This document shows, one piece after another, positions 1 through 64,000 of a stretch of 64,000 nucleotides of DNA (positions within the stretch are counted from its first letter, which is position 1; the number at the start of each line of letters is the position of its first letter). A program made the translations under genes and the position numbers. The notes beneath the pieces are model-generated. The model did no database searches and was not told where the DNA came from. It saw only the letters and a program-made list of their open reading frames with translations. Source of the stretch: Methylobacterium organophilum (GTDB lineage Bacteria > Pseudomonadota > Alphaproteobacteria > Rhizobiales > Beijerinckiaceae). The stretch spans positions 124,001-188,000 of the forward strand of contig NZ_BPQV01000005.1 of assembly GCF_022179465.1 (NCBI RefSeq), given 5' to 3'.

Positions 1-26
1 GCGTGACCATCCGGGACGGGGCCTGA
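1..26 (+). CDS. C-terminal end of a urea carboxylase-associated protein (partial)
   Basis: Only the last seven codons and a TGA stop are present, reading V-T-I-R-D-G-A from base 3. The stop lies 5 bp before the urea carboxylase ATG, so the two are very likely co-transcribed. In many Proteobacteria the gene at this position is the second urea carboxylase-associated protein (UAAP2), now known in characterised cases as a carboxyguanidine deiminase subunit. The short C-terminus fits that family, but seven residues cannot prove it. The rest lies outside the window. Confidence 0.5.
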
Positions 27-31
27 GGCGC

Positions 32-3601
<3,570 letters not shown>

Positions 3602-3663
3602 CGCCGGCGGCCGCCCCTGCGGCCGACATCGGCCGGGAACTTGCAGGCGCGGTTCCGGTGAAC

Positions 3664-3714
3664 GGGCGCGACGCGCCCGGGTCCCGACAGGCTGCCGGTC
3701 CCCGAGGGGACCGG
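3664..3714 (+). terminator. Tandem GC hairpins after the carboxylase gene
   Basis: Two inverted repeats sit 63-113 bp after the stop. The first has 6-bp arms (GGGCGC/GCGCCC) at 3664-3678. The second is a perfect 9-bp repeat, CCGGTCCCC/GGGGACCGG, at 3695-3714. Neither has a T-run, so termination is inferred from position and stem strength. Confidence 0.45.
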
Positions 3715-3744
3715 CCCCTCCCTGCGAGGTGCATCTTGCGCACG

Positions 3745-3900
3745 ATGGCACGGGTCAACACGCAGGCGCTCGCCAGGATGCGGAACTGGCGGATGCCGAC
3801 CGACGACCGGCTCGTCGGCCTCCTCTACGCGCGCCTGTGCGGCGCCCTCGCGCTCCTGATCCTGGGCGCGGCGCTGTGGCTGACGGGGTGGGGGGCGTAG
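3745..3900 (+). CDS. Small single-pass membrane protein of unknown function
   Basis: A 51-residue open frame begins at an ATG about 10 bp after a GAGGTG that could serve as ribosome binding site. The N-terminal half is basic (residues about 1-25) and is followed by one hydrophobic helix, about residues 31-48, rich in Leu/Ala and ending in L-T-G-W. It lies alone between the hairpins that follow the carboxylase and the convergent NikR-like gene, whose stop is 28 bp away. The same frame is open upstream, so the start is chosen on codon context only. No family is recognised. It could be a real small inner-membrane protein or a fortuitous frame. Confidence 0.4.
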   Translation: MARVNTQALARMRNWRMPTDDRLVGLLYARLCGALALLILGAALWLTGWGA

Positions 3901-3927
3901 CCCTCTCCCGCCCCGCACCGCCGCCGG

Positions 3928-4431
3928 TCACCCCGCCTCGTCGGAGAAGGGATGCAGCTGCGGGATCAGGGCCGCGGCCAGATCGAGGCGGCCCGAGATG
4001 ACGCCCCGCTCGGTGATCATCTGATCGGCGATCGCCTTGAGTTTGGGGGCGGGCCCCTGCACGAGGATGACCTCGAGAGTCTGGTTGTTCATCAGGTGGA
4101 CGTGGAGGGACGAGATCACCTCCGCGATGTGGCGGCGCTGAAGCTCGGCCAGCCGCTGCTGCAGGCCGTGCGGCTGATGGCCGTAGAACAGCGTGATCGT
4201 CCCGACCATCACCCGGTTGCCGACCTCGTTGCGGTGCTCGACCAGGGACCGGTGCAGCAGCGTCGCGACCGCCTGTGATCGGCTGGCGAAACCGCGCTCG
4301 TCGACCATGGTGTCGAGCTCCCGCAGCAGCTCCTCCGGGATCGAAAGGCTGATCCGGCTGACCTGGCCCCGCCGGGGCTCCGTTCCCTCGAGGGCCGGTC
4401 GGTCGCCGTCGCTCGGCAGCTTTTCTGACAT
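3928..4431 (-). CDS. nikR: NikR-family ribbon-helix-helix metalloregulator, variant nickel site
   Basis: The 167-residue protein starts at an ATG preceded by GGAAGAG. After a 25-residue polar extension comes an RHH DNA-binding domain (R-I-S-L-S-I-P-E-E-L, G-F-A-S-R-S-Q-A) and then a C-terminal ACT-like metal domain. Aligned without gaps to E. coli NikR, the two histidines of L-H-V-H (His87/His89 equivalents) are kept. The His76 position is Arg and the Cys95 position is Thr, so two of four high-affinity nickel ligands are missing. A NikR-type operator lies in the shared 105-bp promoter region with the divergent importer operon, arguing for autoregulation and control of that operon. The effector may not be nickel. 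Confidence 0.85.
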   Translation of the reverse strand: MSEKLPSDGDRPALEGTEPRRGQVSRISLSIPEELLRELDTMVDERGFASRSQAVATLLHRSLVEHRNEVGNRVMVGTITLFYGHQPHGLQQRLAELQRRHIAEVISSLHVHLMNNQTLEVILVQGPAPKLKAIADQMITERGVISGRLDLAAALIPQLHPFSDEAG

Positions 4432-4458
4432 CGCTCTTCCCCGCCCCGCAGCCCATCC

Positions 4459-4474
4459 TGGCACGGAAATTGTT
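4459..4474 (+). promoter_or_regulatory. Sigma-54 (-24/-12) promoter of the importer operon
   Basis: The element reads TGGCACG-GAAA-TTGTT and is preceded by C. This matches the RpoN consensus (YTGGCACG-N4-TTGCW) with one mismatch in the -12 part, and GG to G keeps the required 10-bp gap. It lies 62 bp before the binding-protein ATG, so transcription would start near 4486. It implies nitrogen-limitation control, presumably through an NtrC-type activator. No activator site was identified. Confidence 0.6.
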
Positions 4475-4484
4475 ACGCCGAATT

Positions 4485-4518
4485 GCGGTATTACGATATT
4501 TGAGAATCGTGTTACCGC
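4485..4518. promoter_or_regulatory. NikR-type operator (imperfect inverted repeat)
   Basis: The arms GCGGTATTACGAT and ATCGTGTTACCGC are separated by about 8 bp and match as an inverted repeat at 11 of 13 positions. The core GTATTA-N16-TGTTAC (4488-4515) has the exact spacing of the E. coli NikR operator GTATGA-N16-TCATAC and also shares the inner CGA/TCG bases. It covers the predicted sigma-54 start point, a good position for repression. Confidence 0.65.
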
Positions 4519-4536
4519 TGCCTTGGGAGACGTGGG

Positions 4537-5550
4537 ATGCGACTTCTCAGATCTGCGTGTGGCGCCATGGGCTGGTTCCGTCGAGGACTGGCCGCGACAA
4601 CGATCGCGTTCGGTGTGTTCGCAGCCGGTGCTTCCGTGCAGGCCGCCGAGCCGCTTCGCATCGGCTACAGCGACTGGCCGGGCTGGGTGGCATGGCAGGT
4701 CGCCATCGACAAGGGCTGGTTGAAGGAAGCGGGCATCGACGCGCGGTTCGAGTGGTTCGACTACTCGGCCTCGATGGATGCCTTCTCGGCCGGCAAGCTC
4801 GATGCGGTGACCTGCACGAACGGCGACGCGCTGGTCATGAGCGGCAACGGCGCCCGCAACGTCATGATCATGCTCACCGACTACTCGAACGGCAACGACA
4901 TGATCGTCGGCAAGCCGGGCGTGAAGTCCCTGGCCGACCTGAAGGGCAAGAAGGTCGGGCTCGAGGTCGGCCTCGTCGAGCACCTGCTCCTCATCGACGG
5001 CCTGACCAAGGCGGGAATGAAGGAGACCGACGTCACCCTCGTCAACGCCAAGACCAACGAGACGCCGCAGGTCCTCGCCTCCGGGGACGTGGCCGCGGTC
5101 GGCGCGTGGCAGCCCATCGCCGGCCAGGCGATGAAGGGCGCGGCCGGCGCCCGGCCCCTCTACACCTCGGCCAACGCCCCGGGCCTGATCTACGACGTGG
5201 TGACGGTGAGCCCGGCGAGCCTCGCCGCCCGGCGCGCCGAGTGGATCAAGCTCGTCGGCCTCTGGGACAAGGTCGTCGCCTATATCGAGGACCCGAAGAC
5301 GCAAGGAGACGCGGTCGCGATCATGGCCGCCAAGGTCGGCGTCGACCCGGGCACCTTCACCCGCTTCCTCAAGGGCACCAAGCTGCTGCCGCTCGCCGAG
5401 GGCCGCAAGGTGATGGCGGAGGCCGAGGGCTTCGGCTCCCTCTACGGATCGAGCCGGCATGCGGACGCCTTCAACGTCAAGTACGAGGTCTACAAGACCC
5501 CGCAGGACGTGAAGGCGAGCATCGACCCCGCCCTGACCGACGGCAAGTGA
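4537..5550 (+). CDS. ABC transporter substrate-binding protein (NMT1/SsuA-like, urea carboxylase-linked type)
   Basis: The 337-residue precursor has a signal peptide to about residue 35 (hydrophobic A-T-T-I-A-F-G-V-F-A stretch ending in V-Q-A-A). The mature part begins P-L-R-I-G-Y-S-D-W-P-G-W and resembles the NMT1/taurine-type binding proteins that recur beside urea carboxylase genes. The start at 4537 is preceded by GGGAG. An internal ATG at 4567 would also leave a signal peptide. It is the first gene of a sigma-54/NikR-controlled operon and lies 7 bp before the permease. The ligand is unknown: urea, guanidine or a related small nitrogen compound is likely from context. Confidence 0.85.
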   Translation: MRLLRSACGAMGWFRRGLAATTIAFGVFAAGASVQAAEPLRIGYSDWPGWVAWQVAIDKGWLKEAGIDARFEWFDYSASMDAFSAGKLDAVTCTNGDALVMSGNGARNVMIMLTDYSNGNDMIVGKPGVKSLADLKGKKVGLEVGLVEHLLLIDGLTKAGMKETDVTLVNAKTNETPQVLASGDVAAVGAWQPIAGQAMKGAAGARPLYTSANAPGLIYDVVTVSPASLAARRAEWIKLVGLWDKVVAYIEDPKTQGDAVAIMAAKVGVDPGTFTRFLKGTKLLPLAEGRKVMAEAEGFGSLYGSSRHADAFNVKYEVYKTPQDVKASIDPALTDGK

Positions 5551-5557
5551 GGCGGCC

Positions 5558-6658
5558 GTGAGCGCGCTGCGCCTGACCCCGCGAGCGGACCGGCCGGCCC
5601 CCGGCCCCGCGGGCGTGGCCGCTCCGCCGCCGGGCGGCGGGGGCGAGGCCGCGGCCCCGGCCGCCGCACCGCACCGGCGCCCCGCCCATGCGGGGGCACG
5701 GGCGCGCAGCTCCTGGATCGGCGTGGCGCGGCCGCTGCGCCCGCGCCGGCGCCTCGTCCTGGCCCTGCTCTCGTTCCTGCTGCCCCTCGGAGCCTGGGCG
5801 GCGGTCTCCTACCTGCCGTTCCTATGGCACCCCTTCGTCGCCGTGAGCGATCCCGGCGAGGTGGCCTGGATGGAGCCGGGCATGCGGGTGCCCAAGGCCG
5901 CCTTCGCCGAGGAGGTGGCCGCGGCGGGCGCGGCCGGCACGGCGGCCCCGCGCGGGACGCCGGCCAACCCCGTCTACCTGCCCGCCCCGCACGAGGTAGC
6001 CGTCGCGCTCTGGACCTCGCTGACGGCGCCCCCGCCGCAGCGGGACGCGATCTGGCTGCCGGCGAGCCTGTGGCACTCGATCCAGATCATCTTCTGGGGC
6101 TTCCTGATCTCCTCCGTCGTCGGCCTTCCCCTCGGTGTCCTCTGCGGGGCGCAGCCGACCCTGGCGCGGCTGACCGAGCCCGTCATCGAGTTCGTGCGCT
6201 ACATGCCGGCCCCCGCCTTCGGCGCGCTGATGGTGGCGATCCTGGGCATCTACGACGGCCCGAAGATCGCGATCATCGTGATCGGCACCTTCTTCCAGCA
6301 GGTGCTGGTCATCGCCAACACGACACGCCGGGTCGACCCGCTCCTGGTCGAGGCGGCGCTGACCATGGGCTCGCGCAACCTGCGCCTCGTGCGGCGCGTG
6401 ATCGTTCCGGCGATCCTGCCGCAGCTCTACCGCGACCAGCGCATCCTGCTCGGCTGGGCCTGGACCTACCTGATCGTGGCGGAGCTGATCGGCACCTCGT
6501 CGGGCATCACCTTCTTCATCACCCAGCAGGCCCGCTACCAGCACTTCGACAACGTCTACGCCGCGATCCTCATCATCGGGCTCGTCGGCTCGGCGACGGA
6601 TCTCGGGCTGGCCCTGATCGGCCGCAGGCTGTTCCCTCACGCGCGGGGCGAAGCATGA
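5558..6658 (+). CDS. ABC transporter permease (BPD_transp_1 family)
   Basis: The 366-residue inner-membrane protein has a typical binding-protein-dependent permease domain in its C-terminal 230 residues, with the EAA-type loop (E-A-A-L-T-M-G-S) that contacts the ATPase. Its N-terminus is unusual. A 60-residue Pro/Ala/Gly-rich cytoplasmic extension precedes TM1 (about residues 67-90). About 70 residues predicted to be periplasmic then separate TM1 from the remaining helices. The start lies 7 bp after the binding-protein stop and the stop overlaps the ATPase start (ATGA). The first ATG could be downstream of the real start if a GTG is used, but no better site is seen. Confidence 0.85.
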
Positions 6659-7596
6659 GCGGATCCGGCTCCCCCCTGGTCCTGCCGGTCGAGCCCTGCG
6701 ACTACCGCACGCAATGCGAGACGGTGCGGGCGCGCTTCGACCGCCTGAAGGCCCGCGACGTGGCCCTGCGCGTCGAGAATCTCGGCAAAACCTTCCGCAA
6801 CGCGGACGGGGTCGAGACCGTGGCGCTCCGCGGCATCGACCTCGTCACGCATCGCCGCGAGTTCCTCTGCGTGGTCGGCCCGTCCGGCTGCGGCAAGTCC
6901 ACCTTCGTGCGCATCCTGGCGGGTCTCGAGACCAAGACGAGCGGCACGGTCTGCGTCAGCGGCGTGCCGGTCTCGGGGCCGGGCGCCGACCGGGGCATGG
7001 TGTTCCAGGGCTACACGCTGTTCCCCTGGCTCACGGTGCTGCGCAACGTCGCCTTCGGCCTGGAGGAGAACGGCGAACCCCGCCGCGCCGCCGAGCGCGA
7101 GGCGGCGCAATGGCTCTCCCTGATCGGCCTCGAACCGTTCGCGCAGGCCTATCCGCACCAGCTCTCGGGCGGCATGAAGCAGCGCGTGGCCATCGCCCGG
7201 GCGCTCGCCATGCGCCCGCAGATCCTGCTCATGGACGAGCCCTTCTCGGCCCTCGACGCGCAGTCGCGTGCCCGGATGCAGGCTTATCTCATCGAGATCT
7301 GGCGCAAGATCGACATCACGATCGTCTTTATCACCCACGACCTCGACGAGGCGGTCTTCCTCGCCGACCGCATCCTGGTGCTGAAGGCCCATCCCGGCGA
7401 GGTGGCGGAGCTGATCGAGGTGCCGGTGCCCCGGCCCCGCAGCCCGGGCCAGATGCTCTCGCCGGAATTCCGCGCGACCCGCGCCCGCCTCGACGCCCTG
7501 ATCCATCCGCCCAAGGACGAGGCCGAGCCGGAGGCCGCCGAGGGCGGCCTCGCCATGGTCGCGCGCATGACCAGCGTCGGGGACGAGGTGGAATGA
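6655..7596 (+). CDS. ABC transporter ATP-binding protein
   Basis: The 313-residue cytoplasmic ATPase has Walker [10 protein letters not shown], signature LSGGMKQR and Walker B ILLMDEP followed by the H-loop T-H-D. It belongs to the SsuB/TauB/NrtD group that partners NMT1-type binding proteins. About 40 residues precede the ABC domain and about 60 follow it, slightly longer than usual. The start overlaps the permease stop and the end overlaps the next start (ATGATG), so translation is probably coupled along the operon. The substrate follows that of the binding protein and is unproven. Confidence 0.9.
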
Positions 7597-8387
7597 TGGA
7601 CAGCGCGCCCGTCCTCTGGTCCGAGCGGACCTGGGAGGAGATCCCGCCGGCGCTCGCAGGCGCGGCCCACGCCGCCCTCCTGCCCGTGGGCGCCACCGAG
7701 CAGCACGGCCCGCATCTCGGCTGCGGCATGGATTTCGTGCTGGCCGAGACCGTCTGCCGGGCGGTCTCGGGCCGTACCGGCGTGCCGATGCTGCCGAGCC
7801 TCCCCTATGGCTGCTCGCTGGGCCATTCGCGCCGCTGGCCCGGCACGATCGCCCTCGATCCGCTTCTGATGACCGAGCTCGTCCGGCAGATCGGGACGCA
7901 GGCCTACCATTCGGGCGTGCGCCGCCTGTTCCTGGTCAACGCGCACGTGACCAACGTCGCCCCCCTGCGCTGCGCCCTGGAGCTGCTGCGCGCCACCCAC
8001 GACGACCTGATGGTGGCCCTCGTCAACACCGCGACCGTCAGCGAGCGCGTCCGCGCGGCCCATTTCGCCGATGCCGAGGACTGGCACGCGAACCGGGCCG
8101 AGACCGCGCTGATGCAGGCCCTCGCCCCGGATCTCGTCCGCGCGGGGCGCATCGCGGATGCCGACGACCCGGACCGCACCGCCGGCCTCGTCTTCGCCCA
8201 TCCGGTGAACCGCACGAGCCGCAACGGCGTCACCGGCTGCCCCTCGCAGGCGAGCCCGGCGGAGGGCGCCGAGCTCTTCGCCTGGATGGTCGAGGACCTC
8301 GCCGCCCTCGTGCGGCGCGGGCTCGGCGAGACGCCTCCGCTTCCCCATTCCTACGACGGCCCGGCCGTCCCCACCGAAGGAGCCTGA
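7593..8387 (+). CDS. Creatininase-family metal-dependent amidohydrolase
   Basis: The 264-residue protein has the family's metal-binding pattern: T-E-Q-H-G-P-H near residue 30, then G-M-D, N-A-H-V-T-N in place of the common N-G-H-G-G-N, and D-W-H-A-x-x-x-E-T. These supply the usual Glu/His/Asp ligands for two metals. Creatininase relatives hydrolyse small cyclic or linear amides (creatinine, N-formyl or guanidino-type compounds). The ATG overlaps the ATPase stop and the gene ends 2 bp before the GlnT ATG, so it probably acts on the imported compound. Exact substrate unknown. Confidence 0.85.
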
Positions 8388-8389
8388 CC

Positions 8390-9763
8390 ATGGCCCACGC
8401 AAGCGACGTCGATCCGCAGGTCCGCGCCGTGCAGGAGGACCTGCGCGCACGGGGCGTGAAATACGTCATCGGCGCCTATGTCGACATCCACGGCGCGCAG
8501 AAGGCGAAGGTAGTGCCGATCGACCACCTCCCGCAGATGGCCGCGGGCTCCGAGCGCTATACCGGCTACGCCCTCGACGGCCTCGGCCAGGCCCCGAACG
8601 AGGACGAGCTCGCCTCGGTCCCGGATCTCGCCCGGGTGATCCAGCTGCCCTGGGAGAGCAAGCTCGCCTGGGCGCCCGCCGACCTCACCTTCCAGGGAAA
8701 GCCCTACCCGCTCTCGACCCGCGTGGCCCTGAAGAACGTCCTCGCCGAGGCCGAGGCGATGGGCTTCGGCTTCAATCTCGGCATCGAGTGCGAGATCTTC
8801 CTGCTGCGCCAGGCGGCGGACGGCTCGCTCCACACGCCCGTGCCCGACGACAAGCTCGTGAAGCCTTGCTACGACGTGCGCGGCTTCGTCGACAACTTCT
8901 CCTGGCTCGACAAGGTCGCCACCACCATCAACGATCTCGGCTGGGACCTGTATTCGTTCGATCACGAGGATGCGAACGGGCAGTTCGAATTCGATTTCAA
9001 CTATGCCGACGCTCTGACCATGTGCGACCGGCTGACCTTCTTCCGCATGATGACCAAGCATTACGCGAAGGAGGAGGGGCTGATCGCGACGATGATGCCC
9101 AAGCCCTTCGCCGACCGCACGGGCAACGGCGCGCATTTCAACATGTCGCTCTCGGATCGGGAGACCGGGCGCAACGCCTTCGCCTGCGCGCCGGCGGACG
9201 ACCCCCGCGGCCTCGGCCTCACCGAGACGGGCTACCATTTCATCGGCGGCGTGCTGCGCCACGGCCGGGCGCTCTGCGCGGCCTTCGCGCCCACCGTGAA
9301 CAGCTACAAGCGCCTCGTGCGCCAGGGGGCGATGGCCGGCTTCTCCTGGGCGCCGGTGTTCAATTCCTACGGTTCGAACAACCGCACCAATTCGGTGCGC
9401 GTGCCGGCCGGCGGCGGGCGCTGCGAGAGCCGCAACGCGGACGGCGCGGTCAATCCCTATCTCGCCGCCGCCCTGGTGCTGGCGGCGGGGCTCGAGGGGG
9501 TGCGCGAGCGGATCGATCCGGGCCAGCCCAACGAGGACAATCTCTACGAGCTGAGCGAGGCCCAGCGCCGGGAGCGGGGCATCGCCTTCCTGCCCCAGAC
9601 CCTGCAGGAGGCCGTGGAGGCCTTCGCCGCCGATCCCCTCGTCGAGAAGACCCTGGGCACGGGCCTGCGGGACGAGTTCATCCGCTACAAGCGCGAGGAG
9701 TGGAACGCCTATCATCTCACGGTGAGCCCGTGGGAGATCGAGCGCTACAGCCACCTGTTCTAG
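8390..9763 (+). CDS. glnT: Type III glutamine synthetase-like ligase (GlnT)
   Basis: The 457-residue protein has the GS fold with an N-terminal beta-grasp domain and a catalytic domain. Visible motifs are N-L-G-I-E-C-E-I-F (metal-binding Glu), N-G-A-H-F-N-M-S (ATP/glutamate) and N-R-T-N-S-V-R-V-P. It matches the rhizobial GlnT branch and is close to gamma-glutamylmethylamide synthetases, so it may ligate ammonia or a small amine to glutamate with ATP. It is the fifth gene of the importer operon, 2 bp after the creatininase stop, and could assimilate the nitrogen released by that enzyme. A weak inverted repeat (CCGACC/GGTCGG, 9774-9796) follows. Confidence 0.88.
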
Positions 9764-9878
9764 AGCCGTCTCCGACCGGATCGCATCGGGTCGGCGGCGC
9801 CAGGTCCTCGCGACACCGGACCTTCTTCCGGCGACCCGGTCTCCGCGTCGTCGGGCCACAGGCCAGGGAGCTGCCTCC

Positions 9879-10226
9879 ATGCAGAAAGTCATCGCCTTCG
9901 CGAAGACCTCCGCCACACCCTCGACCTACCGGCCGGCCCCGGAGCGCATCCTGGACGGCGATCCCGTCCAGACCGCCACCCTCGTCTTCACCAGCGCGGA
10001 TGGCCGTTTCTCCGCCGGCACCTGGTCGGCGGAACGGGGCACCTGGCGCGTCGTCTTCACGGAGAGCGAGTTCTGCCACCTGCTCGAAGGCGTGATCGTC
10101 GTGACCGACGAAGCCGGCGAGCGGACGACCTTCCGGGCCGGCGACGCCTTCGTCTCGCCGGCCGGCTTCACCGGGACCTGGGAGATCGTTGAGCCGGCCC
10201 GGAAGCTCTTCGCCTTCTACGAGTAG
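9879..10226 (+). CDS. Cupin-domain protein (DUF861 type)
   Basis: This 115-residue single-domain cupin has the motif region G-T-W-S-A-E-R-G-T-W-R-V-V and the second cupin signature G-D-A-F-V-S-P-A-G-F-T-G-T-W. It resembles the DUF861/cupin_3 proteins related to ureidoglycine aminohydrolase and EutQ. A GGGAG lies before the ATG. It is separated from glnT by 115 bp and may be read from the same operon. It converges on amiE, leaving 27 bp between stops. The metal-binding residues typical of enzymatic cupins are not clearly complete, so it may be a binding or regulatory cupin. Function unknown. Confidence 0.75.
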   Translation: MQKVIAFAKTSATPSTYRPAPERILDGDPVQTATLVFTSADGRFSAGTWSAERGTWRVVFTESEFCHLLEGVIVVTDEAGERTTFRAGDAFVSPAGFTGTWEIVEPARKLFAFYE

Positions 10227-10244
10227 CGCCGCGGTGGCCCGGAT

Positions 10245-10264
10245 CCGGCCCCGTTACGGGCCGG
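10245..10264. terminator. Bidirectional hairpin between the cupin and amiE genes
   Basis: CCGGCCC and GGGCCGG form a 7-bp stem around a 6-base loop that contains the amiE stop codon. It lies in the 27-bp gap between two convergent genes. There is no T-run, so this is a positional inference. Confidence 0.35.
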
Positions 10265-11303
10265 CAGGCGCCTCGCCGCGGCCGACGAACGGGATGCCCT
10301 CGATCGGGCATTCCTCCGTGCCGACGCTCGAGCGCGTGATCGCCCGCACCGCGTCACGGACACCGTCGGGATCCTCGATCCAGCGCCGGTAGAAGTCGTA
10401 GGGGCATTCGGACAGGCCGTGCCGGTTCTCCTTCGAGTTGATCATGCCGGTATAGCCGCGGTGCAGCAGCTTGAAGAGGTGGTTCTCCGACTGGCCATGG
10501 GCGCGGAAGTCGCGGATCAGGAATTTCGACAGGGCGGCATACTGGATGCCCATCTCCTCCTCGCCGCATTCGCCCAGCGTCCGGCCGTCGAAGCCGACGA
10601 TCGCCGAGTGGCCGAAATAGGTGTAGACGCCGTCGAAGCCGGCGGCATTGGCCACCGCCACATAGACGTTGTTGGCGAAGGCCATCGCCTTCGAGATCAG
10701 GACCTGCTGTTCCTTGGCCGGATACATGTAGCCCTGGCAGCGGATGATGAGTTCGGCGCCGCGCATGGCGCAGTCGCGCCAGATCTCGGGATAATTGCCG
10801 TCGTCGCAGATGATCAGGCTGACCTTGAGCCCTTTCGGCCCCTCCGAGACATAGGTGCGGTCGCCCGGATACCAGCCTTCGATCGGCGTCCAGGGCATGA
10901 TCTTGCGGTACTTCTGCACGATCTCGCCCTGGTCGTTCATCAGGATCAGGGTGTTGTAGGGCGCCTTGCGCGGATGCTCCTCGTGGCGCTCGCCGGTGAG
11001 GGAGAACACGCCCCACACCTTGGCCTTGCGGCAGGCCGCGGCGAAGATCTCGGTCTCGGCCCCGGGAATGGTCGAGGCGGTCTCGTACATCTCGGCCGCG
11101 TCGTACATGATTCCGTGGGTCGAGTATTCGGGGAAGATCACGAGATCGAGGCCCGGCAGACCGGCCTTCATCCCGACGATCATCTCGCCGATCTTCTTCG
11201 CGTTCTCGAGAACCTCCGCCTTGGTGTGCAGGCGCGGCATCTTGTAGTTCACGACGGCGACGCCGACGCTGTCCTGGCTCGACGAGATATCGCCGTGCAT
11301 CAT
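10254..11303 (-). CDS. amiE: Aliphatic amidase
   Basis: The 349-residue nitrilase-superfamily enzyme aligns closely along its length with Pseudomonas AmiE (M-x-H-G-D-I-S-S-S start, 346 residues). The catalytic triad is kept: Glu59 in F-P-E-Y-S, Lys134 in Y-R-K-I and Cys166 in I-I-C-D-D-G. It hydrolyses short-chain aliphatic amides to acid and ammonia (EC 3.5.1.4). AGGAG precedes the tandem ATG-ATG start. It is the last gene of the leftward urt-fmd-ami cluster, 66 bp after fmdB. A strong hairpin (11337-11362) in that gap could separate its expression from fmdAB. Confidence 0.93.
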
Positions 11304-11336
11304 CGCATCATTCTCCTGTCCATGTTGTACGGGGAT

Positions 11337-11362
11337 GGCCTCGGGGCACAGGCCCCGAGGCC
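11337..11362 (-). terminator. Strong stem-loop between fmdB and amiE
   Basis: An 11-bp perfect stem (GGCCTCGGGGC with its complement) closes a 4-base loop, ACAG. It lies just after the fmdB stop and 34 bp before the amiE start. Without a T-run it may act as a partial terminator or as an mRNA-stabilising element that makes amiE expression differ from fmdAB. Confidence 0.5.
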
Positions 11363-11369
11363 GGTCCGA

Positions 11370-11687
11370 TCAGTGGCTGATCATCCAGGGCCGGGCCTTC
11401 GGGAAGCTCTTGGCCGCGGCGGGGGCGGCCGCCGCCGTCCGGGGCGTGCAGCAGCCGCAGCCGGCCCCGTGACCGCCCGAGCGCCGGGGCGCGTGGCGGC
11501 TGCGCTCGTTGGTGGCATGCGCGGCCTTCAGGCCGGGATCCATGCCCGACAGCCGGGGCGCGCGGAGGAAGGCGCGGGGGCTCTGCGCCCCGCAATCCGG
11601 GCAATCGTGCGGCTCGCGGAACTCGGCCATCGGCCGCAGGACCGTGAAGGGCCCGCAGGCCTCGCAGGCATAGTCGTAGACCGGCAT
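11370..11687 (-). CDS. fmdB: FmdB-type zinc-ribbon protein of the formamidase operon
   Basis: The 105-residue protein begins M-P-V-Y-D-Y-A-C-E-A-C-G and continues to C-P-D-C-G, a classic FmdB zinc ribbon with two CxxC pairs within the first 33 residues. The C-terminal half is basic and Ala-rich with a second Cys cluster (C-G-C-C) and no known fold. FmdB was proposed as a regulator of formamidase in Methylophilus. The start is 1 bp from the fmdA stop, so the two are coupled. Confidence 0.88.
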   Translation of the reverse strand: MPVYDYACEACGPFTVLRPMAEFREPHDCPDCGAQSPRAFLRAPRLSGMDPGLKAAHATNERSRHAPRRSGGHGAGCGCCTPRTAAAAPAAAKSFPKARPWMISH

Positions 11688-11688
11688 C

Positions 11689-12918
11689 TCACAGATCCGG
11701 CGAGAGCGGCATCTGGATCGAGCCGTCGAGGAACTTTTGCGGTCCCGCGGCGGTCGGGTTGATGTCGAAATCGAAGATGCCGGTCGGAATCCAGAGGGTC
11801 GCGCAGGCGTTCGGGATGTCGACCACGCCCGAGATATGGCCCTGGACCGGGGCGGTGCCGAGGATCGAGTAGGCCTGGGCGCCGGAATAGCCGAACTTCT
11901 TCAGGTACTCGATCGCGTTGAGACAGGCCTGGCGATAGGCCACGTGCACGTCGAGATAGTGCTGTTGGCCCCACTCGTCGACGGAGATGCCTTCGAAGAT
12001 CAGGTAATCGTCGTATTTCGGCGTGATCGGCGACGGCTTGAAGATCGGGTTCTTGATCCCGTACTTGGCCATGCCGCCCTTGATCAGGTCCACCTTGAGG
12101 TGGACCCAGCCCGCCATCTCGATGGCGCCGCAGAAGGTGATCTCGCCGTCGCCCTGGCTGAAATGCAGGTCGCCCATGGAGAGGCCGGCACCGGGCACGT
12201 AGACCGGGAAATAGATCTTCGAGCCGCGTGACAGATCCTTGATGTCGCAATTGCCGCCATGCTCGCGGGGCGGCACCGTGCGGGCGCCTTCCCCCGCCGC
12301 CTTGTCGCGCGCCTCGCCCTTGAGCCGGCCCATATGGGCGGTCGGCCCGAACGGCACGGTGCCGAGCGCCGGCACCCGGTCCGGATCGGTGTTGACGAAG
12401 GCGATCTCGCGCTCGTTCCAGGTCGAGAGCAGCTTCGGATCGGGCAGGCAGCCGATCAGGCCGGGATGGATCAGGCCGGGGAAGCGCACGCCGGGCACGT
12501 GGCGCGACTTGGTGAACAGGCCCTCGAAGTCCCAGATCGACTTCTGGGCGGAGGGAAAGTGTTCGGTCAGGAAGCCGCCGCCGTTGTTCTTCGAGAAGAA
12601 GCCGTTGAAGCCCCACTGGGAATCCGGCTTGGCGCCGATATCGAGGAGATCGACCACCAGGAGATCGCCGGGCTCGGCGCCCTCGACGCCGATCGGGCCG
12701 GAGAGGAAGTGGACGATCGACAGGTCGATGTCGCGCACGTCGTCGGCGGAATCGTCGTTCTTGATGAAGCCGCCGGTCCAGTCATAGGTCTCGACGATGA
12801 AGTCGGCGCCCGGCTTCACGGTGGCGACCATCGGGATGTCCGGGTGCCAGCGATTGTGCACCATGTCGTTGTCATAGGCCGATTGCGTGAGATCGACCTT
12901 GATCAGCGTCTCGGGCAT
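11689..12918 (-). CDS. fmdA: Formamidase (acetamidase/formamidase family)
   Basis: The 409-residue protein matches FmdA of Methylophilus in length and opening (M-P-E-T-L-I-K-V-D-L, H-N-R-W-H-P-D-I-P), with family motifs G-D-L-L-V-V-D-L and the Gly/His-rich N-N-G-G-G-F segment. It hydrolyses formamide, and more slowly acetamide, to acid plus ammonia (EC 3.5.1.49). A good GAGAGGAGAAGG precedes the ATG. Upstream of it lies urtE, with a GC palindrome in the 110-bp gap. Co-location with a Urt-type importer and AmiE supports uptake and hydrolysis of short-chain amides. Confidence 0.95.
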   Translation of the reverse strand: MPETLIKVDLTQSAYDNDMVHNRWHPDIPMVATVKPGADFIVETYDWTGGFIKNDDSADDVRDIDLSIVHFLSGPIGVEGAEPGDLLVVDLLDIGAKPDSQWGFNGFFSKNNGGGFLTEHFPSAQKSIWDFEGLFTKSRHVPGVRFPGLIHPGLIGCLPDPKLLSTWNEREIAFVNTDPDRVPALGTVPFGPTAHMGRLKGEARDKAAGEGARTVPPREHGGNCDIKDLSRGSKIYFPVYVPGAGLSMGDLHFSQGDGEITFCGAIEMAGWVHLKVDLIKGGMAKYGIKNPIFKPSPITPKYDDYLIFEGISVDEWGQQHYLDVHVAYRQACLNAIEYLKKFGYSGAQAYSILGTAPVQGHISGVVDIPNACATLWIPTGIFDFDINPTAAGPQKFLDGSIQMPLSPDL

Positions 12919-13001
12919 GTCCTTCTCCTCTCGCGTTCAGGGTAGCCGTCGCCGTCCGCGTGTCCGGTGGAACCGGCCGCCGGGTGGAAGTCGGGGATGT
13001 C

Positions 13002-13019
13002 GGCGCCCCGCGGGGCGCC
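13002..13019 (-). terminator. Perfect GC palindrome between urtE and fmdA
   Basis: GGCGCCCCGCGGGGCGCC is an 18-base perfect palindrome 10 bp after the urtE stop. It could fold as a hairpin in RNA and attenuate read-through from urt into fmd. No T-run follows. Confidence 0.4.
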
Positions 13020-13028
13020 TGCCGGATC

Positions 13029-13778
13029 TCAGACCGACAGGAAGCGGGCGACCGCGGCCTCGTCGATGCCGGCGCGGGGCGCCTCGTGGACGATCTGGCC
13101 GTTCTCGAGGACGAGCACCCGGTCGGCCACGTCGAGGGCGAAGCTCAGCACCTGCTCCGAGACGACGATGGAGAGCCCGCGCTCGTCGCGGATCTTGCGC
13201 AGCGTCCGGCCCATCTCGCGGATGATCGAGGGCTGGATGCCCTCGGTCGGCTCGTCGAGGAGCAGCACCTTCGGGTTGCTGGCGAGCGCCCGGGCGATGG
13301 CGAGCTGCTGCTGCTGGCCGCCGGAGAGGTTGCCCCCGCGCCGGCCCCGCATCTCCAGGAGCACCGGGAACATGGCGTAGAGATCCTGCGGCACCTTGCG
13401 GGCGCCCGTCACGGTCAGCCCGGTCTCGATGTTCTCCTGGACCGTCATGGTCGAGAAGATCATCCGGCCCTGCGGCACGTAGGCGAGGCCCTTCGCGACC
13501 CGGGCATGGCTCTTCAGGCCGCCGATCTCCGCGCCGTCGAGGCGGATCGCGCCGGACTTCACCGGCACGATGCCCATGAGGGTGCGCATCAGCGTGGACT
13601 TGCCCATGCCGTTGCGGCCCATCACGGCGACGATCTCGCCGGGCGCCACGGCGATGTCGAGCCCGTGCAGCACCTCGCTCTGGCCATAGGCGGCGTGCAG
13701 GCTCTCCACGGCGAGGATCGGCCCGGGGGCGGGGAGGGGGGCGATCGGCGGAGCGGCGGCGGCCATCGTCTGGAGCAT
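13029..13778 (-). CDS. urtE: Urea/short-chain amide ABC transporter ATPase UrtE
   Basis: The 249-residue ABC ATPase has Walker A GRNGMGKST, signature LSGGQQQQ and Walker B VLLLDEP, followed by T-E-G-I-Q-P-S-I. It belongs to the LivF/UrtE class of branched-chain-type importers. The start at 13778 is set by a strong AGGGAGGG and makes an about 25-residue Ala/Pro-rich N-terminus. It lies 11 bp after urtD in the leftward urtABCDE operon. It would energise import with UrtD. Confidence 0.93.
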   Translation of the reverse strand: MLQTMAAAAPPIAPLPAPGPILAVESLHAAYGQSEVLHGLDIAVAPGEIVAVMGRNGMGKSTLMRTLMGIVPVKSGAIRLDGAEIGGLKSHARVAKGLAYVPQGRMIFSTMTVQENIETGLTVTGARKVPQDLYAMFPVLLEMRGRRGGNLSGGQQQQLAIARALASNPKVLLLDEPTEGIQPSIIREMGRTLRKIRDERGLSIVVSEQVLSFALDVADRVLVLENGQIVHEAPRAGIDEAAVARFLSV

Positions 13779-13789
13779 GATCGCCCTCC

Positions 13790-14584
13790 CTAGTGACCGA
13801 GATAGACTTCGATGACCTTGGGGTCGTTCTTGACCCGGTCCATCGAGCCCTCGGACAGAACCCTGCCCTGGTGCAGCACCGTGACCCGGTGCGCGATGTC
13901 CTCGACGAACTTCATGTCGTGCTCGATGACGAGCACGGAGCGGCCCTTGATGATCTGGTTGAGCAGCTCGGCGGTCTTCACCCGCTCGGCCACGCTCATC
14001 CCGGCCACCGGCTCGTCGAGCATCAGCAGCTCCGGGTCCTGGATCAGCAGCATGCCGATCTCGAGCCACTGCTTCTGGCCGTGGCTCAGGAACGCGGCGC
14101 GGGCCTCGAGGTGATCCTTGAGGAAGATCGTCTCGGCGATCTGGTGGATCCGGTCGCGCACCTCGGCGTCGCGGCGGAAGGTCAGGGCGCCGAAGACCGA
14201 CCGCCCCCGGGGGAACGAGATCTCCAGGTTCTCGAACACGGTGAGGTCGTCGTAGATCGAGGGCGTCTGGAACTTGCGCCCGACCCCCGCCTGCACGATC
14301 GCGCTCTCGGAGAGCCGGGTCAGCTCCTGGCCCCGGTACTTGATCGAGCCGGAGCTCGCCCGGGTGCGGCCGCAGATCAGGTCGAGCACCGTGGTCTTGC
14401 CGGCGCCGTTCGGGCCGATGATCACCCGGATCTCGTCCGGATCGACGTAGAAGGACACGTCGTTGACCGCCTTGAACCCGTCGAAGGAGACGGTGAGCGC
14501 CTCGACGGCGAGCAGGAAGTCGGGGGCGGCGGGGTCGAGCACGGGCTCGCCGGTCAGGGCCGCGGGAAGCAGGCTGGCGTTCAT
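13790..14584 (-). CDS. urtD: Urea/short-chain amide ABC transporter ATPase UrtD
   Basis: The 264-residue LivG-like ATPase has Walker A GPNGAGKTT. Instead of the canonical ABC signature it has L-S-H-G-Q-K-Q-W, the variant typical of UrtD. Walker B is L-L-M-L-D-E-P-V-A-G-M. The first 25 residues precede the fold. Its start is 7 bp after the urtC stop, consistent with one transcript. It pairs with UrtE on the cytoplasmic side. Confidence 0.94.
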   Translation of the reverse strand: MNASLLPAALTGEPVLDPAAPDFLLAVEALTVSFDGFKAVNDVSFYVDPDEIRVIIGPNGAGKTTVLDLICGRTRASSGSIKYRGQELTRLSESAIVQAGVGRKFQTPSIYDDLTVFENLEISFPRGRSVFGALTFRRDAEVRDRIHQIAETIFLKDHLEARAAFLSHGQKQWLEIGMLLIQDPELLMLDEPVAGMSVAERVKTAELLNQIIKGRSVLVIEHDMKFVEDIAHRVTVLHQGRVLSEGSMDRVKNDPKVIEVYLGH

Positions 14585-14591
14585 CGGGTCC

Positions 14592-15761
14592 TCACTCGGC
14601 CGGGGTGCCGTGGGGGGCGATGCCGGGGGGCACGGCGCGCAGGGCTTTCACCCGGCGCAGGAGGCGGGGCTCGACCTGCTCCCGCCACAGGCCGGCGAGG
14701 CCGTTGGGGAAGGCCAGCACCAAGGCGATGAACAGGGCGCCGAGGCCGAACAGCCAGAGGTCGGGGAAGCTCTCGGAGAAGCTGGTCTTGGCCCAATTGA
14801 CCAAGAGCGTCCCCCAGACCGCGCCGAAGAGCGAGAGGCGGCCGCCGACGGCGGCGTAGATCACCATCTCGATGGAGGGCACGATGCCGACGAAGGAGGG
14901 CGACATGAAGCCGACCTGCAGGGTGAACATGGCGCCGCCGACCGCCGCGAAGGCCGCCGCCAGGCAGAAGGCGAAGACCTTGAACCCGGCGACCGAGTAG
15001 CCGGAGAAGCGGACCCGGTCCTCCTGGTCGCGCATGGCGACGAGGATGCGCCCGAGCTTGGACGTCTTCACGTATTGCGCGGCCAGGATGCAGGCGATCA
15101 GCAAGCCGCCGTTGATGAAATACAGCACGAATTTCGCCGCATCCGTTCGGATGTCCCAGCCGTGCAGGGTGCGCAGGTCGGTGATGCCGTTGATGCCGCC
15201 GGTATAGCCCTGCTGGCCCACGATCAGGATCGTCAGGATGGCGGCGATGGCCTGGGTGATGATGGCGAAGTAGGTGCCCCCGACCCGGCGCTTGAACATC
15301 GCGAACGAGATCACGAAGGCGAACAGGACCGGAATCGCGATCACGAGGATCAGGGTCAGCGGCAGGCTCTTGAAGGGTTGCCAGAACCAGGGCAGCGCCG
15401 TGATCTGGTTCCAGTCCATGAAGTCCGGGATGCCGGGCGTCGACTGGATCTTCGTGTTCGCGACGCTCGAAGCCTCCAGCTTCAGGTACATTGCCATGCA
15501 ATAGCCGCCGAGCCCGAAGAACACGCCCTGGCCGAGCGAGAGGATGCCGGCATAGCCCCAGCAGATGACCAGGCCGAGGGCGACGAAGGCGTAGGTGAGA
15601 TACTTGCCGACGAGGTTGAGGCGGAAGCCGTCGAGGGCGAGCGGCAGCACCACCAGGATCACGCCGGCGAGCACCAGGAGGCTCAGCCACTCGACCGGCT
15701 TCATGAAGGGGTTGTCGTTGACGGTCACCGCCTTCGACAGGTTCTGGACGGGGTTCGTCAT
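14592..15761 (-). CDS. urtC: Urea/short-chain amide ABC transporter permease UrtC
   Basis: The 389-residue LivM-type permease has about nine to ten hydrophobic helices. Family motifs are G-Y-A-G-I-L-S-L-G-Q-G-V-F-F-G-L-G and, later, G-G-T-Y-F-A-I-I-T-Q-A. The ATG at 15761 begins M-T-N-P-V-Q-N. The frame is open further upstream, but that part overlaps urtB antisense and has no start signal. It lies 14 bp after urtB and would form the membrane channel with UrtB. Confidence 0.93.
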   Translation of the reverse strand: MTNPVQNLSKAVTVNDNPFMKPVEWLSLLVLAGVILVVLPLALDGFRLNLVGKYLTYAFVALGLVICWGYAGILSLGQGVFFGLGGYCMAMYLKLEASSVANTKIQSTPGIPDFMDWNQITALPWFWQPFKSLPLTLILVIAIPVLFAFVISFAMFKRRVGGTYFAIITQAIAAILTILIVGQQGYTGGINGITDLRTLHGWDIRTDAAKFVLYFINGGLLIACILAAQYVKTSKLGRILVAMRDQEDRVRFSGYSVAGFKVFAFCLAAAFAAVGGAMFTLQVGFMSPSFVGIVPSIEMVIYAAVGGRLSLFGAVWGTLLVNWAKTSFSESFPDLWLFGLGALFIALVLAFPNGLAGLWREQVEPRLLRRVKALRAVPPGIAPHGTPAE

Positions 15762-15775
15762 CGCGGGCGGCCTCC

Positions 15776-16702
15776 TCAGCGCCGGACTTTCAGGGTGAAG
15801 AGGCCCTGCGGCCGCAGCATCAGGATCACCACGACGGCGAGCAGGGTGAGCACCTTGGCCATCGAGCCGGAGAGGAAGAACTCGAGCGTCGATTGCGTCT
15901 GCGAGATCGAGAAGGCCGAGGCGATGGTGCCGACCAGGCTCGCGGCGCCGCCGAACACGACGATCAGGAAGGTGTCGACGATGTAGAGCTGGCCCGAGGT
16001 GGGTCCCGTCGAGCCGATCATCGTGAAGGCGGAGCCGGCGACGCCGGCGATGCCGCAGCCGAGCCCGAAGGTGAGGCGGTCGACCCGGTCGGTGTCGATG
16101 CCGACGGCCCCCGCCATCGTGCGGTTCGCCATCACGGCCCGGATCTGCTGGCCGAAGCGCGAGCGGAAGATCAGCAGGGCGACGCCGAGGGTGATCAGCG
16201 CGGTGACGCCCATCACGAACAGGCCGTTGATCGGCACCTCGATCGTGTCGGTGACCTGCACCGATCCGATCAGCCAGGACGGGAGCTCGACGCCGACCTC
16301 GCGGGCACCGAACAGCGAGCGGTAGGCCTGCTGGAGGATCAGCGACAGGCCCCAGGTGGCGAGCAGCGTGTCCAGCGGCCGCTTGTAGAGGTGGCGGATG
16401 AGCGCCCATTCCACCAGCATCCCGAGGGCGCCGGAGGCCAAGAAGGCGAGGCCCATCGCGACGAAGAAATAGGCCGGGAACAGGACCGGCAGATGCGCCT
16501 GGAAGAAGGACGAGCACAGATAGGTCATGTACGCGCCGAGGATCATGAACTCCCCGTGCGCCATGTTGATCACGCCCATCTGGCCGAAGATGATCGCCAG
16601 ACCCAGCGCCATCAGCACGTAGACCGAGAACAGGATCAGGCCGGCGAAGCCCTGCATCGCGAAGATCGCGCCGAGATCGCCGAGGGAATAGTCGCCGAAC
16701 AT
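15776..16702 (-). CDS. urtB: Urea/short-chain amide ABC transporter permease UrtB
   Basis: The 308-residue LivH-type permease has about eight hydrophobic helices. Signature segments include F-G-Q-M-G-V-I-N-M-A-H-G-E-F-M and G-L-G-C-G-I-A-G-V-A-G. UrtB proteins are often longer, with an N-terminal periplasmic extension, and this one is the compact form. It is separated from urtA by 112 bp containing a stem-loop, while urtC follows closely. Confidence 0.93.
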   Translation of the reverse strand: MFGDYSLGDLGAIFAMQGFAGLILFSVYVLMALGLAIIFGQMGVINMAHGEFMILGAYMTYLCSSFFQAHLPVLFPAYFFVAMGLAFLASGALGMLVEWALIRHLYKRPLDTLLATWGLSLILQQAYRSLFGAREVGVELPSWLIGSVQVTDTIEVPINGLFVMGVTALITLGVALLIFRSRFGQQIRAVMANRTMAGAVGIDTDRVDRLTFGLGCGIAGVAGSAFTMIGSTGPTSGQLYIVDTFLIVVFGGAASLVGTIASAFSISQTQSTLEFFLSGSMAKVLTLLAVVVILMLRPQGLFTLKVRR

Positions 16703-16777
16703 GCTTGTCGAGCTTCCGCTGTGAGCAGGGGCGGAGGGCGATCGTCCTCCGTTTCGTCGCGCGGCATCTCCCGAACA

Positions 16778-16801
16778 CCCCTCCCCCGGAGAGGGGAGGG
16801 G
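16778..16801 (-). promoter_or_regulatory. Intercistronic stem-loop between urtA and urtB
   Basis: CCCCTCCCC and GGGGAGGGG form a 9-bp stem with a 6-base loop just after the urtA stop. Hairpins at this position commonly stabilise the binding-protein message or partly terminate it, so that UrtA exceeds the membrane subunits. That role is inferred. Confidence 0.5.
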
Positions 16802-16814
16802 GGCTCGCGTGCGA

Positions 16815-18095
16815 TCACTGGTAGCCCTTCGGGAACGGGTCGGGCTTGATCAGCTCGGGGCTGGTGTAGACGATCTCGAACTGACCGTCGGTCTTGGCGC
16901 GGCCGACCCGGGTCTTCGACCAGAGGTGATGGTTCGGGTCGATCCGCACATAGCCTTCCGGGGCGCCCTTGAACTCGACATCGGCCGAGGCGGCGGCGAT
17001 CTTGTCGACGTCGAAGGAGCCGGCCTTCTCGACGGTGAGCTTCCACAGGAACGGGCCCAGATAGGCCGCCTGGGTGACGTCGCCGATGACGGTCTTCTCG
17101 CCCCACATCTTCTTGAAGGCGGCGACGAAGGCCTTGTTGTTGTCGTTCTCGATCGACTGGAAGTACTTCATGCAGGCATAGGCCCCGGCGATGTTCTCGC
17201 CGCCGATGCCGTCGATCTCGTCCTCGGTGACCGAGATGGTCATCAGCACCTGCTTCGACAGGTCGATACCGGCCGCCTTGAGCTGCTTGTAGAAGGCGAC
17301 GTTCGAGCCGCCGACCACGTCGGCGAAGATCACCTTCGGCTTCGTTAGCTTGATCTTGTTGATGACCGAGTTGAACTGCGTGTGGCCGAGGGGGAAGTAT
17401 TCCTCGCCGACGACCTTGCCCTTGAGCACGTTCTCGACGTGCTTGCGGGCGATCTTGTTCGAGGTGCGGGGCCAGATGTAGTCCGAGCCGATGAAGTAGA
17501 AGGTGTCGCCGCCCTTTTCCTTGTGCACCCAGTCGAGCCCGGCGAGGATCTGCTGCGTCGCCTCCTGGCCGGTATAGATGACGTTCTTCGACTGCTCGAG
17601 GCCCTCGTAGAAGGTCGGGTAATACAGCATGCCGTTATACTGCTCGAAGACCGGCAGCACCGCCTTGCGCGAGGCCGAGGTCCAGCAGCCGAACACCGCC
17701 GCGCACTTGTCGTTGACGAGGAGCTTCTTGGCCTTCTCGGCGAAGGTCGGCCAGTCGGAGGCGCCGTCCTCCTGGATGATCTTGATCTTGCGGCCGAGCA
17801 CGCCGCCGGCCGCGTTGATCTGCTCGATGGCGAGCTTCTCGGCCTGCTGCGCCCCCGTCTCCGAGATCGCCATCGTGCCGGTCACCGAATGCAGGATGCC
17901 AACCGTCACCTCGCTGTCGGTGACGGCGAGGCCCGTGGTGTTCACGGCCGAGGTCGGTGCCGCCGCGGCGGCGTTGCGCCCCATCAGGGCGAGGGCCGGG
18001 GCGGCGGCGAGGCCGCCCGCCAGGCCCATGAGCAGCTTGCGCCGCAGCGGCGAGTGCAGGCCGCCATCCCGGCCCGGATCCGTCTTGTCTGCCAT
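16815..18095 (-). CDS. urtA: Urea/short-chain amide ABC transporter substrate-binding protein UrtA
   Basis: The 426-residue precursor has a twin-arginine-like leader (L-R-R-K-L-L-M-G then an Ala-rich core ending A-A-A-A-A), so export may be by Tat. The mature part is a type I periplasmic binding fold typical of UrtA/FmdD (V-T-V-G-I-L-H-S-V-T-G-T-M-A-I-S-E, then A-V-F-G-C-W-T-S-A-S-R-K). FmdD-type proteins of methylotrophs bind short-chain amides as well as urea, which fits the downstream fmdA and amiE genes. It is divergent from the NCS1-fused sensor kinase. A dyad at 18176-18193 lies 81 bp upstream of the start. Confidence 0.94.
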   Translation of the reverse strand: MADKTDPGRDGGLHSPLRRKLLMGLAGGLAAAPALALMGRNAAAAAPTSAVNTTGLAVTDSEVTVGILHSVTGTMAISETGAQQAEKLAIEQINAAGGVLGRKIKIIQEDGASDWPTFAEKAKKLLVNDKCAAVFGCWTSASRKAVLPVFEQYNGMLYYPTFYEGLEQSKNVIYTGQEATQQILAGLDWVHKEKGGDTFYFIGSDYIWPRTSNKIARKHVENVLKGKVVGEEYFPLGHTQFNSVINKIKLTKPKVIFADVVGGSNVAFYKQLKAAGIDLSKQVLMTISVTEDEIDGIGGENIAGAYACMKYFQSIENDNNKAFVAAFKKMWGEKTVIGDVTQAAYLGPFLWKLTVEKAGSFDVDKIAAASADVEFKGAPEGYVRIDPNHHLWSKTRVGRAKTDGQFEIVYTSPELIKPDPFPKGYQ

Positions 18096-18175
18096 CGTGC
18101 CTTCGCGTCCCTGGTTCCGGCACGGTGCGGCCGGTGCGACGCAGTCAGGCTAGGGGCGCGGGTGCAGCGCAGCAT

Positions 18176-18193
18176 ATACGCTGTTTTGCGTAT
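18176..18193. promoter_or_regulatory. Candidate operator between urtA and the sensor kinase
   Basis: ATACGC-N6-GCGTAT is a perfect 6+6 inverted repeat in the 163-bp divergent region. Such spaced TACGC/GCGTA dyads suit a dimeric LuxR-type regulator, and a LuxR-type response regulator is encoded with the kinase. The link is inferred. Confidence 0.4.
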
Positions 18194-18258
18194 GTCGCGG
18201 CCCGGGATGTGCAGGCAGGGTCGGCCGCTGTCTGGCGGCGCGAAGCATCCGTGCCGCG

Positions 18259-21200
18259 ATGGGGAACGATGTGGGGGCTGTTCCGGGAGTGCCGCGCGCG
18301 CGCAGATCTTGCGATTCCTCCGCATCCTGCTGCGCCACCTCACCTGGCATTGTAGCGACGGGGCTCGAATCCAGTTCTGGTCGCCAGCGCATCATTCCGA
18401 TTCGACGCGATTACAATCGGCTCGTCGCCGACGAGACCCTCGAGGACTACGCCCTCCGCTTCACCGCCAAGAAGGCGCGGCGCTGGACGCCGGGGCAGGT
18501 CGCGCTGACGGCGCTGGGCTCGATCTCCTTCCTGGCGCTCGAGGCGATCGGCGGCACCCTGGTCCTCACCGCCGGCTTCACCAACACCCTGGCGGCGGTG
18601 GTGGCGACCGCGCTCGTCATCTTCGCCACCGCCGCGCCGATCACCGTCTACGCCGCGCGCTACGGCGTCGACATGGACCTGCTGACCCGGGGAGCGGGGT
18701 TCGGCTATCTCGGCTCGACCCTCACCTCGCTGATCTATGCGAGCTTCACGTTCCTGTTCTTCGCCATCGAGGCGGCGATCATGGCGCTCGCCCTGCAGCT
18801 CTGCTGCGGGCTGCCCCTCGGCCTCGGCTACCTCGTCAGCGCAGGCGCGGTCATCCCGCTCGTGGTCTACGGCATCCGCCTGATCAGCCGCTTCCAGATC
18901 TGGACGCAGCCGCTGTGGCTGATCCTCAACCTGCTTCCGGTCGCGGCCATCCTGGCGAAGGGGACGCTGCCCTTCGAGACCCTCGCGGCCTTCCCCGGCC
19001 TCGGCCCGGAGGCGACGGCGGGCTTCGACGTCCCGCGCTTCGGCCTCGCGACGGGCGTGCTCCTGGCGCTGCTGGCGCAGGTCGGCGAGCAGGTCGACTT
19101 CCTGCGCTTCGTGCCGCCCCCCGAGGGCGGCCGGCCGGACCGGCGCTGGTGGTTCGCGGTCCTGGCGGGGGGCGCGGGCTGGATCGTGCCGGGCGTGCTC
19201 AAGATCCTGCTCGGCGCCAGCCTCGCCTATCTCGCCCTGCGTCAGGGGGTGCCGCCCGAGCACGTGGCCGAGCCGACCCAGATGTACGCGGTGGCCTTCG
19301 GCACCGTCACGGACTGGCGCCCGGCGGTGCTCGTGCTCGTCGGCGTCTTCATCGTGCTCTCGCAGTTGAAGATCAACCTGACCAACGCCTATGCAGGCTC
19401 GATCGCCTGGTCGAACTTCTTCTCGCGGCTGACCCACAGCCATCCCGGGCGGGTGATCTGGCTGGTGTTCAACGTGGTGATCGCCCTGCTGCTGATGGAG
19501 CTCGGCATCGACAAGACCATCGCCAGCACGCTGCCGCTCTACGCCGTCGTCGTCGCCTCCTGGGTCGGCGCGCTCGCCGCCGACCTCGCGATCAACAAGC
19601 CCCTCGGCCTGTCGCCGCCGGGCATCGAGTTCAAGCGTGCCCATCTCTACGCGGTGAACCCGGTGGGCACGGGGGCGATGATACTGGCCCTGACGATCGG
19701 CTGCCTCGCCCATCTGGGCGTCCTCGGGCAGGCCCTCCAGCCCTTCGGCCCGCTCCTCGCCCTGGCCTGCGCCTTCATGGGCGCGCCCGCCATCGCCCGG
19801 CTGACCGGGGGACGCTACTACCTGGCCCGTCCGCCCCAGACGCGCTGGTCCTCCGGCGAGATCGTCTGCCGGGTCTGCGAGCTGCCGTTCGAGCATGAGG
19901 ACATGGCGCATTGCCCGGCCTACGGGGCGCCGATCTGCTCCCTCTGCTGCTCCCTCGATGCCCGCTGCGGCGACCAGTGCAAGCCGCACGGGCGGCTCGA
20001 GGCCCAGGCCCAGGACCTGATCGGCCGCGTCCTGCCCGCCCGCACCGCGGTCTGGATCGGCGCCCCGCTCGGGCGCTATCTCGCCCTGATGCTGACGCTG
20101 GTCTCGGTGACCGGCCTCATCCTCGGCATCGTGCAGGCGGGCGCGACGCTGGCCCATCCGGAGCAGGGCGAGGTTCTCCGGGCGGCCCTGCTGAGCGTGT
20201 TCTTCATCCTGGTGGTGATCCTGGGCATCGTCAGCTGGCTCTTCGTGCTCGCCCAGGAGAGCCGGCGGGTCGCCCAGGCCGAGACGCGGCGGCAGACCGC
20301 GCTCTACGAGGCCGAGATCGAGGCCCACAAGATCACCGACGCGAAGCTGCAGGCCGCCAAGGAGAGCGCCGAGGCCGCCAACCTCGCCAAGAGCCGCTAC
20401 GTGGTCGGCATCAGCCACGAGCTGCGCACGCCCCTCTCGGCGGTGCTCGGCTACGCCCAGCTCCTCGAGAGCGATCCGGCCATCCCGGCCCCGCGCCTGA
20501 ACGGCATCCGGGTGATCCGGCGCAGCGCCCAGCACCTCTCGGGGCTGATCGACGGCCTGCTCGACATCTCCCGCATGGAGGCCGGGCGTCTGCAGATCCA
20601 CCGCAACGAGATCCGCCTGGGCGATTTCCTCGACCAGCTCGCCGACATGGTCCGGCTGCAGGCGCAGGAGGCGGGGCTCGCCTTCCGCTTCACGCGGCCC
20701 GACACCCTGCCGGCCATCGTCGCCACCGACGAGAAGCGCCTGCGCCAGGTGCTGCTCAACCTCCTGTCCAACGCGATCAAGTTCACCGAGCGCGGCGAGG
20801 TCTCCCTCGGCCTCAGCTACCGCAACCAGGTCGCGCTGTTCACGATCCAGGATACCGGGCCGGGCATCCCCGAGGCCGATCTGCAGCGCATCTTCGAGCC
20901 GTTCGAGCGCGGCTCGACCCCGGCGGCCCGCAACGCCCCGGGCACCGGCCTCGGGCTGACCATCGCCAAGCTCCTGGCGCAGGTGATGGGCGGGGAGATC
21001 GACGTCACCAGCGAGGTCGGGCGCGGCACCTGCTTCCGCCTGCGCCTGATGCTGGCCTCGGTGACCCGCCCGGCGAGCCCCGGGCTGGCGCTTCCGGGGG
21101 CGGAGGCCTCGCCGGCGGCCTTCGCGGGACCGCGCCGCGTCGTGCTCGTGGTCGACGACGACCCCGCCCACCGGACCCTGATGCGCGAGATCCTCGAACC

Positions 21201-21780
21201 GTTCGGGCTGATCGTGCTGGAGGCGGCCTCCGGCCCCGACTGCATCGCCGTGGTCCAGCGCCAGACGGTCGACCTGCTGCTCCTCGACATCGCCATGCCG
21301 GGCATGACGGGCTGGGCCGTGGCCAAGCACCTGCGCGAGACCGGCTTCGGCGGCCCCATCGGCATGGTCTCGGCCAATGTCCACGAGATCAGCCCGATCC
21401 GCGGGGCGGACGCGCCCCATGACGCGATCATCGCCAAGCCCTTCGACCTGCGCGACCTCCTGGAGCAGGTCACGAGCCTTCTTGGCCTCGAAGCCCCCGC
21501 CCCGGCGCCTGCAAGCCGCCCCCCCACCGCTTCGGAGCCGCGGAGGCCGGCCCGCGAAGCGGTGGCGAGCCTCGCCCCCCGGCACGTGGCCGAGCTGCTG
21601 CGCCTCGGCCGCATCGGGCATGTCCGCGGCATCGCGGCGAAGCTCGCGGAGCTGGACCATGATGGCGCCGCGCCGCCCGAGCTCGTCGCGCAGCTCCGCG
21701 GCCTCACGGAGAGCTACGACCTGCGCCGCTACCTCCAGATCCTGCACGACCTGCAGCGGGCCGACGCGGACCATGTCTGA
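18259..21780 (+). CDS. Hybrid histidine kinase with NCS1 permease-like sensor and Cys cluster
   Basis: This is a giant 1173-residue membrane sensor. Residues about 50-520 form a multi-helix domain like NCS1 cytosine/purine/allantoin permeases (after D-Y-N-R-L-V-A-D-E-T-L-E-D-Y). Residues 537-574 hold eight cysteines (CRVC, HC, ICSLCC, RC, QC), a probable metal site. Two helices follow (about 610-670), then a HisKA domain with phospho-acceptor His720 (S-H-E-L-R-T-P), a HATPase domain (D-T-G-P-G-I, G-T-G-L-G-L) and a receiver with Asp1010 (L-L-D-I-A-M-P-G-M). It is divergent from urtA and overlaps its response regulator gene by 8 bp, so it probably senses a small nitrogen compound. The start is uncertain: the first 45 residues look non-native. 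Confidence 0.88.
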   Translation: MGNDVGAVPGVPRARRSCDSSASCCATSPGIVATGLESSSGRQRIIPIRRDYNRLVADETLEDYALRFTAKKARRWTPGQVALTALGSISFLALEAIGGTLVLTAGFTNTLAAVVATALVIFATAAPITVYAARYGVDMDLLTRGAGFGYLGSTLTSLIYASFTFLFFAIEAAIMALALQLCCGLPLGLGYLVSAGAVIPLVVYGIRLISRFQIWTQPLWLILNLLPVAAILAKGTLPFETLAAFPGLGPEATAGFDVPRFGLATGVLLALLAQVGEQVDFLRFVPPPEGGRPDRRWWFAVLAGGAGWIVPGVLKILLGASLAYLALRQGVPPEHVAEPTQMYAVAFGTVTDWRPAVLVLVGVFIVLSQLKINLTNAYAGSIAWSNFFSRLTHSHPGRVIWLVFNVVIALLLMELGIDKTIASTLPLYAVVVASWVGALAADLAINKPLGLSPPGIEFKRAHLYAVNPVGTGAMILALTIGCLAHLGVLGQALQPFGPLLALACAFMGAPAIARLTGGRYYLARPPQTRWSSGEIVCRVCELPFEHEDMAHCPAYGAPICSLCCSLDARCGDQCKPHGRLEAQAQDLIGRVLPARTAVWIGAPLGRYLALMLTLVSVTGLILGIVQAGATLAHPEQGEVLRAALLSVFFILVVILGIVSWLFVLAQESRRVAQAETRRQTALYEAEIEAHKITDAKLQAAKESAEAANLAKSRYVVGISHELRTPLSAVLGYAQLLESDPAIPAPRLNGIRVIRRSAQHLSGLIDGLLDISRMEAGRLQIHRNEIRLGDFLDQLADMVRLQAQEAGLAFRFTRPDTLPAIVATDEKRLRQVLLNLLSNAIKFTERGEVSLGLSYRNQVALFTIQDTGPGIPEADLQRIFEPFERGSTPAARNAPGTGLGLTIAKLLAQVMGGEIDVTSEVGRGTCFRLRLMLASVTRPASPGLALPGAEASPAAFAGPRRVVLVVDDDPAHRTLMREILEPFGLIVLEAASGPDCIAVVQRQTVDLLLLDIAMPGMTGWAVAKHLRETGFGGPIGMVSANVHEISPIRGADAPHDAIIAKPFDLRDLLEQVTSLLGLEAPAPAPASRPPTASEPRRPAREAVASLAPRHVAELLRLGRIGHVRGIAAKLAELDHDGAAPPELVAQLRGLTESYDLRRYLQILHDLQRADADHV

Positions 21781-22705
21781 GGCCCATCGCGACATCGTCC
21801 TCGTCGTCGACGATTCGCCCGACGCCCTCGGCATGCTGACGGAGGCGATCGAGCGCACCGGCGCCACCGTCCTGGTCGCGGTCGCGGGCGACCTCGCGCT
21901 CGCCCTGGTCGACGAGCTCACGCCCGACGTGATCCTGCTCGATGCGGTGATGCCGGGGATGGACGGGTTCGAGACCTGCCGGCGCCTCAAGCGCAAGCCG
22001 CACCTCGCCGACGTGCCGGTGATCTTCATGACGGGCCTGTCGGAGACCGAGCACATCGTGAAGGGGCTGGATGCCGGCGGGATCGACTACATCACCAAGC
22101 CGATCGCGCCCGACGAGCTCCTGGCCCGCATCCGCGTGCATCTCACCCGGGCCCGGCTCGCCCAGAGCGCGCGGGCGGCCCTGGATACGCTGAACCGGAC
22201 GCTGCTCGCCGTCTCGGCGGAGGGACGCGTGCTGTGGTCCACGCCCCAGGCCGGACGCGTCCTCGCCGCCTTCGCGACCGCGGACGCGCCCCCCGGGACC
22301 GCCCCCAACCTCGCCCCCGGACTGCCCCCGGGCGCCGTGGCCTGGCTGCGCGGCTGCCTCGCGGGCGCCACGGCCGCGCCCTTCCCCTTCGCGGATGCGG
22401 CGGGCGCCCGACACACCCTGAGCTTCATCGGACGCACGGCCGACGAGATCCTGCTCAGGCTGGCGCAGGACAACCCTTCCTCGGGGCCGGAGCGCCTGCG
22501 CAGGACGCTGCCGATCACGAGCCGCGAGGCCGAAGTCCTGTTCTGGCTGTCGCGGGGCAAGTCGAGCCGGGACATCGGCGAGATCCTGACCCTCAGTCCG
22601 CGCACCGTGACGAAGCATCTGGAGGGGATCTACACGAAGCTGGGGGTCGAGAACCGGACCGCGGCGTCGCTCATCGCCAGGAAGCAGCTCGAGGACGGCG
22701 ACTGA
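21773..22705 (+). CDS. LuxR-type response regulator
   Basis: The 310-residue protein has an N-terminal receiver domain with the phospho-acceptor Asp57 (I-L-L-D-A-V-M-P-G-M-D-G) and the conserved Thr and Lys (F-M-T-G, I-T-K-P). A middle region of about 100 residues may be a degenerate PAS domain. The C-terminus is a LuxR/FixJ helix-turn-helix (T-S-R-E-A-E-V-L, S-P-R-T-V-T-K-H-L). The ATG overlaps the kinase stop (ATGTCTGA), so the pair are coupled and should be partners. The likely target is the urt-fmd-ami operon. Confidence 0.9.
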   Translation: MSEAHRDIVLVVDDSPDALGMLTEAIERTGATVLVAVAGDLALALVDELTPDVILLDAVMPGMDGFETCRRLKRKPHLADVPVIFMTGLSETEHIVKGLDAGGIDYITKPIAPDELLARIRVHLTRARLAQSARAALDTLNRTLLAVSAEGRVLWSTPQAGRVLAAFATADAPPGTAPNLAPGLPPGAVAWLRGCLAGATAAPFPFADAAGARHTLSFIGRTADEILLRLAQDNPSSGPERLRRTLPITSREAEVLFWLSRGKSSRDIGEILTLSPRTVTKHLEGIYTKLGVENRTAASLIARKQLEDGD

Positions 22706-22863
22706 GCCCGGACCGCGCGCGGACCGACGGCATACAGGCGACAAGAACTTCCAACCACCAAGTGGGTAATCAGGAATATCCCGCAGCGGTCGAAACTTCT
22801 TCCTCGGGATACGCGTACGCATGCGCCGAAGGGGAATGCTCACTGAATAAACAGGAGCATCCG

Positions 22864-23208
22864 ATGCGCCTTTTGATCACCACGGTACTGTTCTTTGCTG
22901 CTTTCGCTCGCCCGTCGCTCGCCCAGGACCCGCAAGACGCCCCATCGGTGACGCCCGAGCAACGGAGATCCGTCAGCGACGAGCGGGCCGCGGAGATCAG
23001 GGCCGTCCTGGCCCAGGCCCGGAAGCGCCAGGAATCCGTCGATCGCCAGAACACGGATCTCTGGGCGCGCTGGACCCATGCCGTCTGCATCGGATGCGAT
23101 CCGACCCCGAAGGGGCTGCGCATCGTGCACACCTACCCGCACCGCGTCCTGAAAGGCATTCCCGCCGCCGAGGACGACCGGCGCGAGCGCCTCGGCCTGC
23201 GGATCTAG
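22864..23208 (+). CDS. Small exported protein of unknown function
   Basis: The 114-residue precursor starts at an ATG preceded by AGGAG and has a clear Sec signal (M-R-L-L-I-T-T-V-L-F-F-A-A-F-A then S-L-A-Q). The mature 90 residues are charged, with one C-I-G-C pair in H-A-V-C-I-G-C-D-P-T-P-K-G. The upstream 158 bp are less GC-rich and hold no other gene. It converges on the peptide-export operon with a 37-bp gap. No double-glycine leader is present, so it is not an evident substrate of that exporter. Family not recognised. Confidence 0.7.
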   Translation: MRLLITTVLFFAAFARPSLAQDPQDAPSVTPEQRRSVSDERAAEIRAVLAQARKRQESVDRQNTDLWARWTHAVCIGCDPTPKGLRIVHTYPHRVLKGIPAAEDDRRERLGLRI

Positions 23209-23245
23209 ACCGGCGAGGCCGCCGGCGGGCGACCCGGAGCGGTCG

Positions 23246-26095
23246 TCAGGTGATCTGGCGCCGCACCAGTTCGGCGAACAGGCCGTTCTTCTCCATCAAC
23301 TCGGCATAGCGGCCCTGCTCGGCGATGCGGCCGGAATCGAGCAGATAGATCCGGTCGGCATTCTGGATGGTCGAGAGGCGATGGGCGATGACGATGCGGG
23401 TCACGTCGAGCCGTTCGAGGCCGTCCGAAACGATCTGCTGGGTGCGGTTGTCGAGGGCGCTCGTCGCCTCGTCGAAGAGCAGGATGCGCGGCCGGCGCAC
23501 GATCGCCCGGGCGATCAGCAGGCGCTGGCGCTGCCCGCCGGACAGCAGGGCGCCGTCCTCGCCCACGAAGGTGTGCATCCCCATCGGCATCGCCCGGATG
23601 TCGTCGTCGAGGCCGGCCATGCGGGCGGCCTCCCAGGCATCCGCCTCCAGCAGGGGAGCGCCGCTCAGGATGGCGTCCTTCAGCGTGCCGCCGCTGGCGC
23701 GGCTGCCCTGGAGCACCACGCCCATCTGGCGGCGCAGGCTCCGCTTGTCGAGGCCCGCCATGTCCTGGTCGTCGAAGAAGATCGAGCCGCTCGCCGGGCT
23801 CTCGAAGCCGAGCAGCAGGCGCAGCAGCGTCGACTTGCCCGAGCCCGAGGTCCCGACGATGCCGACGAACTCCCCCGGCCGCACGGTGAGCGAGACGCCG
23901 TCCAGCACCAGCGGCCCCTCCGCCTGATAGCGGAACACCACGTCGCGGATCTCGATGCCGCCGCGCAGATCCGGCGCCGCCCCGCGGCTGCCCGAAGCCT
24001 CCGGGATTGCCTGGAGCAGCGGCGCGGCGCGCTCGTAGAGCGGGCGCAGGGACAGGAGCGCGGGGAGCGCGCCGCCCAGCGACAGGGTGGCGGCCATGAA
24101 CTGCCCGTAGGCGGCGTTGAAGGCGATGAAGCGGCCGAGGCCGATCTCCACGCCGCCCAGCCCGATGATGCCGATCATGAGCGCGGTGCCGGCGATGCCG
24201 AAGGCGGTCCCGAATGCCGAGAAGCCCGCCGCGACCCCGTGCTGGCGGAAATCCAGCCCCCGCCGCTCGATGAAGAGGCTGGCCCAGCGGGCGAAGCCCC
24301 GCGCCTCCGCCCCAGCGACCTTCAGCTTGGCGATGCCCTGGATCAGCTGCAGCGCGAGGGCTTGCAGGCGCCCCTCCGCCGCCAGGGCCTGCCGCTTCCA
24401 GGCGAGGACGCGCAGATTGACGAGGACCATGACGGTGAGCTCGATCAGCACGAGCCCGATCGCCACCAGGGCCAGACGCCACTCGTAATAGACGATCAGG
24501 GCGAGGCTCGAGACGGAGAAGACCGCCGAGAGCAGGGTCCCGATCACCGTGCCGCTGATGGCGTCCCGCATCTGGTTGATCGCCGAGGCACGCAGGGCGA
24601 GGTCGCCGGCGGCGTAGGTTCGGAAGAACGAGGCCGGCAGCCGCAGCAGGCGATCCCACACCGCCCCTTCCAGATCCACGTTCAGGAGCGTGGCGAGGCG
24701 CAGGAGGACGAAGCTGCGGACCAGCTCGAACACGATGGCGCCGAGCCCGAGGGCGGCGATGCCGGCCGTCAGCTGGAGCAGTTCCGGACGCGAGGAGGCG
24801 GGGATGACGGTCTCGAACAGGATCTCCGTCGCGATCGGCATCACCAGGCTCAGGGCGCTGCTCGCCAGCCCGATGACCAGCACGGCGAGGAGGAGCGGCA
24901 GCGCCAACGGGCTCGCGAAGCGCAGCAGGCCGCGCCCGTCGATGGGCGCGTCCGGCAGGCGGCGCTGCAGCACGTAGCCGTGATCGGCGAGTCCGGCCGC
25001 GACCCGAGCGTCGACCCGGCGGCGGGCGCCGTTCCACCAGACCCGGTAGCCGCCCTGCCATCCGGTCCCGGCGATCAGCGCGACCGGCGCCCCGTCATCC
25101 GCACGGAAGCCGAGCATCGCCTGGCCGCCCTTGTGCCACCAGCCATCGGTGAGACGGACCCGGCGGGGGCGCGTGCCGGCCCAGGCGGCGAGGGAATCGA
25201 TCCGGCTCTCCAGAGGCGCCTCCGCCTCGGGGGCGGGCGGGGAACCGGAGGGAAGCGCGACGCCGCTCGCGACCGCGACGGCGCGGAAGGCCCCTGCGAG
25301 GGAGGAGCCCGCGGACGCGTCCCGGCCGCTCTCCGCCAGGAGGGGTTCGATCGTCGCCGCGAGCACGGCCTGGTCGTGGCGGGCCTTGCCCGCGATGAAG
25401 GCGGCCTCGGCGGCATCGGCCTCCGCGAGGCGCGCGGCAAAGGCTCGGGACAGGCGCGCCTGATGCGCGGCGAAGGCCTGTGCGAGCCCGCCCTCCGCGG
25501 CGAGCCCTGCGCTGCTGCGCCCGAGGACGGTCGCGCCCTGCTCCGACGTGATCCCGCCGATCGCGGCCGCGACCGGAACGGGCGGATCGCCGAGACGACA
25601 GGGATCGGCGCCCGGCAGCCCGGTGGCGACCGCACCTTCGATCACGTCGATCCAGAGCAGGCCCTCGGCGGGGCGGGCGACGCGATCGGGCTCGACGGCG
25701 CCGGTGCCTTCCTCGAGAAGCCCGGCCTGGCCGGCGGGCGGCGTCTCCAGCACCCGGGCGATCTGCCGGAGCCACCGCTCCATGGCCGCGATCGCCGCGG
25801 GATCCGCCGCCTCCAGCGCCGCCAGGAACGGCTCCGGCGCGACGCACGAGAGGCGGGCGCCCTCCGCCGGAAAGGCGAGCAGGCGCAGCCCGCTCTCGTC
25901 CCCTTCCAGCGGAAGGGCGATGTCGCCCGCCTCCAGGGTGAGAAGCCGCCGGCGGCCGGCCTGACCGGGCCGGTCGAGATAGAGGACCGCCGAGCCCTCC
26001 TCGAGGCGCAGGCCGCTCCCTTCGAGAGCGACCGCCGACCGCCCGTCCGCGGTGACGGGTTGCCCGGCGATCCGATGAGCGGGCTCATGCAGCAC
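23246..26095 (-). CDS. NHLM-type peptide export ABC protein 2 (permease-ATPase without peptidase)
   Basis: The 949-residue protein has a long N-terminal soluble region (about residues 1-390) with a cyclic-nucleotide-like or degenerate beta fold and no C39 catalytic motif. A six-helix exporter domain follows (about 390-690), then an ABC ATPase with Walker A GTSGSGKST, signature LSGGQRQR and Walker B I-L-L-F-D-E-A-T. This is the architecture of the second ABC protein of NHLM (nitrile-hydratase-leader/Nif11 microcin) export cassettes. Its start overlaps the end of the C39 ABC gene by 11 bp, so the two are coupled and may form a heterodimeric exporter. Confidence 0.88.
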   Translation of the reverse strand: MLHEPAHRIAGQPVTADGRSAVALEGSGLRLEEGSAVLYLDRPGQAGRRRLLTLEAGDIALPLEGDESGLRLLAFPAEGARLSCVAPEPFLAALEAADPAAIAAMERWLRQIARVLETPPAGQAGLLEEGTGAVEPDRVARPAEGLLWIDVIEGAVATGLPGADPCRLGDPPVPVAAAIGGITSEQGATVLGRSSAGLAAEGGLAQAFAAHQARLSRAFAARLAEADAAEAAFIAGKARHDQAVLAATIEPLLAESGRDASAGSSLAGAFRAVAVASGVALPSGSPPAPEAEAPLESRIDSLAAWAGTRPRRVRLTDGWWHKGGQAMLGFRADDGAPVALIAGTGWQGGYRVWWNGARRRVDARVAAGLADHGYVLQRRLPDAPIDGRGLLRFASPLALPLLLAVLVIGLASSALSLVMPIATEILFETVIPASSRPELLQLTAGIAALGLGAIVFELVRSFVLLRLATLLNVDLEGAVWDRLLRLPASFFRTYAAGDLALRASAINQMRDAISGTVIGTLLSAVFSVSSLALIVYYEWRLALVAIGLVLIELTVMVLVNLRVLAWKRQALAAEGRLQALALQLIQGIAKLKVAGAEARGFARWASLFIERRGLDFRQHGVAAGFSAFGTAFGIAGTALMIGIIGLGGVEIGLGRFIAFNAAYGQFMAATLSLGGALPALLSLRPLYERAAPLLQAIPEASGSRGAAPDLRGGIEIRDVVFRYQAEGPLVLDGVSLTVRPGEFVGIVGTSGSGKSTLLRLLLGFESPASGSIFFDDQDMAGLDKRSLRRQMGVVLQGSRASGGTLKDAILSGAPLLEADAWEAARMAGLDDDIRAMPMGMHTFVGEDGALLSGGQRQRLLIARAIVRRPRILLFDEATSALDNRTQQIVSDGLERLDVTRIVIAHRLSTIQNADRIYLLDSGRIAEQGRYAELMEKNGLFAELVRRQIT

Positions 26096-28274
26096 GGATC
26101 AGCTCCGCGTAGGTTCCGGCCCCGTTCCGCATGGCTTCGTGCCGTCCCCGCTCGACGACGCGGCCCCGCTCGAGGACGAGGATCTCGTCGCAGTCGCGGA
26201 TCGCACTGAGACGATGGGTGACGAGGAGAACGGTGCAGCCGCGCCGGCGCAGATTGTCCAGGATGGCCTGCTCGGTCACGGCATCGAGCGCCGAGGTCGC
26301 CTCGTCGAGGACGAGGATGCTGGGCTCCAGGGCCAGGGCGCGGGCGATCTCCAGGCGCTGGGCCTGACCGCCGGACCAGTTGGCGCCCCCCTCGCTGACG
26401 GGCGCATCGTAGCCGCCGGGCCGGGCGGCGATGGTCTCGTGCAGCTCCGCGTCGCGGGCCGCATCCAACAGGCTCCGCTCGCCGACGCGCTCGTCCCACA
26501 GGGTCAGGTTCTGGCGAACGCTGCCTTCCATCAGCACGATCGACTGGTCGACATAGGCGATCGAGGCGCAGCGGATGCCGGGGGGCACGCGGTCGGCCGC
26601 GATGCCGTCGAAGGCGATGCTGCCGGACCAGGGATCGGCCAGGCCGACGAGGAGGCGGGCGATCGTCGACTTGCCGCTGCCCGACGGACCGACCAGGGCG
26701 ATGCGCGCCCCCGGGGCGACCGAGAGGGAGAAGCCTTCGACCAGGGGGGGATCGAGGGGGTTGTAGCCGTAGACGAGATCCCGGATCTCGATCGCGCCGG
26801 TCAGCCGGCGCGTGGGCACGGCCTCGTTCGCGGCGACGGGCCCTTCGTCCGCGACGACGCGGCGATCGAGGGGATAGCGCAGCACGTCGTCGACCCGCTC
26901 CATCGCGACCCGCAGCTCCCGCATCTCGGAGGCGATGCCGACGAGGCCGCCGACCTGGGCGAGGAAGCTCGACAGCACGGTCTGGAAGGCCGCGAGGGTC
27001 CCGACGGTGATCAGCCCGTCCATGGCGCGCAGGCCGCCGATCCCGAGGATCGCCGCCATGGTCAGCGCCCCGAGGGCCTGGGGGACGAGGCCGAGGAGCT
27101 GCATCGGCACCTGCATCTCCCGGATCGCGTTCATGGTCCGGGCCTGTCCATTGGCCCAGCGGGTCATGAAATCGTCCTCGGAGGCGGTGGCCTTCAGGGT
27201 CTCGATGGACTGGATGCCGTTGATCGAGAGGCTGCCGAGCGTGGCCTGCTCGCGCATCACGCTCCTGGCGGCGTTCTCCTGGCGCCGCGCGACGAGGCGC
27301 GTGAAGACGATGTTCGCGAGCGCCAGGGCGAAGCCGATCCCGGCCAGGACGGGATCGTAGGCCAGCATCAGCCCCCCGTAGAACAGGGTCGCGAGGCCCG
27401 TGACCAGCAGGGCGGAGACCTGGCTGCCGATGAGGTCGCAGGCCCGTTCCGTCATGTGCAGGCGGCTGACGACGTCGCCGGCGTAGCGCTGGGCGAAGAA
27501 GCCGGGCGAGAGCCGCAGGAGATGCCAGGTCAGCCGCAGGCCGAGGGACAGGCTGAGCTTCCACTGCAGCCGCGCCAGGAAATAGCCCTGCAGCCCGCTC
27601 AGGAGCCCGCTGAGGAGGGCCGCGAAGGCCAGGCCGAGGATCAGGGGACGGATCCAGTCGGTCAGATGCCGGACGAGGATGTCGTCGACGAAGATCTTGG
27701 TCGCGGCCGGCACGAACACGCCGGGGATCAGGGCCGCGACGCCGGCGAGCACGAGGAAGGCCACCGCACCCCAGGAGGGCGCGAGCTCGGTCCGGATCGC
27801 CTGCCAGATGTCGGGGCGCCGGCCCGAGGGCGCGAAGGCGGCGCCCGGGCTCATGGTCAGCATCACGCCGGTGAAGGCGCGGCTGAAGGCCTCGTGGGTC
27901 ACCGTGCGCGGGCCCGTCGCCGGGTCGTTGAGGTAGACGACGTCGCGGCCGATGCCCTCCAGCACGACGAAGTGGTTGAATTCCCAGAACAGGATCGCCG
28001 GCAGCGGCTTGCCCGCGAGCAGGGCGGGCTCCGTGCGCCAGCCTTCGGCCTCGAGGCCGTAGCGGCGCGCGGCCTGGACCAGGTTCCTGGCCTTGCTGCC
28101 GTCGCGGGAGACGCCGCAGGCCACCCGCAATTCCTCGAGCGGCACCCACTTGCCGTGATGGGCGAGCACCATGGCGAGGCAGGCGGCGCCGCATTCCACC
28201 GCCTCCATCTGCAGGATGGTCGGCACGCGCCGGCGCGGGATCCGCGGGAAGCGCAGCGGCCTGGCGGCGGTCAT
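26085..28274 (-). CDS. NHLM-type C39-peptidase ABC exporter (protein 1)
   Basis: The 729-residue exporter has an N-terminal C39 peptidase with catalytic Cys28 (V-E-C-G-A-A-C), His101 (F-N-H-F-V-V) and Asp117 (L-N-D-P-A), all present. It should therefore cut peptide leaders after a Gly-Gly type site. A six-helix transmembrane domain (about 170-430) and an ABC ATPase (Walker A GPSGSGKST, signature W-S-G-G-Q-A-Q-R, Walker B I-L-V-L-D-E-A-T) follow. It overlaps hlyD by 4 bp. No precursor peptide gene is visible nearby. Confidence 0.92.
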   Translation of the reverse strand: MTAARPLRFPRIPRRRVPTILQMEAVECGAACLAMVLAHHGKWVPLEELRVACGVSRDGSKARNLVQAARRYGLEAEGWRTEPALLAGKPLPAILFWEFNHFVVLEGIGRDVVYLNDPATGPRTVTHEAFSRAFTGVMLTMSPGAAFAPSGRRPDIWQAIRTELAPSWGAVAFLVLAGVAALIPGVFVPAATKIFVDDILVRHLTDWIRPLILGLAFAALLSGLLSGLQGYFLARLQWKLSLSLGLRLTWHLLRLSPGFFAQRYAGDVVSRLHMTERACDLIGSQVSALLVTGLATLFYGGLMLAYDPVLAGIGFALALANIVFTRLVARRQENAARSVMREQATLGSLSINGIQSIETLKATASEDDFMTRWANGQARTMNAIREMQVPMQLLGLVPQALGALTMAAILGIGGLRAMDGLITVGTLAAFQTVLSSFLAQVGGLVGIASEMRELRVAMERVDDVLRYPLDRRVVADEGPVAANEAVPTRRLTGAIEIRDLVYGYNPLDPPLVEGFSLSVAPGARIALVGPSGSGKSTIARLLVGLADPWSGSIAFDGIAADRVPPGIRCASIAYVDQSIVLMEGSVRQNLTLWDERVGERSLLDAARDAELHETIAARPGGYDAPVSEGGANWSGGQAQRLEIARALALEPSILVLDEATSALDAVTEQAILDNLRRRGCTVLLVTHRLSAIRDCDEILVLERGRVVERGRHEAMRNGAGTYAELIRAA

Positions 28275-29521
28275 AGCCCGAAGAACCTGCGCAGGGCCGG
28301 CACGAACAGGCTGATCGGCCGGCCCGACCGGACCGTGACCTCGCCGGTCAGCGGCGTCGTCGAGGTCAGCTCGACGCTCGCGCCGCGCGCGGTCGTCCAG
28401 GCGTAGCTCTCCGGCCCGCCCGGGCCGGGGGCCAGGCTGATGACGAGCTGCAGCGGCGGTCCCTTGCGCGTGAACAGCCGCGCCAGATCGCTGTTGCCGA
28501 GGCGGAAGGTCAGGGCGCTCTCGTTCTCCGGGCTGTCATCGACCTGGATCACGGTCCCGAGCAGGCTGCCGTATTCCTCCTTCTTGGCCACGGAGGGCGA
28601 CAGGCGCACCTCCATGCCGCGGCGGATCTCCTTGCCGCTGTCCGCGGGCACGTAGAGCAGCGCCTCCAGGCGCGGCCCGCCCTTCTCGATCACCATCAGC
28701 TTCTGGCCGGCGGCGACGAGCGCGTGGTCGTTGACCTCGTTCGTGGTGATCACGCCGTCGGCCGGCGCCGCCACCGTGGTGGCGAGCTGCTTGCTCAAGG
28801 CGTGCTGATCGCGCTGGCCCTCGGCGTCGCGCACCTGCCGATCGAGGGCCGCGAGCTCCTGATCGGATTGGTGGCGCAGCGACAGGAGCGTCGCATCCAG
28901 GGACAGGAGATCCGTGCGGGCCCGGGAGATCGATTCCTGGGCCGCGAACAGGCGCTCGCGGGCCTCGATGACCCGCTCGGACTGCGTCAGTCCCTTGGAT
29001 TGCAGGAACTCGCGCTGCTGCAGGAGCTCGTTCAGGGCGCTCGCCCGCGCCTGGCCCAGGGCGATGGTCTCCTGCAGGGCCTCGCGCTTGCGCTGGGCGG
29101 CGATGGTCTCCTTGGCGAGATGGTCGTCGAGCCGCGCCGCGAGGGCGATGCGCTGCGCCTTGAGCTGGGTGACCCGCGCATCGACGTCGCTCAGGCGCGC
29201 CACGTCCTCCGGCGCGCTGAGCGCGGCGATCAGCTCGCCCTTCTTCACGCGGTCGCCGCGCTGCCGGTAGCTGTCGATCCAGCCGCTCTTGGGGGCGTAG
29301 ACGCCGACGAAGGCCCCGCCGGCCGGGACCAGCAGGCCCTGTCCGCTCACCGTGGTGCGGTAGCTGCCGAAGCAGGCCCAGCCCAGGCAGCCGCCGATGA
29401 TGACGAGGGCGACGCTGAGCGCGGCCCAGCCGAGGGGCGAGGTGACCTTCACCATCTCGTCGAGGCGGTTCGGCCCGGCCAGGCTGTCGAGGGCTTCCTT
29501 GCGATAGAGGGCCGTCGTCAT
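28271..29521 (-). CDS. NHLM-type HlyD membrane-fusion protein
   Basis: The 416-residue periplasmic adaptor has one N-terminal transmembrane helix (about residues 32-55), a biotinyl-lipoyl-like beta segment, a long coiled coil (about 110-230, rich in Gln/Arg/Leu heptads) and a C-terminal beta-barrel. It links an ABC exporter to an outer-membrane channel. It is the first gene of the three-gene leftward operon and overlaps the C39 ABC start (ATGA). A TTG at 29536 is an alternative start, but the ATG at 29521 is preferred. No TolC-like gene lies in the window. Confidence 0.88.
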   Translation of the reverse strand: MTTALYRKEALDSLAGPNRLDEMVKVTSPLGWAALSVALVIIGGCLGWACFGSYRTTVSGQGLLVPAGGAFVGVYAPKSGWIDSYRQRGDRVKKGELIAALSAPEDVARLSDVDARVTQLKAQRIALAARLDDHLAKETIAAQRKREALQETIALGQARASALNELLQQREFLQSKGLTQSERVIEARERLFAAQESISRARTDLLSLDATLLSLRHQSDQELAALDRQVRDAEGQRDQHALSKQLATTVAAPADGVITTNEVNDHALVAAGQKLMVIEKGGPRLEALLYVPADSGKEIRRGMEVRLSPSVAKKEEYGSLLGTVIQVDDSPENESALTFRLGNSDLARLFTRKGPPLQLVISLAPGPGGPESYAWTTARGASVELTSTTPLTGEVTVRSGRPISLFVPALRRFFGL

Positions 29522-29689
29522 CGAACGGATCCGCAACGCCTGAAATGGATCATGTCACCGTGCTTCATGCGGGGCCGCGCGGCGTCATCGCGCGGAAGCG
29601 GCAGCGCAGACCGTATCGGGCGAATACTTAACGCCCCGTCCTCATCGGAAGGGGGCGGGTGAGGACCGCCCGGGCCGGAGCAGCGGCAC

Positions 29690-29718
29690 GGGCACGGCGG
29701 CCAGGAGGCGCCGTGCCC
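29690..29718 (-). terminator. Hairpin after the chemoreceptor gene
   Basis: GGGCACGGCG and CGCCGTGCCC make a 10-bp stem with a 9-base loop, 49 bp after the chemoreceptor stop and upstream of hlyD. It probably insulates the two leftward units. No T-run is present. Confidence 0.5.
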
Positions 29719-29766
29719 GAAAGGAGCAGAGACGGCGGCCGGGCGAGGGGCCCGGTCGCCTCGATC

Positions 29767-31425
29767 TCAGGCCGCGCGCACGGTGGCCAGGAAGTGGGCG
29801 ACCTCGGCCGAGAGGCGCTCGGACTGGCGCGAGAGCTCGGAGGCCGAGGACAGCACCTGGTTGGCCGCCGCCCCCGTCTCGTCCACCGCCTGGGCCACGC
29901 CGGCGATGTTGGTCGTCACCTCGCCGGTGCCGCTGGCGGCCTGGGCCACGTTGCGCACGATCTCCTGCGTGGCCGCGCCCTGCTGCTCCACGGCAGCCGC
30001 GATCGAGGCGGTGACCGTGTCGATCTCGCGGATGCGATTGGTGATCCCGCCGATCGCGTCCACCGCCTGATCGGTCACGCCCTGGATCTCGCCGATCTGG
30101 CCCGCGATCTCCTCAGTCGCCTTCGCGGTCTGGTTGGCGAGCTCCTTGACCTCGGCGGCCACCACCGCGAAGCCCCGGCCCGCCTCGCCGGCCCGGGCCG
30201 CCTCGATCGTAGCGTTGAGGGCCAATAGGTTCGTCTGGCTGGCGATGTTGGAGATCAGGCCGACCATGTCGCCGATCCGCGTCGAGGTCGTCTTCAGCGC
30301 CTGGACGAGGCGTGCGGTCTGATCGGCCTCGCCGACCGCGTTCTGCGCCAGAACGGCCGAGCCCTGCACCTGCCGGCCGATCTCCTGCACCGAGCTGCCG
30401 AGCTCCTCGGCGGCAGTCGCCACGGTTCCGACGTTGGAGGCGGCTTCCTCCGCCGCGGCCGCCACCGTAGTGGACTGGTGGGCGGTGTGCGTGGCGGTGC
30501 TCGTCATCTGCTGGGCGGTCGCCTGCAGCTCGGTCGCGGCGGACGAAACCTGGCCGACGATGGCCCCGATCGCGGCCTCGAAGCCGTCGGCCATCTGCCG
30601 CATGCCCGCCTTGCGCTGCTCCTCCGCCGAGGCGCGGTTGGCCTCGGCCTCGATCTCGAGGGCGCGGATCCGGACGAGATTGTCCTTGAAGATCTGCGCC
30701 GCCTGCGCGGTCTCGCCGATCTCGTCCTTGCGCTCCACGAACAGGATCTCCGTGTCCGTGCGGCCCTCCGCGAGCTGCATCAGGATGGCGCCGATCCGCT
30801 TGATCGGCCGCGCGACGTTGCCCATCATGAAGAACGCCGAACCGATGATGGCCAGCAGGACGAGCAGACCCGAGCCGAGACCGATCCGGCTCGCCAGGCT
30901 GGTCTGGTCCGACACCGCCTCCGTGGCGGCCTGGGTGAACCGCTCGGCATTCACGCGCGACTCCTCGATCACCCGTTCCGCCTTGCCGGCGACCTCGCGC
31001 ACCTTGGCATCGGCGCGGGCGGCGGCGGCCGGGTCGGGGGAGCGGTGCGTGGCCCCCTCGAAGGCCTCGGCCGAGCGGGCGATCTCGCCCAGGGCGACCT
31101 GCGTCTCCTGAAGCACGCCGGGTTTCAGGGCGATACGGATCGGTTCGTCGAGCCCGCGGGCGGCCGTCTCGGCACGCTTGCGGATGGCCGCCAGGGCGGC
31201 GGCGGCGTCCTGGGCGCTGCCGGACACGATCGTCCGGTAGTCCAGGAGAATCTGGCTGAAGGCGAGCTGCGCCGCCGAAACCCCGCTCAGGATCGTCTGC
31301 TCGCGCCCGACCGCCGCGATGCCGTCGAGGACCGCGCGGTTGCTCAGCCACTGGTTGACGATCATCCCACCGACGAGCACGCCGGAGACGGCGGCAGATG
31401 CTGTGAGCTTGGTCCCAATTCTCAT
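29767..31425 (-). CDS. Methyl-accepting chemotaxis protein
   Basis: The 552-residue receptor has TM1 near residues 8-25, an about 150-residue helical periplasmic sensor and TM2 near residues 178-200 ([13 protein letters not shown]). A HAMP domain and a long coiled-coil signalling domain follow. The signalling tip is the conserved [14 protein letters not shown]. There is no obvious C-terminal CheR-binding pentapeptide. The ATG at 31425 is chosen because GGAACG precedes it. A GTG at 31443 in frame is possible. The ligand is unknown. Confidence 0.92.
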
Positions 31426-31817
31426 AGGTTTCGTTCCAATCACCGCCCGTTGATGCGCATATAATCATGTATTTCATTGATTAACTTGTGGTTTAAATGA
31501 TTTTAAATTGTGTGAATTTTTATAAATTCATCTTTGAATTGCAGAATGGAGCGGGACGCCTGCTTGGGATAGCCAGACGCTGCTTCGAGTCATCGTCTCG
31601 AGGCCCTCTCTGATCGAACCGCCCCCCCTTTTGACGGGACCGAAGGCGCGGGAGGGCCGATCGTCACTCCGGCCCAGAGGGTGTCGCCGGAACACCCCTC
31701 GCCGGCACACCGTCCTGACAACCTCGTGAGCGGACCGGCCCGGGGGAACGAAAGGAGGCCGTCGGCTGTATCTGCCCCGCCGATCCCGCGTCCGGATCGC
31801 ATGAAGGGGCGAAGGCC
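31426..31817. other. Divergent intergenic region, AT-rich near the chemoreceptor
   Basis: About 390 bp separate the chemoreceptor from the kup gene. Bases 31460-31550 are strongly AT-rich against a GC-rich background and probably carry the chemoreceptor promoter. Bases 31640-31817 are GC-rich leader for kup. I see no convincing open frame or RNA gene. Confidence 0.5.
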
Positions 31818-33731
31818 ATGGATGCTGGACCGCGCGCGCGTTCGGAGGCCGCCCAGGCCCGGCCCGCCGTCGTCGCCACGGCGCTGGGCGCCCTCGGCAT
31901 CGTCTACGGCGATATCGGGACGAGCCCGCTCTACGCGCTGAAGGAGACGGTCCGGGCCGCCGGGGCCGGGGAGGCGCTCTCGCGGGAGGCCGTCCTCGGC
32001 TCGGTCTCCCTGATCCTGTGGTCGCTCGTCCTGATCGTGGCGCTCAAATACGCCATCCTGATCCTGCGGGCGGACAACCGGGGGGAGGGCGGCATCGTCG
32101 CGATGCTGGCGCTGCTCGGCGCCCGCCACGCCCGGCCCGGCTCCCGGCAGGCGCTCCTGCTCGTGGTCGGGCTGGTCGGCGCAGCTTTGCTCTACGGCGA
32201 CGGGGCGATCACGCCCGCCATCTCGGTGCTCTCGGCGGTGGAGGGCCTGAAGGTCGACGCCCCGGCCCTCGCGCCCTTCGTGGTGCCGATCACCCTCGTC
32301 ATCCTCATCGGCCTGTTCTCGGTGCAGCGGAAGGGCACGGGCTTCATCGGCCGCATCTTCGGTCCGGTCATGCTGGTCTGGTTCGCCGTGATCGGCGCCA
32401 TCGGCCTCCTCGGCATCGCGGCCGATCCGGCGATCCTGCAGGCCCTGAACCCGCTCCATGCCCTCGGCTACCTGGTGAAGGCCGGCCCCGGCACCGCCTT
32501 CGCCATGCTGGGCGCCGCCTTCCTCGCCGTCACCGGCGGCGAGGCGATGTATGCCGATCTCGGGCATTTCGGACGGCTGCCGATCCGGCTCGCCTGGTTC
32601 ACGATCGTGCTGCCGGCGCTCGCCCTGAACTATCTCGGCCAGGGCGCGCTGCTGCTCGCGGACCCCGCCGCCGCGGACAACCCCTTCTTCCAGCTCGCCC
32701 CGGCCTGGATCCACTATCCCCTGGTGGCCTTCGCGACCCTCGCCACCGTGATCGCCTCGCAAGCGATCATCTCCGGCGCCTTCTCCCTGACCCAGCAGGC
32801 GATCCAGCTCGGCTTCTTCCCGCGCCTGCGCATCACCCACACGGCGAGCCACGAGGAGGGCCAGATCTACGTCCCGATCGTGAACTGGCTGCTGGCCCTG
32901 GCGACGCTCGGGGCGGTGCTCGCCTTCCGCTCGTCGGACGCGCTGGCCGGCGCCTACGGCATCGCGGTCTCCCTGCTGATGGTCATCACCACCGTGCTCG
33001 CCACCCTGGTCGCCCTGCACTGGGGCTTCAACCCGGCCCTGGTGCTGGCCACCAACGGCGCCTTCCTGCTGGTCGATCTCACCTTCTTCGGCGCGAACAG
33101 CCTGAAGCTCCTCGAGGGCGGCTGGTTTCCCCTGGTGCTGGCGGCCGGCGTCGCCTTCCTGATGCTGACCTGGCGCCGGGGCATGCAGCTGGTCGAGGCG
33201 GCGCGCCGGGAGATCCGGATGCCGGAGGCCGACTTCCTCGCCCGGATCGAGGCCAAGCATCTGCCGACCGTGCCCGGCACGGCGGCCTTCCTGACCGCGG
33301 CGGAGGAGGGCGTGCCCCTGCCGCTGATGAGCTTCGTGCGCCACGTCCACGCGATCTACGAGCGGGTGCTGATCGTCACGATCCGGAGCGAGGACGTGCC
33401 CTATGTGCCGGCGGGCGAGCGGGCGCGGGTCGTGCCGAGCACCGATCGAATGAGCCGGGTGATCCTGTCCTTCGGCTTCATGGAGAAGCCGCAGGTGCCC
33501 GAGGGCATCCGCTGCGCGGCCGAAGCCGGCCTGCTGCCGGGAATCGACCCCGACGCGATCAGCTACTGCATCGGCCGGGAGACGGTGATCGCCTCCGACG
33601 CGCGGCCGGGCATGACGGGCTGGCGCGAGGAGATCTTCGCCCTGATGCAGCGCAATGCGGAGGAGACGGCGAGCTATTTCTGCATCCCGCCGCGCCGGGC
33701 CATGGAGGTCGGGACGGAGATCGAGATCTGA
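31818..33731 (+). CDS. kup: Low-affinity potassium transporter Kup
   Basis: The 637-residue inner-membrane protein has about twelve helices and the family signature G-D-I-G-T-S-P-L-Y-A-L-K near residue 32, followed by D-N-R-G-E-G-G-I at about 92. Its length is close to E. coli Kup (622). It takes up potassium, probably with protons. The C-terminal 160 residues are cytoplasmic. Several in-frame starts lie upstream, but the ATG at 31818 follows A-G-G and gives the usual N-terminus. A good hairpin lies just after the stop. It appears to be monocistronic. Confidence 0.94.
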   Translation: MDAGPRARSEAAQARPAVVATALGALGIVYGDIGTSPLYALKETVRAAGAGEALSREAVLGSVSLILWSLVLIVALKYAILILRADNRGEGGIVAMLALLGARHARPGSRQALLLVVGLVGAALLYGDGAITPAISVLSAVEGLKVDAPALAPFVVPITLVILIGLFSVQRKGTGFIGRIFGPVMLVWFAVIGAIGLLGIAADPAILQALNPLHALGYLVKAGPGTAFAMLGAAFLAVTGGEAMYADLGHFGRLPIRLAWFTIVLPALALNYLGQGALLLADPAAADNPFFQLAPAWIHYPLVAFATLATVIASQAIISGAFSLTQQAIQLGFFPRLRITHTASHEEGQIYVPIVNWLLALATLGAVLAFRSSDALAGAYGIAVSLLMVITTVLATLVALHWGFNPALVLATNGAFLLVDLTFFGANSLKLLEGGWFPLVLAAGVAFLMLTWRRGMQLVEAARREIRMPEADFLARIEAKHLPTVPGTAAFLTAAEEGVPLPLMSFVRHVHAIYERVLIVTIRSEDVPYVPAGERARVVPSTDRMSRVILSFGFMEKPQVPEGIRCAAEAGLLPGIDPDAISYCIGRETVIASDARPGMTGWREEIFALMQRNAEETASYFCIPPRRAMEVGTEIEI

Positions 33732-33733
33732 CC

Positions 33734-33764
33734 GGCGCGTAGGCCTGCCGGGGCCTCACGCGCC
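33734..33764 (+). terminator. Hairpin terminator of kup
   Basis: GGCGCGT and ACGCGCC pair as a 7-bp outer stem. An inner GGCC/GGCC stem extends it after a small bulge. It starts 3 bp after the kup stop. Confidence 0.55.
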
Positions 33765-34085
33765 TGCCGGAAGCGGCCTTCATCTGGGCCGAAACAGGCA
33801 CGGAAGCGACCGCCACGCGTCGAGAGCGGCCGCCAGCGACTGTTCAACAGCGATTTTCATGAGATATCGACAAATAAAGCGGTATGATAGTGCGGCCCAT
33901 TCTTCGCAAAAATCGACGCAAAATCCTTCATTTAAATAATTCCAATCTGTGATTTTTCTGCCACTGCGCCCCGGAACATCGGCTTTACATGGCGCTCACG
34001 GCAGAGGGCATTGGACAAGGGCAGGGCTGCCGAATAACGCCCGATGAGATCGCATGTTGTTTGCGGCCTGGAACGAATCACCAGC
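33765..34085. other. AT-rich leader of the siderophore receptor gene
   Basis: About 320 bp without a gene. Bases 33855-33960 are AT-rich and probably hold the receptor promoter. A motif AAT-N2-TTCCAA at 33936-33945 resembles, weakly, an Irr/ICE-type iron box. No clear Fur box was found. Confidence 0.4.
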
Positions 34086-36272
34086 ATGTCACGCGTCCGC
34101 AGAGCCAAAAGATCGGTGCGCAACTATAAATTGCTATCCGTCTGTACCAGTAGCGCCGTCTTCGGCTTCCTGGCGATGCCGCCCCAGGCCGCGCTCGCCA
34201 GGCCTGACGTCGTCCGCATCGACGGCGAGGCGGAGACGATCCTCTCGGAACTCAGCGTCACGGGCAACGGCCCGGGCAAGGAAACGGCCGTCAGCCCGGT
34301 GAGCGGCTATCGCGCCACCCGCTCCGGCACGGCGACGCGGACCGACACGCCCCTGCGCGACAGCCCGCAATCCGTCAACGTCGTCCCGCGCGAGGTGCTG
34401 ACCGACCAGCAGGACCTCCGCCTGACGGATGCCCTGCAGAACGTGAGCAACGTGCAGCCCGCCGGCACGATCCAGGGCCGGTCCGACACCTTCGTGATCC
34501 GCGGCTTCAAGACCCAGACCTACGCCATCGACGGCGTGCTCCTGAACCAGGCCAACAACTTCGCGGTGGTGACCCGCGACCTCGCCGATGTCGAGCGGAT
34601 CGAGGTGCTGAAGGGCCCCGCCTCGGTGCTCTACGGGCGCGGCGATCCCGGCGGCCTCATCAACATCGTCACCCGGCGCCCGACCTTCGCCCCCTCCGCC
34701 GACCTCACCCTGCAGGGCGGCAGCTTCGGCTTCCGGCGCCTGCAGGGCTCGGTGTCGGGGGCGATCCCCGAGATCGACGGGCTGGCCGGCCGCGTGAGCT
34801 TCGCGCTTCAGGACGACCCGACCTTCCGCAACTTCGGCGACCGGACCAACACGCGCAACTTCGTGGCGCCCGCCTTCACCTACAGCCCCAGCCCCGACAC
34901 CCGCGTCTCCTTCGTCGGCGAGTTCACGAAGGTGGACAGCCAGTACGACGAGGGCCTGATCGCCGTGAACGGGCGCGTGCCGCTGGACAACATCGCGCGC
35001 TACTACGGCGAGCCCTATTCCCGCTACAACGCGGCGGCCAATTTCGGGCTGCTCCGGGTCGAGCACGATCTCAACGAGAACATCACCCTGCGCCAGGTGC
35101 TCAGCGCGCAGGGAGGCGGCTTCGACCTGCTGGCCACCCGCGCCACCGGCCTGACCAAGCGCAACACCCTGGTCACGCGGCGCGACACCGGCGTCGCCTC
35201 GACCTACGCGACCGTGGACAGCCAGAGCGAGGTCGTCGCCAAGTTCGACCTTCTCGGCCTGCGCCACACGGTCCTGGTCGGCGTCGAGTACACCAACGGC
35301 TATCGCCGCGCCTACACGACGCAGGGCAACGTCGCCTCGGTCAGCTTCCTCAACCCGACCTTCGGCGCCCCCCCCGGCGCCCTCGCGCTCCAGGCCGACC
35401 TGAAGCAGAAGAACGCGCTGGCGAGCCTCTACGCCCAGGACCAGATCGAGCTCGGCGCCGGCTTCCAGCTCCTGCTCGGCATCCGCTACGACGACGGCGA
35501 GCAGTTCTACTTCAGCCGCACCTTGAGCTCGCGCACGATTCCGCCGACGCAGGCGCTGTCGGGCACCTCGCCGCGGGTCGGGCTGATCTACCGGCCCGTC
35601 GAGCCGCTGACGCTGTATGCGAGCTATTCGACCTCGTTCAAGCCGCAGACCGACAACGTCCTGAACACCGTCAACCCGCCCCCGGAGACCGGGGAGCAGT
35701 ACGAGGTCGGCAGCCGCCTCGACATCCTGCCGACCCTCACGCTCTCCACGGCCGCCTTCCAGATCACGCGCAACAACGTCTCGGCCAACGATCCGGTCCA
35801 TACCGGCTTCTCGGTCATCACCGGCCAGCAGCGCTCCGAGGGCGTGGAGGCCGACCTCGCGGGCGAGATCCTGCCGGGCTGGAACGTGATCGGCAGCGTC
35901 GGCTATCTCGATGCCCGGATCACCCGGGACACGACCTTCGCGGTGGGCAACCGGCTGCTCGCCGCCCCGACCTTCAGCGGCAGCGTCTGGACGACCTACC
36001 AGATCCAGGAGGGGGCCCTGCGCGGCCTCGGGATCGGCGCCGGCGTGACCTATGTGGGCAAGCGCTTCGGCGACCTGAACAACAGCTACACGGTCGGCGC
36101 CTATACCCGCGTGGATGCGGCCCTGTACTACGATGTCGACGAGCATTACCGCCTCGCCATCAACGCCCGCAACCTGACCAACGCGCGCTACATCGAGCAG
36201 CCGTTCAACATGTTCAACAACCTGCCCGGAGCCCCCCTCTCCGTGCTGGCCACCCTGACCGCCAAGCTGTAG
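34086..36272 (+). CDS. TonB-dependent siderophore receptor
   Basis: The 728-residue outer-membrane protein has a basic N-terminus and a signal peptide ending near A-L-A-R. A plug domain then follows directly (S-P-Q-S-V-N-V-V-P-R-E-V, V-L-Y-G-R-G-D-P-G-G-L-I-N), and then a 22-strand type barrel. It belongs to the FhuA/FhuE-like hydroxamate siderophore receptors. There is no N-terminal signalling domain, so it is a plain transporter and not part of a sigma/anti-sigma relay. The ATG at 34086 is preferred. One at 34044 would add 14 residues. It ends in Leu instead of the usual aromatic residue. Confidence 0.9.
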   Translation: MSRVRRAKRSVRNYKLLSVCTSSAVFGFLAMPPQAALARPDVVRIDGEAETILSELSVTGNGPGKETAVSPVSGYRATRSGTATRTDTPLRDSPQSVNVVPREVLTDQQDLRLTDALQNVSNVQPAGTIQGRSDTFVIRGFKTQTYAIDGVLLNQANNFAVVTRDLADVERIEVLKGPASVLYGRGDPGGLINIVTRRPTFAPSADLTLQGGSFGFRRLQGSVSGAIPEIDGLAGRVSFALQDDPTFRNFGDRTNTRNFVAPAFTYSPSPDTRVSFVGEFTKVDSQYDEGLIAVNGRVPLDNIARYYGEPYSRYNAAANFGLLRVEHDLNENITLRQVLSAQGGGFDLLATRATGLTKRNTLVTRRDTGVASTYATVDSQSEVVAKFDLLGLRHTVLVGVEYTNGYRRAYTTQGNVASVSFLNPTFGAPPGALALQADLKQKNALASLYAQDQIELGAGFQLLLGIRYDDGEQFYFSRTLSSRTIPPTQALSGTSPRVGLIYRPVEPLTLYASYSTSFKPQTDNVLNTVNPPPETGEQYEVGSRLDILPTLTLSTAAFQITRNNVSANDPVHTGFSVITGQQRSEGVEADLAGEILPGWNVIGSVGYLDARITRDTTFAVGNRLLAAPTFSGSVWTTYQIQEGALRGLGIGAGVTYVGKRFGDLNNSYTVGAYTRVDAALYYDVDEHYRLAINARNLTNARYIEQPFNMFNNLPGAPLSVLATLTAKL

Positions 36273-36287
36273 CGCGGGGTCATGCCC

Positions 36288-36324
36288 CCGGGGTGCGCTC
36301 ACCGGAAACCGTGAGGCACCCCGG
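36288..36324 (+). terminator. Strong terminator hairpin after the siderophore receptor
   Basis: An 8-bp stem (CCGGGGTG/CACCCCGG), a small bulge and a second 5-bp stem (CTCAC/GTGAG) close an 8-base loop, 16 bp after the stop. There is no T-run, but the stem is long and stable. Confidence 0.6.
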
Positions 36325-36452
36325 TCCGGCCCGCGCGGCCGGCCCTGTCGCACCGGGAACACGGCCTCAGCCCGCCGCCCGACGGCGTGCCCGGCAGAGG
36401 CTTCGAGATGCTGAAATCCAGAAAAAGTCCGGCCGGATCAGGCTCGGGAAGG

Positions 36453-36470
36453 ATGGCGCGCCCTACGGGA
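36453..36470. repeat. Left attachment-site repeat (attL-type copy of tRNA-Glu 3' end)
   Basis: ATGGCGCGCCCTACGGGA is identical to 56445-56462. The flanking bases differ on both sides, so the identity is exactly 18 bp. It contains the complement of the encoded CCA, the acceptor strand and part of the T stem. Confidence 0.88.
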
Positions 36471-36789
36471 GGGCTCGGCCGCGCGAAATTCTGCTTATTA
36501 ATCAGTGGCCTGGAGCCGCCTTGATGGCGTGTGTTGTACGACCTGATGGGCCCAGCGGTCAAGGCAGCTCATCGGGCGCCCTCCTCTCGCTTTGCCCAGA
36601 GGGTCACACACGCGAGAGGTGACCCTACGCGGGGCGAGCCAGAGTTTCCCCCGTATGCCCACCCCGGGCCTCCCTCAAGGCGGTTGCACGGCGGGGGAGG
36701 AGGGCCCGGTGCGACCTGAGGACTAGCGGTCTCGCACTCCGCCGAGCCCAAGACTTGCTTGGTCCAGCGTCTGAGCCCGGAGGCTGAAG
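36471..36789. other. Left-end non-coding stretch of the element
   Basis: About 320 bp between the left repeat and the first candidate gene. Open frames here are short and lack ribosome binding sites. The first 90 bp are less GC-rich and may include recombination arm sites, but no clear repeats were recognised. Confidence 0.4.
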
Positions 36790-36972
36790 ATGCTGCGCCT
36801 ACTCCGCCGCCTCCAAACCCACGTTGCTTGCCGCTTGGTGCGCTACGATGTGGCCGCTGCCGACAAGGCGCACGCCAGGGGTGACACAGGGATGGCCGCC
36901 AGATGCCTCGCAAGGGCAGACCTAAGGCTCAAGAAGGCTTGCGGGTTGAGCGGGTGGTCTGTCGGTCGGTAG
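36790..36972 (+). CDS. Small basic protein of the integrated element
   Basis: A 60-residue frame starts at an ATG with GGAGG seven bases upstream, a strong ribosome site. The product is basic and helical (M-L-R-L-L-R-R-L, then A-D-K-A-H-A-R-G and A-R-A-D-L-R-L-K-K-A), without membrane segments. It is the first gene inside the left end and points toward the serine recombinase. No family is recognised. Confidence 0.5.
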   Translation: MLRLLRRLQTHVACRLVRYDVAAADKAHARGDTGMAARCLARADLRLKKACGLSGWSVGR

Positions 36973-37099
36973 GCGTGACGGGTAGGCACGAGGGTTGGGC
37001 CTCCGCCGCGTGTCATAATGCATCGACGGTCGTTGGTGGGTATTGACACAGGCTCATCGGGGACTCAGCTTAGGGCGAGCGCCACCGAGGGCCGCCCTC

Positions 37100-37777
37100 A
37101 TGACCACCTATGTCGCCTACTGCCGTGTGAGCACCGACAAGCAGGGCCGCTCCGGGCTCGGCCTCGAAGCCCAGCAGACCGCCATCCAATCCCACCTCCG
37201 ACCGGGGGATACCCTCCTCCAACCGCCCTACGTCGAGGTCGAGAGCGGGAAGCGGGCCGACAGGCCTCAGCTCATGGCCGCCATCGAGCGCTGCCGCAGG
37301 ACCGGCGCCACGCTCCTCATCGCGAAGCTGGACCGCTTGGCCCGCAACGTGGCCTTCATCTCCAACCTCATGGACAGCGGCGTTGAGTTCGAAGCGGTGG
37401 ACTTCCCGAAGGCCAACCGGCTCACGGTTCACATCCTCGCGGCGGTGGCCGAGCACGAAGCCAAGATGATCTCCGAGCGCACCAAGGCCGCCCTGGCAGC
37501 TGCCAAGCGCCGCGGGAAGCAGCTCGGCGGGGACCGAGGCTACCGGCCCTCAGCGCCGCCCTCAGCGGAGGACGTGGCCAAGGCGACGGCTGTGAGGCAG
37601 CGCAAGGCGGATCATAAGGCCTTCGCCGTGCTGCCGGTCCTGGAGCGGTTGCAGGCGGAGGGCATCATGAGCCTGAACGCCCTGGCCAAGCGGCTGAACG
37701 AGATGGGCCACCAGACGCCACGCGGGGGGGCTTGGACGGCTACGGCGGTGAAGCGGGCCCTGGCGCGGGTGGCGTAG
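37100..37777 (+). CDS. Serine recombinase (resolvase/invertase family)
   Basis: The 225-residue protein has an N-terminal resolvase domain with catalytic Ser11 in C-R-V-S-T-D-K-Q, then L-D-R-L-A-R-N and the E-x-x-x-I-S-E-R-T-K-A-A-L-A helix. A short C-terminal recombinase-type helix-turn-helix region follows (L-N-E-M-G-H-Q-T-P-R-G-G-A-W). It is shorter than large serine integrases, so it is more likely a resolvase/invertase for DNA inversion or dimer resolution within the element. The ATG at 37100 begins M-T-T-Y-V-A-Y, the usual family start. An upstream in-frame ATG at 37043 is less likely. Confidence 0.9.
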   Translation: MTTYVAYCRVSTDKQGRSGLGLEAQQTAIQSHLRPGDTLLQPPYVEVESGKRADRPQLMAAIERCRRTGATLLIAKLDRLARNVAFISNLMDSGVEFEAVDFPKANRLTVHILAAVAEHEAKMISERTKAALAAAKRRGKQLGGDRGYRPSAPPSAEDVAKATAVRQRKADHKAFAVLPVLERLQAEGIMSLNALAKRLNEMGHQTPRGGAWTATAVKRALARVA

Positions 37778-37844
37778 GGCTCCGGCAGCCCATAGGATCG
37801 GGGCGGTATTCCTTCCCTCGCCTCATTACCGCACAAGTGACGCC

Positions 37845-39020
37845 ATGCTCCCGAAGCCGATCGACGGGCTGACCTTCAGCGACGTGGCGGCGATGGTGGA
37901 TGCAGGCGGTCTCCGCGAAGGCCGGACGCTGGACCTGAAGCAAGCCCTGGTGGGCAACAAGGATGACGATAAGCGGGAGTTCCTGGCCGACGTTTCCGCC
38001 CTCGCCAACACGGCCGGCGGTGACATCGTGTTCGGCCTCACGGAGGCTCAGGGCGAGGCCACGGGTGCGCCCGGCATCGAGCTAGCAGACCCGGACGCGG
38101 AGGTCTTGCGCCTGGAGAGCATCCTGCGAACCGGCCTGGAGCCGCGCCTGCCCCGCGTAGAGCTGCGGTGGCTGCCGGGACCAGACGGCAAGGGGCTCCT
38201 GATCCTCCGGGCGCCACGGAGCTACCTAGGACCGCATCGGGTGACCTTCCGGGGCCACGGGCACTTCTACGGCCGGACCAATGCCGGGAAGACCTCCATG
38301 GACGTGGGCGAGCTGCGGGCCGCCTTCCTGGCCACCGAGGGCCTTCACCAGGGCATCCGCCGCTTCAGGAATGAACGGCTCGGCATCATCGAGGCTGGCG
38401 AAGGGCCGGTGGGTTTGAGGAGCGGCGCCAAGGTCATCCTCCATGTTGTGCCGCTGGAGGCGTTCGCGGCGGAGAGGGATATCGGGATCAACCCGTACCG
38501 AGACCTCATCCTCCCCGTGGGATCGTCCAGCGGCGGCCTGAACACGGTGCACACCCTGGAGGGCTACGCGACGTTCACGGGGCGAGAAGACATTGAGGAA
38601 GGGATCTTCAACTACGCCCTCCTGTTCCGCTCAGGCATCATCGAGAGCGGTTCAACTGTCGGCTACAGCAATGAGCACGGGCCTTTCATCCCCGCCTCCG
38701 CAGTTGAGTGGAAGGTGCTGGAGGCGGTTGGTCGATACCGCGAGAAGCTGAAGGAGAAGGGTGTGGAGCTGCCGCTTTACGTCTTCCTCTCGCTCATCGG
38801 CGTTCGCGGCCACCGCTTGGAGGCCTCCCGGCATCCTTTCGGGCTCCGGCGCACCTTGCGGACCGACGCGCTGTTGCTGCCCGAGGCCGTCATCACGGAT
38901 GCGCAGCAGACCGATGAGGAGGTCTTGCGGCCGGTCTTTGATCGATTCTGGAACGCCTTCGGCTATGAGCGGTCCATGAGCTTCGACGCCGCCGGCAAGT
39001 ACGTGGGCGAGCGTTACTGA
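37845..39020 (+). CDS. AlbA_2/Schlafen-type ATP-binding or nuclease-like protein
   Basis: The 391-residue protein has an N-terminal AlbA_2 (divergent AAA_4/Schlafen core) domain: E-G-R-T-L-D-L-K near residue 27, then K-R-E-F-L-A-D-V-S-A-L-A-N-T-A-G-G-D-I-V-F-G. The remaining 230 residues are of unknown fold. Such proteins are frequent in phage-derived and defence loci, and some Schlafen cores cut RNA. The gene is 67 bp after the recombinase and overlaps the end of a convergent small gene. A defence or regulatory role is possible but unproven. Confidence 0.8.
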   Translation: MLPKPIDGLTFSDVAAMVDAGGLREGRTLDLKQALVGNKDDDKREFLADVSALANTAGGDIVFGLTEAQGEATGAPGIELADPDAEVLRLESILRTGLEPRLPRVELRWLPGPDGKGLLILRAPRSYLGPHRVTFRGHGHFYGRTNAGKTSMDVGELRAAFLATEGLHQGIRRFRNERLGIIEAGEGPVGLRSGAKVILHVVPLEAFAAERDIGINPYRDLILPVGSSSGGLNTVHTLEGYATFTGREDIEEGIFNYALLFRSGIIESGSTVGYSNEHGPFIPASAVEWKVLEAVGRYREKLKEKGVELPLYVFLSLIGVRGHRLEASRHPFGLRRTLRTDALLLPEAVITDAQQTDEEVLRPVFDRFWNAFGYERSMSFDAAGKYVGERY

Positions 39021-39298
39021 TGGGCATCAGGTGGGCTGTGCCGCCACCCGCTTCGGTCTCGGCGCCCACCCTTTGCAGACCGCCCGAGCTGCCTCATGGG
39101 CGCCCGCTGCTCCGAGTTCTGGAACGGGGACGACGGGGAGAGGCCGGCGCACAGCGTGCCCACTTCGTGCTGGCGCTGGCCGTACTGGTAGGCGACACCG
39201 CCGAGGGCAGCCAGGAGGATCAGCACCAGGTGGCTGGAGGATCGACTGGGTTCTGGCTCCGCGGATGGCATCGGGTATGCTCGCTGTGCTAGCGCCAT
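39014..39298 (-). CDS. Small single-helix membrane protein
   Basis: The 94-residue frame contains one clear hydrophobic helix (S-S-H-L-V-L-I-L-L-A-A-L-G-G-V-A-Y) followed by Q-Y-G-Q-R-Q-H-E-V and a basic C-terminal tail. An ATG at 39271 would shorten it to 85 residues. It is the last of three leftward genes in the element and its 3' end overlaps the AlbA_2 gene by 7 bp. Single-helix phage proteins at such positions can be holins or spanins, but nothing identifies it. Confidence 0.5.
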   Translation of the reverse strand: MALAQRAYPMPSAEPEPSRSSSHLVLILLAALGGVAYQYGQRQHEVGTLCAGLSPSSPFQNSEQRAPMRQLGRSAKGGRRDRSGWRHSPPDAHQ

Positions 39299-39328
39299 CC
39301 GCAGTTGTGCGCTGGGTTGCGATCAGCC

Positions 39329-40483
39329 TCAAGCCGCGCAACCGTCGTCCCGGAGGAGCATCGCCCAGTCGCCCGCACGGGCTCGTAGCTGCTTGGCATC
39401 GTACTCGAAGCTGTCCGCACGGCGCTTTCCAGCCGCCTCCAGCGCCGACCAGTACCAGGCCGCGTGCTGCGCCAGGGTCGCCCCTTCGGCCTTGTCACTA
39501 CACGCCGCAGTGAGAACCGCATCCGCCGCCGCACTGGCCGCGTTGTCGAGCACCTCGTGGGCATCCCGGTCGATCACCTCAGAGCCCGAGGCCTCAGCAT
39601 AGGCCGCCCATGCTGTACGGTGGGCATCAAGCAGCGCCGCCAGACCACCCGCCGGAGGAGACACCTGCCCCGCGCCGTCCTCTCCGAGCATGAGCGCGAG
39701 GTCGGCCGCACGGACAGCCGCGATAGCTGCATCCCCCTGGCTCATCTCGGGGGGCTTCGGGTGCTGCGGCCGGGCCGCCCGGTACCAATTGAAGTGTGCC
39801 AGCAGCGCCCGGGCATCCGTAGGCGAGCCGCAGGACAGCATCGTGATGTCGGTGAACGCCTCGTCTTCGGCATCCGCCGCAGGCCACATGCAGCCCTCCC
39901 GATCCGTCCATCCCGCCGCTTGCCGAGCCGCGTGGCTTACCAGAAGCGTTTGCCAAGCATGCCGATGAAGGGCGATGGCGCAGAGGACCGGGGACGGAAG
40001 AGCGGAGGGCCCGGGGCCGAAAGCAGCCGTGTGTAGCTCCAGCGCAGTCTCAACCGGGGATAGCCCAACCGCCCACAATTCTCGCCCCGTCGCCGCGCCG
40101 GCTTCGAGCGCCAGCCCGAGAGAGTCGAACCAGACAGGCTCGCTCTCATCCGTCCCAAAGAGGCCAGGCAACGCCGCCGCAACCGCCCCGGTAAGACCCG
40201 CCATCTCGCCATCGATCCGCTGGCCCGCAGCGTCCACCGCCTCAACCGTGAAGCATCGATCCCCGTCCAACATCGGCGGGTCGCAGCACACGAACTCATC
40301 GAACGCGAAGGCGACGGCCCGCTCCCCGATCTGGTCTTGAAGCTCCCGCGGTAGGCTGTGCCAGGCAGAGCAGACAACCTGCCGCTCGGGGATGCGCCGT
40401 GACCGCACCGCAGCGGCTGGGAGACGCACATCAGATCGTTCGTTGCGGGCGGTGGCGGTCGGGTTGGCAGCGTGCTGGTTCAT
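39329..40483 (-). CDS. Unknown protein of the integrated element (384 aa)
   Basis: The ATG at 40483 follows GGAG at a fair distance. A TTG at 40498 is an alternative start. The product is acidic, Ala-rich and mostly helical, with several conserved-looking Trp and His residues (A-W-H-S-L-P-R-E-L, A-W-Y-W-S-A-L-E). It has no signal peptide, membrane helix or catalytic motif that I recognise. It follows another unknown leftward gene by 56 bp, so the two probably share a transcript. Base composition and codon use match real coding sequence. Function unknown. Confidence 0.7.
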   Translation of the reverse strand: MNQHAANPTATARNERSDVRLPAAAVRSRRIPERQVVCSAWHSLPRELQDQIGERAVAFAFDEFVCCDPPMLDGDRCFTVEAVDAAGQRIDGEMAGLTGAVAAALPGLFGTDESEPVWFDSLGLALEAGAATGRELWAVGLSPVETALELHTAAFGPGPSALPSPVLCAIALHRHAWQTLLVSHAARQAAGWTDREGCMWPAADAEDEAFTDITMLSCGSPTDARALLAHFNWYRAARPQHPKPPEMSQGDAAIAAVRAADLALMLGEDGAGQVSPPAGGLAALLDAHRTAWAAYAEASGSEVIDRDAHEVLDNAASAAADAVLTAACSDKAEGATLAQHAAWYWSALEAAGKRRADSFEYDAKQLRARAGDWAMLLRDDGCAA

Positions 40484-40539
40484 GGCGGTGGTCTCCAAGC
40501 TGGATCAGGGTGTGATCGGGATGGTGGGTGAAGCCGGGC

Positions 40540-41331
40540 TCACATCAGGGTCGGCTTGACGGGCGCGAACGTCTCGGTGGCCGGGAGGACGGTTCCCGCG
40601 GCTCGCGCGTAGCGGCCAAGGAGGTGGAAGGCGTCTGAGCAGGTTGGGAACAGGAACCACGCATCTCCGGCCCGGGTGGCGAAGAGGCCGCCACCGAAGG
40701 GCACGAAGGCGATGTCATGGGCTGCCGCCGCAGCAGCGACCGAGAGCACCGCCACGTCGCTGAGATCCGTCACGGTGTTCTTGGCGTTGCTGAGCTGGGC
40801 CCCGGTGAGGGTGATAGGCAGCCGTGAGGGGAACTCGATGCGATCGTGATCCCGCCAGGCGGCGAACTCGATGGCAGCGGCGAGACCCGACCAGGGGCGG
40901 GGCGCTTCGGTCCACTCCAGGCTCGCCAGCGGGTCTTCCGCGATGCGGCGCCAGAGGTCCGCCCGCTCCTCCGCCCAGTGGGCTCGTTGGCTTTCGTTGT
41001 GGTGATCGAAGCCGAAGCACGAGGCGAGGTGGACTCCGAGCCAGCCCGCGGTGCCGTCATCCGAGCGGACGGGCTTGGGCTCTGCGAAGAGCAGGAGGCC
41101 CCGCGCCAGGTCGTTGCCTTGAGCTGCCAACGCGGGGGCCGCGAGCTGCACGCCAAGCGGCGAGACGTGGCGGTTCCAGTGTCGGACCTCAGGCAGCCCC
41201 GGCACGGCGATACCCGCCCGGTTGGCCGCTCCCGCCACCGCGTAGACCTGGCGGTTCAGCACGAGGCGGGGTGGCGAGGCGGGATCGGGCCATGCGGCAT
41301 CGTTCGGCAAAGCGGTGTGCTCGCGCGTCAT
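40540..41331 (-). CDS. Unknown protein of the integrated element (263 aa)
   Basis: The 263-residue soluble protein begins M-T-R-E-H-T-A-L and has segments rich in Trp and His (H-W-N-R-H-V, F-G-F-D-H-H-N-E, H-W-A-E-E-R-A-D-L-W). No known domain is recognised. It is the first gene of the leftward unknown cassette and lies 250 bp from the divergent rightward genes, with a less GC-rich control region between them. A role in element regulation or host interaction is possible only by context. Confidence 0.7.
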   Translation of the reverse strand: MTREHTALPNDAAWPDPASPPRLVLNRQVYAVAGAANRAGIAVPGLPEVRHWNRHVSPLGVQLAAPALAAQGNDLARGLLLFAEPKPVRSDDGTAGWLGVHLASCFGFDHHNESQRAHWAEERADLWRRIAEDPLASLEWTEAPRPWSGLAAAIEFAAWRDHDRIEFPSRLPITLTGAQLSNAKNTVTDLSDVAVLSVAAAAAAHDIAFVPFGGGLFATRAGDAWFLFPTCSDAFHLLGRYARAAGTVLPATETFAPVKPTLM

Positions 41332-41511
41332 CGGGTCGGCTCCAGGCTTTCGGCAAAGCTCCGCCGTGGCGTGCCATGGGTGGGCCGCGGGTCGGGCTCA
41401 GCGATGTGGACGTGTCTGTCCCACGAAGGGGACCACCGGCAGGACCGCCCCGCCATGGCACATACCTAAAGCGATATGCGCGTGTGCGCAACTATCATAC
41501 CACTGATTTGC

Positions 41512-41539
41512 TTGATTTTAGCGCAATGAAGTGCATATT
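41512..41539 (+). promoter_or_regulatory. Possible promoter of the rightward replication-type genes
   Basis: TTGATT, 16 bp, then CATATT lies in a locally AT-rich patch of the divergent region. The fit to a vegetative consensus is moderate. The start point would precede the ATG at 41582 by about 35 bases. Confidence 0.3.
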
Positions 41540-41581
41540 AGAGGTGTGAAAGGGGATTGGTGCCCCTTCGCCAGGAGACGA

Positions 41582-42316
41582 ATGAGCCCTCACGCCTCAA
41601 CACTCGACACAGGACCGGCAAGCTTCCGCCGCACCCGGGCACCGGCCGCCGTCTTCACCAGACTCGTGAAGTGGTTGAGCCAAGCATCCAAGTTCGCCGC
41701 GACCGGCCTGGAGACGGACCGACCGGATGACAGTCTCCTGATGGAGGCTTTGGCCGAATGGTGGATCGGCTTTGCGGGTGAACCTGAGCTAATCCAGGAG
41801 GATGGCCGAGCCGTCATCCGAGTGACGTTCAACAAGCCCCGCGGCGAGGGGCAGACCATCCGGTACTTCGATCCTGCCTTGGTCGCCTTCGTAATGCTGC
41901 TTTGCTCCCCGGGCGGGCGCTTGATGCTGGAGGACCACGGCCCGGCTGGCGGGTACTACTACGTCCGCCTCTATATCACCGGCTATCGCCCTGACGGCCA
42001 GCTCCGCCGGGTCTACCTTCTGCGCCTCGCGGCCGACACGCCGCCGGGTCGGAAGACCAGGGAGCCGGAGAACTTCCGCAGTGCCCTTCGCCGGGACCTC
42101 GGGACCTATGAGGAGGAGCCGGCCAACGAGCTAACCACGGTCCTCTACAGCACCGCTGATGCCAAGCGGGACAGCGTGGACAGGTGGCGGGAGCTGGACC
42201 AAGAGCACCCGCACATGCGGCCGTGTCCGATTGAGGCGGAGCACTTCTCCTCCCTCTTGGACGTGGCTCACTTCCTCCTGAGCCGGGTTCCACTCGGCAC
42301 GGATAGCGCCGCGTGA
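41582..42316 (+). CDS. Unknown protein of the integrated element (244 aa)
   Basis: The start is set by AGGAGACGA immediately before the ATG. An upstream in-frame ATG at 41531 lacks a ribosome site. The 244-residue product is soluble and mixed alpha/beta, with a central segment G-G-Y-Y-Y-V-R-L-Y-I-T-G-Y and no recognised domain. It ends in a GTGA overlap with the next gene, so it belongs to a coupled operon leading to the polymerase-like gene. Likely a replication or early-region protein by position. Confidence 0.7.
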   Translation: MSPHASTLDTGPASFRRTRAPAAVFTRLVKWLSQASKFAATGLETDRPDDSLLMEALAEWWIGFAGEPELIQEDGRAVIRVTFNKPRGEGQTIRYFDPALVAFVMLLCSPGGRLMLEDHGPAGGYYYVRLYITGYRPDGQLRRVYLLRLAADTPPGRKTREPENFRSALRRDLGTYEEEPANELTTVLYSTADAKRDSVDRWRELDQEHPHMRPCPIEAEHFSSLLDVAHFLLSRVPLGTDSAA

Positions 42317-43074
42317 GCAATCGCGCTCGTGCTCTCGGAGCTTCGACCCGCGGCCTGCGCCCGGCGACGGTAGAGCTTCGGGAGCGCACCGCCATGCGGG
42401 CTGATGGAGCCTTCAGAGGCTGCCCGGTCCCCGGTTGTGGCCGACCTCCGCAGGCCCGCGATGGCCGGGGGGTCTCACTCGTCTACTGCCGGCATCACTG
42501 CCAAGCAGCCAACCGCCACGGGTGCCACTGGAAGAAGACGTACTCGGCGGCCGACCTAAAGCCCTATCGGGCGGCAGCTCGCCGGTTCATCCGGGCCAAC
42601 CCGCATGACATCTGGATCGTCCACGCCTTGTTCGCGCTAGAGGAAACGTTGCGACATGCCGGCCCGGTGCACCGGGTGGTCGATACGTACCGGATGGCGC
42701 CCGCCGACAAGGCCAGGGCGGCGCTCGCTCGGATGCGCCGTTGGGAGGTACCGCCGGAGAAGCTTCTCGTGAACTACCTCGCAGTGTGCTGCGCCATAGA
42801 GGAGGACCCGATCCGGGCCGGAAGCGAGACCGAAAACTACCGCCGCGTTCAGGCCGCGAAGGCGTGCGCCCGGATGGCCGCAAGCAACAGGGAGGATTAC
42901 CTGCCGGCCCGTCATAAGCGATACGCTCGAAGCACCGGCCTCGCCCTGGTGCATCTTGGGCGGATGCTGGAGGCGGCGTGCGAACACGTTCACGGCTATC
43001 ACCTCCCCGCCATCCTCGCCCTGGCCCACGAGGCAGCGACTTCACGGAGGGACCGCGATGCTGCTACGCGGTGA
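42313..43074 (+). CDS. Zinc-finger-like protein upstream of the polymerase-like gene
   Basis: The GTG start overlaps the previous stop (GTGA). The 253-residue protein has a Cys/His-rich N-terminal module, C-P-V-P-G-C-G-R-P then Y-C-R-H-H-C and H-G-C-H-W, a plausible treble-clef zinc site near residues 37-76. A helical C-terminal part carries many Ala/Arg. The gene overlaps the polymerase-like gene by 17 bp. Phage proteins with this kind of module often bind DNA. A replication accessory role is a guess from context. Confidence 0.65.
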   Translation: MSNRARALGASTRGLRPATVELRERTAMRADGAFRGCPVPGCGRPPQARDGRGVSLVYCRHHCQAANRHGCHWKKTYSAADLKPYRAAARRFIRANPHDIWIVHALFALEETLRHAGPVHRVVDTYRMAPADKARAALARMRRWEVPPEKLLVNYLAVCCAIEEDPIRAGSETENYRRVQAAKACARMAASNREDYLPARHKRYARSTGLALVHLGRMLEAACEHVHGYHLPAILALAHEAATSRRDRDAATR

Positions 43075-44443
43075 ATGGATGGAGACCCCTAGCGGCGGGA
43101 TGACGGAGGTGGCCTTACAACCCCCTGATATGGAGGCGTTTGTCCGGGACGCGCAGGATGGTGCTCGCATGGAGCACATGTTCGATCCTTGGCTGACGTG
43201 CAGCAACAGGCTGGCGCAGACAGTCGCCGCAAACCTGCATTCCAGTTGGGACTTGGTGGCACCTCCGCGGCAGCGCGTGATGCGGGCAGTTGACCGAAAG
43301 AACCTGCAAGCGGTCATCCAGGCCCTAGCCGCCAACTTCACGTACTCCGCCGCCATCGGTGTGTGGCCACCGAGCTTCGGTGTCAGCCTCCGGGCGGAGA
43401 AGCAGCCGACCACCCGGTACGACCGGCCGGGCTTCAAAGGGCTGCCGCGCATCCTCCGGCTGCTCGCCTCGCCAGAGGTCAGCATGATCCGGCTGGAGAA
43501 GTCCCAAACGAAGGGCACCGCAAGCAGGGTGACGGCTTCACCCACCTTCCTGTCAGAGTACCGGACACTGAAGGCATTCGGCCTTGGGCCTGAGAAGTTC
43601 GGCCAAGTGCTCGAACGCGAGACCATCTATCTTAGCCGGAAGACGAGGGACTACGCTGCCGACCTGGAGGAGCGGGAACTCATTAACTACGGCCCTAGCC
43701 CGGAGGCGGATCAATTTCGGTCAGAGCTGTTGCGGATCAACAGTGCCCTGGCGGCGGCCGACATCGGCTTAGAGCCCGACGATGGTCCACCCGTCATCAC
43801 CAGCATCCGCCTCTTGCGCCGCTACTTCAACCTGCCCGCGGATGCCCCCGAAGGCACCGAGCGGTTTGACCTCGGCGGCCGGCTATTCGGCGGCTGGTGG
43901 CAATCGCTCCCGTCCGCGCGGCGCCGAGCCATCCGCATTGAGGGGGAGCACATCGCGGACCTGGACTTCGCGGCCATGTTCCTTCGCTTGGCTTACGTCG
44001 AGGTGGGAGAGGAGCCGCCATCAGGAGACCTATACGCGGCAGTCCCCGGGCTGGCCGGAGAGCGGTGGCGGCTTGGTCTGAAGAAGTTCACCCTGGCCAT
44101 GCTCTGCCGCAACACTCCGATCACCCGATTTCCGAAGGGTACCCGGGAAGAGTTTCCGGCCCGCCTTCCTGCTTCGGAAGTGCGGGAAGCCATCCTCGCG
44201 GGCCACCCCGCCCTAGTCCCGATCTTCGAGACCGGAGCCGGTCTTCGCCTGATGTTTCGGGAGTCACAGGTCTTGGTGGCGGCGCTTTTGGCCCTCGCTG
44301 AGGAACGAGTGCCGGCCCTGCCGATGCACGATGGGTTGATGGTCGCCCGTTCGAAGGCAGACCGGGTGGCGGCAATCATGGGAGACGCGGCTCAGGATGT
44401 GACGGGCCACCGCCTCCCTATCGTACTGAAGTCACTGTACTAA
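43058..44443 (+). CDS. Minimal DNA polymerase A-like palm protein
   Basis: The 461-residue protein starts at an ATG after GGAGG. Its C-terminal half resembles a family-A polymerase palm. Motif A is D-L-D-F-A-A-M-F-L-R-L with Asp303. A finger-like helix K-K-F-T-L-A-M-L-C-R-N follows, and motif C is P-M-H-D-G with Asp425. The steric-gate Glu of motif A is Phe and the Glu of H-D-E is Gly. Motifs A and C are only 122 residues apart, about 50 fewer than in Pol I. There is no visible 3'-5' exonuclease domain. It could copy DNA for the element or be a primase-polymerase-like enzyme. Similar unknown proteins occur in Rhizobiales elements. Confidence 0.6.
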   Translation: MLLRGEWMETPSGGMTEVALQPPDMEAFVRDAQDGARMEHMFDPWLTCSNRLAQTVAANLHSSWDLVAPPRQRVMRAVDRKNLQAVIQALAANFTYSAAIGVWPPSFGVSLRAEKQPTTRYDRPGFKGLPRILRLLASPEVSMIRLEKSQTKGTASRVTASPTFLSEYRTLKAFGLGPEKFGQVLERETIYLSRKTRDYAADLEERELINYGPSPEADQFRSELLRINSALAAADIGLEPDDGPPVITSIRLLRRYFNLPADAPEGTERFDLGGRLFGGWWQSLPSARRRAIRIEGEHIADLDFAAMFLRLAYVEVGEEPPSGDLYAAVPGLAGERWRLGLKKFTLAMLCRNTPITRFPKGTREEFPARLPASEVREAILAGHPALVPIFETGAGLRLMFRESQVLVAALLALAEERVPALPMHDGLMVARSKADRVAAIMGDAAQDVTGHRLPIVLKSLY

Positions 44444-44449
44444 TTACTC

Positions 44450-44473
44450 GCCACCTAAAGGTCCTCTGGTGGC
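44450..44473 (+). terminator. Possible terminator after the polymerase-like gene
   Basis: GCCACC and GGTGGC pair as a 6-bp stem around a 12-base loop, 7 bp after the stop. It is modest in strength. Confidence 0.35.
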
Positions 44474-44781
44474 CCTTGGTGTCATCGTTTCAACCATCCC
44501 ATCCCGCCGCCCATTGAGGTGGCGAGGCCGGGTTCGAGGGTGAGGGAGCAAGCCTCCGATCCCCTGCCGAGTGAGACCGTCGCGGTGGTCTGTCCCATCG
44601 CTCTCAGGCTCTCACCATCCCCTCGGCGCATGAGGCCGAGACCTGTCGTGATGCTCCGAGCGCCTACCCCGCGCCAGCATCACGGCCCCTAGCGAAATGG
44701 GATCGGAGGCAGAGTGGCCCCCGTCCTCACCGCAGTACCCCGCAATCACACCACCGCCGAGCAACCGCTTCGGAGGGCTCG
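44474..44781. other. Gap between early-type and virion-type genes
   Basis: About 310 bp without a credible gene separate the polymerase-like gene from the ejection-type genes. In related podoviruses the capsid, portal and tail genes would be expected here, so this could be a deletion scar. A late promoter is likely but no consensus was recognised. Confidence 0.4.
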
Positions 44782-47544
44782 ATGAGTCCTGCCCGCGATC
44801 CCTCTCGGCCCTCTTCAGGATCACCTATGCCCAGAGATCAGTACCGTCCCGTAGACCGATACGAGCCCCTTCGCCCCGTAGCCGCCCCCGTCGATAGCTT
44901 CGTGCGGGCTCAAGAACCGTCCCGAGACACCAACCTCCAAGACCTTGCCCGCTCCCTCTCCAACCTCGGGGGCTCCCTCGGTGGTCTCGTGGGCCAGCGC
45001 GATAAGCAGGCCGAAGAGGCGGATGCGATCCGGGGGGAGGCTGCCTTCCACCGCAGCACCGAGAAGGGCTTTGCGGAGGCCGTAGCGTCCGGCCAGGTGC
45101 CCGCTCAGTACAGCCAGTCCTTCATGCGCGGCTGGAAGAAGGCCCAGGGAGACGTGGCCGGGGGGCAGCTCCTCCAGCAGTTCGATGCCGCCTACAGCCA
45201 GTGGCCGGGCAAGACCTCAAGCGATCCGCAGGCCTACGACACGTTCGTCTCGGACTTCCTGAGGCAGAACATCAAGACCGACGATCCCGACATCCTGGCC
45301 GGTCTCAATCCCCGGGTCCGCCAGCTCTCGGAGAACTACCTGCACCGGCACATCGGGGATGCCTCGAAGGCGGCCACGCAGGGCCTGCTCGATGCCGCCG
45401 CGGCGCAGGACTCCCAGGCGCTCGAAGCCGCCAACACGGCCGGTCTCGCGAGCCGCCGGGGCACGGACTACGAGGCGGCCTTCCGGCAGATCGAAGCCAA
45501 CCGCGAAGCCAAGCTCAAGATCGGCGCCAACGCCCAGGACTACGACCAGAAGGTGGTGGTGGACGGGGTGACCGCGGCGGCCATCCAGCACCGTGACCCG
45601 AAGATCCTCGACTTCCTGGACCGCAAGGTGCCCGGGCGGGACTACGCTTGGTCGAACACACCGTACGGCCGGGAGCAGCGGCAGAAGACCATCGATACGC
45701 TGGAGACGATGGGACGCCGGTCCATTGCCGACGACGAGAAGCGCCGCCGGGAGGAGAAGGCGGAACTGAAGGATACGGTCACCCGCGACACCATCCAGGC
45801 CATCACCAAAGACCCCCGAGCCCCGGTGCCGGAGGATCTGCTGGCCCGTGGCGAGAAGGTGGACCCGGACTTCCGCATCAACGTCATCCGCTGGCGGGAT
45901 GCCATCGCGAAGGGTGGCCAGACCTCAGACCCGGAGGAGCTGCTGGCGGTCACCTCCGACATCCTCAACGGCGGTGGTCTTCGGCGCGTGCAGCGAGCCA
46001 TGGACGAGCGGGTCTTCAAGAACCAGGAGGACCTGACGCGAGCCTGGAAGCTGGCTGAGAGCATGAAGGAGCACGGCGGCAAGCTCGATGCCGTCACCAA
46101 GCTCCAGTCGTTCCGGGATCTCACGGCTACCATCAAGAAGCGCACCGCCACCGAGAAGGACCTCTCGGCGACCTTCGATGATGGGTCCTTCTCAGCGGAG
46201 GGGCTTCAGGCCATGTCGGACCTGCGGCTCCAGGTCCTCCAGTGGTCCGCGGAGAACCCGAACGCAGGCGCCATCGAGCAAGAGGAGGCGGTGGCGAAGT
46301 TCGGCGCTGCGCTCCTGAAGCGTCTCCCGCAGCCCGACGCCATCGGCAAACCGAGCTACGACCGGCAGGGGGTCGAAGGGCCGAACACCTACGAGGCCAA
46401 GCCGCCGGAGGAGAGCACGGGCAATCCCGCCGTCACCGCCGTGCCGAACCCGATGCAACCCGCCGCTCCGGCTTACGGGAACCGTGACGTTCAGGTCCCG
46501 AGCGGCCTCCCGGGCGTGTTGGAGGAGCAGAGCCGTTCCCCGCAAGCCCCGCAGGCCAGCACCACCACTGCCACTCCCAGCCCTGCACCTCAGGCCGCCC
46601 AGCCCGAGGCCGTCTCCGCGTGGTTCAACGGGCTCACACCGGAGCAGCGCAGCCGCCTGGAGCTGAAGGCCGCGGAGGAGCGCAAGCCCCTGATGCTCAA
46701 GGCGCAGGAGGTCTACGACCGGGGCGTGGCTGCCGGGGCCATCAAGCCGCCGCCCGCCGCTCCCGCTCCGAGCCCAGGCCCCGGCAAGCAGTCCAGCCTC
46801 CGGGCCCCTGACGGGACGCCCATCGAGACAGCCTCCGCCGCGAGCGCCACCAACACCACGGACGGGGACGACTACGAGGGTGACCGCCAGGCCATCGCGG
46901 CAGCCTTCGCGCATGCCCTCGGTGACACGAAGCGGCGCCCTGTCGGCGGGTACGTCTCGGCTCAGCTCCGGGACGATCCGCAGGCCGCCCGCATCCTGGA
47001 CTTCGTGGCGGGGCCGGAGAGCGGGGGCAACTATAACGCCTTCTTCGGCAATGGGCGGTCCACCAAGGACCTCTCGGCGATGACGCTCGACCAGGTGATG
47101 GCGTGGTCAAGAAATCGGGGCACTCAGTCTTCCGCCACCGGCCGATATCAGTTCATGGCGGGCACGCTGAGGGGCCTGAAGGAGGAACTGGGCCTGTCCG
47201 GCTCGGAGCCCTTCACACCCGCTTTGCAGGACCGGCTCGCCCTCCAGCTCCTGGAGCGGCGCGGCTACTCCGAGTGGCGGGCCGGTAGGATCTCAGACGC
47301 CGCGTTCGCCAATCGTCTCGCCCTCGAATGGGCCAGCCTGCCGAACGTCACGGCGCAGAACGGGCGGCCCGCCGGGGTCTCCGCCTATGCGGGTGACGGG
47401 CTGAACAAGAGCTTGGTGAGCCCCGCGTCGGTCCTGTCGGCTCTCCGTGGTGGTGGTGACGGCCCCGGCTTCCTCGGCCGGCTCTTCGGCAGGGGCCGCC
47501 GCATGGCCCCGCCGCAGCGTCCCGACAACGAGACCAACGTCTAG
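44782..47544 (+). CDS. Podovirus-type internal virion protein with C-terminal lysozyme domain
   Basis: The ATG follows CGGAGGG. The 920-residue protein has a long, charged, helical body (about residues 40-560), a Pro/Ala/Ser-rich linker (about 560-720) and a C-terminal lambda-type lysozyme/transglycosylase (about 738-885). The last contains G-P-E-S-G-G-N-Y-N with probable catalytic Glu746, then S-S-A-T-G-R-Y-Q-F and A-L-E-W-A-S-L-P. Size and position before a giant protein fit the ejection proteins of T7-like phages (gp15/gp16), which puncture the cell wall during DNA entry. In T7 the lytic domain is on gp16, so the arrangement differs. Confidence 0.75.
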   Translation: MSPARDPSRPSSGSPMPRDQYRPVDRYEPLRPVAAPVDSFVRAQEPSRDTNLQDLARSLSNLGGSLGGLVGQRDKQAEEADAIRGEAAFHRSTEKGFAEAVASGQVPAQYSQSFMRGWKKAQGDVAGGQLLQQFDAAYSQWPGKTSSDPQAYDTFVSDFLRQNIKTDDPDILAGLNPRVRQLSENYLHRHIGDASKAATQGLLDAAAAQDSQALEAANTAGLASRRGTDYEAAFRQIEANREAKLKIGANAQDYDQKVVVDGVTAAAIQHRDPKILDFLDRKVPGRDYAWSNTPYGREQRQKTIDTLETMGRRSIADDEKRRREEKAELKDTVTRDTIQAITKDPRAPVPEDLLARGEKVDPDFRINVIRWRDAIAKGGQTSDPEELLAVTSDILNGGGLRRVQRAMDERVFKNQEDLTRAWKLAESMKEHGGKLDAVTKLQSFRDLTATIKKRTATEKDLSATFDDGSFSAEGLQAMSDLRLQVLQWSAENPNAGAIEQEEAVAKFGAALLKRLPQPDAIGKPSYDRQGVEGPNTYEAKPPEESTGNPAVTAVPNPMQPAAPAYGNRDVQVPSGLPGVLEEQSRSPQAPQASTTTATPSPAPQAAQPEAVSAWFNGLTPEQRSRLELKAAEERKPLMLKAQEVYDRGVAAGAIKPPPAAPAPSPGPGKQSSLRAPDGTPIETASAASATNTTDGDDYEGDRQAIAAAFAHALGDTKRRPVGGYVSAQLRDDPQAARILDFVAGPESGGNYNAFFGNGRSTKDLSAMTLDQVMAWSRNRGTQSSATGRYQFMAGTLRGLKEELGLSGSEPFTPALQDRLALQLLERRGYSEWRAGRISDAAFANRLALEWASLPNVTAQNGRPAGVSAYAGDGLNKSLVSPASVLSALRGGGDGPGFLGRLFGRGRRMAPPQRPDNETNV

Positions 47545-47566
47545 CAGTCCCTTCGGAGATCAGACC

Positions 47567-47842
47567 ATGAGCAACGACCAGACGGGCGTGGCTGCGGGCA
47601 TCGTGCGCCTCTTCGAGGAAGCGCAACGGGAAGCCGCCACCAAGGCCAACATCGAGCGGATCATCACGGAGGCTTTCGCCAGCGTCGATAGGCTTGAGCC
47701 GGGCGCCACGCCGGAGGAACGGGCCCAACAGTGGGACGCCATCTTCGAGCACATGTGGCGCGGCTTCGGCTGCAACGTCCTCCCGTTCCCCGAGCGCACC
47801 GGGAGCAACAGCACCACCAGCCTCGCGGGAGACGCGGCGTGA
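47567..47842 (+). CDS. Small protein between the two ejection-type genes
   Basis: The 91-residue acidic protein starts after GGAGAT at 47567. It has a helical N-terminus (G-I-V-R-L-F-E-E-A-Q-R-E-A) and ends just before a GTGA overlap with the giant gene, so its translation should be coupled to it. It could be a chaperone or small internal virion protein. No homologous family is recognised from sequence. Confidence 0.7.
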   Translation: MSNDQTGVAAGIVRLFEEAQREAATKANIERIITEAFASVDRLEPGATPEERAQQWDAIFEHMWRGFGCNVLPFPERTGSNSTTSLAGDAA

Positions 47843-50800
47843 GCGCGACTAGCGCCACTCAGACCGCATCCACGGGCATGTCGCCCGAGGCCTTCGATGC
47901 GCTGCTAGCCGAGCCGGCGGCTCCTGTAGCTCGCCCGGTGCCAGCTCAAAGCATGGACCCGGCGGCGTTCGATGCGCTGCTGGGCGGAGCCCCCGAGGCT
48001 CCCGTCATGACGCCTCCGGCCACACCTCCGGCCCAACCTCCGGCCCAACCCGCAGCACCGACCCCTCCGGCCACACCCACCGTCAACGGCCACGCGCTGG
48101 ACGCCTCGGGCCAGGTCGGCGGGGCGATCCTCACGGGTGCCGCCAAGTCCCTCTACGAGACGAAGGACTTCATCTTCGGGAAGACCCCGGAGAGCGAGAA
48201 GTCCGACACCCGGCGCAGCATCGAGTCCTTCGACAGGGAGCTGGGCGAGGCGTCCATCGGCAACAGCTTCGTGTCGGGCCTCTCGCAGTTCGCCACGGGG
48301 ATGCTCGGCGCGGGGAAGCTGGTGGGCCTCGCCAAGGCGGTGCCCGGAGTCGGCGGCGCGGTCGGGGCATTGGAGGCCACCAAGGCGGGTTCCTTCGCCC
48401 TCAGCTCCGCCAAGGCCGCCACGGTGGGAGCCGTTGCCTTCGATCCCGATGGCCCCCGCCTGTCGGACCTCGTGGTGCTGAAGGGGCCCGCATGGCTCCA
48501 GAACCCGGTCTCCTCCTACCTCGCCCACTCCGGCAACGAGGACGATACGGCGGCCCTCGGGCGCATGAAGAACGCCCTGGAGTCGATCGGCATGGACGCC
48601 GCCCTGGCGGGGGTCTTCACGCTCAGCGTCAAGGGCTATGCGAGGGTCCAAGCCTATCGGGCCGGCACGGGGACCGCGGAGGAGGTGAAGACCGCCACCG
48701 ATGAGCTGGCCCATGCGGTGGCCCACAGGGACGCCAAGCTGGCCGCCAGCAAGGGGGATCTGGAGACGGTCGAGGCGCTGCGCCTGGAGCACCCTCAGGC
48801 CGTGAACGCCGCCGAGCAGGCCCTGGAGGCCCACGAGGCCACCGTTGCGCCGGCACCGGTAGCGATCCCTGAGGTTGGGCTGCCCCCCGAGCAGGCGGTG
48901 ATCGCTCCACCGACTCCCCCGGGCTTGGGTCCGGTGCCGGAGACGAACTACCGGAGGCGCCTCTCGGAGCACGCCCCCGTGGTCTACCACGAGACGAACG
49001 CCGAGGGCCTCGCGGACTGGCTGCCGAACGATCAGAGCCAGCAGTCCGGCCTCGCGGGCAAAAGGGAACGGTACTACTCCAACAACCCCGACCTGGCGCT
49101 GGGGCAGGACCACAACACCGGCTTCCGGTTGGAGCTGGATACCTCGGGTCTGGAAGGCCGCATCAACCAATCCAAGCCGACGTGGCGGCACTCCTGGGAA
49201 GCAGGGGATGCCGAGTTCATGGCCCGCGTCGAGAAGGAGACGGACGACGCCTCCCTGCTCAGGGCGGTGACGGTCTCCCCCGACCAGTTCGAGGGCAAGG
49301 GGACGCCGTGGCAGCGCCGCGCTCGCGCCAAGCTGGAAGAGCTGAGCGCTGACCAGGGCTGGACCCGGACGGCCAACCCGGACGGCTCGGTGACCTACAG
49401 ACGGCCGGCGGCAGATCCCGGCCCGGTCCAACCCAAGGACGTGGGCCAGCAGGCAGCCCAAGCCACCCAGTCGGGCGACCCGGCGCAGGCCCAGGTGCAG
49501 CGGGTGGACAGCCCGACCCAGGGCGCCGGCCCGGAGGGTCTCCCCGCCAAGCCGCGGCTTCTCGCCATCACGGACGATCAGGTCCAGCGCCTCATCGCCC
49601 ACGGGCAGGCCGACACGGAACAGCTCCTCTCGCCCGGTGGCTGGGAGGGAGCCCTTGAGCGCGGCTACAAGTTCGGGGACGGAGGGGGCATCCCCTGGCA
49701 GAAGCTGAGCATCGAGCCCGGCACGGCGCCCGGCACCTCCCAGCTCGACCAGGTTCTCCGGCGGGTCTCCGATGAGTTCGCGGGGCAGATCGCGGCGGCC
49801 AAGAGCGGGGACGGGCTCGGAGGCGTCCGCTCGGATGCGCTCCAAGACCGCCTCATCCAGCAGCGGGTGGCGATCTATGGCGACGACCCCGAGGCCCTGA
49901 TGGGCAGCCTCCAGCTCGCCGGCCGCAATGCCGACCGTCTGGTGGCGGACGTGGCGGCAGCGGACCTCATCACCCTGCGGGCCTCCCAAGACGCCCAGAA
50001 CCTCGCGGATCGCATCCGGCTGGGCATGCTGGAGGAGTTCGGCGGGGACCTCTCGGCGGCCATGTCGGCGCTGCGAGGTCACTACCAGGTGGCGGCCACG
50101 GCGCGGGCCGAGAGTTCCGCCATGGTGGCCAACGCCGCGCGGACCCTCCGGCGGCAGCGTGCGGAGTTCGCCTATACCCCCGAGGACGTGGCCGCGATGG
50201 CGAAGCTCTCGGATGCCCAGATGCTCAACCTCATCGAGGCGGCGGGGCGCGATCCGAGGGTGGCAGACCGGCTTCTGAGGCGGGGCTTCTGGCAGCGGCT
50301 CGGGGACGACGCGAGCTACCTCTACGTCAACAACCTCCTCTGGGGATTGCGGACGCACTTCGTGAACCTCTCGACCAACCTCTACATGCTCGGAGCCCGG
50401 CCTCTGGAGCGGATGATTGGCGGGGCGATCCAGGGCGACCGGGTGCGGGTGGCCGCCAACGCCCGGCAGTACGCCTTCATGGCCGGCTCGCTGCATGAGG
50501 CTTGGCGGGATGCCGTGCGGACCTGGCAGACCGGAGACAGCATCCTCTCGCCGCATTCTTCCGAGCTGAGCGCCGCCACCACGGGCCGTTCGGTCAACTG
50601 GGTGGCGGAGGGCTTCAAGCAGGCCGACTCGATCCCGAACGTCCTGTCCAACGCCTATACCGGGTTCATGAAGGCGGCCGGTCTCCCGACCCGGGCCCTC
50701 GGTGCGGTCGATGAGCTGGTCAAGCAGACCGTCTACCGCTCCAAGGTCATGGCGGATGCCCACGGGACCGGCATCGCGGCGGGGCTCGAAGGTCCGGCCC

Positions 50801-52212
50801 TAAGCGAGCACGTCCGGCGGGCCCTCGACGCAGCCTTTGACGATGCCGGCCGGGCGGTGGACCTGAAGGCGCTCGATGAGGCGCACATCGCGACCTTCCA
50901 GCAAGACCTTCTTCCCGGCACGTTCGGCGCCAGGGTGCAGGGCTTCGTGGGCGACTCGGCGGCGCTGCGGATCATCGTCCCCTTCATCCGCACCCCGACC
51001 AACGTCCTGCGGATGGGCTGGAAGCTGACCCCGGGCCTCAACCTGGCGCAGAAGGAATACCGCCTGATGCTCCGGGGCGAGATGGGTCCCGAGGCGCAGG
51101 CTCAAGCGATCGGCCAGATGTCGATGGGCTCGCTCTTCCTCGGAGTGGCGGGTCTCCTCACCCATGCTGGCTTCATCACCGGAGGCGGGCCGAGCGATCT
51201 GAAGCTCAAGCAGGAACTCATGGCCACCGGCTGGCAGCCCTACTCCTTCGTGGTGCCGGACGCTGACGGGAAGCCGACCTACGTCAACTTCGGCCGCTTC
51301 GATCCTGTCGCCATGCCATTCGGCATCATGGCGGACGTGGTTGACATCCTGGAGCGGGATCATGACGGGGACGGCCCGGGAGAGAAGGCTGCCGCGGCGC
51401 TGGGCGGCGTGTTCTTGAGCGTCGTTAAGCAGCTAGGGCAGAAGACCTACCTCACCGCCCTCAACGATACGATCACCGCCATCGTGGACCCAGACCGCGG
51501 GCTCCAGAAGGCGGCCGGCAAGACGGCGGCCAACTTCGTGCCGTTCGCCTCTGGCCTGCGCTTCGCCAACCCCGACCCGCTGATGCGCGAGACCCGGGGC
51601 ATCGTGGATAGCATCATGGCCACCGTGCCGGGCCTGTCCGAGCGGCTGCCGGCGAAGCGGGATCTCTTCGGAGACCCACTGACCGTCCACAAGGGCCTCT
51701 GGGTCACCGGCAAGGATGGCCTGGTGGATGCCGAGGTGCGCCGGATGATCGATGAGGCGGGGGTGGGCCCCTTCGGGCCGCCGAGCTACCGGCAACGCGG
51801 AGTGGACCTCCGGGACGTGACCACCGCGGACGGTCGGAATGCCTACGAGGCCTTCCAGGAGTTGGCCGGGCACCCACCGCGAGGGCCGAGCCTGAAGGAG
51901 ACGATGGGCCGGCTCATGGCGACCAAGGCCTATCAGAATGCCCCGGATGGCGAGCCCGGAGACCACACGACCAAGGGGACCAAGCAGGCGATGCTCACGG
52001 GCACCGCGGCGAGGTACCGGGAGCTGGGCCTGAAGCTGCTGATGCGGGACCCGAACGTGCGTCAGGCGATGTTCCAGGCGAGCGCCAGGGGCCGTGCGGC
52101 GGTGGCCGCGAGGAATGCCCCGAAGTCGGACCGTCAGGTGGGCGCTGCGGCTCTGGAGAGGGTGGGCCGCGGGTTCGGAGTGGACCTGCGCGGTGTGCTG
52201 ACGGCGGAGTGA
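47839..52212 (+). CDS. Giant internal virion/DNA-ejection-type protein
   Basis: The GTG start overlaps the previous stop and gives a 1457-residue protein. The N-terminus repeats a short motif (S-P-E-A-F-D-A-L-L and D-P-A-A-F-D-A-L-L) and is followed by a Pro/Ala-rich linker. Residues about 381-500 (V-V-Y-H-E-T-N, then Y-Y-S-N-N-P-D-L-A-L-G) look like an embedded ADP-ribosyltransferase-type polyvalent domain. The C-terminal 700 residues contain helical and hydrophobic stretches (N-N-L-L-W-G-L-R-T-H-F-V-N-L-S) typical of podovirus gp16-like proteins that form a conduit across the envelope. No frameshift is seen, so the gene appears intact. Confidence 0.72.
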   Translation: MSATSATQTASTGMSPEAFDALLAEPAAPVARPVPAQSMDPAAFDALLGGAPEAPVMTPPATPPAQPPAQPAAPTPPATPTVNGHALDASGQVGGAILTGAAKSLYETKDFIFGKTPESEKSDTRRSIESFDRELGEASIGNSFVSGLSQFATGMLGAGKLVGLAKAVPGVGGAVGALEATKAGSFALSSAKAATVGAVAFDPDGPRLSDLVVLKGPAWLQNPVSSYLAHSGNEDDTAALGRMKNALESIGMDAALAGVFTLSVKGYARVQAYRAGTGTAEEVKTATDELAHAVAHRDAKLAASKGDLETVEALRLEHPQAVNAAEQALEAHEATVAPAPVAIPEVGLPPEQAVIAPPTPPGLGPVPETNYRRRLSEHAPVVYHETNAEGLADWLPNDQSQQSGLAGKRERYYSNNPDLALGQDHNTGFRLELDTSGLEGRINQSKPTWRHSWEAGDAEFMARVEKETDDASLLRAVTVSPDQFEGKGTPWQRRARAKLEELSADQGWTRTANPDGSVTYRRPAADPGPVQPKDVGQQAAQATQSGDPAQAQVQRVDSPTQGAGPEGLPAKPRLLAITDDQVQRLIAHGQADTEQLLSPGGWEGALERGYKFGDGGGIPWQKLSIEPGTAPGTSQLDQVLRRVSDEFAGQIAAAKSGDGLGGVRSDALQDRLIQQRVAIYGDDPEALMGSLQLAGRNADRLVADVAAADLITLRASQDAQNLADRIRLGMLEEFGGDLSAAMSALRGHYQVAATARAESSAMVANAARTLRRQRAEFAYTPEDVAAMAKLSDAQMLNLIEAAGRDPRVADRLLRRGFWQRLGDDASYLYVNNLLWGLRTHFVNLSTNLYMLGARPLERMIGGAIQGDRVRVAANARQYAFMAGSLHEAWRDAVRTWQTGDSILSPHSSELSAATTGRSVNWVAEGFKQADSIPNVLSNAYTGFMKAAGLPTRALGAVDELVKQTVYRSKVMADAHGTGIAAGLEGPALSEHVRRALDAAFDDAGRAVDLKALDEAHIATFQQDLLPGTFGARVQGFVGDSAALRIIVPFIRTPTNVLRMGWKLTPGLNLAQKEYRLMLRGEMGPEAQAQAIGQMSMGSLFLGVAGLLTHAGFITGGGPSDLKLKQELMATGWQPYSFVVPDADGKPTYVNFGRFDPVAMPFGIMADVVDILERDHDGDGPGEKAAAALGGVFLSVVKQLGQKTYLTALNDTITAIVDPDRGLQKAAGKTAANFVPFASGLRFANPDPLMRETRGIVDSIMATVPGLSERLPAKRDLFGDPLTVHKGLWVTGKDGLVDAEVRRMIDEAGVGPFGPPSYRQRGVDLRDVTTADGRNAYEAFQELAGHPPRGPSLKETMGRLMATKAYQNAPDGEPGDHTTKGTKQAMLTGTAARYRELGLKLLMRDPNVRQAMFQASARGRAAVAARNAPKSDRQVGAAALERVGRGFGVDLRGVLTAE

Positions 52213-52449
52213 GGCAGGGGAAGCCTCCTCATAGATCGGGCTGGCGGGGAGTGGCTTGCGGGCTGCTTCCTGCCGGCCTGCCCGGTCACCTTGCGGACTA
52301 TCGCCCCGGCCCGACCATCCGAGCCAGCCGCCCAGCTCTCGCCGTAGGCTCTGCCACCATTAAGGGAGGAGGTCTTGAGAGCCGAAGGCGCGGCCTTCGA
52401 GATACCTCAGGAGCAGCCAGTCGCCCATGTTGAATTCCCCTAATGCCTC

Positions 52450-52480
52450 TTGACTCGGGCTAGTGGCTTCAACCTAGAAT
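52450..52480 (+). promoter_or_regulatory. Possible promoter of the AT-rich ParA module
   Basis: TTGACT, 19 bp, then TAGAAT lies 29 bp before the ParA-like ATG. Both hexamers are good but the spacing is slightly long. Confidence 0.4.
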
Positions 52481-52508
52481 TGGCCGGTGGATCGGGGGCG
52501 GGGCCTTA

Positions 52509-53348
52509 ATGAAAACTGTATCATTGGTTAACATGAAGGGAGGCGTTGCTAAGACTACGCTTGCGACCAACCTTGCTCATTGCCTTGCTCTCCGGCACAG
52601 ATCCCGGGTCTTGCTGATCGACATAGATCCGCAATTCAATGCAACTCAATGTATTCTCGCGGGTGGCGACTATGTTCGTAGGAGAGGCGCCGGCGGGAAG
52701 ACCATACTTGATGTTTTCGATGATACTGCCCATACGAAGATAAATCCCGTGCGAGGATCTGCTCTTCAGCCGGTCATGAGGCTTGAAGATATTGAGCCAT
52801 GGCAGACATCTAAAGGGTTTGACCTAGTTCCTGGAGATCTTGAACTCTATCGCCTTGATATGGGCGCAGGGCAAGGTCGGGAGCAGCGCCTCAAACGGTT
52901 CCTGGAGAGGATCAACGCACCCGCCAAATATGACTTCGTCCTAATCGACACGCCGCCAACCCCCTCGGCGTGGATGATGAGCGCACTTCTCGCGTCTGAT
53001 GCTTATTTGGTGCCGGTTAAGCCAGAGCCCTTGTCGCGGGTAGGAATCGACCTCCTTAGAGGGGTTGTGAACCGGTGCTCAGAAAACCACGGCCACGATA
53101 TTGCCTGTCTCGGGGTCGTGCTGACGAGCGTCGATGAGCGCACCCGCGTCTTCAGCGAAGCTAAAGAATTTCTGGATAGGAACGACGCTTGGCGGGGTAA
53201 ACGGTTTGCTGCGCACCTGCCTCACAGAACGGCAATCGCTCGCAATCAGGGCCGCCAGGGCATGATTTTGGGCTCAGACATCGAAGATGCTAAACTCGCG
53301 TTAACGCGTATCACGGCGGAATTCCTTGAGCGGATCGGAAATGTCTGA
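52509..53348 (+). CDS. ParA/MinD-type ATPase
   Basis: The 279-residue protein has the deviant Walker A K-G-G-V-A-K-T-T near residue 11, D-I-D-P-Q-F-N-A-T and L-I-D-T-P-P-T-P. These define a ParA/Soj ATPase. It lacks the N-terminal helix-turn-helix of plasmid type Ia ParA. The gene and its two followers are clearly AT-richer than the rest of the element, suggesting separate acquisition. A ParB-type partner is not obvious. It may partition an excised form of the element or be part of another ATP-driven system. Confidence 0.85.
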   Translation: MKTVSLVNMKGGVAKTTLATNLAHCLALRHRSRVLLIDIDPQFNATQCILAGGDYVRRRGAGGKTILDVFDDTAHTKINPVRGSALQPVMRLEDIEPWQTSKGFDLVPGDLELYRLDMGAGQGREQRLKRFLERINAPAKYDFVLIDTPPTPSAWMMSALLASDAYLVPVKPEPLSRVGIDLLRGVVNRCSENHGHDIACLGVVLTSVDERTRVFSEAKEFLDRNDAWRGKRFAAHLPHRTAIARNQGRQGMILGSDIEDAKLALTRITAEFLERIGNV

Positions 53349-53862
53349 AGGTGCCAACACTACAAAGCGGCGCTCAGCTCGAAATTCCGATCCCCGTGCG
53401 GTCGAGCAGTTTCTAGAAGAGCTATCTTGGCTCCTGCACGCTCATGCCGACCTTGATTTTCGATCAATCAAAAACGCGCGGGCAGAAAAGCAAACGAAAA
53501 CACCGGAGCTGTTTGAACGTCTTGCGCCTAAGAATCCAAACATAGTTTATTTGGTGGGAACGCTGCCAAGCCTTTTCATTGATGAAAGCCTTTTCCCTTC
53601 TAATGAAGATATTGCCGAATTTGCATCGACGGCCCTCAAGATTAATTTGCCGCGGTGGCATAAAAAGGCCCGCTTTGAATTGGTAGGCCACATTGTTTGT
53701 CGTGCGGTTGAACTAGATAACAAGCAGGTCGAGCGGCTCGTGCGAGCACTTGTCAAAATCGTTGACGGCGGGGAGAGCGGCAAGGCTTCTCTCAAAGCGC
53801 GAAAGCAGCAGGGTATGAGTTGGAATGAGGTAATACAAGATCTGCTTGCGCAGGAAACATGA
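53341..53862 (+). CDS. Unknown middle protein of the ParA module
   Basis: The ATG overlaps the ParA stop by 8 bp (ATGTCTGA). The 173-residue product is basic at the N-terminus, carries a central R-W-H-K-K-A-R-F-E-L-V-G-H segment and ends K-A-R-K-Q-Q-G-M-S-W-N-E-V-I-Q-D-L-L. It has no ParB nuclease-like motif or membrane helix. Position suggests a ParA partner, perhaps DNA-binding. Function unknown. AT-rich like its neighbours. Confidence 0.65.
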   Translation: MSEGANTTKRRSARNSDPRAVEQFLEELSWLLHAHADLDFRSIKNARAEKQTKTPELFERLAPKNPNIVYLVGTLPSLFIDESLFPSNEDIAEFASTALKINLPRWHKKARFELVGHIVCRAVELDNKQVERLVRALVKIVDGGESGKASLKARKQQGMSWNEVIQDLLAQET

Positions 53863-54554
53863 GCGCACAGTCTGACGGCGTTGCCGATATCCATGCTTTT
53901 ATCGAAGGTATTTCCTTCGAAGATGTATTGGCTGACGGAGCTTGCAAGCAAACGTTTGCGCAGGCTTATAAATATGTTCATGCGCTCCTCATTTGGCATG
54001 AAGCAGTTGCCAATCCCAAGAAGCCAGTGGCTGACGCGCAGGCAGTATTGCAATTTCGAGAGCTTCTCTCTGATCTGGCCGCATGCCAAGTTCTATTGCT
54101 CCTGGGTATGTACAAGCCGGCACGGATGATGCTGCGAAGTTCAATCGAGAACATACTTCGGACTGTAGCGCATGAGCAGGGCTTCTTGACGTCGGGGGCC
54201 AAGTTTACTTACGAGCTAATTACGCTAGTCCGATCTTCTAAAATCGGCGCCGACGGATCGCCGGTAAAAAACGACTTGAACCAGCTCATTCAAATGTACT
54301 CGGACCTTTGCTCGTACGCACATGCAGCGGACGAGGCTAAGTTGGCCTTGCGCGTGCCACTTGAAAGCGTGTCGCGTTTCGACAAAAGCCAGTATGAAAG
54401 TTTGGTCGATGGCCTAAAATATGTTTCTCAGCGCACAAACAAGATAATGTTTGTTATGTATGCAAGTAAGCTGAGATTGGTGCATCATTCTCAGCGAGAT
54501 TACATACTTGATGCTCTTCCAAAAGCGTTGAAGGCAGCGATCTTAGTGCCCTAG
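53859..54554 (+). CDS. Unknown helical protein of the ParA module, possibly HEPN-like
   Basis: The ATG overlaps the previous stop by 4 bp (ATGA). The 231-residue product is nearly all helical. A segment R-S-S-I-E-N-I-L-R-T-V-A-H is followed by Y-S-D-L-C-S-Y-A-H-A, a pattern seen in some HEPN-like and abortive-infection proteins, though the strict R-x4-6-H motif is not certain (R-x3-H here). No signal peptide is present. The last gene of the tightly coupled AT-rich trio, it converges on the integrase with a 31-bp gap. Function unknown. Confidence 0.65.
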   Translation: MSAQSDGVADIHAFIEGISFEDVLADGACKQTFAQAYKYVHALLIWHEAVANPKKPVADAQAVLQFRELLSDLAACQVLLLLGMYKPARMMLRSSIENILRTVAHEQGFLTSGAKFTYELITLVRSSKIGADGSPVKNDLNQLIQMYSDLCSYAHAADEAKLALRVPLESVSRFDKSQYESLVDGLKYVSQRTNKIMFVMYASKLRLVHHSQRDYILDALPKALKAAILVP

Positions 54555-54585
54555 TGTGCCTTCTAGAGGGTAGCCCTGCTTGCCT

Positions 54586-56352
54586 CTAATCCCACCGCAA
54601 GCCCCGCACCACGTCCGGCGCCTCGATCCGCGCCAGCTCCTCCGCCAGGACCTTCAAGCCAAACCTGCCGTACTGCCGCCCGACCCCTCCCCCGGTGTGC
54701 CCTGTGAGCGCATCGTGCACGTCCTCAGCCAGCTTTGCGGCCCGCGCCAGCTCCTTGAAGGTGTGCCTGAACGAGTGAAACACCTTGGTCCGGTCCTCGA
54801 TGCCCGCCTTGTCGCGCAGGTATCGGTTGAACCACTTCGACCAAGGCCCGTTCTGCCGGCCCTCGTTGTCGGCCTCGACGTGCGGCCACAGCGGGCTGTC
54901 GGGCTTTGAGCCGGCATCGAGCAGCGACTGCCGGTAACGAAGCAGGCCGATCCGCTCCAGTTCGGGGTGCAGGGGGACCTTCCGCCGAGAGGAGGCCGTC
55001 TTGATGCTCCGTCCCCCGGCCGTCCCGATGTCGAGATGCCAGACGCCCGTCTCAGCGTCCTGCGCCAGGTCCATCACCCGGAGTTGCGCCAGTTCGCCTT
55101 GCCGGGCACCGGAGAGGAGCGCCATCAGCGGGAGCCAGAAGGCCGCTTCTCCTCCCCCTCCGCGAGGCCGCTCGCCGCTCCCATAGACCCCCGTGCCGAA
55201 GATGGCCTTGAGGTCGGCCGCGCTGAAGGGTTGCCGCTTCTCCTCCGCCCTCGCATCCACCACCAACTTGATGCCCTTCACGAAAGGGTTCTTGAAGCCC
55301 GGCACAGTGTCGAGCCTGCCGGCCGCCTCAGCGTGGCTCACGATGGCAGCCAAGATGGCCAGCGTCTTGTTGATCGTGGCGGCGTGCTGGGTCGGGTAGC
55401 CCTTGAGGTTCCGCTTCAGGAGGTCCCGCATCGGCAGCCGGCGGAGTTCGGCGGGGAGGCGTGTCGGCACCCGGGCAAGGGCGTCCCTGAAGTCCCTCGC
55501 CTTCTCCCGCGTGAGATCGCCCAGGCGGATGTCTCCGTGCCACTCTTTGAGGAGGCGAACAGAGCGTTCGGCTTCGAGCAAGGTCCGCCCGCTGGGCTTC
55601 CGGCTGCCCCGTGCGCCGCTGCCTGCCTTCCAAGCCTCGTAGGCCTCCGTGAGCGTTGGGCCGCACTGTGAGCTGGGTGGCGGGGTCGAGACCACCTCAC
55701 CCTCCTGCCGGGCAAGCATCAGCCCGTAGGCCTTCACGTGGGCCCGCAGGACCGCCAAGGACGCCTCATGGTAGGCCTCGGAGGTCGGGTCTATCGGTGC
55801 TTGTTTTCGCCGCAGGAGGTCGCGGGTCTCAGCGTCCACGATGCCGGGATCGGATCGGGAGAGAGCCTTGCGGTAGTCCGCCGCCAGTTCCTCCAGCTCA
55901 CCGCCGTAGACGTGGTGGTGGTCCTCAGCCATCCCGCGGCGGCCGAAGGCGACCGGCATCAGGTCGGGCCACTGCGAACGCTCGGCGGCGGTCTGGAGCT
56001 GTCTGCGGGCATCGCCGTCCGATCGCTCGGCGTCATCCGCGGCCAGCAGCTCTGCCAGCACGTCCGCCTCGATCTCCTCAGGCAGGGGCATCGTGGCAGC
56101 ACGTCGGGTCGAGGCTGTAGGGATCTCCCCTCGCTTCGTCCGCTCGGCCTGCTCGAAGTCCGCCATGCAGTCGCGCAGCATCCTGGAGCCGGCCTTCTTG
56201 GCGGCAGCCGGTTCCTTGGTCCTGAGGCTGAGCTTCCAGTTCGCCTTGCCGGTCCACGGCGCCGGCATGAAGGGGCGCAGCTCCGCCGGGATCACCCTGC
56301 GGAAGTAGTACGTGCCCAGCCCATCACGGATGAGATACGACATCAGCGCCAT
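54586..56352 (-). CDS. int: Tyrosine recombinase (integrase) of the element
   Basis: The 588-residue integrase has the catalytic set Arg417 (S-G-A-R-Q-G-E-L), Lys in S-R-R-K-V-P-L-H, His526-x-x-Arg529 (H-S-F-R-H-T-F), His552 (L-T-G-H-T) and nucleophile Tyr561. The N-terminal half has the Arg/Trp-rich start (L-G-T-Y-Y-F-R-R-V-I-P-A-E-L-R) found in long alphaproteobacterial island integrases. It lies 93 bp from the tRNA-Glu end repeat and reads away from the tRNA. It should excise and integrate the element at the 18-bp repeat. Confidence 0.94.
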   Translation of the reverse strand: MALMSYLIRDGLGTYYFRRVIPAELRPFMPAPWTGKANWKLSLRTKEPAAAKKAGSRMLRDCMADFEQAERTKRGEIPTASTRRAATMPLPEEIEADVLAELLAADDAERSDGDARRQLQTAAERSQWPDLMPVAFGRRGMAEDHHHVYGGELEELAADYRKALSRSDPGIVDAETRDLLRRKQAPIDPTSEAYHEASLAVLRAHVKAYGLMLARQEGEVVSTPPPSSQCGPTLTEAYEAWKAGSGARGSRKPSGRTLLEAERSVRLLKEWHGDIRLGDLTREKARDFRDALARVPTRLPAELRRLPMRDLLKRNLKGYPTQHAATINKTLAILAAIVSHAEAAGRLDTVPGFKNPFVKGIKLVVDARAEEKRQPFSAADLKAIFGTGVYGSGERPRGGGGEAAFWLPLMALLSGARQGELAQLRVMDLAQDAETGVWHLDIGTAGGRSIKTASSRRKVPLHPELERIGLLRYRQSLLDAGSKPDSPLWPHVEADNEGRQNGPWSKWFNRYLRDKAGIEDRTKVFHSFRHTFKELARAAKLAEDVHDALTGHTGGGVGRQYGRFGLKVLAEELARIEAPDVVRGLRWD

Positions 56353-56444
56353 GGCCCGTTTGCACCGCCCGATTGCATGACCGGCGGCGGCCCAAGGTAC
56401 TGATTTTAGCAGACATTCCAGCCAGACAATGGCTTAGGAATATA

Positions 56445-56462
56445 ATGGCGCGCCCTACGGGA
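56445..56462. repeat. Right attachment-site repeat (inside tRNA-Glu 3' end)
   Basis: An 18-bp copy identical to 36453-36470. It overlaps the last 17 bases of the intact tRNA-Glu gene, so integration restores a full tRNA. Confidence 0.9.
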
Positions 56463-56521
56463 ATCGAACCCGTGTTTTCGCCGTGAAAGGGCGACGTCCT
56501 GGACCGCTAGACGAAGGGCGC
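56446..56521 (-). tRNA. tRNA-Glu (anticodon TTC)
   Basis: The 76-base cloverleaf is complete: acceptor GCGCCCT/AGGGCGC, D arm with A-G-C-G-G-T, anticodon stem TCGCC/GGCGA around loop CTTTCAC (anticodon TTC), T arm ACGGG-TTCGATT-CCCGT, discriminator G and an encoded CCA. It serves as the integration target of the 20-kb element. Confidence 0.97.
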
Positions 56522-56538
56522 GGGGTCTGACTGGGGGG

Positions 56539-56567
56539 TCTATAATCGGCATGGGCGGCCACGGCAA
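56539..56567 (-). promoter_or_regulatory. Promoter of tRNA-Glu
   Basis: On the minus strand TTGCCG and TATAGA are separated by 17 bp, and the -10 box ends 17 bp before the mature tRNA 5' end. This fits a vegetative promoter with a short leader. Confidence 0.55.
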
Positions 56568-56803
56568 CTGGGCTTTCGGCCCTGTCCGGTCGGTCGGCGC
56601 GGCACCTCACGGCGGGATTTCGGGCGGAGCCGGCCTGGCCCGGATTGCGGATCCGTGAAGAGGGTTGCGGATCGGGCGCGGCTTTGCAGACTCGGCATCG
56701 GAGGGCCGGTCCCGTGCGGGGCCCGGTCTCGGGAATGCGGCGTCGCGGGTGCGGCCGTCCGGGCCTCGCGGCCGGCGGATCCGGCCATGAGGAGAGAGCG
56801 GGC

Positions 56804-57796
56804 ATGTTCGAATACCCGGTGCTGGTGGGGGATATCGGCGGAACGAATGCCCGCTTCGGCCTGATCGACGCGCCGGACGCCGAACCCCGGGTGCTCTCGC
56901 ACGAGCCCACCGCCGGCCATCCCCATCCGAGCGCGGCGATCCGTGCCGCGCTGGAGAAGGGCGGCGCGGCCGCGCCGCGCTCGGCGATCCTCGCTATCGC
57001 CGGCCGGGTGGATGCGCCGGCCGTGCGGCTCACCAATGCCGAATGGGTGATCGAGGGGGCGCGGATCGGGACGGATTTCGGCCTGTCCCGCGTCGTGGTG
57101 GTCAACGACTACGTGCCGGTGGCGGCGGGCGCGGCGGGCATCGCGCCGGGCGACCTCTCCCCGATCGGCGGCGTGGCGGAGCCGGGCCACGGCGCGCGGC
57201 TGGTGCTGGGCCCCGGCACCGGCTTCGGCGCCGCCGCCCTGGTCCCCTATGCCGACCGGCTCGCCATCGTCTCGACGGAGGCGGGTCACACCGATCTCGG
57301 CCCGACCGACCCGGAGGAGGCGCAGGTCTGGGCGGCGCTGGAGCGGGTCGAGGGGCGCATCACGGTGGAGACCGTGCTGTCGGGCGCCGGGCTGGCACGG
57401 CTCCACGCCGCCCTGCGCAAGGTCCGCGGCCACGAGGCGCATCCCCTCGATCCGGCGACCGTGACCCGGACGGGCCTCGACGGCACGGATGCGGAGGCCG
57501 CCGCGGCGATCCGCCTCTTCGCCAAGGTGCTCGGCCGGGTCTGCGGCGATCTCGCGCTCACCTTCCTGGCGGTGGGCGGCGTCTATATCGGCGGCGGCAT
57601 CGCCCCCCGCCTCCTCGAGGTGCTGGAGGAGGGGGCGTTCCGGAAGGCCTTCGAGACGAAGCATCCCTTCGCCGCGCAGATGAAGGCCATCCCGACGAGC
57701 GTGATCACCGTGCAGGACCCGGCCCTGAACGGCCTCGCCGCCCTCGCGCGCGAGGGCGAGCGCTTCGTCTATCACGGGCAGACCTGGACGGCCTGA
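56804..57796 (+). CDS. glk: Glucokinase
   Basis: The 330-residue ROK-unrelated, Glk-type kinase has the phosphate loop G-D-I-G-G-T-N-A-R-F near residue 9, the sugar site V-V-V-N-D-Y and G-P-G-T-G-F-G-A-A, and G-G-V-Y-I-G-G-G-I-A near the adenosine site. It phosphorylates glucose with ATP (EC 2.7.1.2). The ATG follows GAGGAGAGAG. It sits alone beyond the tRNA, with the next genes in different orientations, and is host-like in codon use. Confidence 0.94.
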   Translation: MFEYPVLVGDIGGTNARFGLIDAPDAEPRVLSHEPTAGHPHPSAAIRAALEKGGAAAPRSAILAIAGRVDAPAVRLTNAEWVIEGARIGTDFGLSRVVVVNDYVPVAAGAAGIAPGDLSPIGGVAEPGHGARLVLGPGTGFGAAALVPYADRLAIVSTEAGHTDLGPTDPEEAQVWAALERVEGRITVETVLSGAGLARLHAALRKVRGHEAHPLDPATVTRTGLDGTDAEAAAAIRLFAKVLGRVCGDLALTFLAVGGVYIGGGIAPRLLEVLEEGAFRKAFETKHPFAAQMKAIPTSVITVQDPALNGLAALAREGERFVYHGQTWTA

Positions 57797-57809
57797 GCCG
57801 GCCCCGGCC

Positions 57810-58130
57810 TCAGGCCGCCCGACGGAACCGCCAGGCGGTGCGGCGCGTCCCCTCCGTCCCCGGGGCGGGGCGGTGGTCGCGCCGGAGGCCGTCCGCGACC
57901 GCCGGGGAGCGGGCCTGGCGCGGGGCGGGCTCGGTCGGCTCCGCCACCCAGCGGCAGACCAGGCGTCCGGTCGCCCGGTCCATGGACCAGACGGCGCGCA
58001 GGCGCAGGGGTCCGGCTTCGGCGGCCGGGAGCGGGGCGGGCGCGGCGCAGGCAAGCGCGGGCGCACCGCAGCCATCGGAGAGGAGGCCGCCGAAGGGGAG
58101 GGCGGCCAGGGAGAATCGAAACAGGGTCAT
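57810..58130 (-). CDS. Small exported protein of unknown function
   Basis: The 106-residue precursor has a signal-like start (M-T-L-F-R-F-S-L-A-A-L-P-F-G-G-L-L) and GAGGTG before its ATG. The mature part is Arg/Pro/Ala-rich with a W-S-M-D-R-A-T-G-R-L-V-C-R-W-V segment that is plausibly structured. It converges on glucokinase with a 13-bp gap. No family is recognised. Low-complexity C-terminal codons leave some doubt. Confidence 0.5.
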   Translation of the reverse strand: MTLFRFSLAALPFGGLLSDGCGAPALACAAPAPLPAAEAGPLRLRAVWSMDRATGRLVCRWVAEPTEPAPRQARSPAVADGLRRDHRPAPGTEGTRRTAWRFRRAA

Positions 58131-58186
58131 GGGGCACCTCGCTGACGACCGGCCGCTCGCACGCGGCCGGCCCGAGGCGCGCCCGG

Positions 58187-58255
58187 TCAGGCGCCCTTGC
58201 GGACAGCGGCGCGCACGAACGGCGCGGTCGATCGACTGTGACTGTCGCTGGGCAT
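58187..58255 (-). CDS. Possible 22-residue peptide
   Basis: An ATG-to-TGA frame encodes a Ser/Arg-rich peptide (M-P-S-D-S-H-S-R-S-T-A-P-F-V-R). It lies 56 bp upstream of the small exported protein on the same strand. No strong ribosome site precedes it, so it may be a leader peptide or chance. Confidence 0.2.
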   Translation of the reverse strand: MPSDSHSRSTAPFVRAAVRKGA

Positions 58256-58576
58256 GGGGAAGGGGTCCTGGAGCGGCGGACGGGGCGCAATGCGGCCGCC
58301 CACCGTCCGGCGGCGGATAAACCCTTTCGGCCGCCTGTCAATCGCCTCTTCGCGCGCTTCGTCGCACCGGCGCCGGCGCCGGTGCGGCCCCGCACGGATC
58401 ACCGCTCCCCGCCTTCCGCAGACCGCGAAGCGCCGGCCGCCCTCGGGCCGGCGACAGCGTGGCCGCTAGATCAGAATCGTTCCAAACTATTGACGATAGC
58501 CTGGAGTTATTCTAATTCTGAACCCAACGAGCGACGGGGCTTCCCCGGATGCCCGCCCGAAACAGGAGAGAGATCC
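58256..58576. other. Intergenic region with AT-rich control patch
   Basis: About 320 bp. Bases 58470-58530 are AT-rich in a very GC-rich setting and hold the promoter of the following Cys-rich gene. The rest is GC-rich with no credible gene on either strand. Confidence 0.45.
58490..58518 (+). promoter_or_regulatory. Possible promoter of the Cys-rich protein gene
   Basis: TTGACG, 17 bp, then TAATTC lies about 60 bp before the ATG. A partly symmetrical AGAA-N3-TTCC motif just upstream (58473-58483) resembles an Irr/ICE iron box only weakly. Confidence 0.4.
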
Positions 58577-58786
58577 ATGGCGACCACCGGTTCCGCGAAC
58601 TGCCAGAGCTGCCGCTTCTACGACGAGCACAAGAACAATGCCGGCGCCGCCGCCACGGACGAGGGCCTCTGCCGCTTCAACCCGCCGGTGAGCCAGCCGG
58701 ATCCGCAGGGCCACGGCCTCTGGCCGGTCGTCGCCGGCCAGGACTGGTGCGGCCACTTCGCGGCGGACGTCGTCCCCGCCGAGTGA
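58577..58786 (+). CDS. Small four-cysteine metal-binding-type protein
   Basis: The 69-residue protein starts after AACAGGAGAG. It has C-Q-S-C-R-F-Y at the N-terminus, a third cysteine in G-L-C-R-F-N-P-P-V and a fourth in Q-D-W-C-G-H-F. The four cysteines suit a zinc or iron-sulfur site. Similar short cytoplasmic proteins are widespread in Rhizobiales without known function. It has its own AT-rich promoter region and an excellent terminator, so it is a monocistronic and probably well-expressed gene. Confidence 0.8.
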   Translation: MATTGSANCQSCRFYDEHKNNAGAAATDEGLCRFNPPVSQPDPQGHGLWPVVAGQDWCGHFAADVVPAE

Positions 58787-58811
58787 TCGGCCTCAAGGAT
58801 CGAACGATGGG

Positions 58812-58838
58812 AAGGGCCGGCGCCGCGCCGGCCCTTTT
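58812..58838 (+). terminator. Rho-independent terminator of the Cys-rich gene
   Basis: An 11-bp perfect stem (AAGGGCCGGCG with its complement) with a CCG loop is followed by two more T residues beyond the stem, 26 bp after the stop. Confidence 0.85.
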
Positions 58839-59029
58839 CGCATGCGCGCCGGAGGTCGGCCCGGGCCCGCGCCGGCCGGCGGCGCGACAGGCGTTTTCCT
58901 CCATCTTGGCCGCAAGCCGGTCATGATGCGGTCACCTTCGCATCCGAAGGCGGGGGTCAAAGGCCTGAGGGCCAGGGGCTGAAACCGGCGGACAAGCCGG
59001 GTCCCCGGACCGGATGTGAGGAAGACTGT

Positions 59030-59734
59030 ATGACCTTCGGATCGAGAATCGGTGCGACGACGCGCCTTTTCCGTTTCTGGCGCCGCGCCGCCGCCACGGC
59101 CGCCATCGCCCTGCTGGCGCCGGTCGCCGCCTCGGCCGCCGCACCGCACGATCCCTCGGGCACCTGGCTCACCCAGGACGGCAAGGCGCGCATCCGCGTC
59201 GAGAAATGCGGCCCGCAGGAGAAGAACCTCTGCGGCTACGCCGTGTGGCTCAAGGTGCCGCTGAACGACGAAGGCAAGCCGCGGGTCGATTTCCGCAATC
59301 CCGACCCGAAGAAGCGCACCCGCGCCTCCCTCGGCCACCAGCTGATCCTCGGTCTGAAGCTCAACGAGGACGCCCATTACGAGGGCAAGATCTACAATGC
59401 CGAGGACGGCAAGTTCTACGACGTCACCGTCTGGTCCGACGAGGCGGACGAACTGACCGTGAAGGGCTGCCTGATCGCCTTCCTGTGCCAGTCGCAGACC
59501 TGGAAGCGGGTGACCGACACGCTGCCCGGCCAGCTCACCGGCCCGACCAACGGTCCGAACGGCCCCCGTGCCGACGCCGAATGGGCGCCGAAGGTCCCGC
59601 CGGCCGCCGCCCAGGCCACGCCGGGTGCCGCCCCCGCGCCGGCCGCCGCGTCCAAGACCGGCTCCACCGCCCCGAAGCCTTCGGCCCCGCCCGCCGCGCC
59701 GAAGCCCGCCAAGCCGGCCGCCCCCGCGGAATAG
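59030..59734 (+). CDS. Exported DUF2147-domain protein
   Basis: The 234-residue precursor has a signal peptide with a basic N-region (R-F-W-R-R-A-A-A-T-A-A-I-A-L-L) cleaved near A-S-A-A. Residues about 40-165 form a DUF2147 beta-barrel-like domain (D-P-S-G-T-W-L-T-Q-D-G, I-Y-N-A-E-D-G-K-F-Y). The C-terminal 60 residues are a flexible Pro/Ala/Lys tail. It is periplasmic or surface-associated, of unknown function. It converges on the metallopeptidase gene. Confidence 0.88.
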   Translation: MTFGSRIGATTRLFRFWRRAAATAAIALLAPVAASAAAPHDPSGTWLTQDGKARIRVEKCGPQEKNLCGYAVWLKVPLNDEGKPRVDFRNPDPKKRTRASLGHQLILGLKLNEDAHYEGKIYNAEDGKFYDVTVWSDEADELTVKGCLIAFLCQSQTWKRVTDTLPGQLTGPTNGPNGPRADAEWAPKVPPAAAQATPGAAPAPAAASKTGSTAPKPSAPPAAPKPAKPAAPAE

Positions 59735-59742
59735 CCGGCCCC

Positions 59743-59768
59743 GGCCGCCTCACAGGACCGGGGCGGCC
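59743..59768. terminator. Possible hairpin between convergent genes
   Basis: GGCCGCC and GGCGGCC form a 7-bp stem across the 15-bp gap between the DUF2147 gene and the metallopeptidase gene. There is no T-run. Confidence 0.35.
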
Positions 59769-60919
59769 ACCTTCTGGCGCAGGCCCGCGATCACCGCCTT
59801 GAGCATGTCGGCATCGCCCTGGGCCGCCGGGGCGCTGCCGCGCACGGCGTAGATGCGCTCGTGCACGAAGGCGAGTTTGGCGATCACCGCCGGGGTCAGC
59901 TTGAACGGGTAGAGCGCGGGCTGGCCCATGGAGCGGTTGAGCGAGTTCATCGCGTAGGTGAGCGGCAGCCAGGCCGCGATCAGCCGGTCGAAATCCGCCG
60001 TCTCGAACGGATCGAAATCGATGGTGATCGGGGCCGGCGCCGGGTCGGCGCGCCGGCGCGGGCGCACGCAGATCTCGAAGGCGCTCGCCGTCTCCAGCGT
60101 GTCGACGATGTGCAGGTAATGCGCCCAGGTCTCGGCGAAATCCTCCCAAGGGTGGGCGGTGGCATAGGCCGAGACGAAGGATTCCTCCCAGTCCGGCGCC
60201 GGGCCGGCGGCGTAGTAGGCCTGGAGCGCGCGGCCGTAATCCCGGCTCTCGTCGCCGAACAGCGCCCGGAAGGCCGGCAGGCTGGCATCGTAGCGCACCA
60301 GCACGTTCCAGAAGTAATGCCCGATCTCGTGCCGGAAATGGCCGAGCAGGGTGCGGTAATACTCGCCGAACAGCATCCGCCGCCGCTCGCGCTCGACGTC
60401 GTCGGCCTCGGCGATGTTGAGGGTGATGAGCCCGTTGTCGTGGCCGGTCAGCACCGGCGGGCCGGCGAGCTGGTTCTCGGCCGGGTCGACCAGGAAGTCG
60501 AAGGCGAGCCCGTCGGAATACTGGGCGCGGCTGGCCAGCGGCAGGTCGAGGCGCAGCAGCGTGTAGAACAGCCGGTGCTTGGCCGCCTCGATCTGGCGCC
60601 AGCGGGTGAGGTTCCAGGGCACGCCGAGATCGGGCACGACGCGGTTGTGCCGGCAGGTGGTGCAATAGGCCTCGGGGGAATCGGCGGGCAGCAGCCAGTT
60701 GCAGCCGCCATGGCCGGCATTGGCACAGAAGCGGTATTTCCGCCCGGGATCGGCATAGGCGTGCCAGAGCGGCCCGGCCCCCGATTCCTCGGGGCAGGGC
60801 TCCAGGGCCGAGACCTCGTGCACCGCGCAGACATAGCCGAGCCGCCGCTCGCAGCTCTCGCAGGCGGTGCTCTCGAAGGTGACGGGCTGGTCGCAGGCCT
60901 GGCACTGGAAGATCTTCAT
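59750..60919 (-). CDS. Zinc-ribbon metallopeptidase-like protein
   Basis: The 389-residue cytoplasmic protein opens with a zinc ribbon (F-Q-C-Q-A-C, then C-E-S-C) and further Cys pairs (C-A-N-A-G-H-G-G-C-N-W and C-T-T-C). The body contains a zincin motif H-E-I-G-H at residues 197-201 followed by D-E-S-R-D-Y-G. This matches the family of putative zinc-binding metallopeptidases, often found with the transglutaminase/DUF2126 genes. The active site looks intact. It is divergent from the DUF2126 gene 252 bp away. Confidence 0.9.
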   Translation of the reverse strand: MKIFQCQACDQPVTFESTACESCERRLGYVCAVHEVSALEPCPEESGAGPLWHAYADPGRKYRFCANAGHGGCNWLLPADSPEAYCTTCRHNRVVPDLGVPWNLTRWRQIEAAKHRLFYTLLRLDLPLASRAQYSDGLAFDFLVDPAENQLAGPPVLTGHDNGLITLNIAEADDVERERRRMLFGEYYRTLLGHFRHEIGHYFWNVLVRYDASLPAFRALFGDESRDYGRALQAYYAAGPAPDWEESFVSAYATAHPWEDFAETWAHYLHIVDTLETASAFEICVRPRRRADPAPAPITIDFDPFETADFDRLIAAWLPLTYAMNSLNRSMGQPALYPFKLTPAVIAKLAFVHERIYAVRGSAPAAQGDADMLKAVIAGLRQKVAAPVL

Positions 60920-61171
60920 CGGGCGGCCCTGTCGGCGCCCGGCAGGCCACGGGCGTCTTCCTCAAAGACGGGGCATGGGATGAAGTTCCCGTGCGCGGCC
61001 GGGCGCTCCGCCCCCGGACCGGCTGCCCTCGATGCACGGATCTTGCTAACTCAGCTCCTTGCGGACACGGACGACGCGTCAGGCGGCATCCGGTCGGCAC
61101 CGCGTGTATAAGGCCGGGCCGCCGAGGGGCGTCCTCCGGCCATGCCGCCGGACAGCGCAACGGGAGCCTCC

Positions 61172-64000
61172 GTGTCGATCCAAGCCGCCCTGCACCACGT
61201 CACCCACTACCGCTACGACCGGCCGATCGCCCTCGGGCCGCAGGTGGTCCGCCTGCGCCCGGCGCCGCATGCGCGCACGAAGATCCCGGCCTACGCCCTG
61301 AAGGTCCGGCCGGAGAACCACTTCATCAACTGGCAGCAGGATCCCAACGGCAACTGGCTCGCCCGCCTGGTCTTTCCCGAGAAGACCGACGAGCTGCGCA
61401 TCGAGGTCGACCTCACCGCGGATCTCGCGGTCATCAACCCCTTCGACTTCTTCGTCGAGCCCTATGCCGAGACCCGGCCCTTCGCCTACGCGCAGGAACT
61501 CGCCGGCGAGCTCACCCCCTATCTGACGCCTCAGGATGCGGACGGGCCAGAGCTCGCCGCCTTCCTCGAGGCCGTGCCGCAGGAAGAGCGCACCGTGCCC
61601 TTCCTGGTCGCCCTCAACCAGCGCGTCCGGGACGCGGTCGCCTACGGCGTGCGCATGGAGCCGGGGGTGCAGACGCCCGCCGAGACGCTCACGCTCAAGA
61701 GCGGCTCCTGCCGGGATTCCGCCTGGCTGCTGGTGCAGGTGCTGCGCAAGCTCGGCTTCGCCGCGCGCTTCGTCTCCGGCTACCTGATCCAGCTCGTGCC
61801 CGACACCACCGCCGTGGACGGGCCGGCGGGCACCACGACCGACTTCACCGACCTGCATGCCTGGGCCGAGGTCTATCTTCCCGGCGCCGGCTGGATCGGG
61901 CTCGACGCCACCTCCGGCCTGATCTGCGGCGAGGGGCACATCCCGCTCGCCGCCACGCCGCATTACCACTCCGCCGCGCCGATCTCCGGCCTCGCCGAAC
62001 CGGCCAAGGTCGAGTTCCACTACGAGATGAAGGTGAGCCGGGTCGCCGAGGCCCCGCGCATCACCAAACCCTTCTCCGACGCGGTCTGGACGGCCATGGA
62101 CGCCCTCGGCGCGCGGGTCGATGCCGATCTCGCCGCCCAGGACGTGCGCCTGACCATGGGCGGCGAGCCGACCTTCGTCTCGGTGGACGACTTCCAGTCG
62201 CCGGAATGGAACACCGCCGCGGTCGGGCCCACCAAGCGCGGGCTCGCCGACCAGCTGATCCGCCGCCTGCGCGATCGCTTCGCCCCGGGCGGGCTCCTGC
62301 ATTACGGCCAGGGCAAGTGGTATCCCGGCGAGAGCCTGCCGCGCTGGGCCTTCGCCCTGTACTGGCGGCGGGACGGGCAGCCGATCTGGAAGGATCCCGC
62401 GCTGATCGCCGCCGAGAACGGCCCGCGCGCGGCGACCGTCGAGGATTCGCACCGGCTGATCGAGGCCCTCGCCAAGCGCCTCGGCCTCTCCGGCTTCGCC
62501 TTCCCGGCCTACGAGGACAGGGACTATTGGGAGGCGCGGGAGGCGGAGCTTCCCGTCAACGTCACCACCGCCGCGGTCCATAGCGGCAGCGCAGAGACCG
62601 ATGCGCGCTTCGCCCGGGTCTTCGGCCGGGGGCTCGGCAACCCGGTCGGCTACGCCCTGCCGCTCGCGAGCCTCGCGGTGGCCGAGGGACGGCGCTGGAT
62701 CTCCGAGCGCTGGGTCTTCCGCCGCGGCGGCGCCTTCCTCACCCCCGGCGATTCCCCCCTCGGCTTCCGCCTGCCCCTCTCCGCGCTGCCCTACGTGCCG
62801 CCGGGCTCCTATCCCTATTACTTCGCGCAGGATCCCCTGGAGGCGCGGGGCGATCTGCCGGAGGCGTGCTTCAGCGACGGCAAGGGCGGGCCGGACCGCG
62901 GCAACGGCGCCGGCATCGAGGGCGTGGCCGTGCGCACGGCGCTGGCCTGCGAGGCCCGGGACGGGGTGCTGCACGTGTTCATGCCGCCGCTGGAGCGGGT
63001 CGACGAGTATCTGGAGCTCGCCGGCCATCTCGAGGCGGCCGCGGCCGCGATCGGCCGGCCGATCCATCTCGAGGGCTACGAGCCGCCCTACGACCCGCGG
63101 ATCAACACCATCAAGGTCACCCCCGATCCCGGCGTGATCGAGGTCAACGTGCACCCGGCCGCCTCCTGGCGGGAGGCGGTGGACATCACCACCAGCCTCT
63201 ACGGCGAAGCCCGCCAGACCCGGCTCTGCGCCGAGAAGTTCATGATCGACGGGCGCCACACCGGCACCGGGGGCGGCAACCACGTCGTGCTCGGCGGCGT
63301 CACCCCGGCCGATTCGCCCTTCCTGCGCCGGCCCGACCTGCTCAAGAGCCTGGTGCTCTACTGGCAGCGCCATCCGAGCCTGTCCTACCTTTTCGCCGGC
63401 CTCTATGTCGGCCCGACGAGCCAGGCCCCGCGCATGGACGAGGCCCGCCACGACGGCCTCTACGAGCTGGAGATCGCCCTCGCCCAGGTGCCGGGGCCGA
63501 ACCAGCCCAACATCCCGCACTGGCTGGTCGACCGGCTGTTCCGCAACATCCTGGCGGACGTCACCGGCAACACCCACCGGGCCGAGATCTGCATCGACAA
63601 GCTCTACAACCCGGACAGCCCGACCGGCCGCCTCGGCCTGCTCGAGTTCCGCTCCTTCGAGATGCCGCCGGATGCCCGGATGAGCCTCGCCCAGCAGCTC
63701 CTGCTGCGGGCGCTCGTCGCCTGGCTCTGGCGCGAGCCGCAGAGCGGCGGCTGTGTCCGCTGGGGCACGGCGCTCCACGATCGCTTCATGCTCCCCCATT
63801 TCCTCTGGGCGGATTTCCTGAGCGTGCTGGAAGACCTGAACCGGGGCGGCTACGCTTTCGATCCCGTCGCCTTCGCCGCGCAGCACGAGTTCCGGTTCCC
63901 CGTGTTCGGGCGTGTCGAGCATGGCGGCGTCGGGCTGGAGCTGCGGCAGGCGCTGGAGCCCTGGCACGTCCTGGGAGAGGAAGGCTCGTCGGGGGGCACG
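61172..64000 (+). CDS. Transglutaminase-like/DUF2126 protein (cut by the window end)
   Basis: A GTG after GGGAG starts a frame that is open to the window end (943 codons seen, family about 1100). The N-terminus is a bacterial transglutaminase-like region ([11 protein letters not shown]). The core has C-R-D-S-A-W-L-L with catalytic Cys, D-L-H-A-W-A-E-V with His and G-L-D-A-T with Asp. Residues about 300 onward are the DUF2126 domain ([20 protein letters not shown]). Such proteins occur with circularly permuted ATP-grasp and peptidase partners, here the divergent metallopeptidase. Confidence 0.92.

Follow-up and report, generated by a model that had tools for sequence, protein, structure and literature searches.

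A TV-Pol-like integrative element of Methylobacterium encodes T7-like ejection proteins and is a candidate satellite of podophages

The systems that come closest to the locus analysed here are the ejection core of T7-like phages, phage satellites, and the mobile elements named after their TV-Pol polymerase. The core of a T7-like virion contains gp15 and gp16 (internal virion proteins C and D), and in T7 the lysozyme domain is located in gp16. Phage satellites are, in the available part of PMC13376191, 7-20 kb long and free of structural genes, and the available part of PMC10690885 records satellites that do encode encapsidation genes. TV-Pol elements were described in 2008 by Iyer, Abhiman and Aravind, the legend of whose alignment names Methylobacterium nodulans and M. 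populi (PMC2579912); sections 5 and 6 of that paper propose them as replicative transposons and are silent on ejection proteins, arrays of phage promoters and fragments of phage polymerases.

We find that the window, the 64,000-nucleotide stretch of the Methylobacterium organophilum chromosome analysed here, holds a discrete integrated island of 20.0 kb (36453-56462) at a tRNA-Glu gene (56446-56521, reverse strand). It is bounded by identical 18-bp attachment repeats, the right one (56445-56462) at the 3' end of the tRNA gene and the left one (36453-36470) a copy of that end, and it encodes its own tyrosine integrase (54586-56352, reverse strand; PF20172, E 9e-12, with a weak PF00589 match), which shares 69-71% amino-acid identity with the integrases of islands G004, G011, G072 and G116. 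Like PLE, PICI, P4-like elements and PICMI as the texts available portray them, the island combines an integrase, attachment repeats and a replication gene with no capsid or terminase gene found, and its size falls in the satellite range; unlike the satellites of PMC13376191, it encodes two ejection proteins. The capsid, portal, terminase and tail genes of a complete prophage were not found in it. The ends of the element, like the T7-like RNA polymerase fragment described below, do not figure in an earlier note on this DNA, which had singled out its ejection genes.

The replication gene of the island is a forward-strand polymerase gene (43052-44443; start uncertain, frame open from 42956) that matches PHROG 4756, a family of unknown function (E 5.7e-15), and is assigned by motif. 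Residues R277, D305, D326, R340/K344 and H426-D427 are invariant in our alignment A4, and when read by eye against the available part of PMC2579912 they supply the TV-Pol signature of a beta-hairpin arginine, two catalytic aspartates, a fingers aspartate and RxxxK; profile alignment by hhalign to one DNA polymerase and one RNA polymerase, and a PDB profile search, returned no match. The preceding gene, o253 (42313-43074, forward), has relatives adjoining TV-Pol in G118, G116, G115, G004b, L130 and L132, and a serine recombinase of the resolvase family (37100-37777, forward; PF00239, E 1e-27) is 82-91% identical in amino acids to the copies of G049, G072, G116 and G004b. The elements in PMC2579912, as far as its text was available, combine the polymerase with a stand-alone helical protein encoded next to it, to which o253 might correspond, and with a gamma-delta-type resolvase and a lambda-type integrase, which the island resembles in its serine recombinase and tyrosine integrase. 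TV-Pol-like matches occur in 56 of 112 Methylobacterium genomes, and three TV-Pol islands carry the RNA polymerase fragment and no ejection genes, so that the ejection genes are optional cargo. A search of phages found no TV-Pol. Conversely, G011, G049 and G072 carry ejection genes with no TV-Pol match.

The left part of the island further encodes a 60-residue protein (36790-36972, forward), whose DNA is shared in part with G011 (78% match over 36898-36957), an SLFN/AlbA_2-domain protein (37845-39020, forward; PF04326, E 5.6e-10), the functionally unassigned c389 (39329-40498, reverse), and o261 (41531-42316, forward), which has no PHROG match. Matches to c389 are present in islands G011, G049, G089, G072 and G118 and, mostly weakly, in 27 of the 112 genomes, its own included. 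To the right of the ejection genes lie a ParA-like ATPase (52509-53348; PHROG 164, E 5.4e-51) and two phage-type proteins, o174 (53341-53862; PHROG 12497, E 1.4e-11) and o231 (53859-54554; PHROG 12265, E 1.1e-7), all on the forward strand.

Three adjoining open genes on the forward strand encode proteins of 920 (44782-47544), 91 (47567-47842) and 1457 residues (47839-52212), the last two overlapping by four bases, which bears out the earlier description of them as intact and coupled. Their supposed resemblance to internal virion proteins holds for the two large products and is not recognised for the small one. By homology and by its position after gp15, the 1457-residue product is a gp16-like internal virion protein: it matches PHROG 6651, 'internal virion protein' (E 2.9e-36), and 66 phage records, each at below 60% identity, and 30 of the 40 phage matches listed from these 66 bear the same annotation. 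The 920-residue protein is probably gp15-like and carries its lysozyme domain at the C-terminus (residues 732-888; PHROG 90 endolysin, E 6.8e-26, and phage lysozymes). Confidence in its predicted fold is low overall (mean pLDDT 63, pTM 0.30); this weak model retrieves from BFVD, at E<=0.001, 23 viral models whose TM-scores are low (<=0.28 by query), among them the 'internal virion protein C' of Escherichia phage SRT7 (E 9.6e-4), and nothing significant from the PDB, where the top match is the cyanophage A4 pre-ejectosome (E 0.36). A position between gp14 and gp16, as befits gp15 as a helical core protein, is seen in a T7-like phage of M. ajmalii, whose order gp14-gp15-gp16-tail fibre is that of the T7-like core. 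The small product, o91, has relatives that follow gp15 in G049, G004 and G011; compared with these relatives only, it is not a recognised virion gene, and no relative was found in the M. ajmalii phage. The island proteins show homology to the T7-like core proteins, and the island differs from that core in bearing its lysozyme on the gp15-like protein and in lacking gp14, capsid and portal.

No other virion gene was found in the island. Profiles derived from the phage of M. ajmalii together with six IMG/VR loci, scanned over frames of >=50 aa at E<=1e-4, returned no portal, scaffold, capsid, tail protein (two profiles), gp14, terminase subunit (either one) or tail fibre, in agreement with the earlier note. 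Such profiles might overlook unrelated capsids: in G303, G394 and G216, three gp16-bearing members of a 385-genome sample from the class, loci that by eye look like full podoviruses in size and order gave gp16 alone, and a single-sequence search added one more gene in G303. Across 10 contig sets the nine other structural profiles gave zero matches. Hidden capsid genes were sought and, within this limited reach, none emerged; the 338-bp non-coding gap between polymerase and gp15 (44444-44781), named earlier as a place where capsid genes might lie, contains no capsid gene and no match to the phage-type promoter model. Searched genome-wide, the M. ajmalii portal finds no match in the host genome, and this portal search revealed no T7-like prophage there; the earlier note had called for a look for a helper prophage.

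Genes for gp15 and/or gp16 occur in eight of the 112 genomes. One, M. ajmalii, the only genome of the set with a portal, harbours a complete temperate T7-like phage of 50.5 kb; the other seven have islands in which gp15 and/or gp16 are open and a search for capsid genes found none; contig ends cut two of these islands. Attachment repeats and an integrase flank five of the seven (the window island and four sister islands; sizes 13.1-20.4 kb), and two IMG/VR contigs hold similar elements. A pattern search of viral_contigs found no gp15 relatives, and plasmids gave one weak gp16 match only. Recent deletion of a whole prophage was considered and rejected as the sole account, because the design is common to the two IMG/VR contigs and to sister islands whose integrases are of two types.

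The main rival to a satellite reading is that the islands are T7-like prophages mostly eroded, in which gp15 and gp16 linger by chance or inertia and which integrate with no relation to a helper; we regard this as unlikely, and a real competitor nonetheless. It would account for the islands with gp15 only and with gp16 only, for the short TerL and RNA polymerase tails, and for the additional, incomplete copies of the gp16 C-terminus that G089 and G118 carry, and much of the constraint on both genes may have acted in phages. No main gene copy is broken in any relative, however, so that the decay anticipated earlier as a counter-argument is not seen: all six gp16 and all six gp15 genes in the comparison, each set drawn from five islands and one phage, are open at 53-76% pairwise identity. 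Simple Nei-Gojobori estimates of dN/dS are 0.23-0.31 for the gp16 core in a clade made up of islands only, and 0.30-0.44 (gp16) and 0.30-0.53 (gp15) for whole genes, which include time spent in phages. Under neutral simulation none of 200 replicates stays open for each of four genes; by divergence, none of 200 does at 0.35 changes per site and 6-9 of 200 do at 0.05. The earlier expectation of retention under constraint is supported by these values. On the gp16 tree, the L135 copy is sister to phage L040 and four Methylobacterium island copies form a separate clade. The genes are found again and again in elements that do not fall into a single gp16 clade. At least three changes between island and phage labels are forced, which may represent one gain and two reversals rather than several captures, and in 89 of 500 shuffles the island labels cluster at least as strongly as observed. 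The gp16 of G118 is a phage/island mosaic that has exchanged sequence with a T7-like phage, and much gp15 and gp16 divergence could predate capture. A functionless relic is disfavoured by the constraint on the sequences and by what looks like repeated capture.

Pieces of a T7-like transcription system accompany these genes. On the reverse strand, c263 (40540-41331) encodes a reduced T7-like RNA polymerase palm protein whose residues 67-178 correspond to T7 RNAP 431-539 (E 5.8e-10; PHROG 414, E 1.6e-26). Four islands, that of the window included, have copies of 239-309 aa, and a profile made from them aligns with the RNAP of the M. ajmalii phage in two blocks (E 9e-42). Compared with a T7-like RNA polymerase, c263 is internally deleted and has lost both catalytic aspartates. 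By eye, the G115 fragment is interrupted by transposase-like genes, a state that would also suit erosion.

In the M. ajmalii phage a promoter-like motif stands right after TerL and another right after RNAP; G049 and G011 retain a TerL tail with the following motif, and G011 and G072 an RNAP tail with the following motif. Because the promoter seeds come from the same islands, the motif was scanned leave-one-out: at >=18 bits, G011 has five sites, G072 four, G049 and G089 one each and the phage two, with none in 242 kb of flanks, and at 14 bits the model made without G072 gives one flank match as well. The arrays of G011 and G072 thus exceed the two sites of the phage, which erosion does not readily explain. 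The motif model finds nothing in G118, G004 or the window island, and the last of these lacks a TerL tail and an RNAP C-terminal tail as well; a resemblance to a phage-type promoter at 44442 was tried and set aside as too weak. A helper search of viral_contigs with the Methylobacterium motif gave no stretch, and one with the L135 motif gave five, of which one is the L135 contig itself; each of the other four has a single site and matches neither phage nor element proteins. Motifs and phage-end fragments in relatives support the satellite connection that was proposed earlier.

The same pieces could belong to resident anti-phage cargo in an unpackaged island, with gp15 and gp16 poisoning the cores of virions when T7-like phages infect, and with transcription of those phages blocked by the dead RNAP fragment. 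Ejection proteins do belong to phage particles, the dead palm fragment is retained in four islands, and the TerL tails are too short for enzymes; phage-end sequence with TerL tail and motif in two islands suits packaging or replication better, however, and seven island proteins compared with PADLOC (gp15, gp16 and polymerase not among them) gave only a weak ParA match, so that we consider such cargo quite improbable. Far more remote is the other suggestion made earlier, that the ejection proteins serve the host as an envelope-crossing device without any phage. An intact lysozyme domain beside an intact, very large internal virion protein would fit such a device, for which we find no specific support; in our data the genes occur exclusively in mobile islands or phages, four islands have gp15 or gp16 alone, and relatives carry phage-type promoter motifs.

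We therefore favour, with modest confidence, the reading that we are dealing with a TV-Pol-type integrative element and a candidate satellite of T7-like podophages that brings its own ejection proteins. It would be mobilised by a helper: on infection by a T7-like phage, the island would excise and replicate with its own polymerase, the helper's RNA polymerase would read promoter arrays where these are present, and the catalytically dead polymerase fragment might temper or compete with that enzyme. Capsid, portal, terminase and tail would come from the helper, island gp15 and gp16 would take the place of the helper's core proteins in particles or dilute them there, and the swapped core could favour delivery of island DNA or weaken injection by helper particles. 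That there is a whole class of T7-like podophage satellites derived from TV-Pol elements, using helper capsid, tail and terminase with an ejection core of their own and relying on arrays of decoy promoters and a dead mini RNA polymerase to control the helper, is a more tentative proposal, to which we give slightly less than an even chance.

Our searches of an open-licence library listed no report of satellites swapping the ejection part. If our reading is correct, satellites can exchange the envelope-crossing part of a virion and let the helper provide shell and tail, and TV-Pol elements would be tied to T7-like phages, gaining a satellite life cycle. The role of gp15 and gp16 in T7-like infection would then become testable, and the reduced RNA polymerase would offer a natural fragment for testing the control of T7-type transcription.

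We find three adjacent open genes in the window island, two of them ejection genes named after T7 core proteins: a gp15-like gene (44782-47544, 920 aa) adjoins a small gene, o91 (47567-47842), which overlaps the start of a gp16-like gene (47839-52212, 1457 aa). The 1457-aa protein matches PHROG 6651, 'internal virion protein', as well as 66 phage records, with internal virion protein annotated in 30 of the best 40 of these, and the 920-aa protein has a lysozyme domain at residues 732-888; neither matches Pfam (E up to 1) or NCBIfam (E up to 0.01). AlphaFold predicts a mainly helical structure for the 920-aa protein, with low overall confidence, and Foldseek with this model retrieves phage proteins from among viral models, one of them being internal virion protein C of phage SRT7, at low TM-scores, and no significant match from the PDB. 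The o91 gene lies right behind gp15 in four islands, and no copy was found in the phage of M. ajmalii (genome G021). Alignment reveals an in-frame block of ~170-180 aa ahead of the lysozyme in gp15 of G011, G049 and G021, which by eye looks like a peptidase-type domain and is largely missing from the copies in the window, G004 and G089.

Two 18-bp repeats bound the island, one at the tRNA-Glu 3' end (56445-56462) and the other at 36453-36470. They enclose a serine recombinase, an AlbA_2 protein, the island ORFs c389, c263, o261 and o253, a TV-Pol-like polymerase, the three ejection-region genes, ParA, two phage-type proteins and a tyrosine integrase. Profiles of nine other phage structural genes give no match in the window island, and the M. 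ajmalii portal, used as a query, matches 1 of 112 genus genomes, which is not that of the window; the island's link to T7-like phages consists of gp15, gp16 and c263 only. Judged by eye, the polymerase shows the TV-Pol motifs described in the available text of PMC2579912; profile-level comparisons give no support for this assignment. The same portion of that 2008 report describes TV-Pol elements with a resolvase, a lambda-type integrase and an adjoining separate protein, and proposes them as replicative transposons. The ParA-like ATPase (52509-53348) sits in a chromosomal island and may be a sign of an extrachromosomal phase.

The c263 gene (40540-41331, minus strand) is one of four stand-alone fragments of a T7-like RNA polymerase, the others being in G004:C10, G116:C15 and G115:C1, each with a TV-Pol-like gene in the same island. 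The window fragment aligns with T7 RNA polymerase residues 431-539, and a profile of all four matches the M. ajmalii polymerase strongly at 486-599 and weakly at 821-872 (i-E 0.009), with the region between missing from the match. Of the two catalytic aspartates of the polymerase, the fragments retain neither at the aligned sites.

Within Methylobacterium, gp16 and gp15 are each found in 6 of 112 genomes, eight in all with the window genome counted. One of these, M. ajmalii G021, harbors a temperate T7-like phage, complete and 50.5 kb long, that encodes an RNA polymerase, integrase, DNA polymerase, exonuclease and primase/helicase, together with portal, scaffold, capsid, tail proteins, gp14, tail fibre and terminase; two transposase-like genes amid its capsid and tail genes (G021:C106:48932-51225) look by eye like IS21 istA/istB. 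The remaining seven carry islands, in which a profile search found none of the G021 structural genes named above. Both ejection genes occur together in the window, G049 and G089, gp15 without gp16 in G004 and G011, and gp16 without gp15 in G072 and G118. Both att repeats are present in five of the seven, bounding 20.0 kb in the window, 18.9 kb in G011, 19.9 kb in G049, 13.1 kb in G072 and 20.4 kb in G089; the G004 and G118 islands are truncated at contig ends and thus only partly visible. Backbone genes and the RNA polymerase fragment recur in three further islands (G116, G115 and G004b) that lack gp15 and gp16, with no integrase seen within the G004b stretch. TV-Pol-like matches occur in 56 of 112 genomes, not including G011, G049 and G072, all three of which have another gene family (230-288 aa) ahead of the ejection genes, and there are therefore at least two backbones. 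A small HTH-like gene is common to the G021 phage and the G049 (three copies), G072, G089, G118, G011 and G004b islands.

Related loci extend beyond these genomes. Among IMG/VR contigs, L135 (2855517261_000001) encodes an integrase, gp16 (1175 aa) ahead of gp15 (589 aa), a TV-Pol (431 aa) and a serine recombinase, and L130 (2832187548_000007) encodes o253, TV-Pol, gp16 (1497 aa) and two integrase-like frames; their gp16 proteins are 38-41% identical to the Methylobacterium core, from which we judge that their hosts probably lie outside the genus. A single-sequence search of 21 kb of each, which covers 21 kb of the 59-kb L130 contig and all but 8.9 kb of L135, finds no other T7-like structural gene; fibre-like genes at the L130 edge resemble a different prophage by eye. 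In 385 genomes drawn from the class, gp16 matches four, the window's own and three that by gene order, judged by eye, appear to be full podoviruses. A tree of 16 gp16 proteins unites the window, G049, G118 and G072 island copies in one clade (100/100) and makes L135 sister to phage L040 (100/100); the L130 placement is not firm (83/91). Well supported branches force at least three island/phage label changes, the simplest reading of which is repeated capture of gp16 by islands, with one gain and two reversals a conceivable alternative.

Phage-type motifs also occur in some of the islands. The M. ajmalii phage has a 23-bp promoter-like motif directly behind the terminase gene TerL and again directly behind the RNA polymerase gene; in T7 the right-end promoter and the primary origin lie at these sites. 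The last codons of TerL with the motif are retained in G049 and G011, those of the polymerase with the motif in G011 and G072, and G011 and G072 contain motif arrays. With the scanned element excluded from the model, matches of at least 18 bits number five in G011, four in G072, one each in G049 and G089 and two in the phage; G089 has three at 14 bits. Flanks and other regions scanned, 242,427 bp in total, contain no match, and neither do the window, G118, G004, G116, G115 and G004b islands. The motif is thus found in four of seven ejection-gene islands compared with none of three TV-Pol islands without ejection genes. Seven 25-bp units ahead of gp16 in L135 (2890-3267) are perhaps another phage-type promoter array, for which no helper was found. 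A stretch in the first third of G118 gp16 shares 82-90% DNA identity with the phage, and a later stretch shares 54-66% with the phage, 67-88% with the copies in the window, G049 and G072, and 58-69% with that in G089; this mosaic indicates that island and phage genes were once together in one cell. Extra gp16 C-terminal pieces in G089 (C29:341653-342129, a 158-aa frame) and G118 (C559:11821-11985, a short piece) are perhaps traces of gene replacement.

Gene content, ends, relatives and homologous phage sequences are observed directly and are best explained by an element of the TV-Pol kind that is a satellite of T7-like phages. The main rival holds that the island is a relic, which does not easily explain the same genes remaining open in diverged islands. 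Pairwise dN/dS values range from 0.30 to 0.44 for gp16 and from 0.30 to 0.53 for gp15; in the island-only clade they are 0.23-0.31 for the gp16 core and 0.38-0.49 for the N-terminal part of gp16; under neutral simulation, each of four genes stays open in 0 of 200 runs at 0.35 changes per site and in 6-9 of 200 at 0.05. Some of this constraint would reflect selection within phages if every island acquired its copy from a phage outside the sample. Phage satellites are said to be without structural genes, in the available text of PMC13376191, and among the titles and abstract beginnings searched none describes a satellite of a T7-like phage that carries its own ejection proteins. As such a satellite, the window island would be induced by phage infection and replicated by its TV-Pol-like enzyme; it would use the shell and terminase of the helper, and its own gp15 and gp16 would act within the resulting particles.
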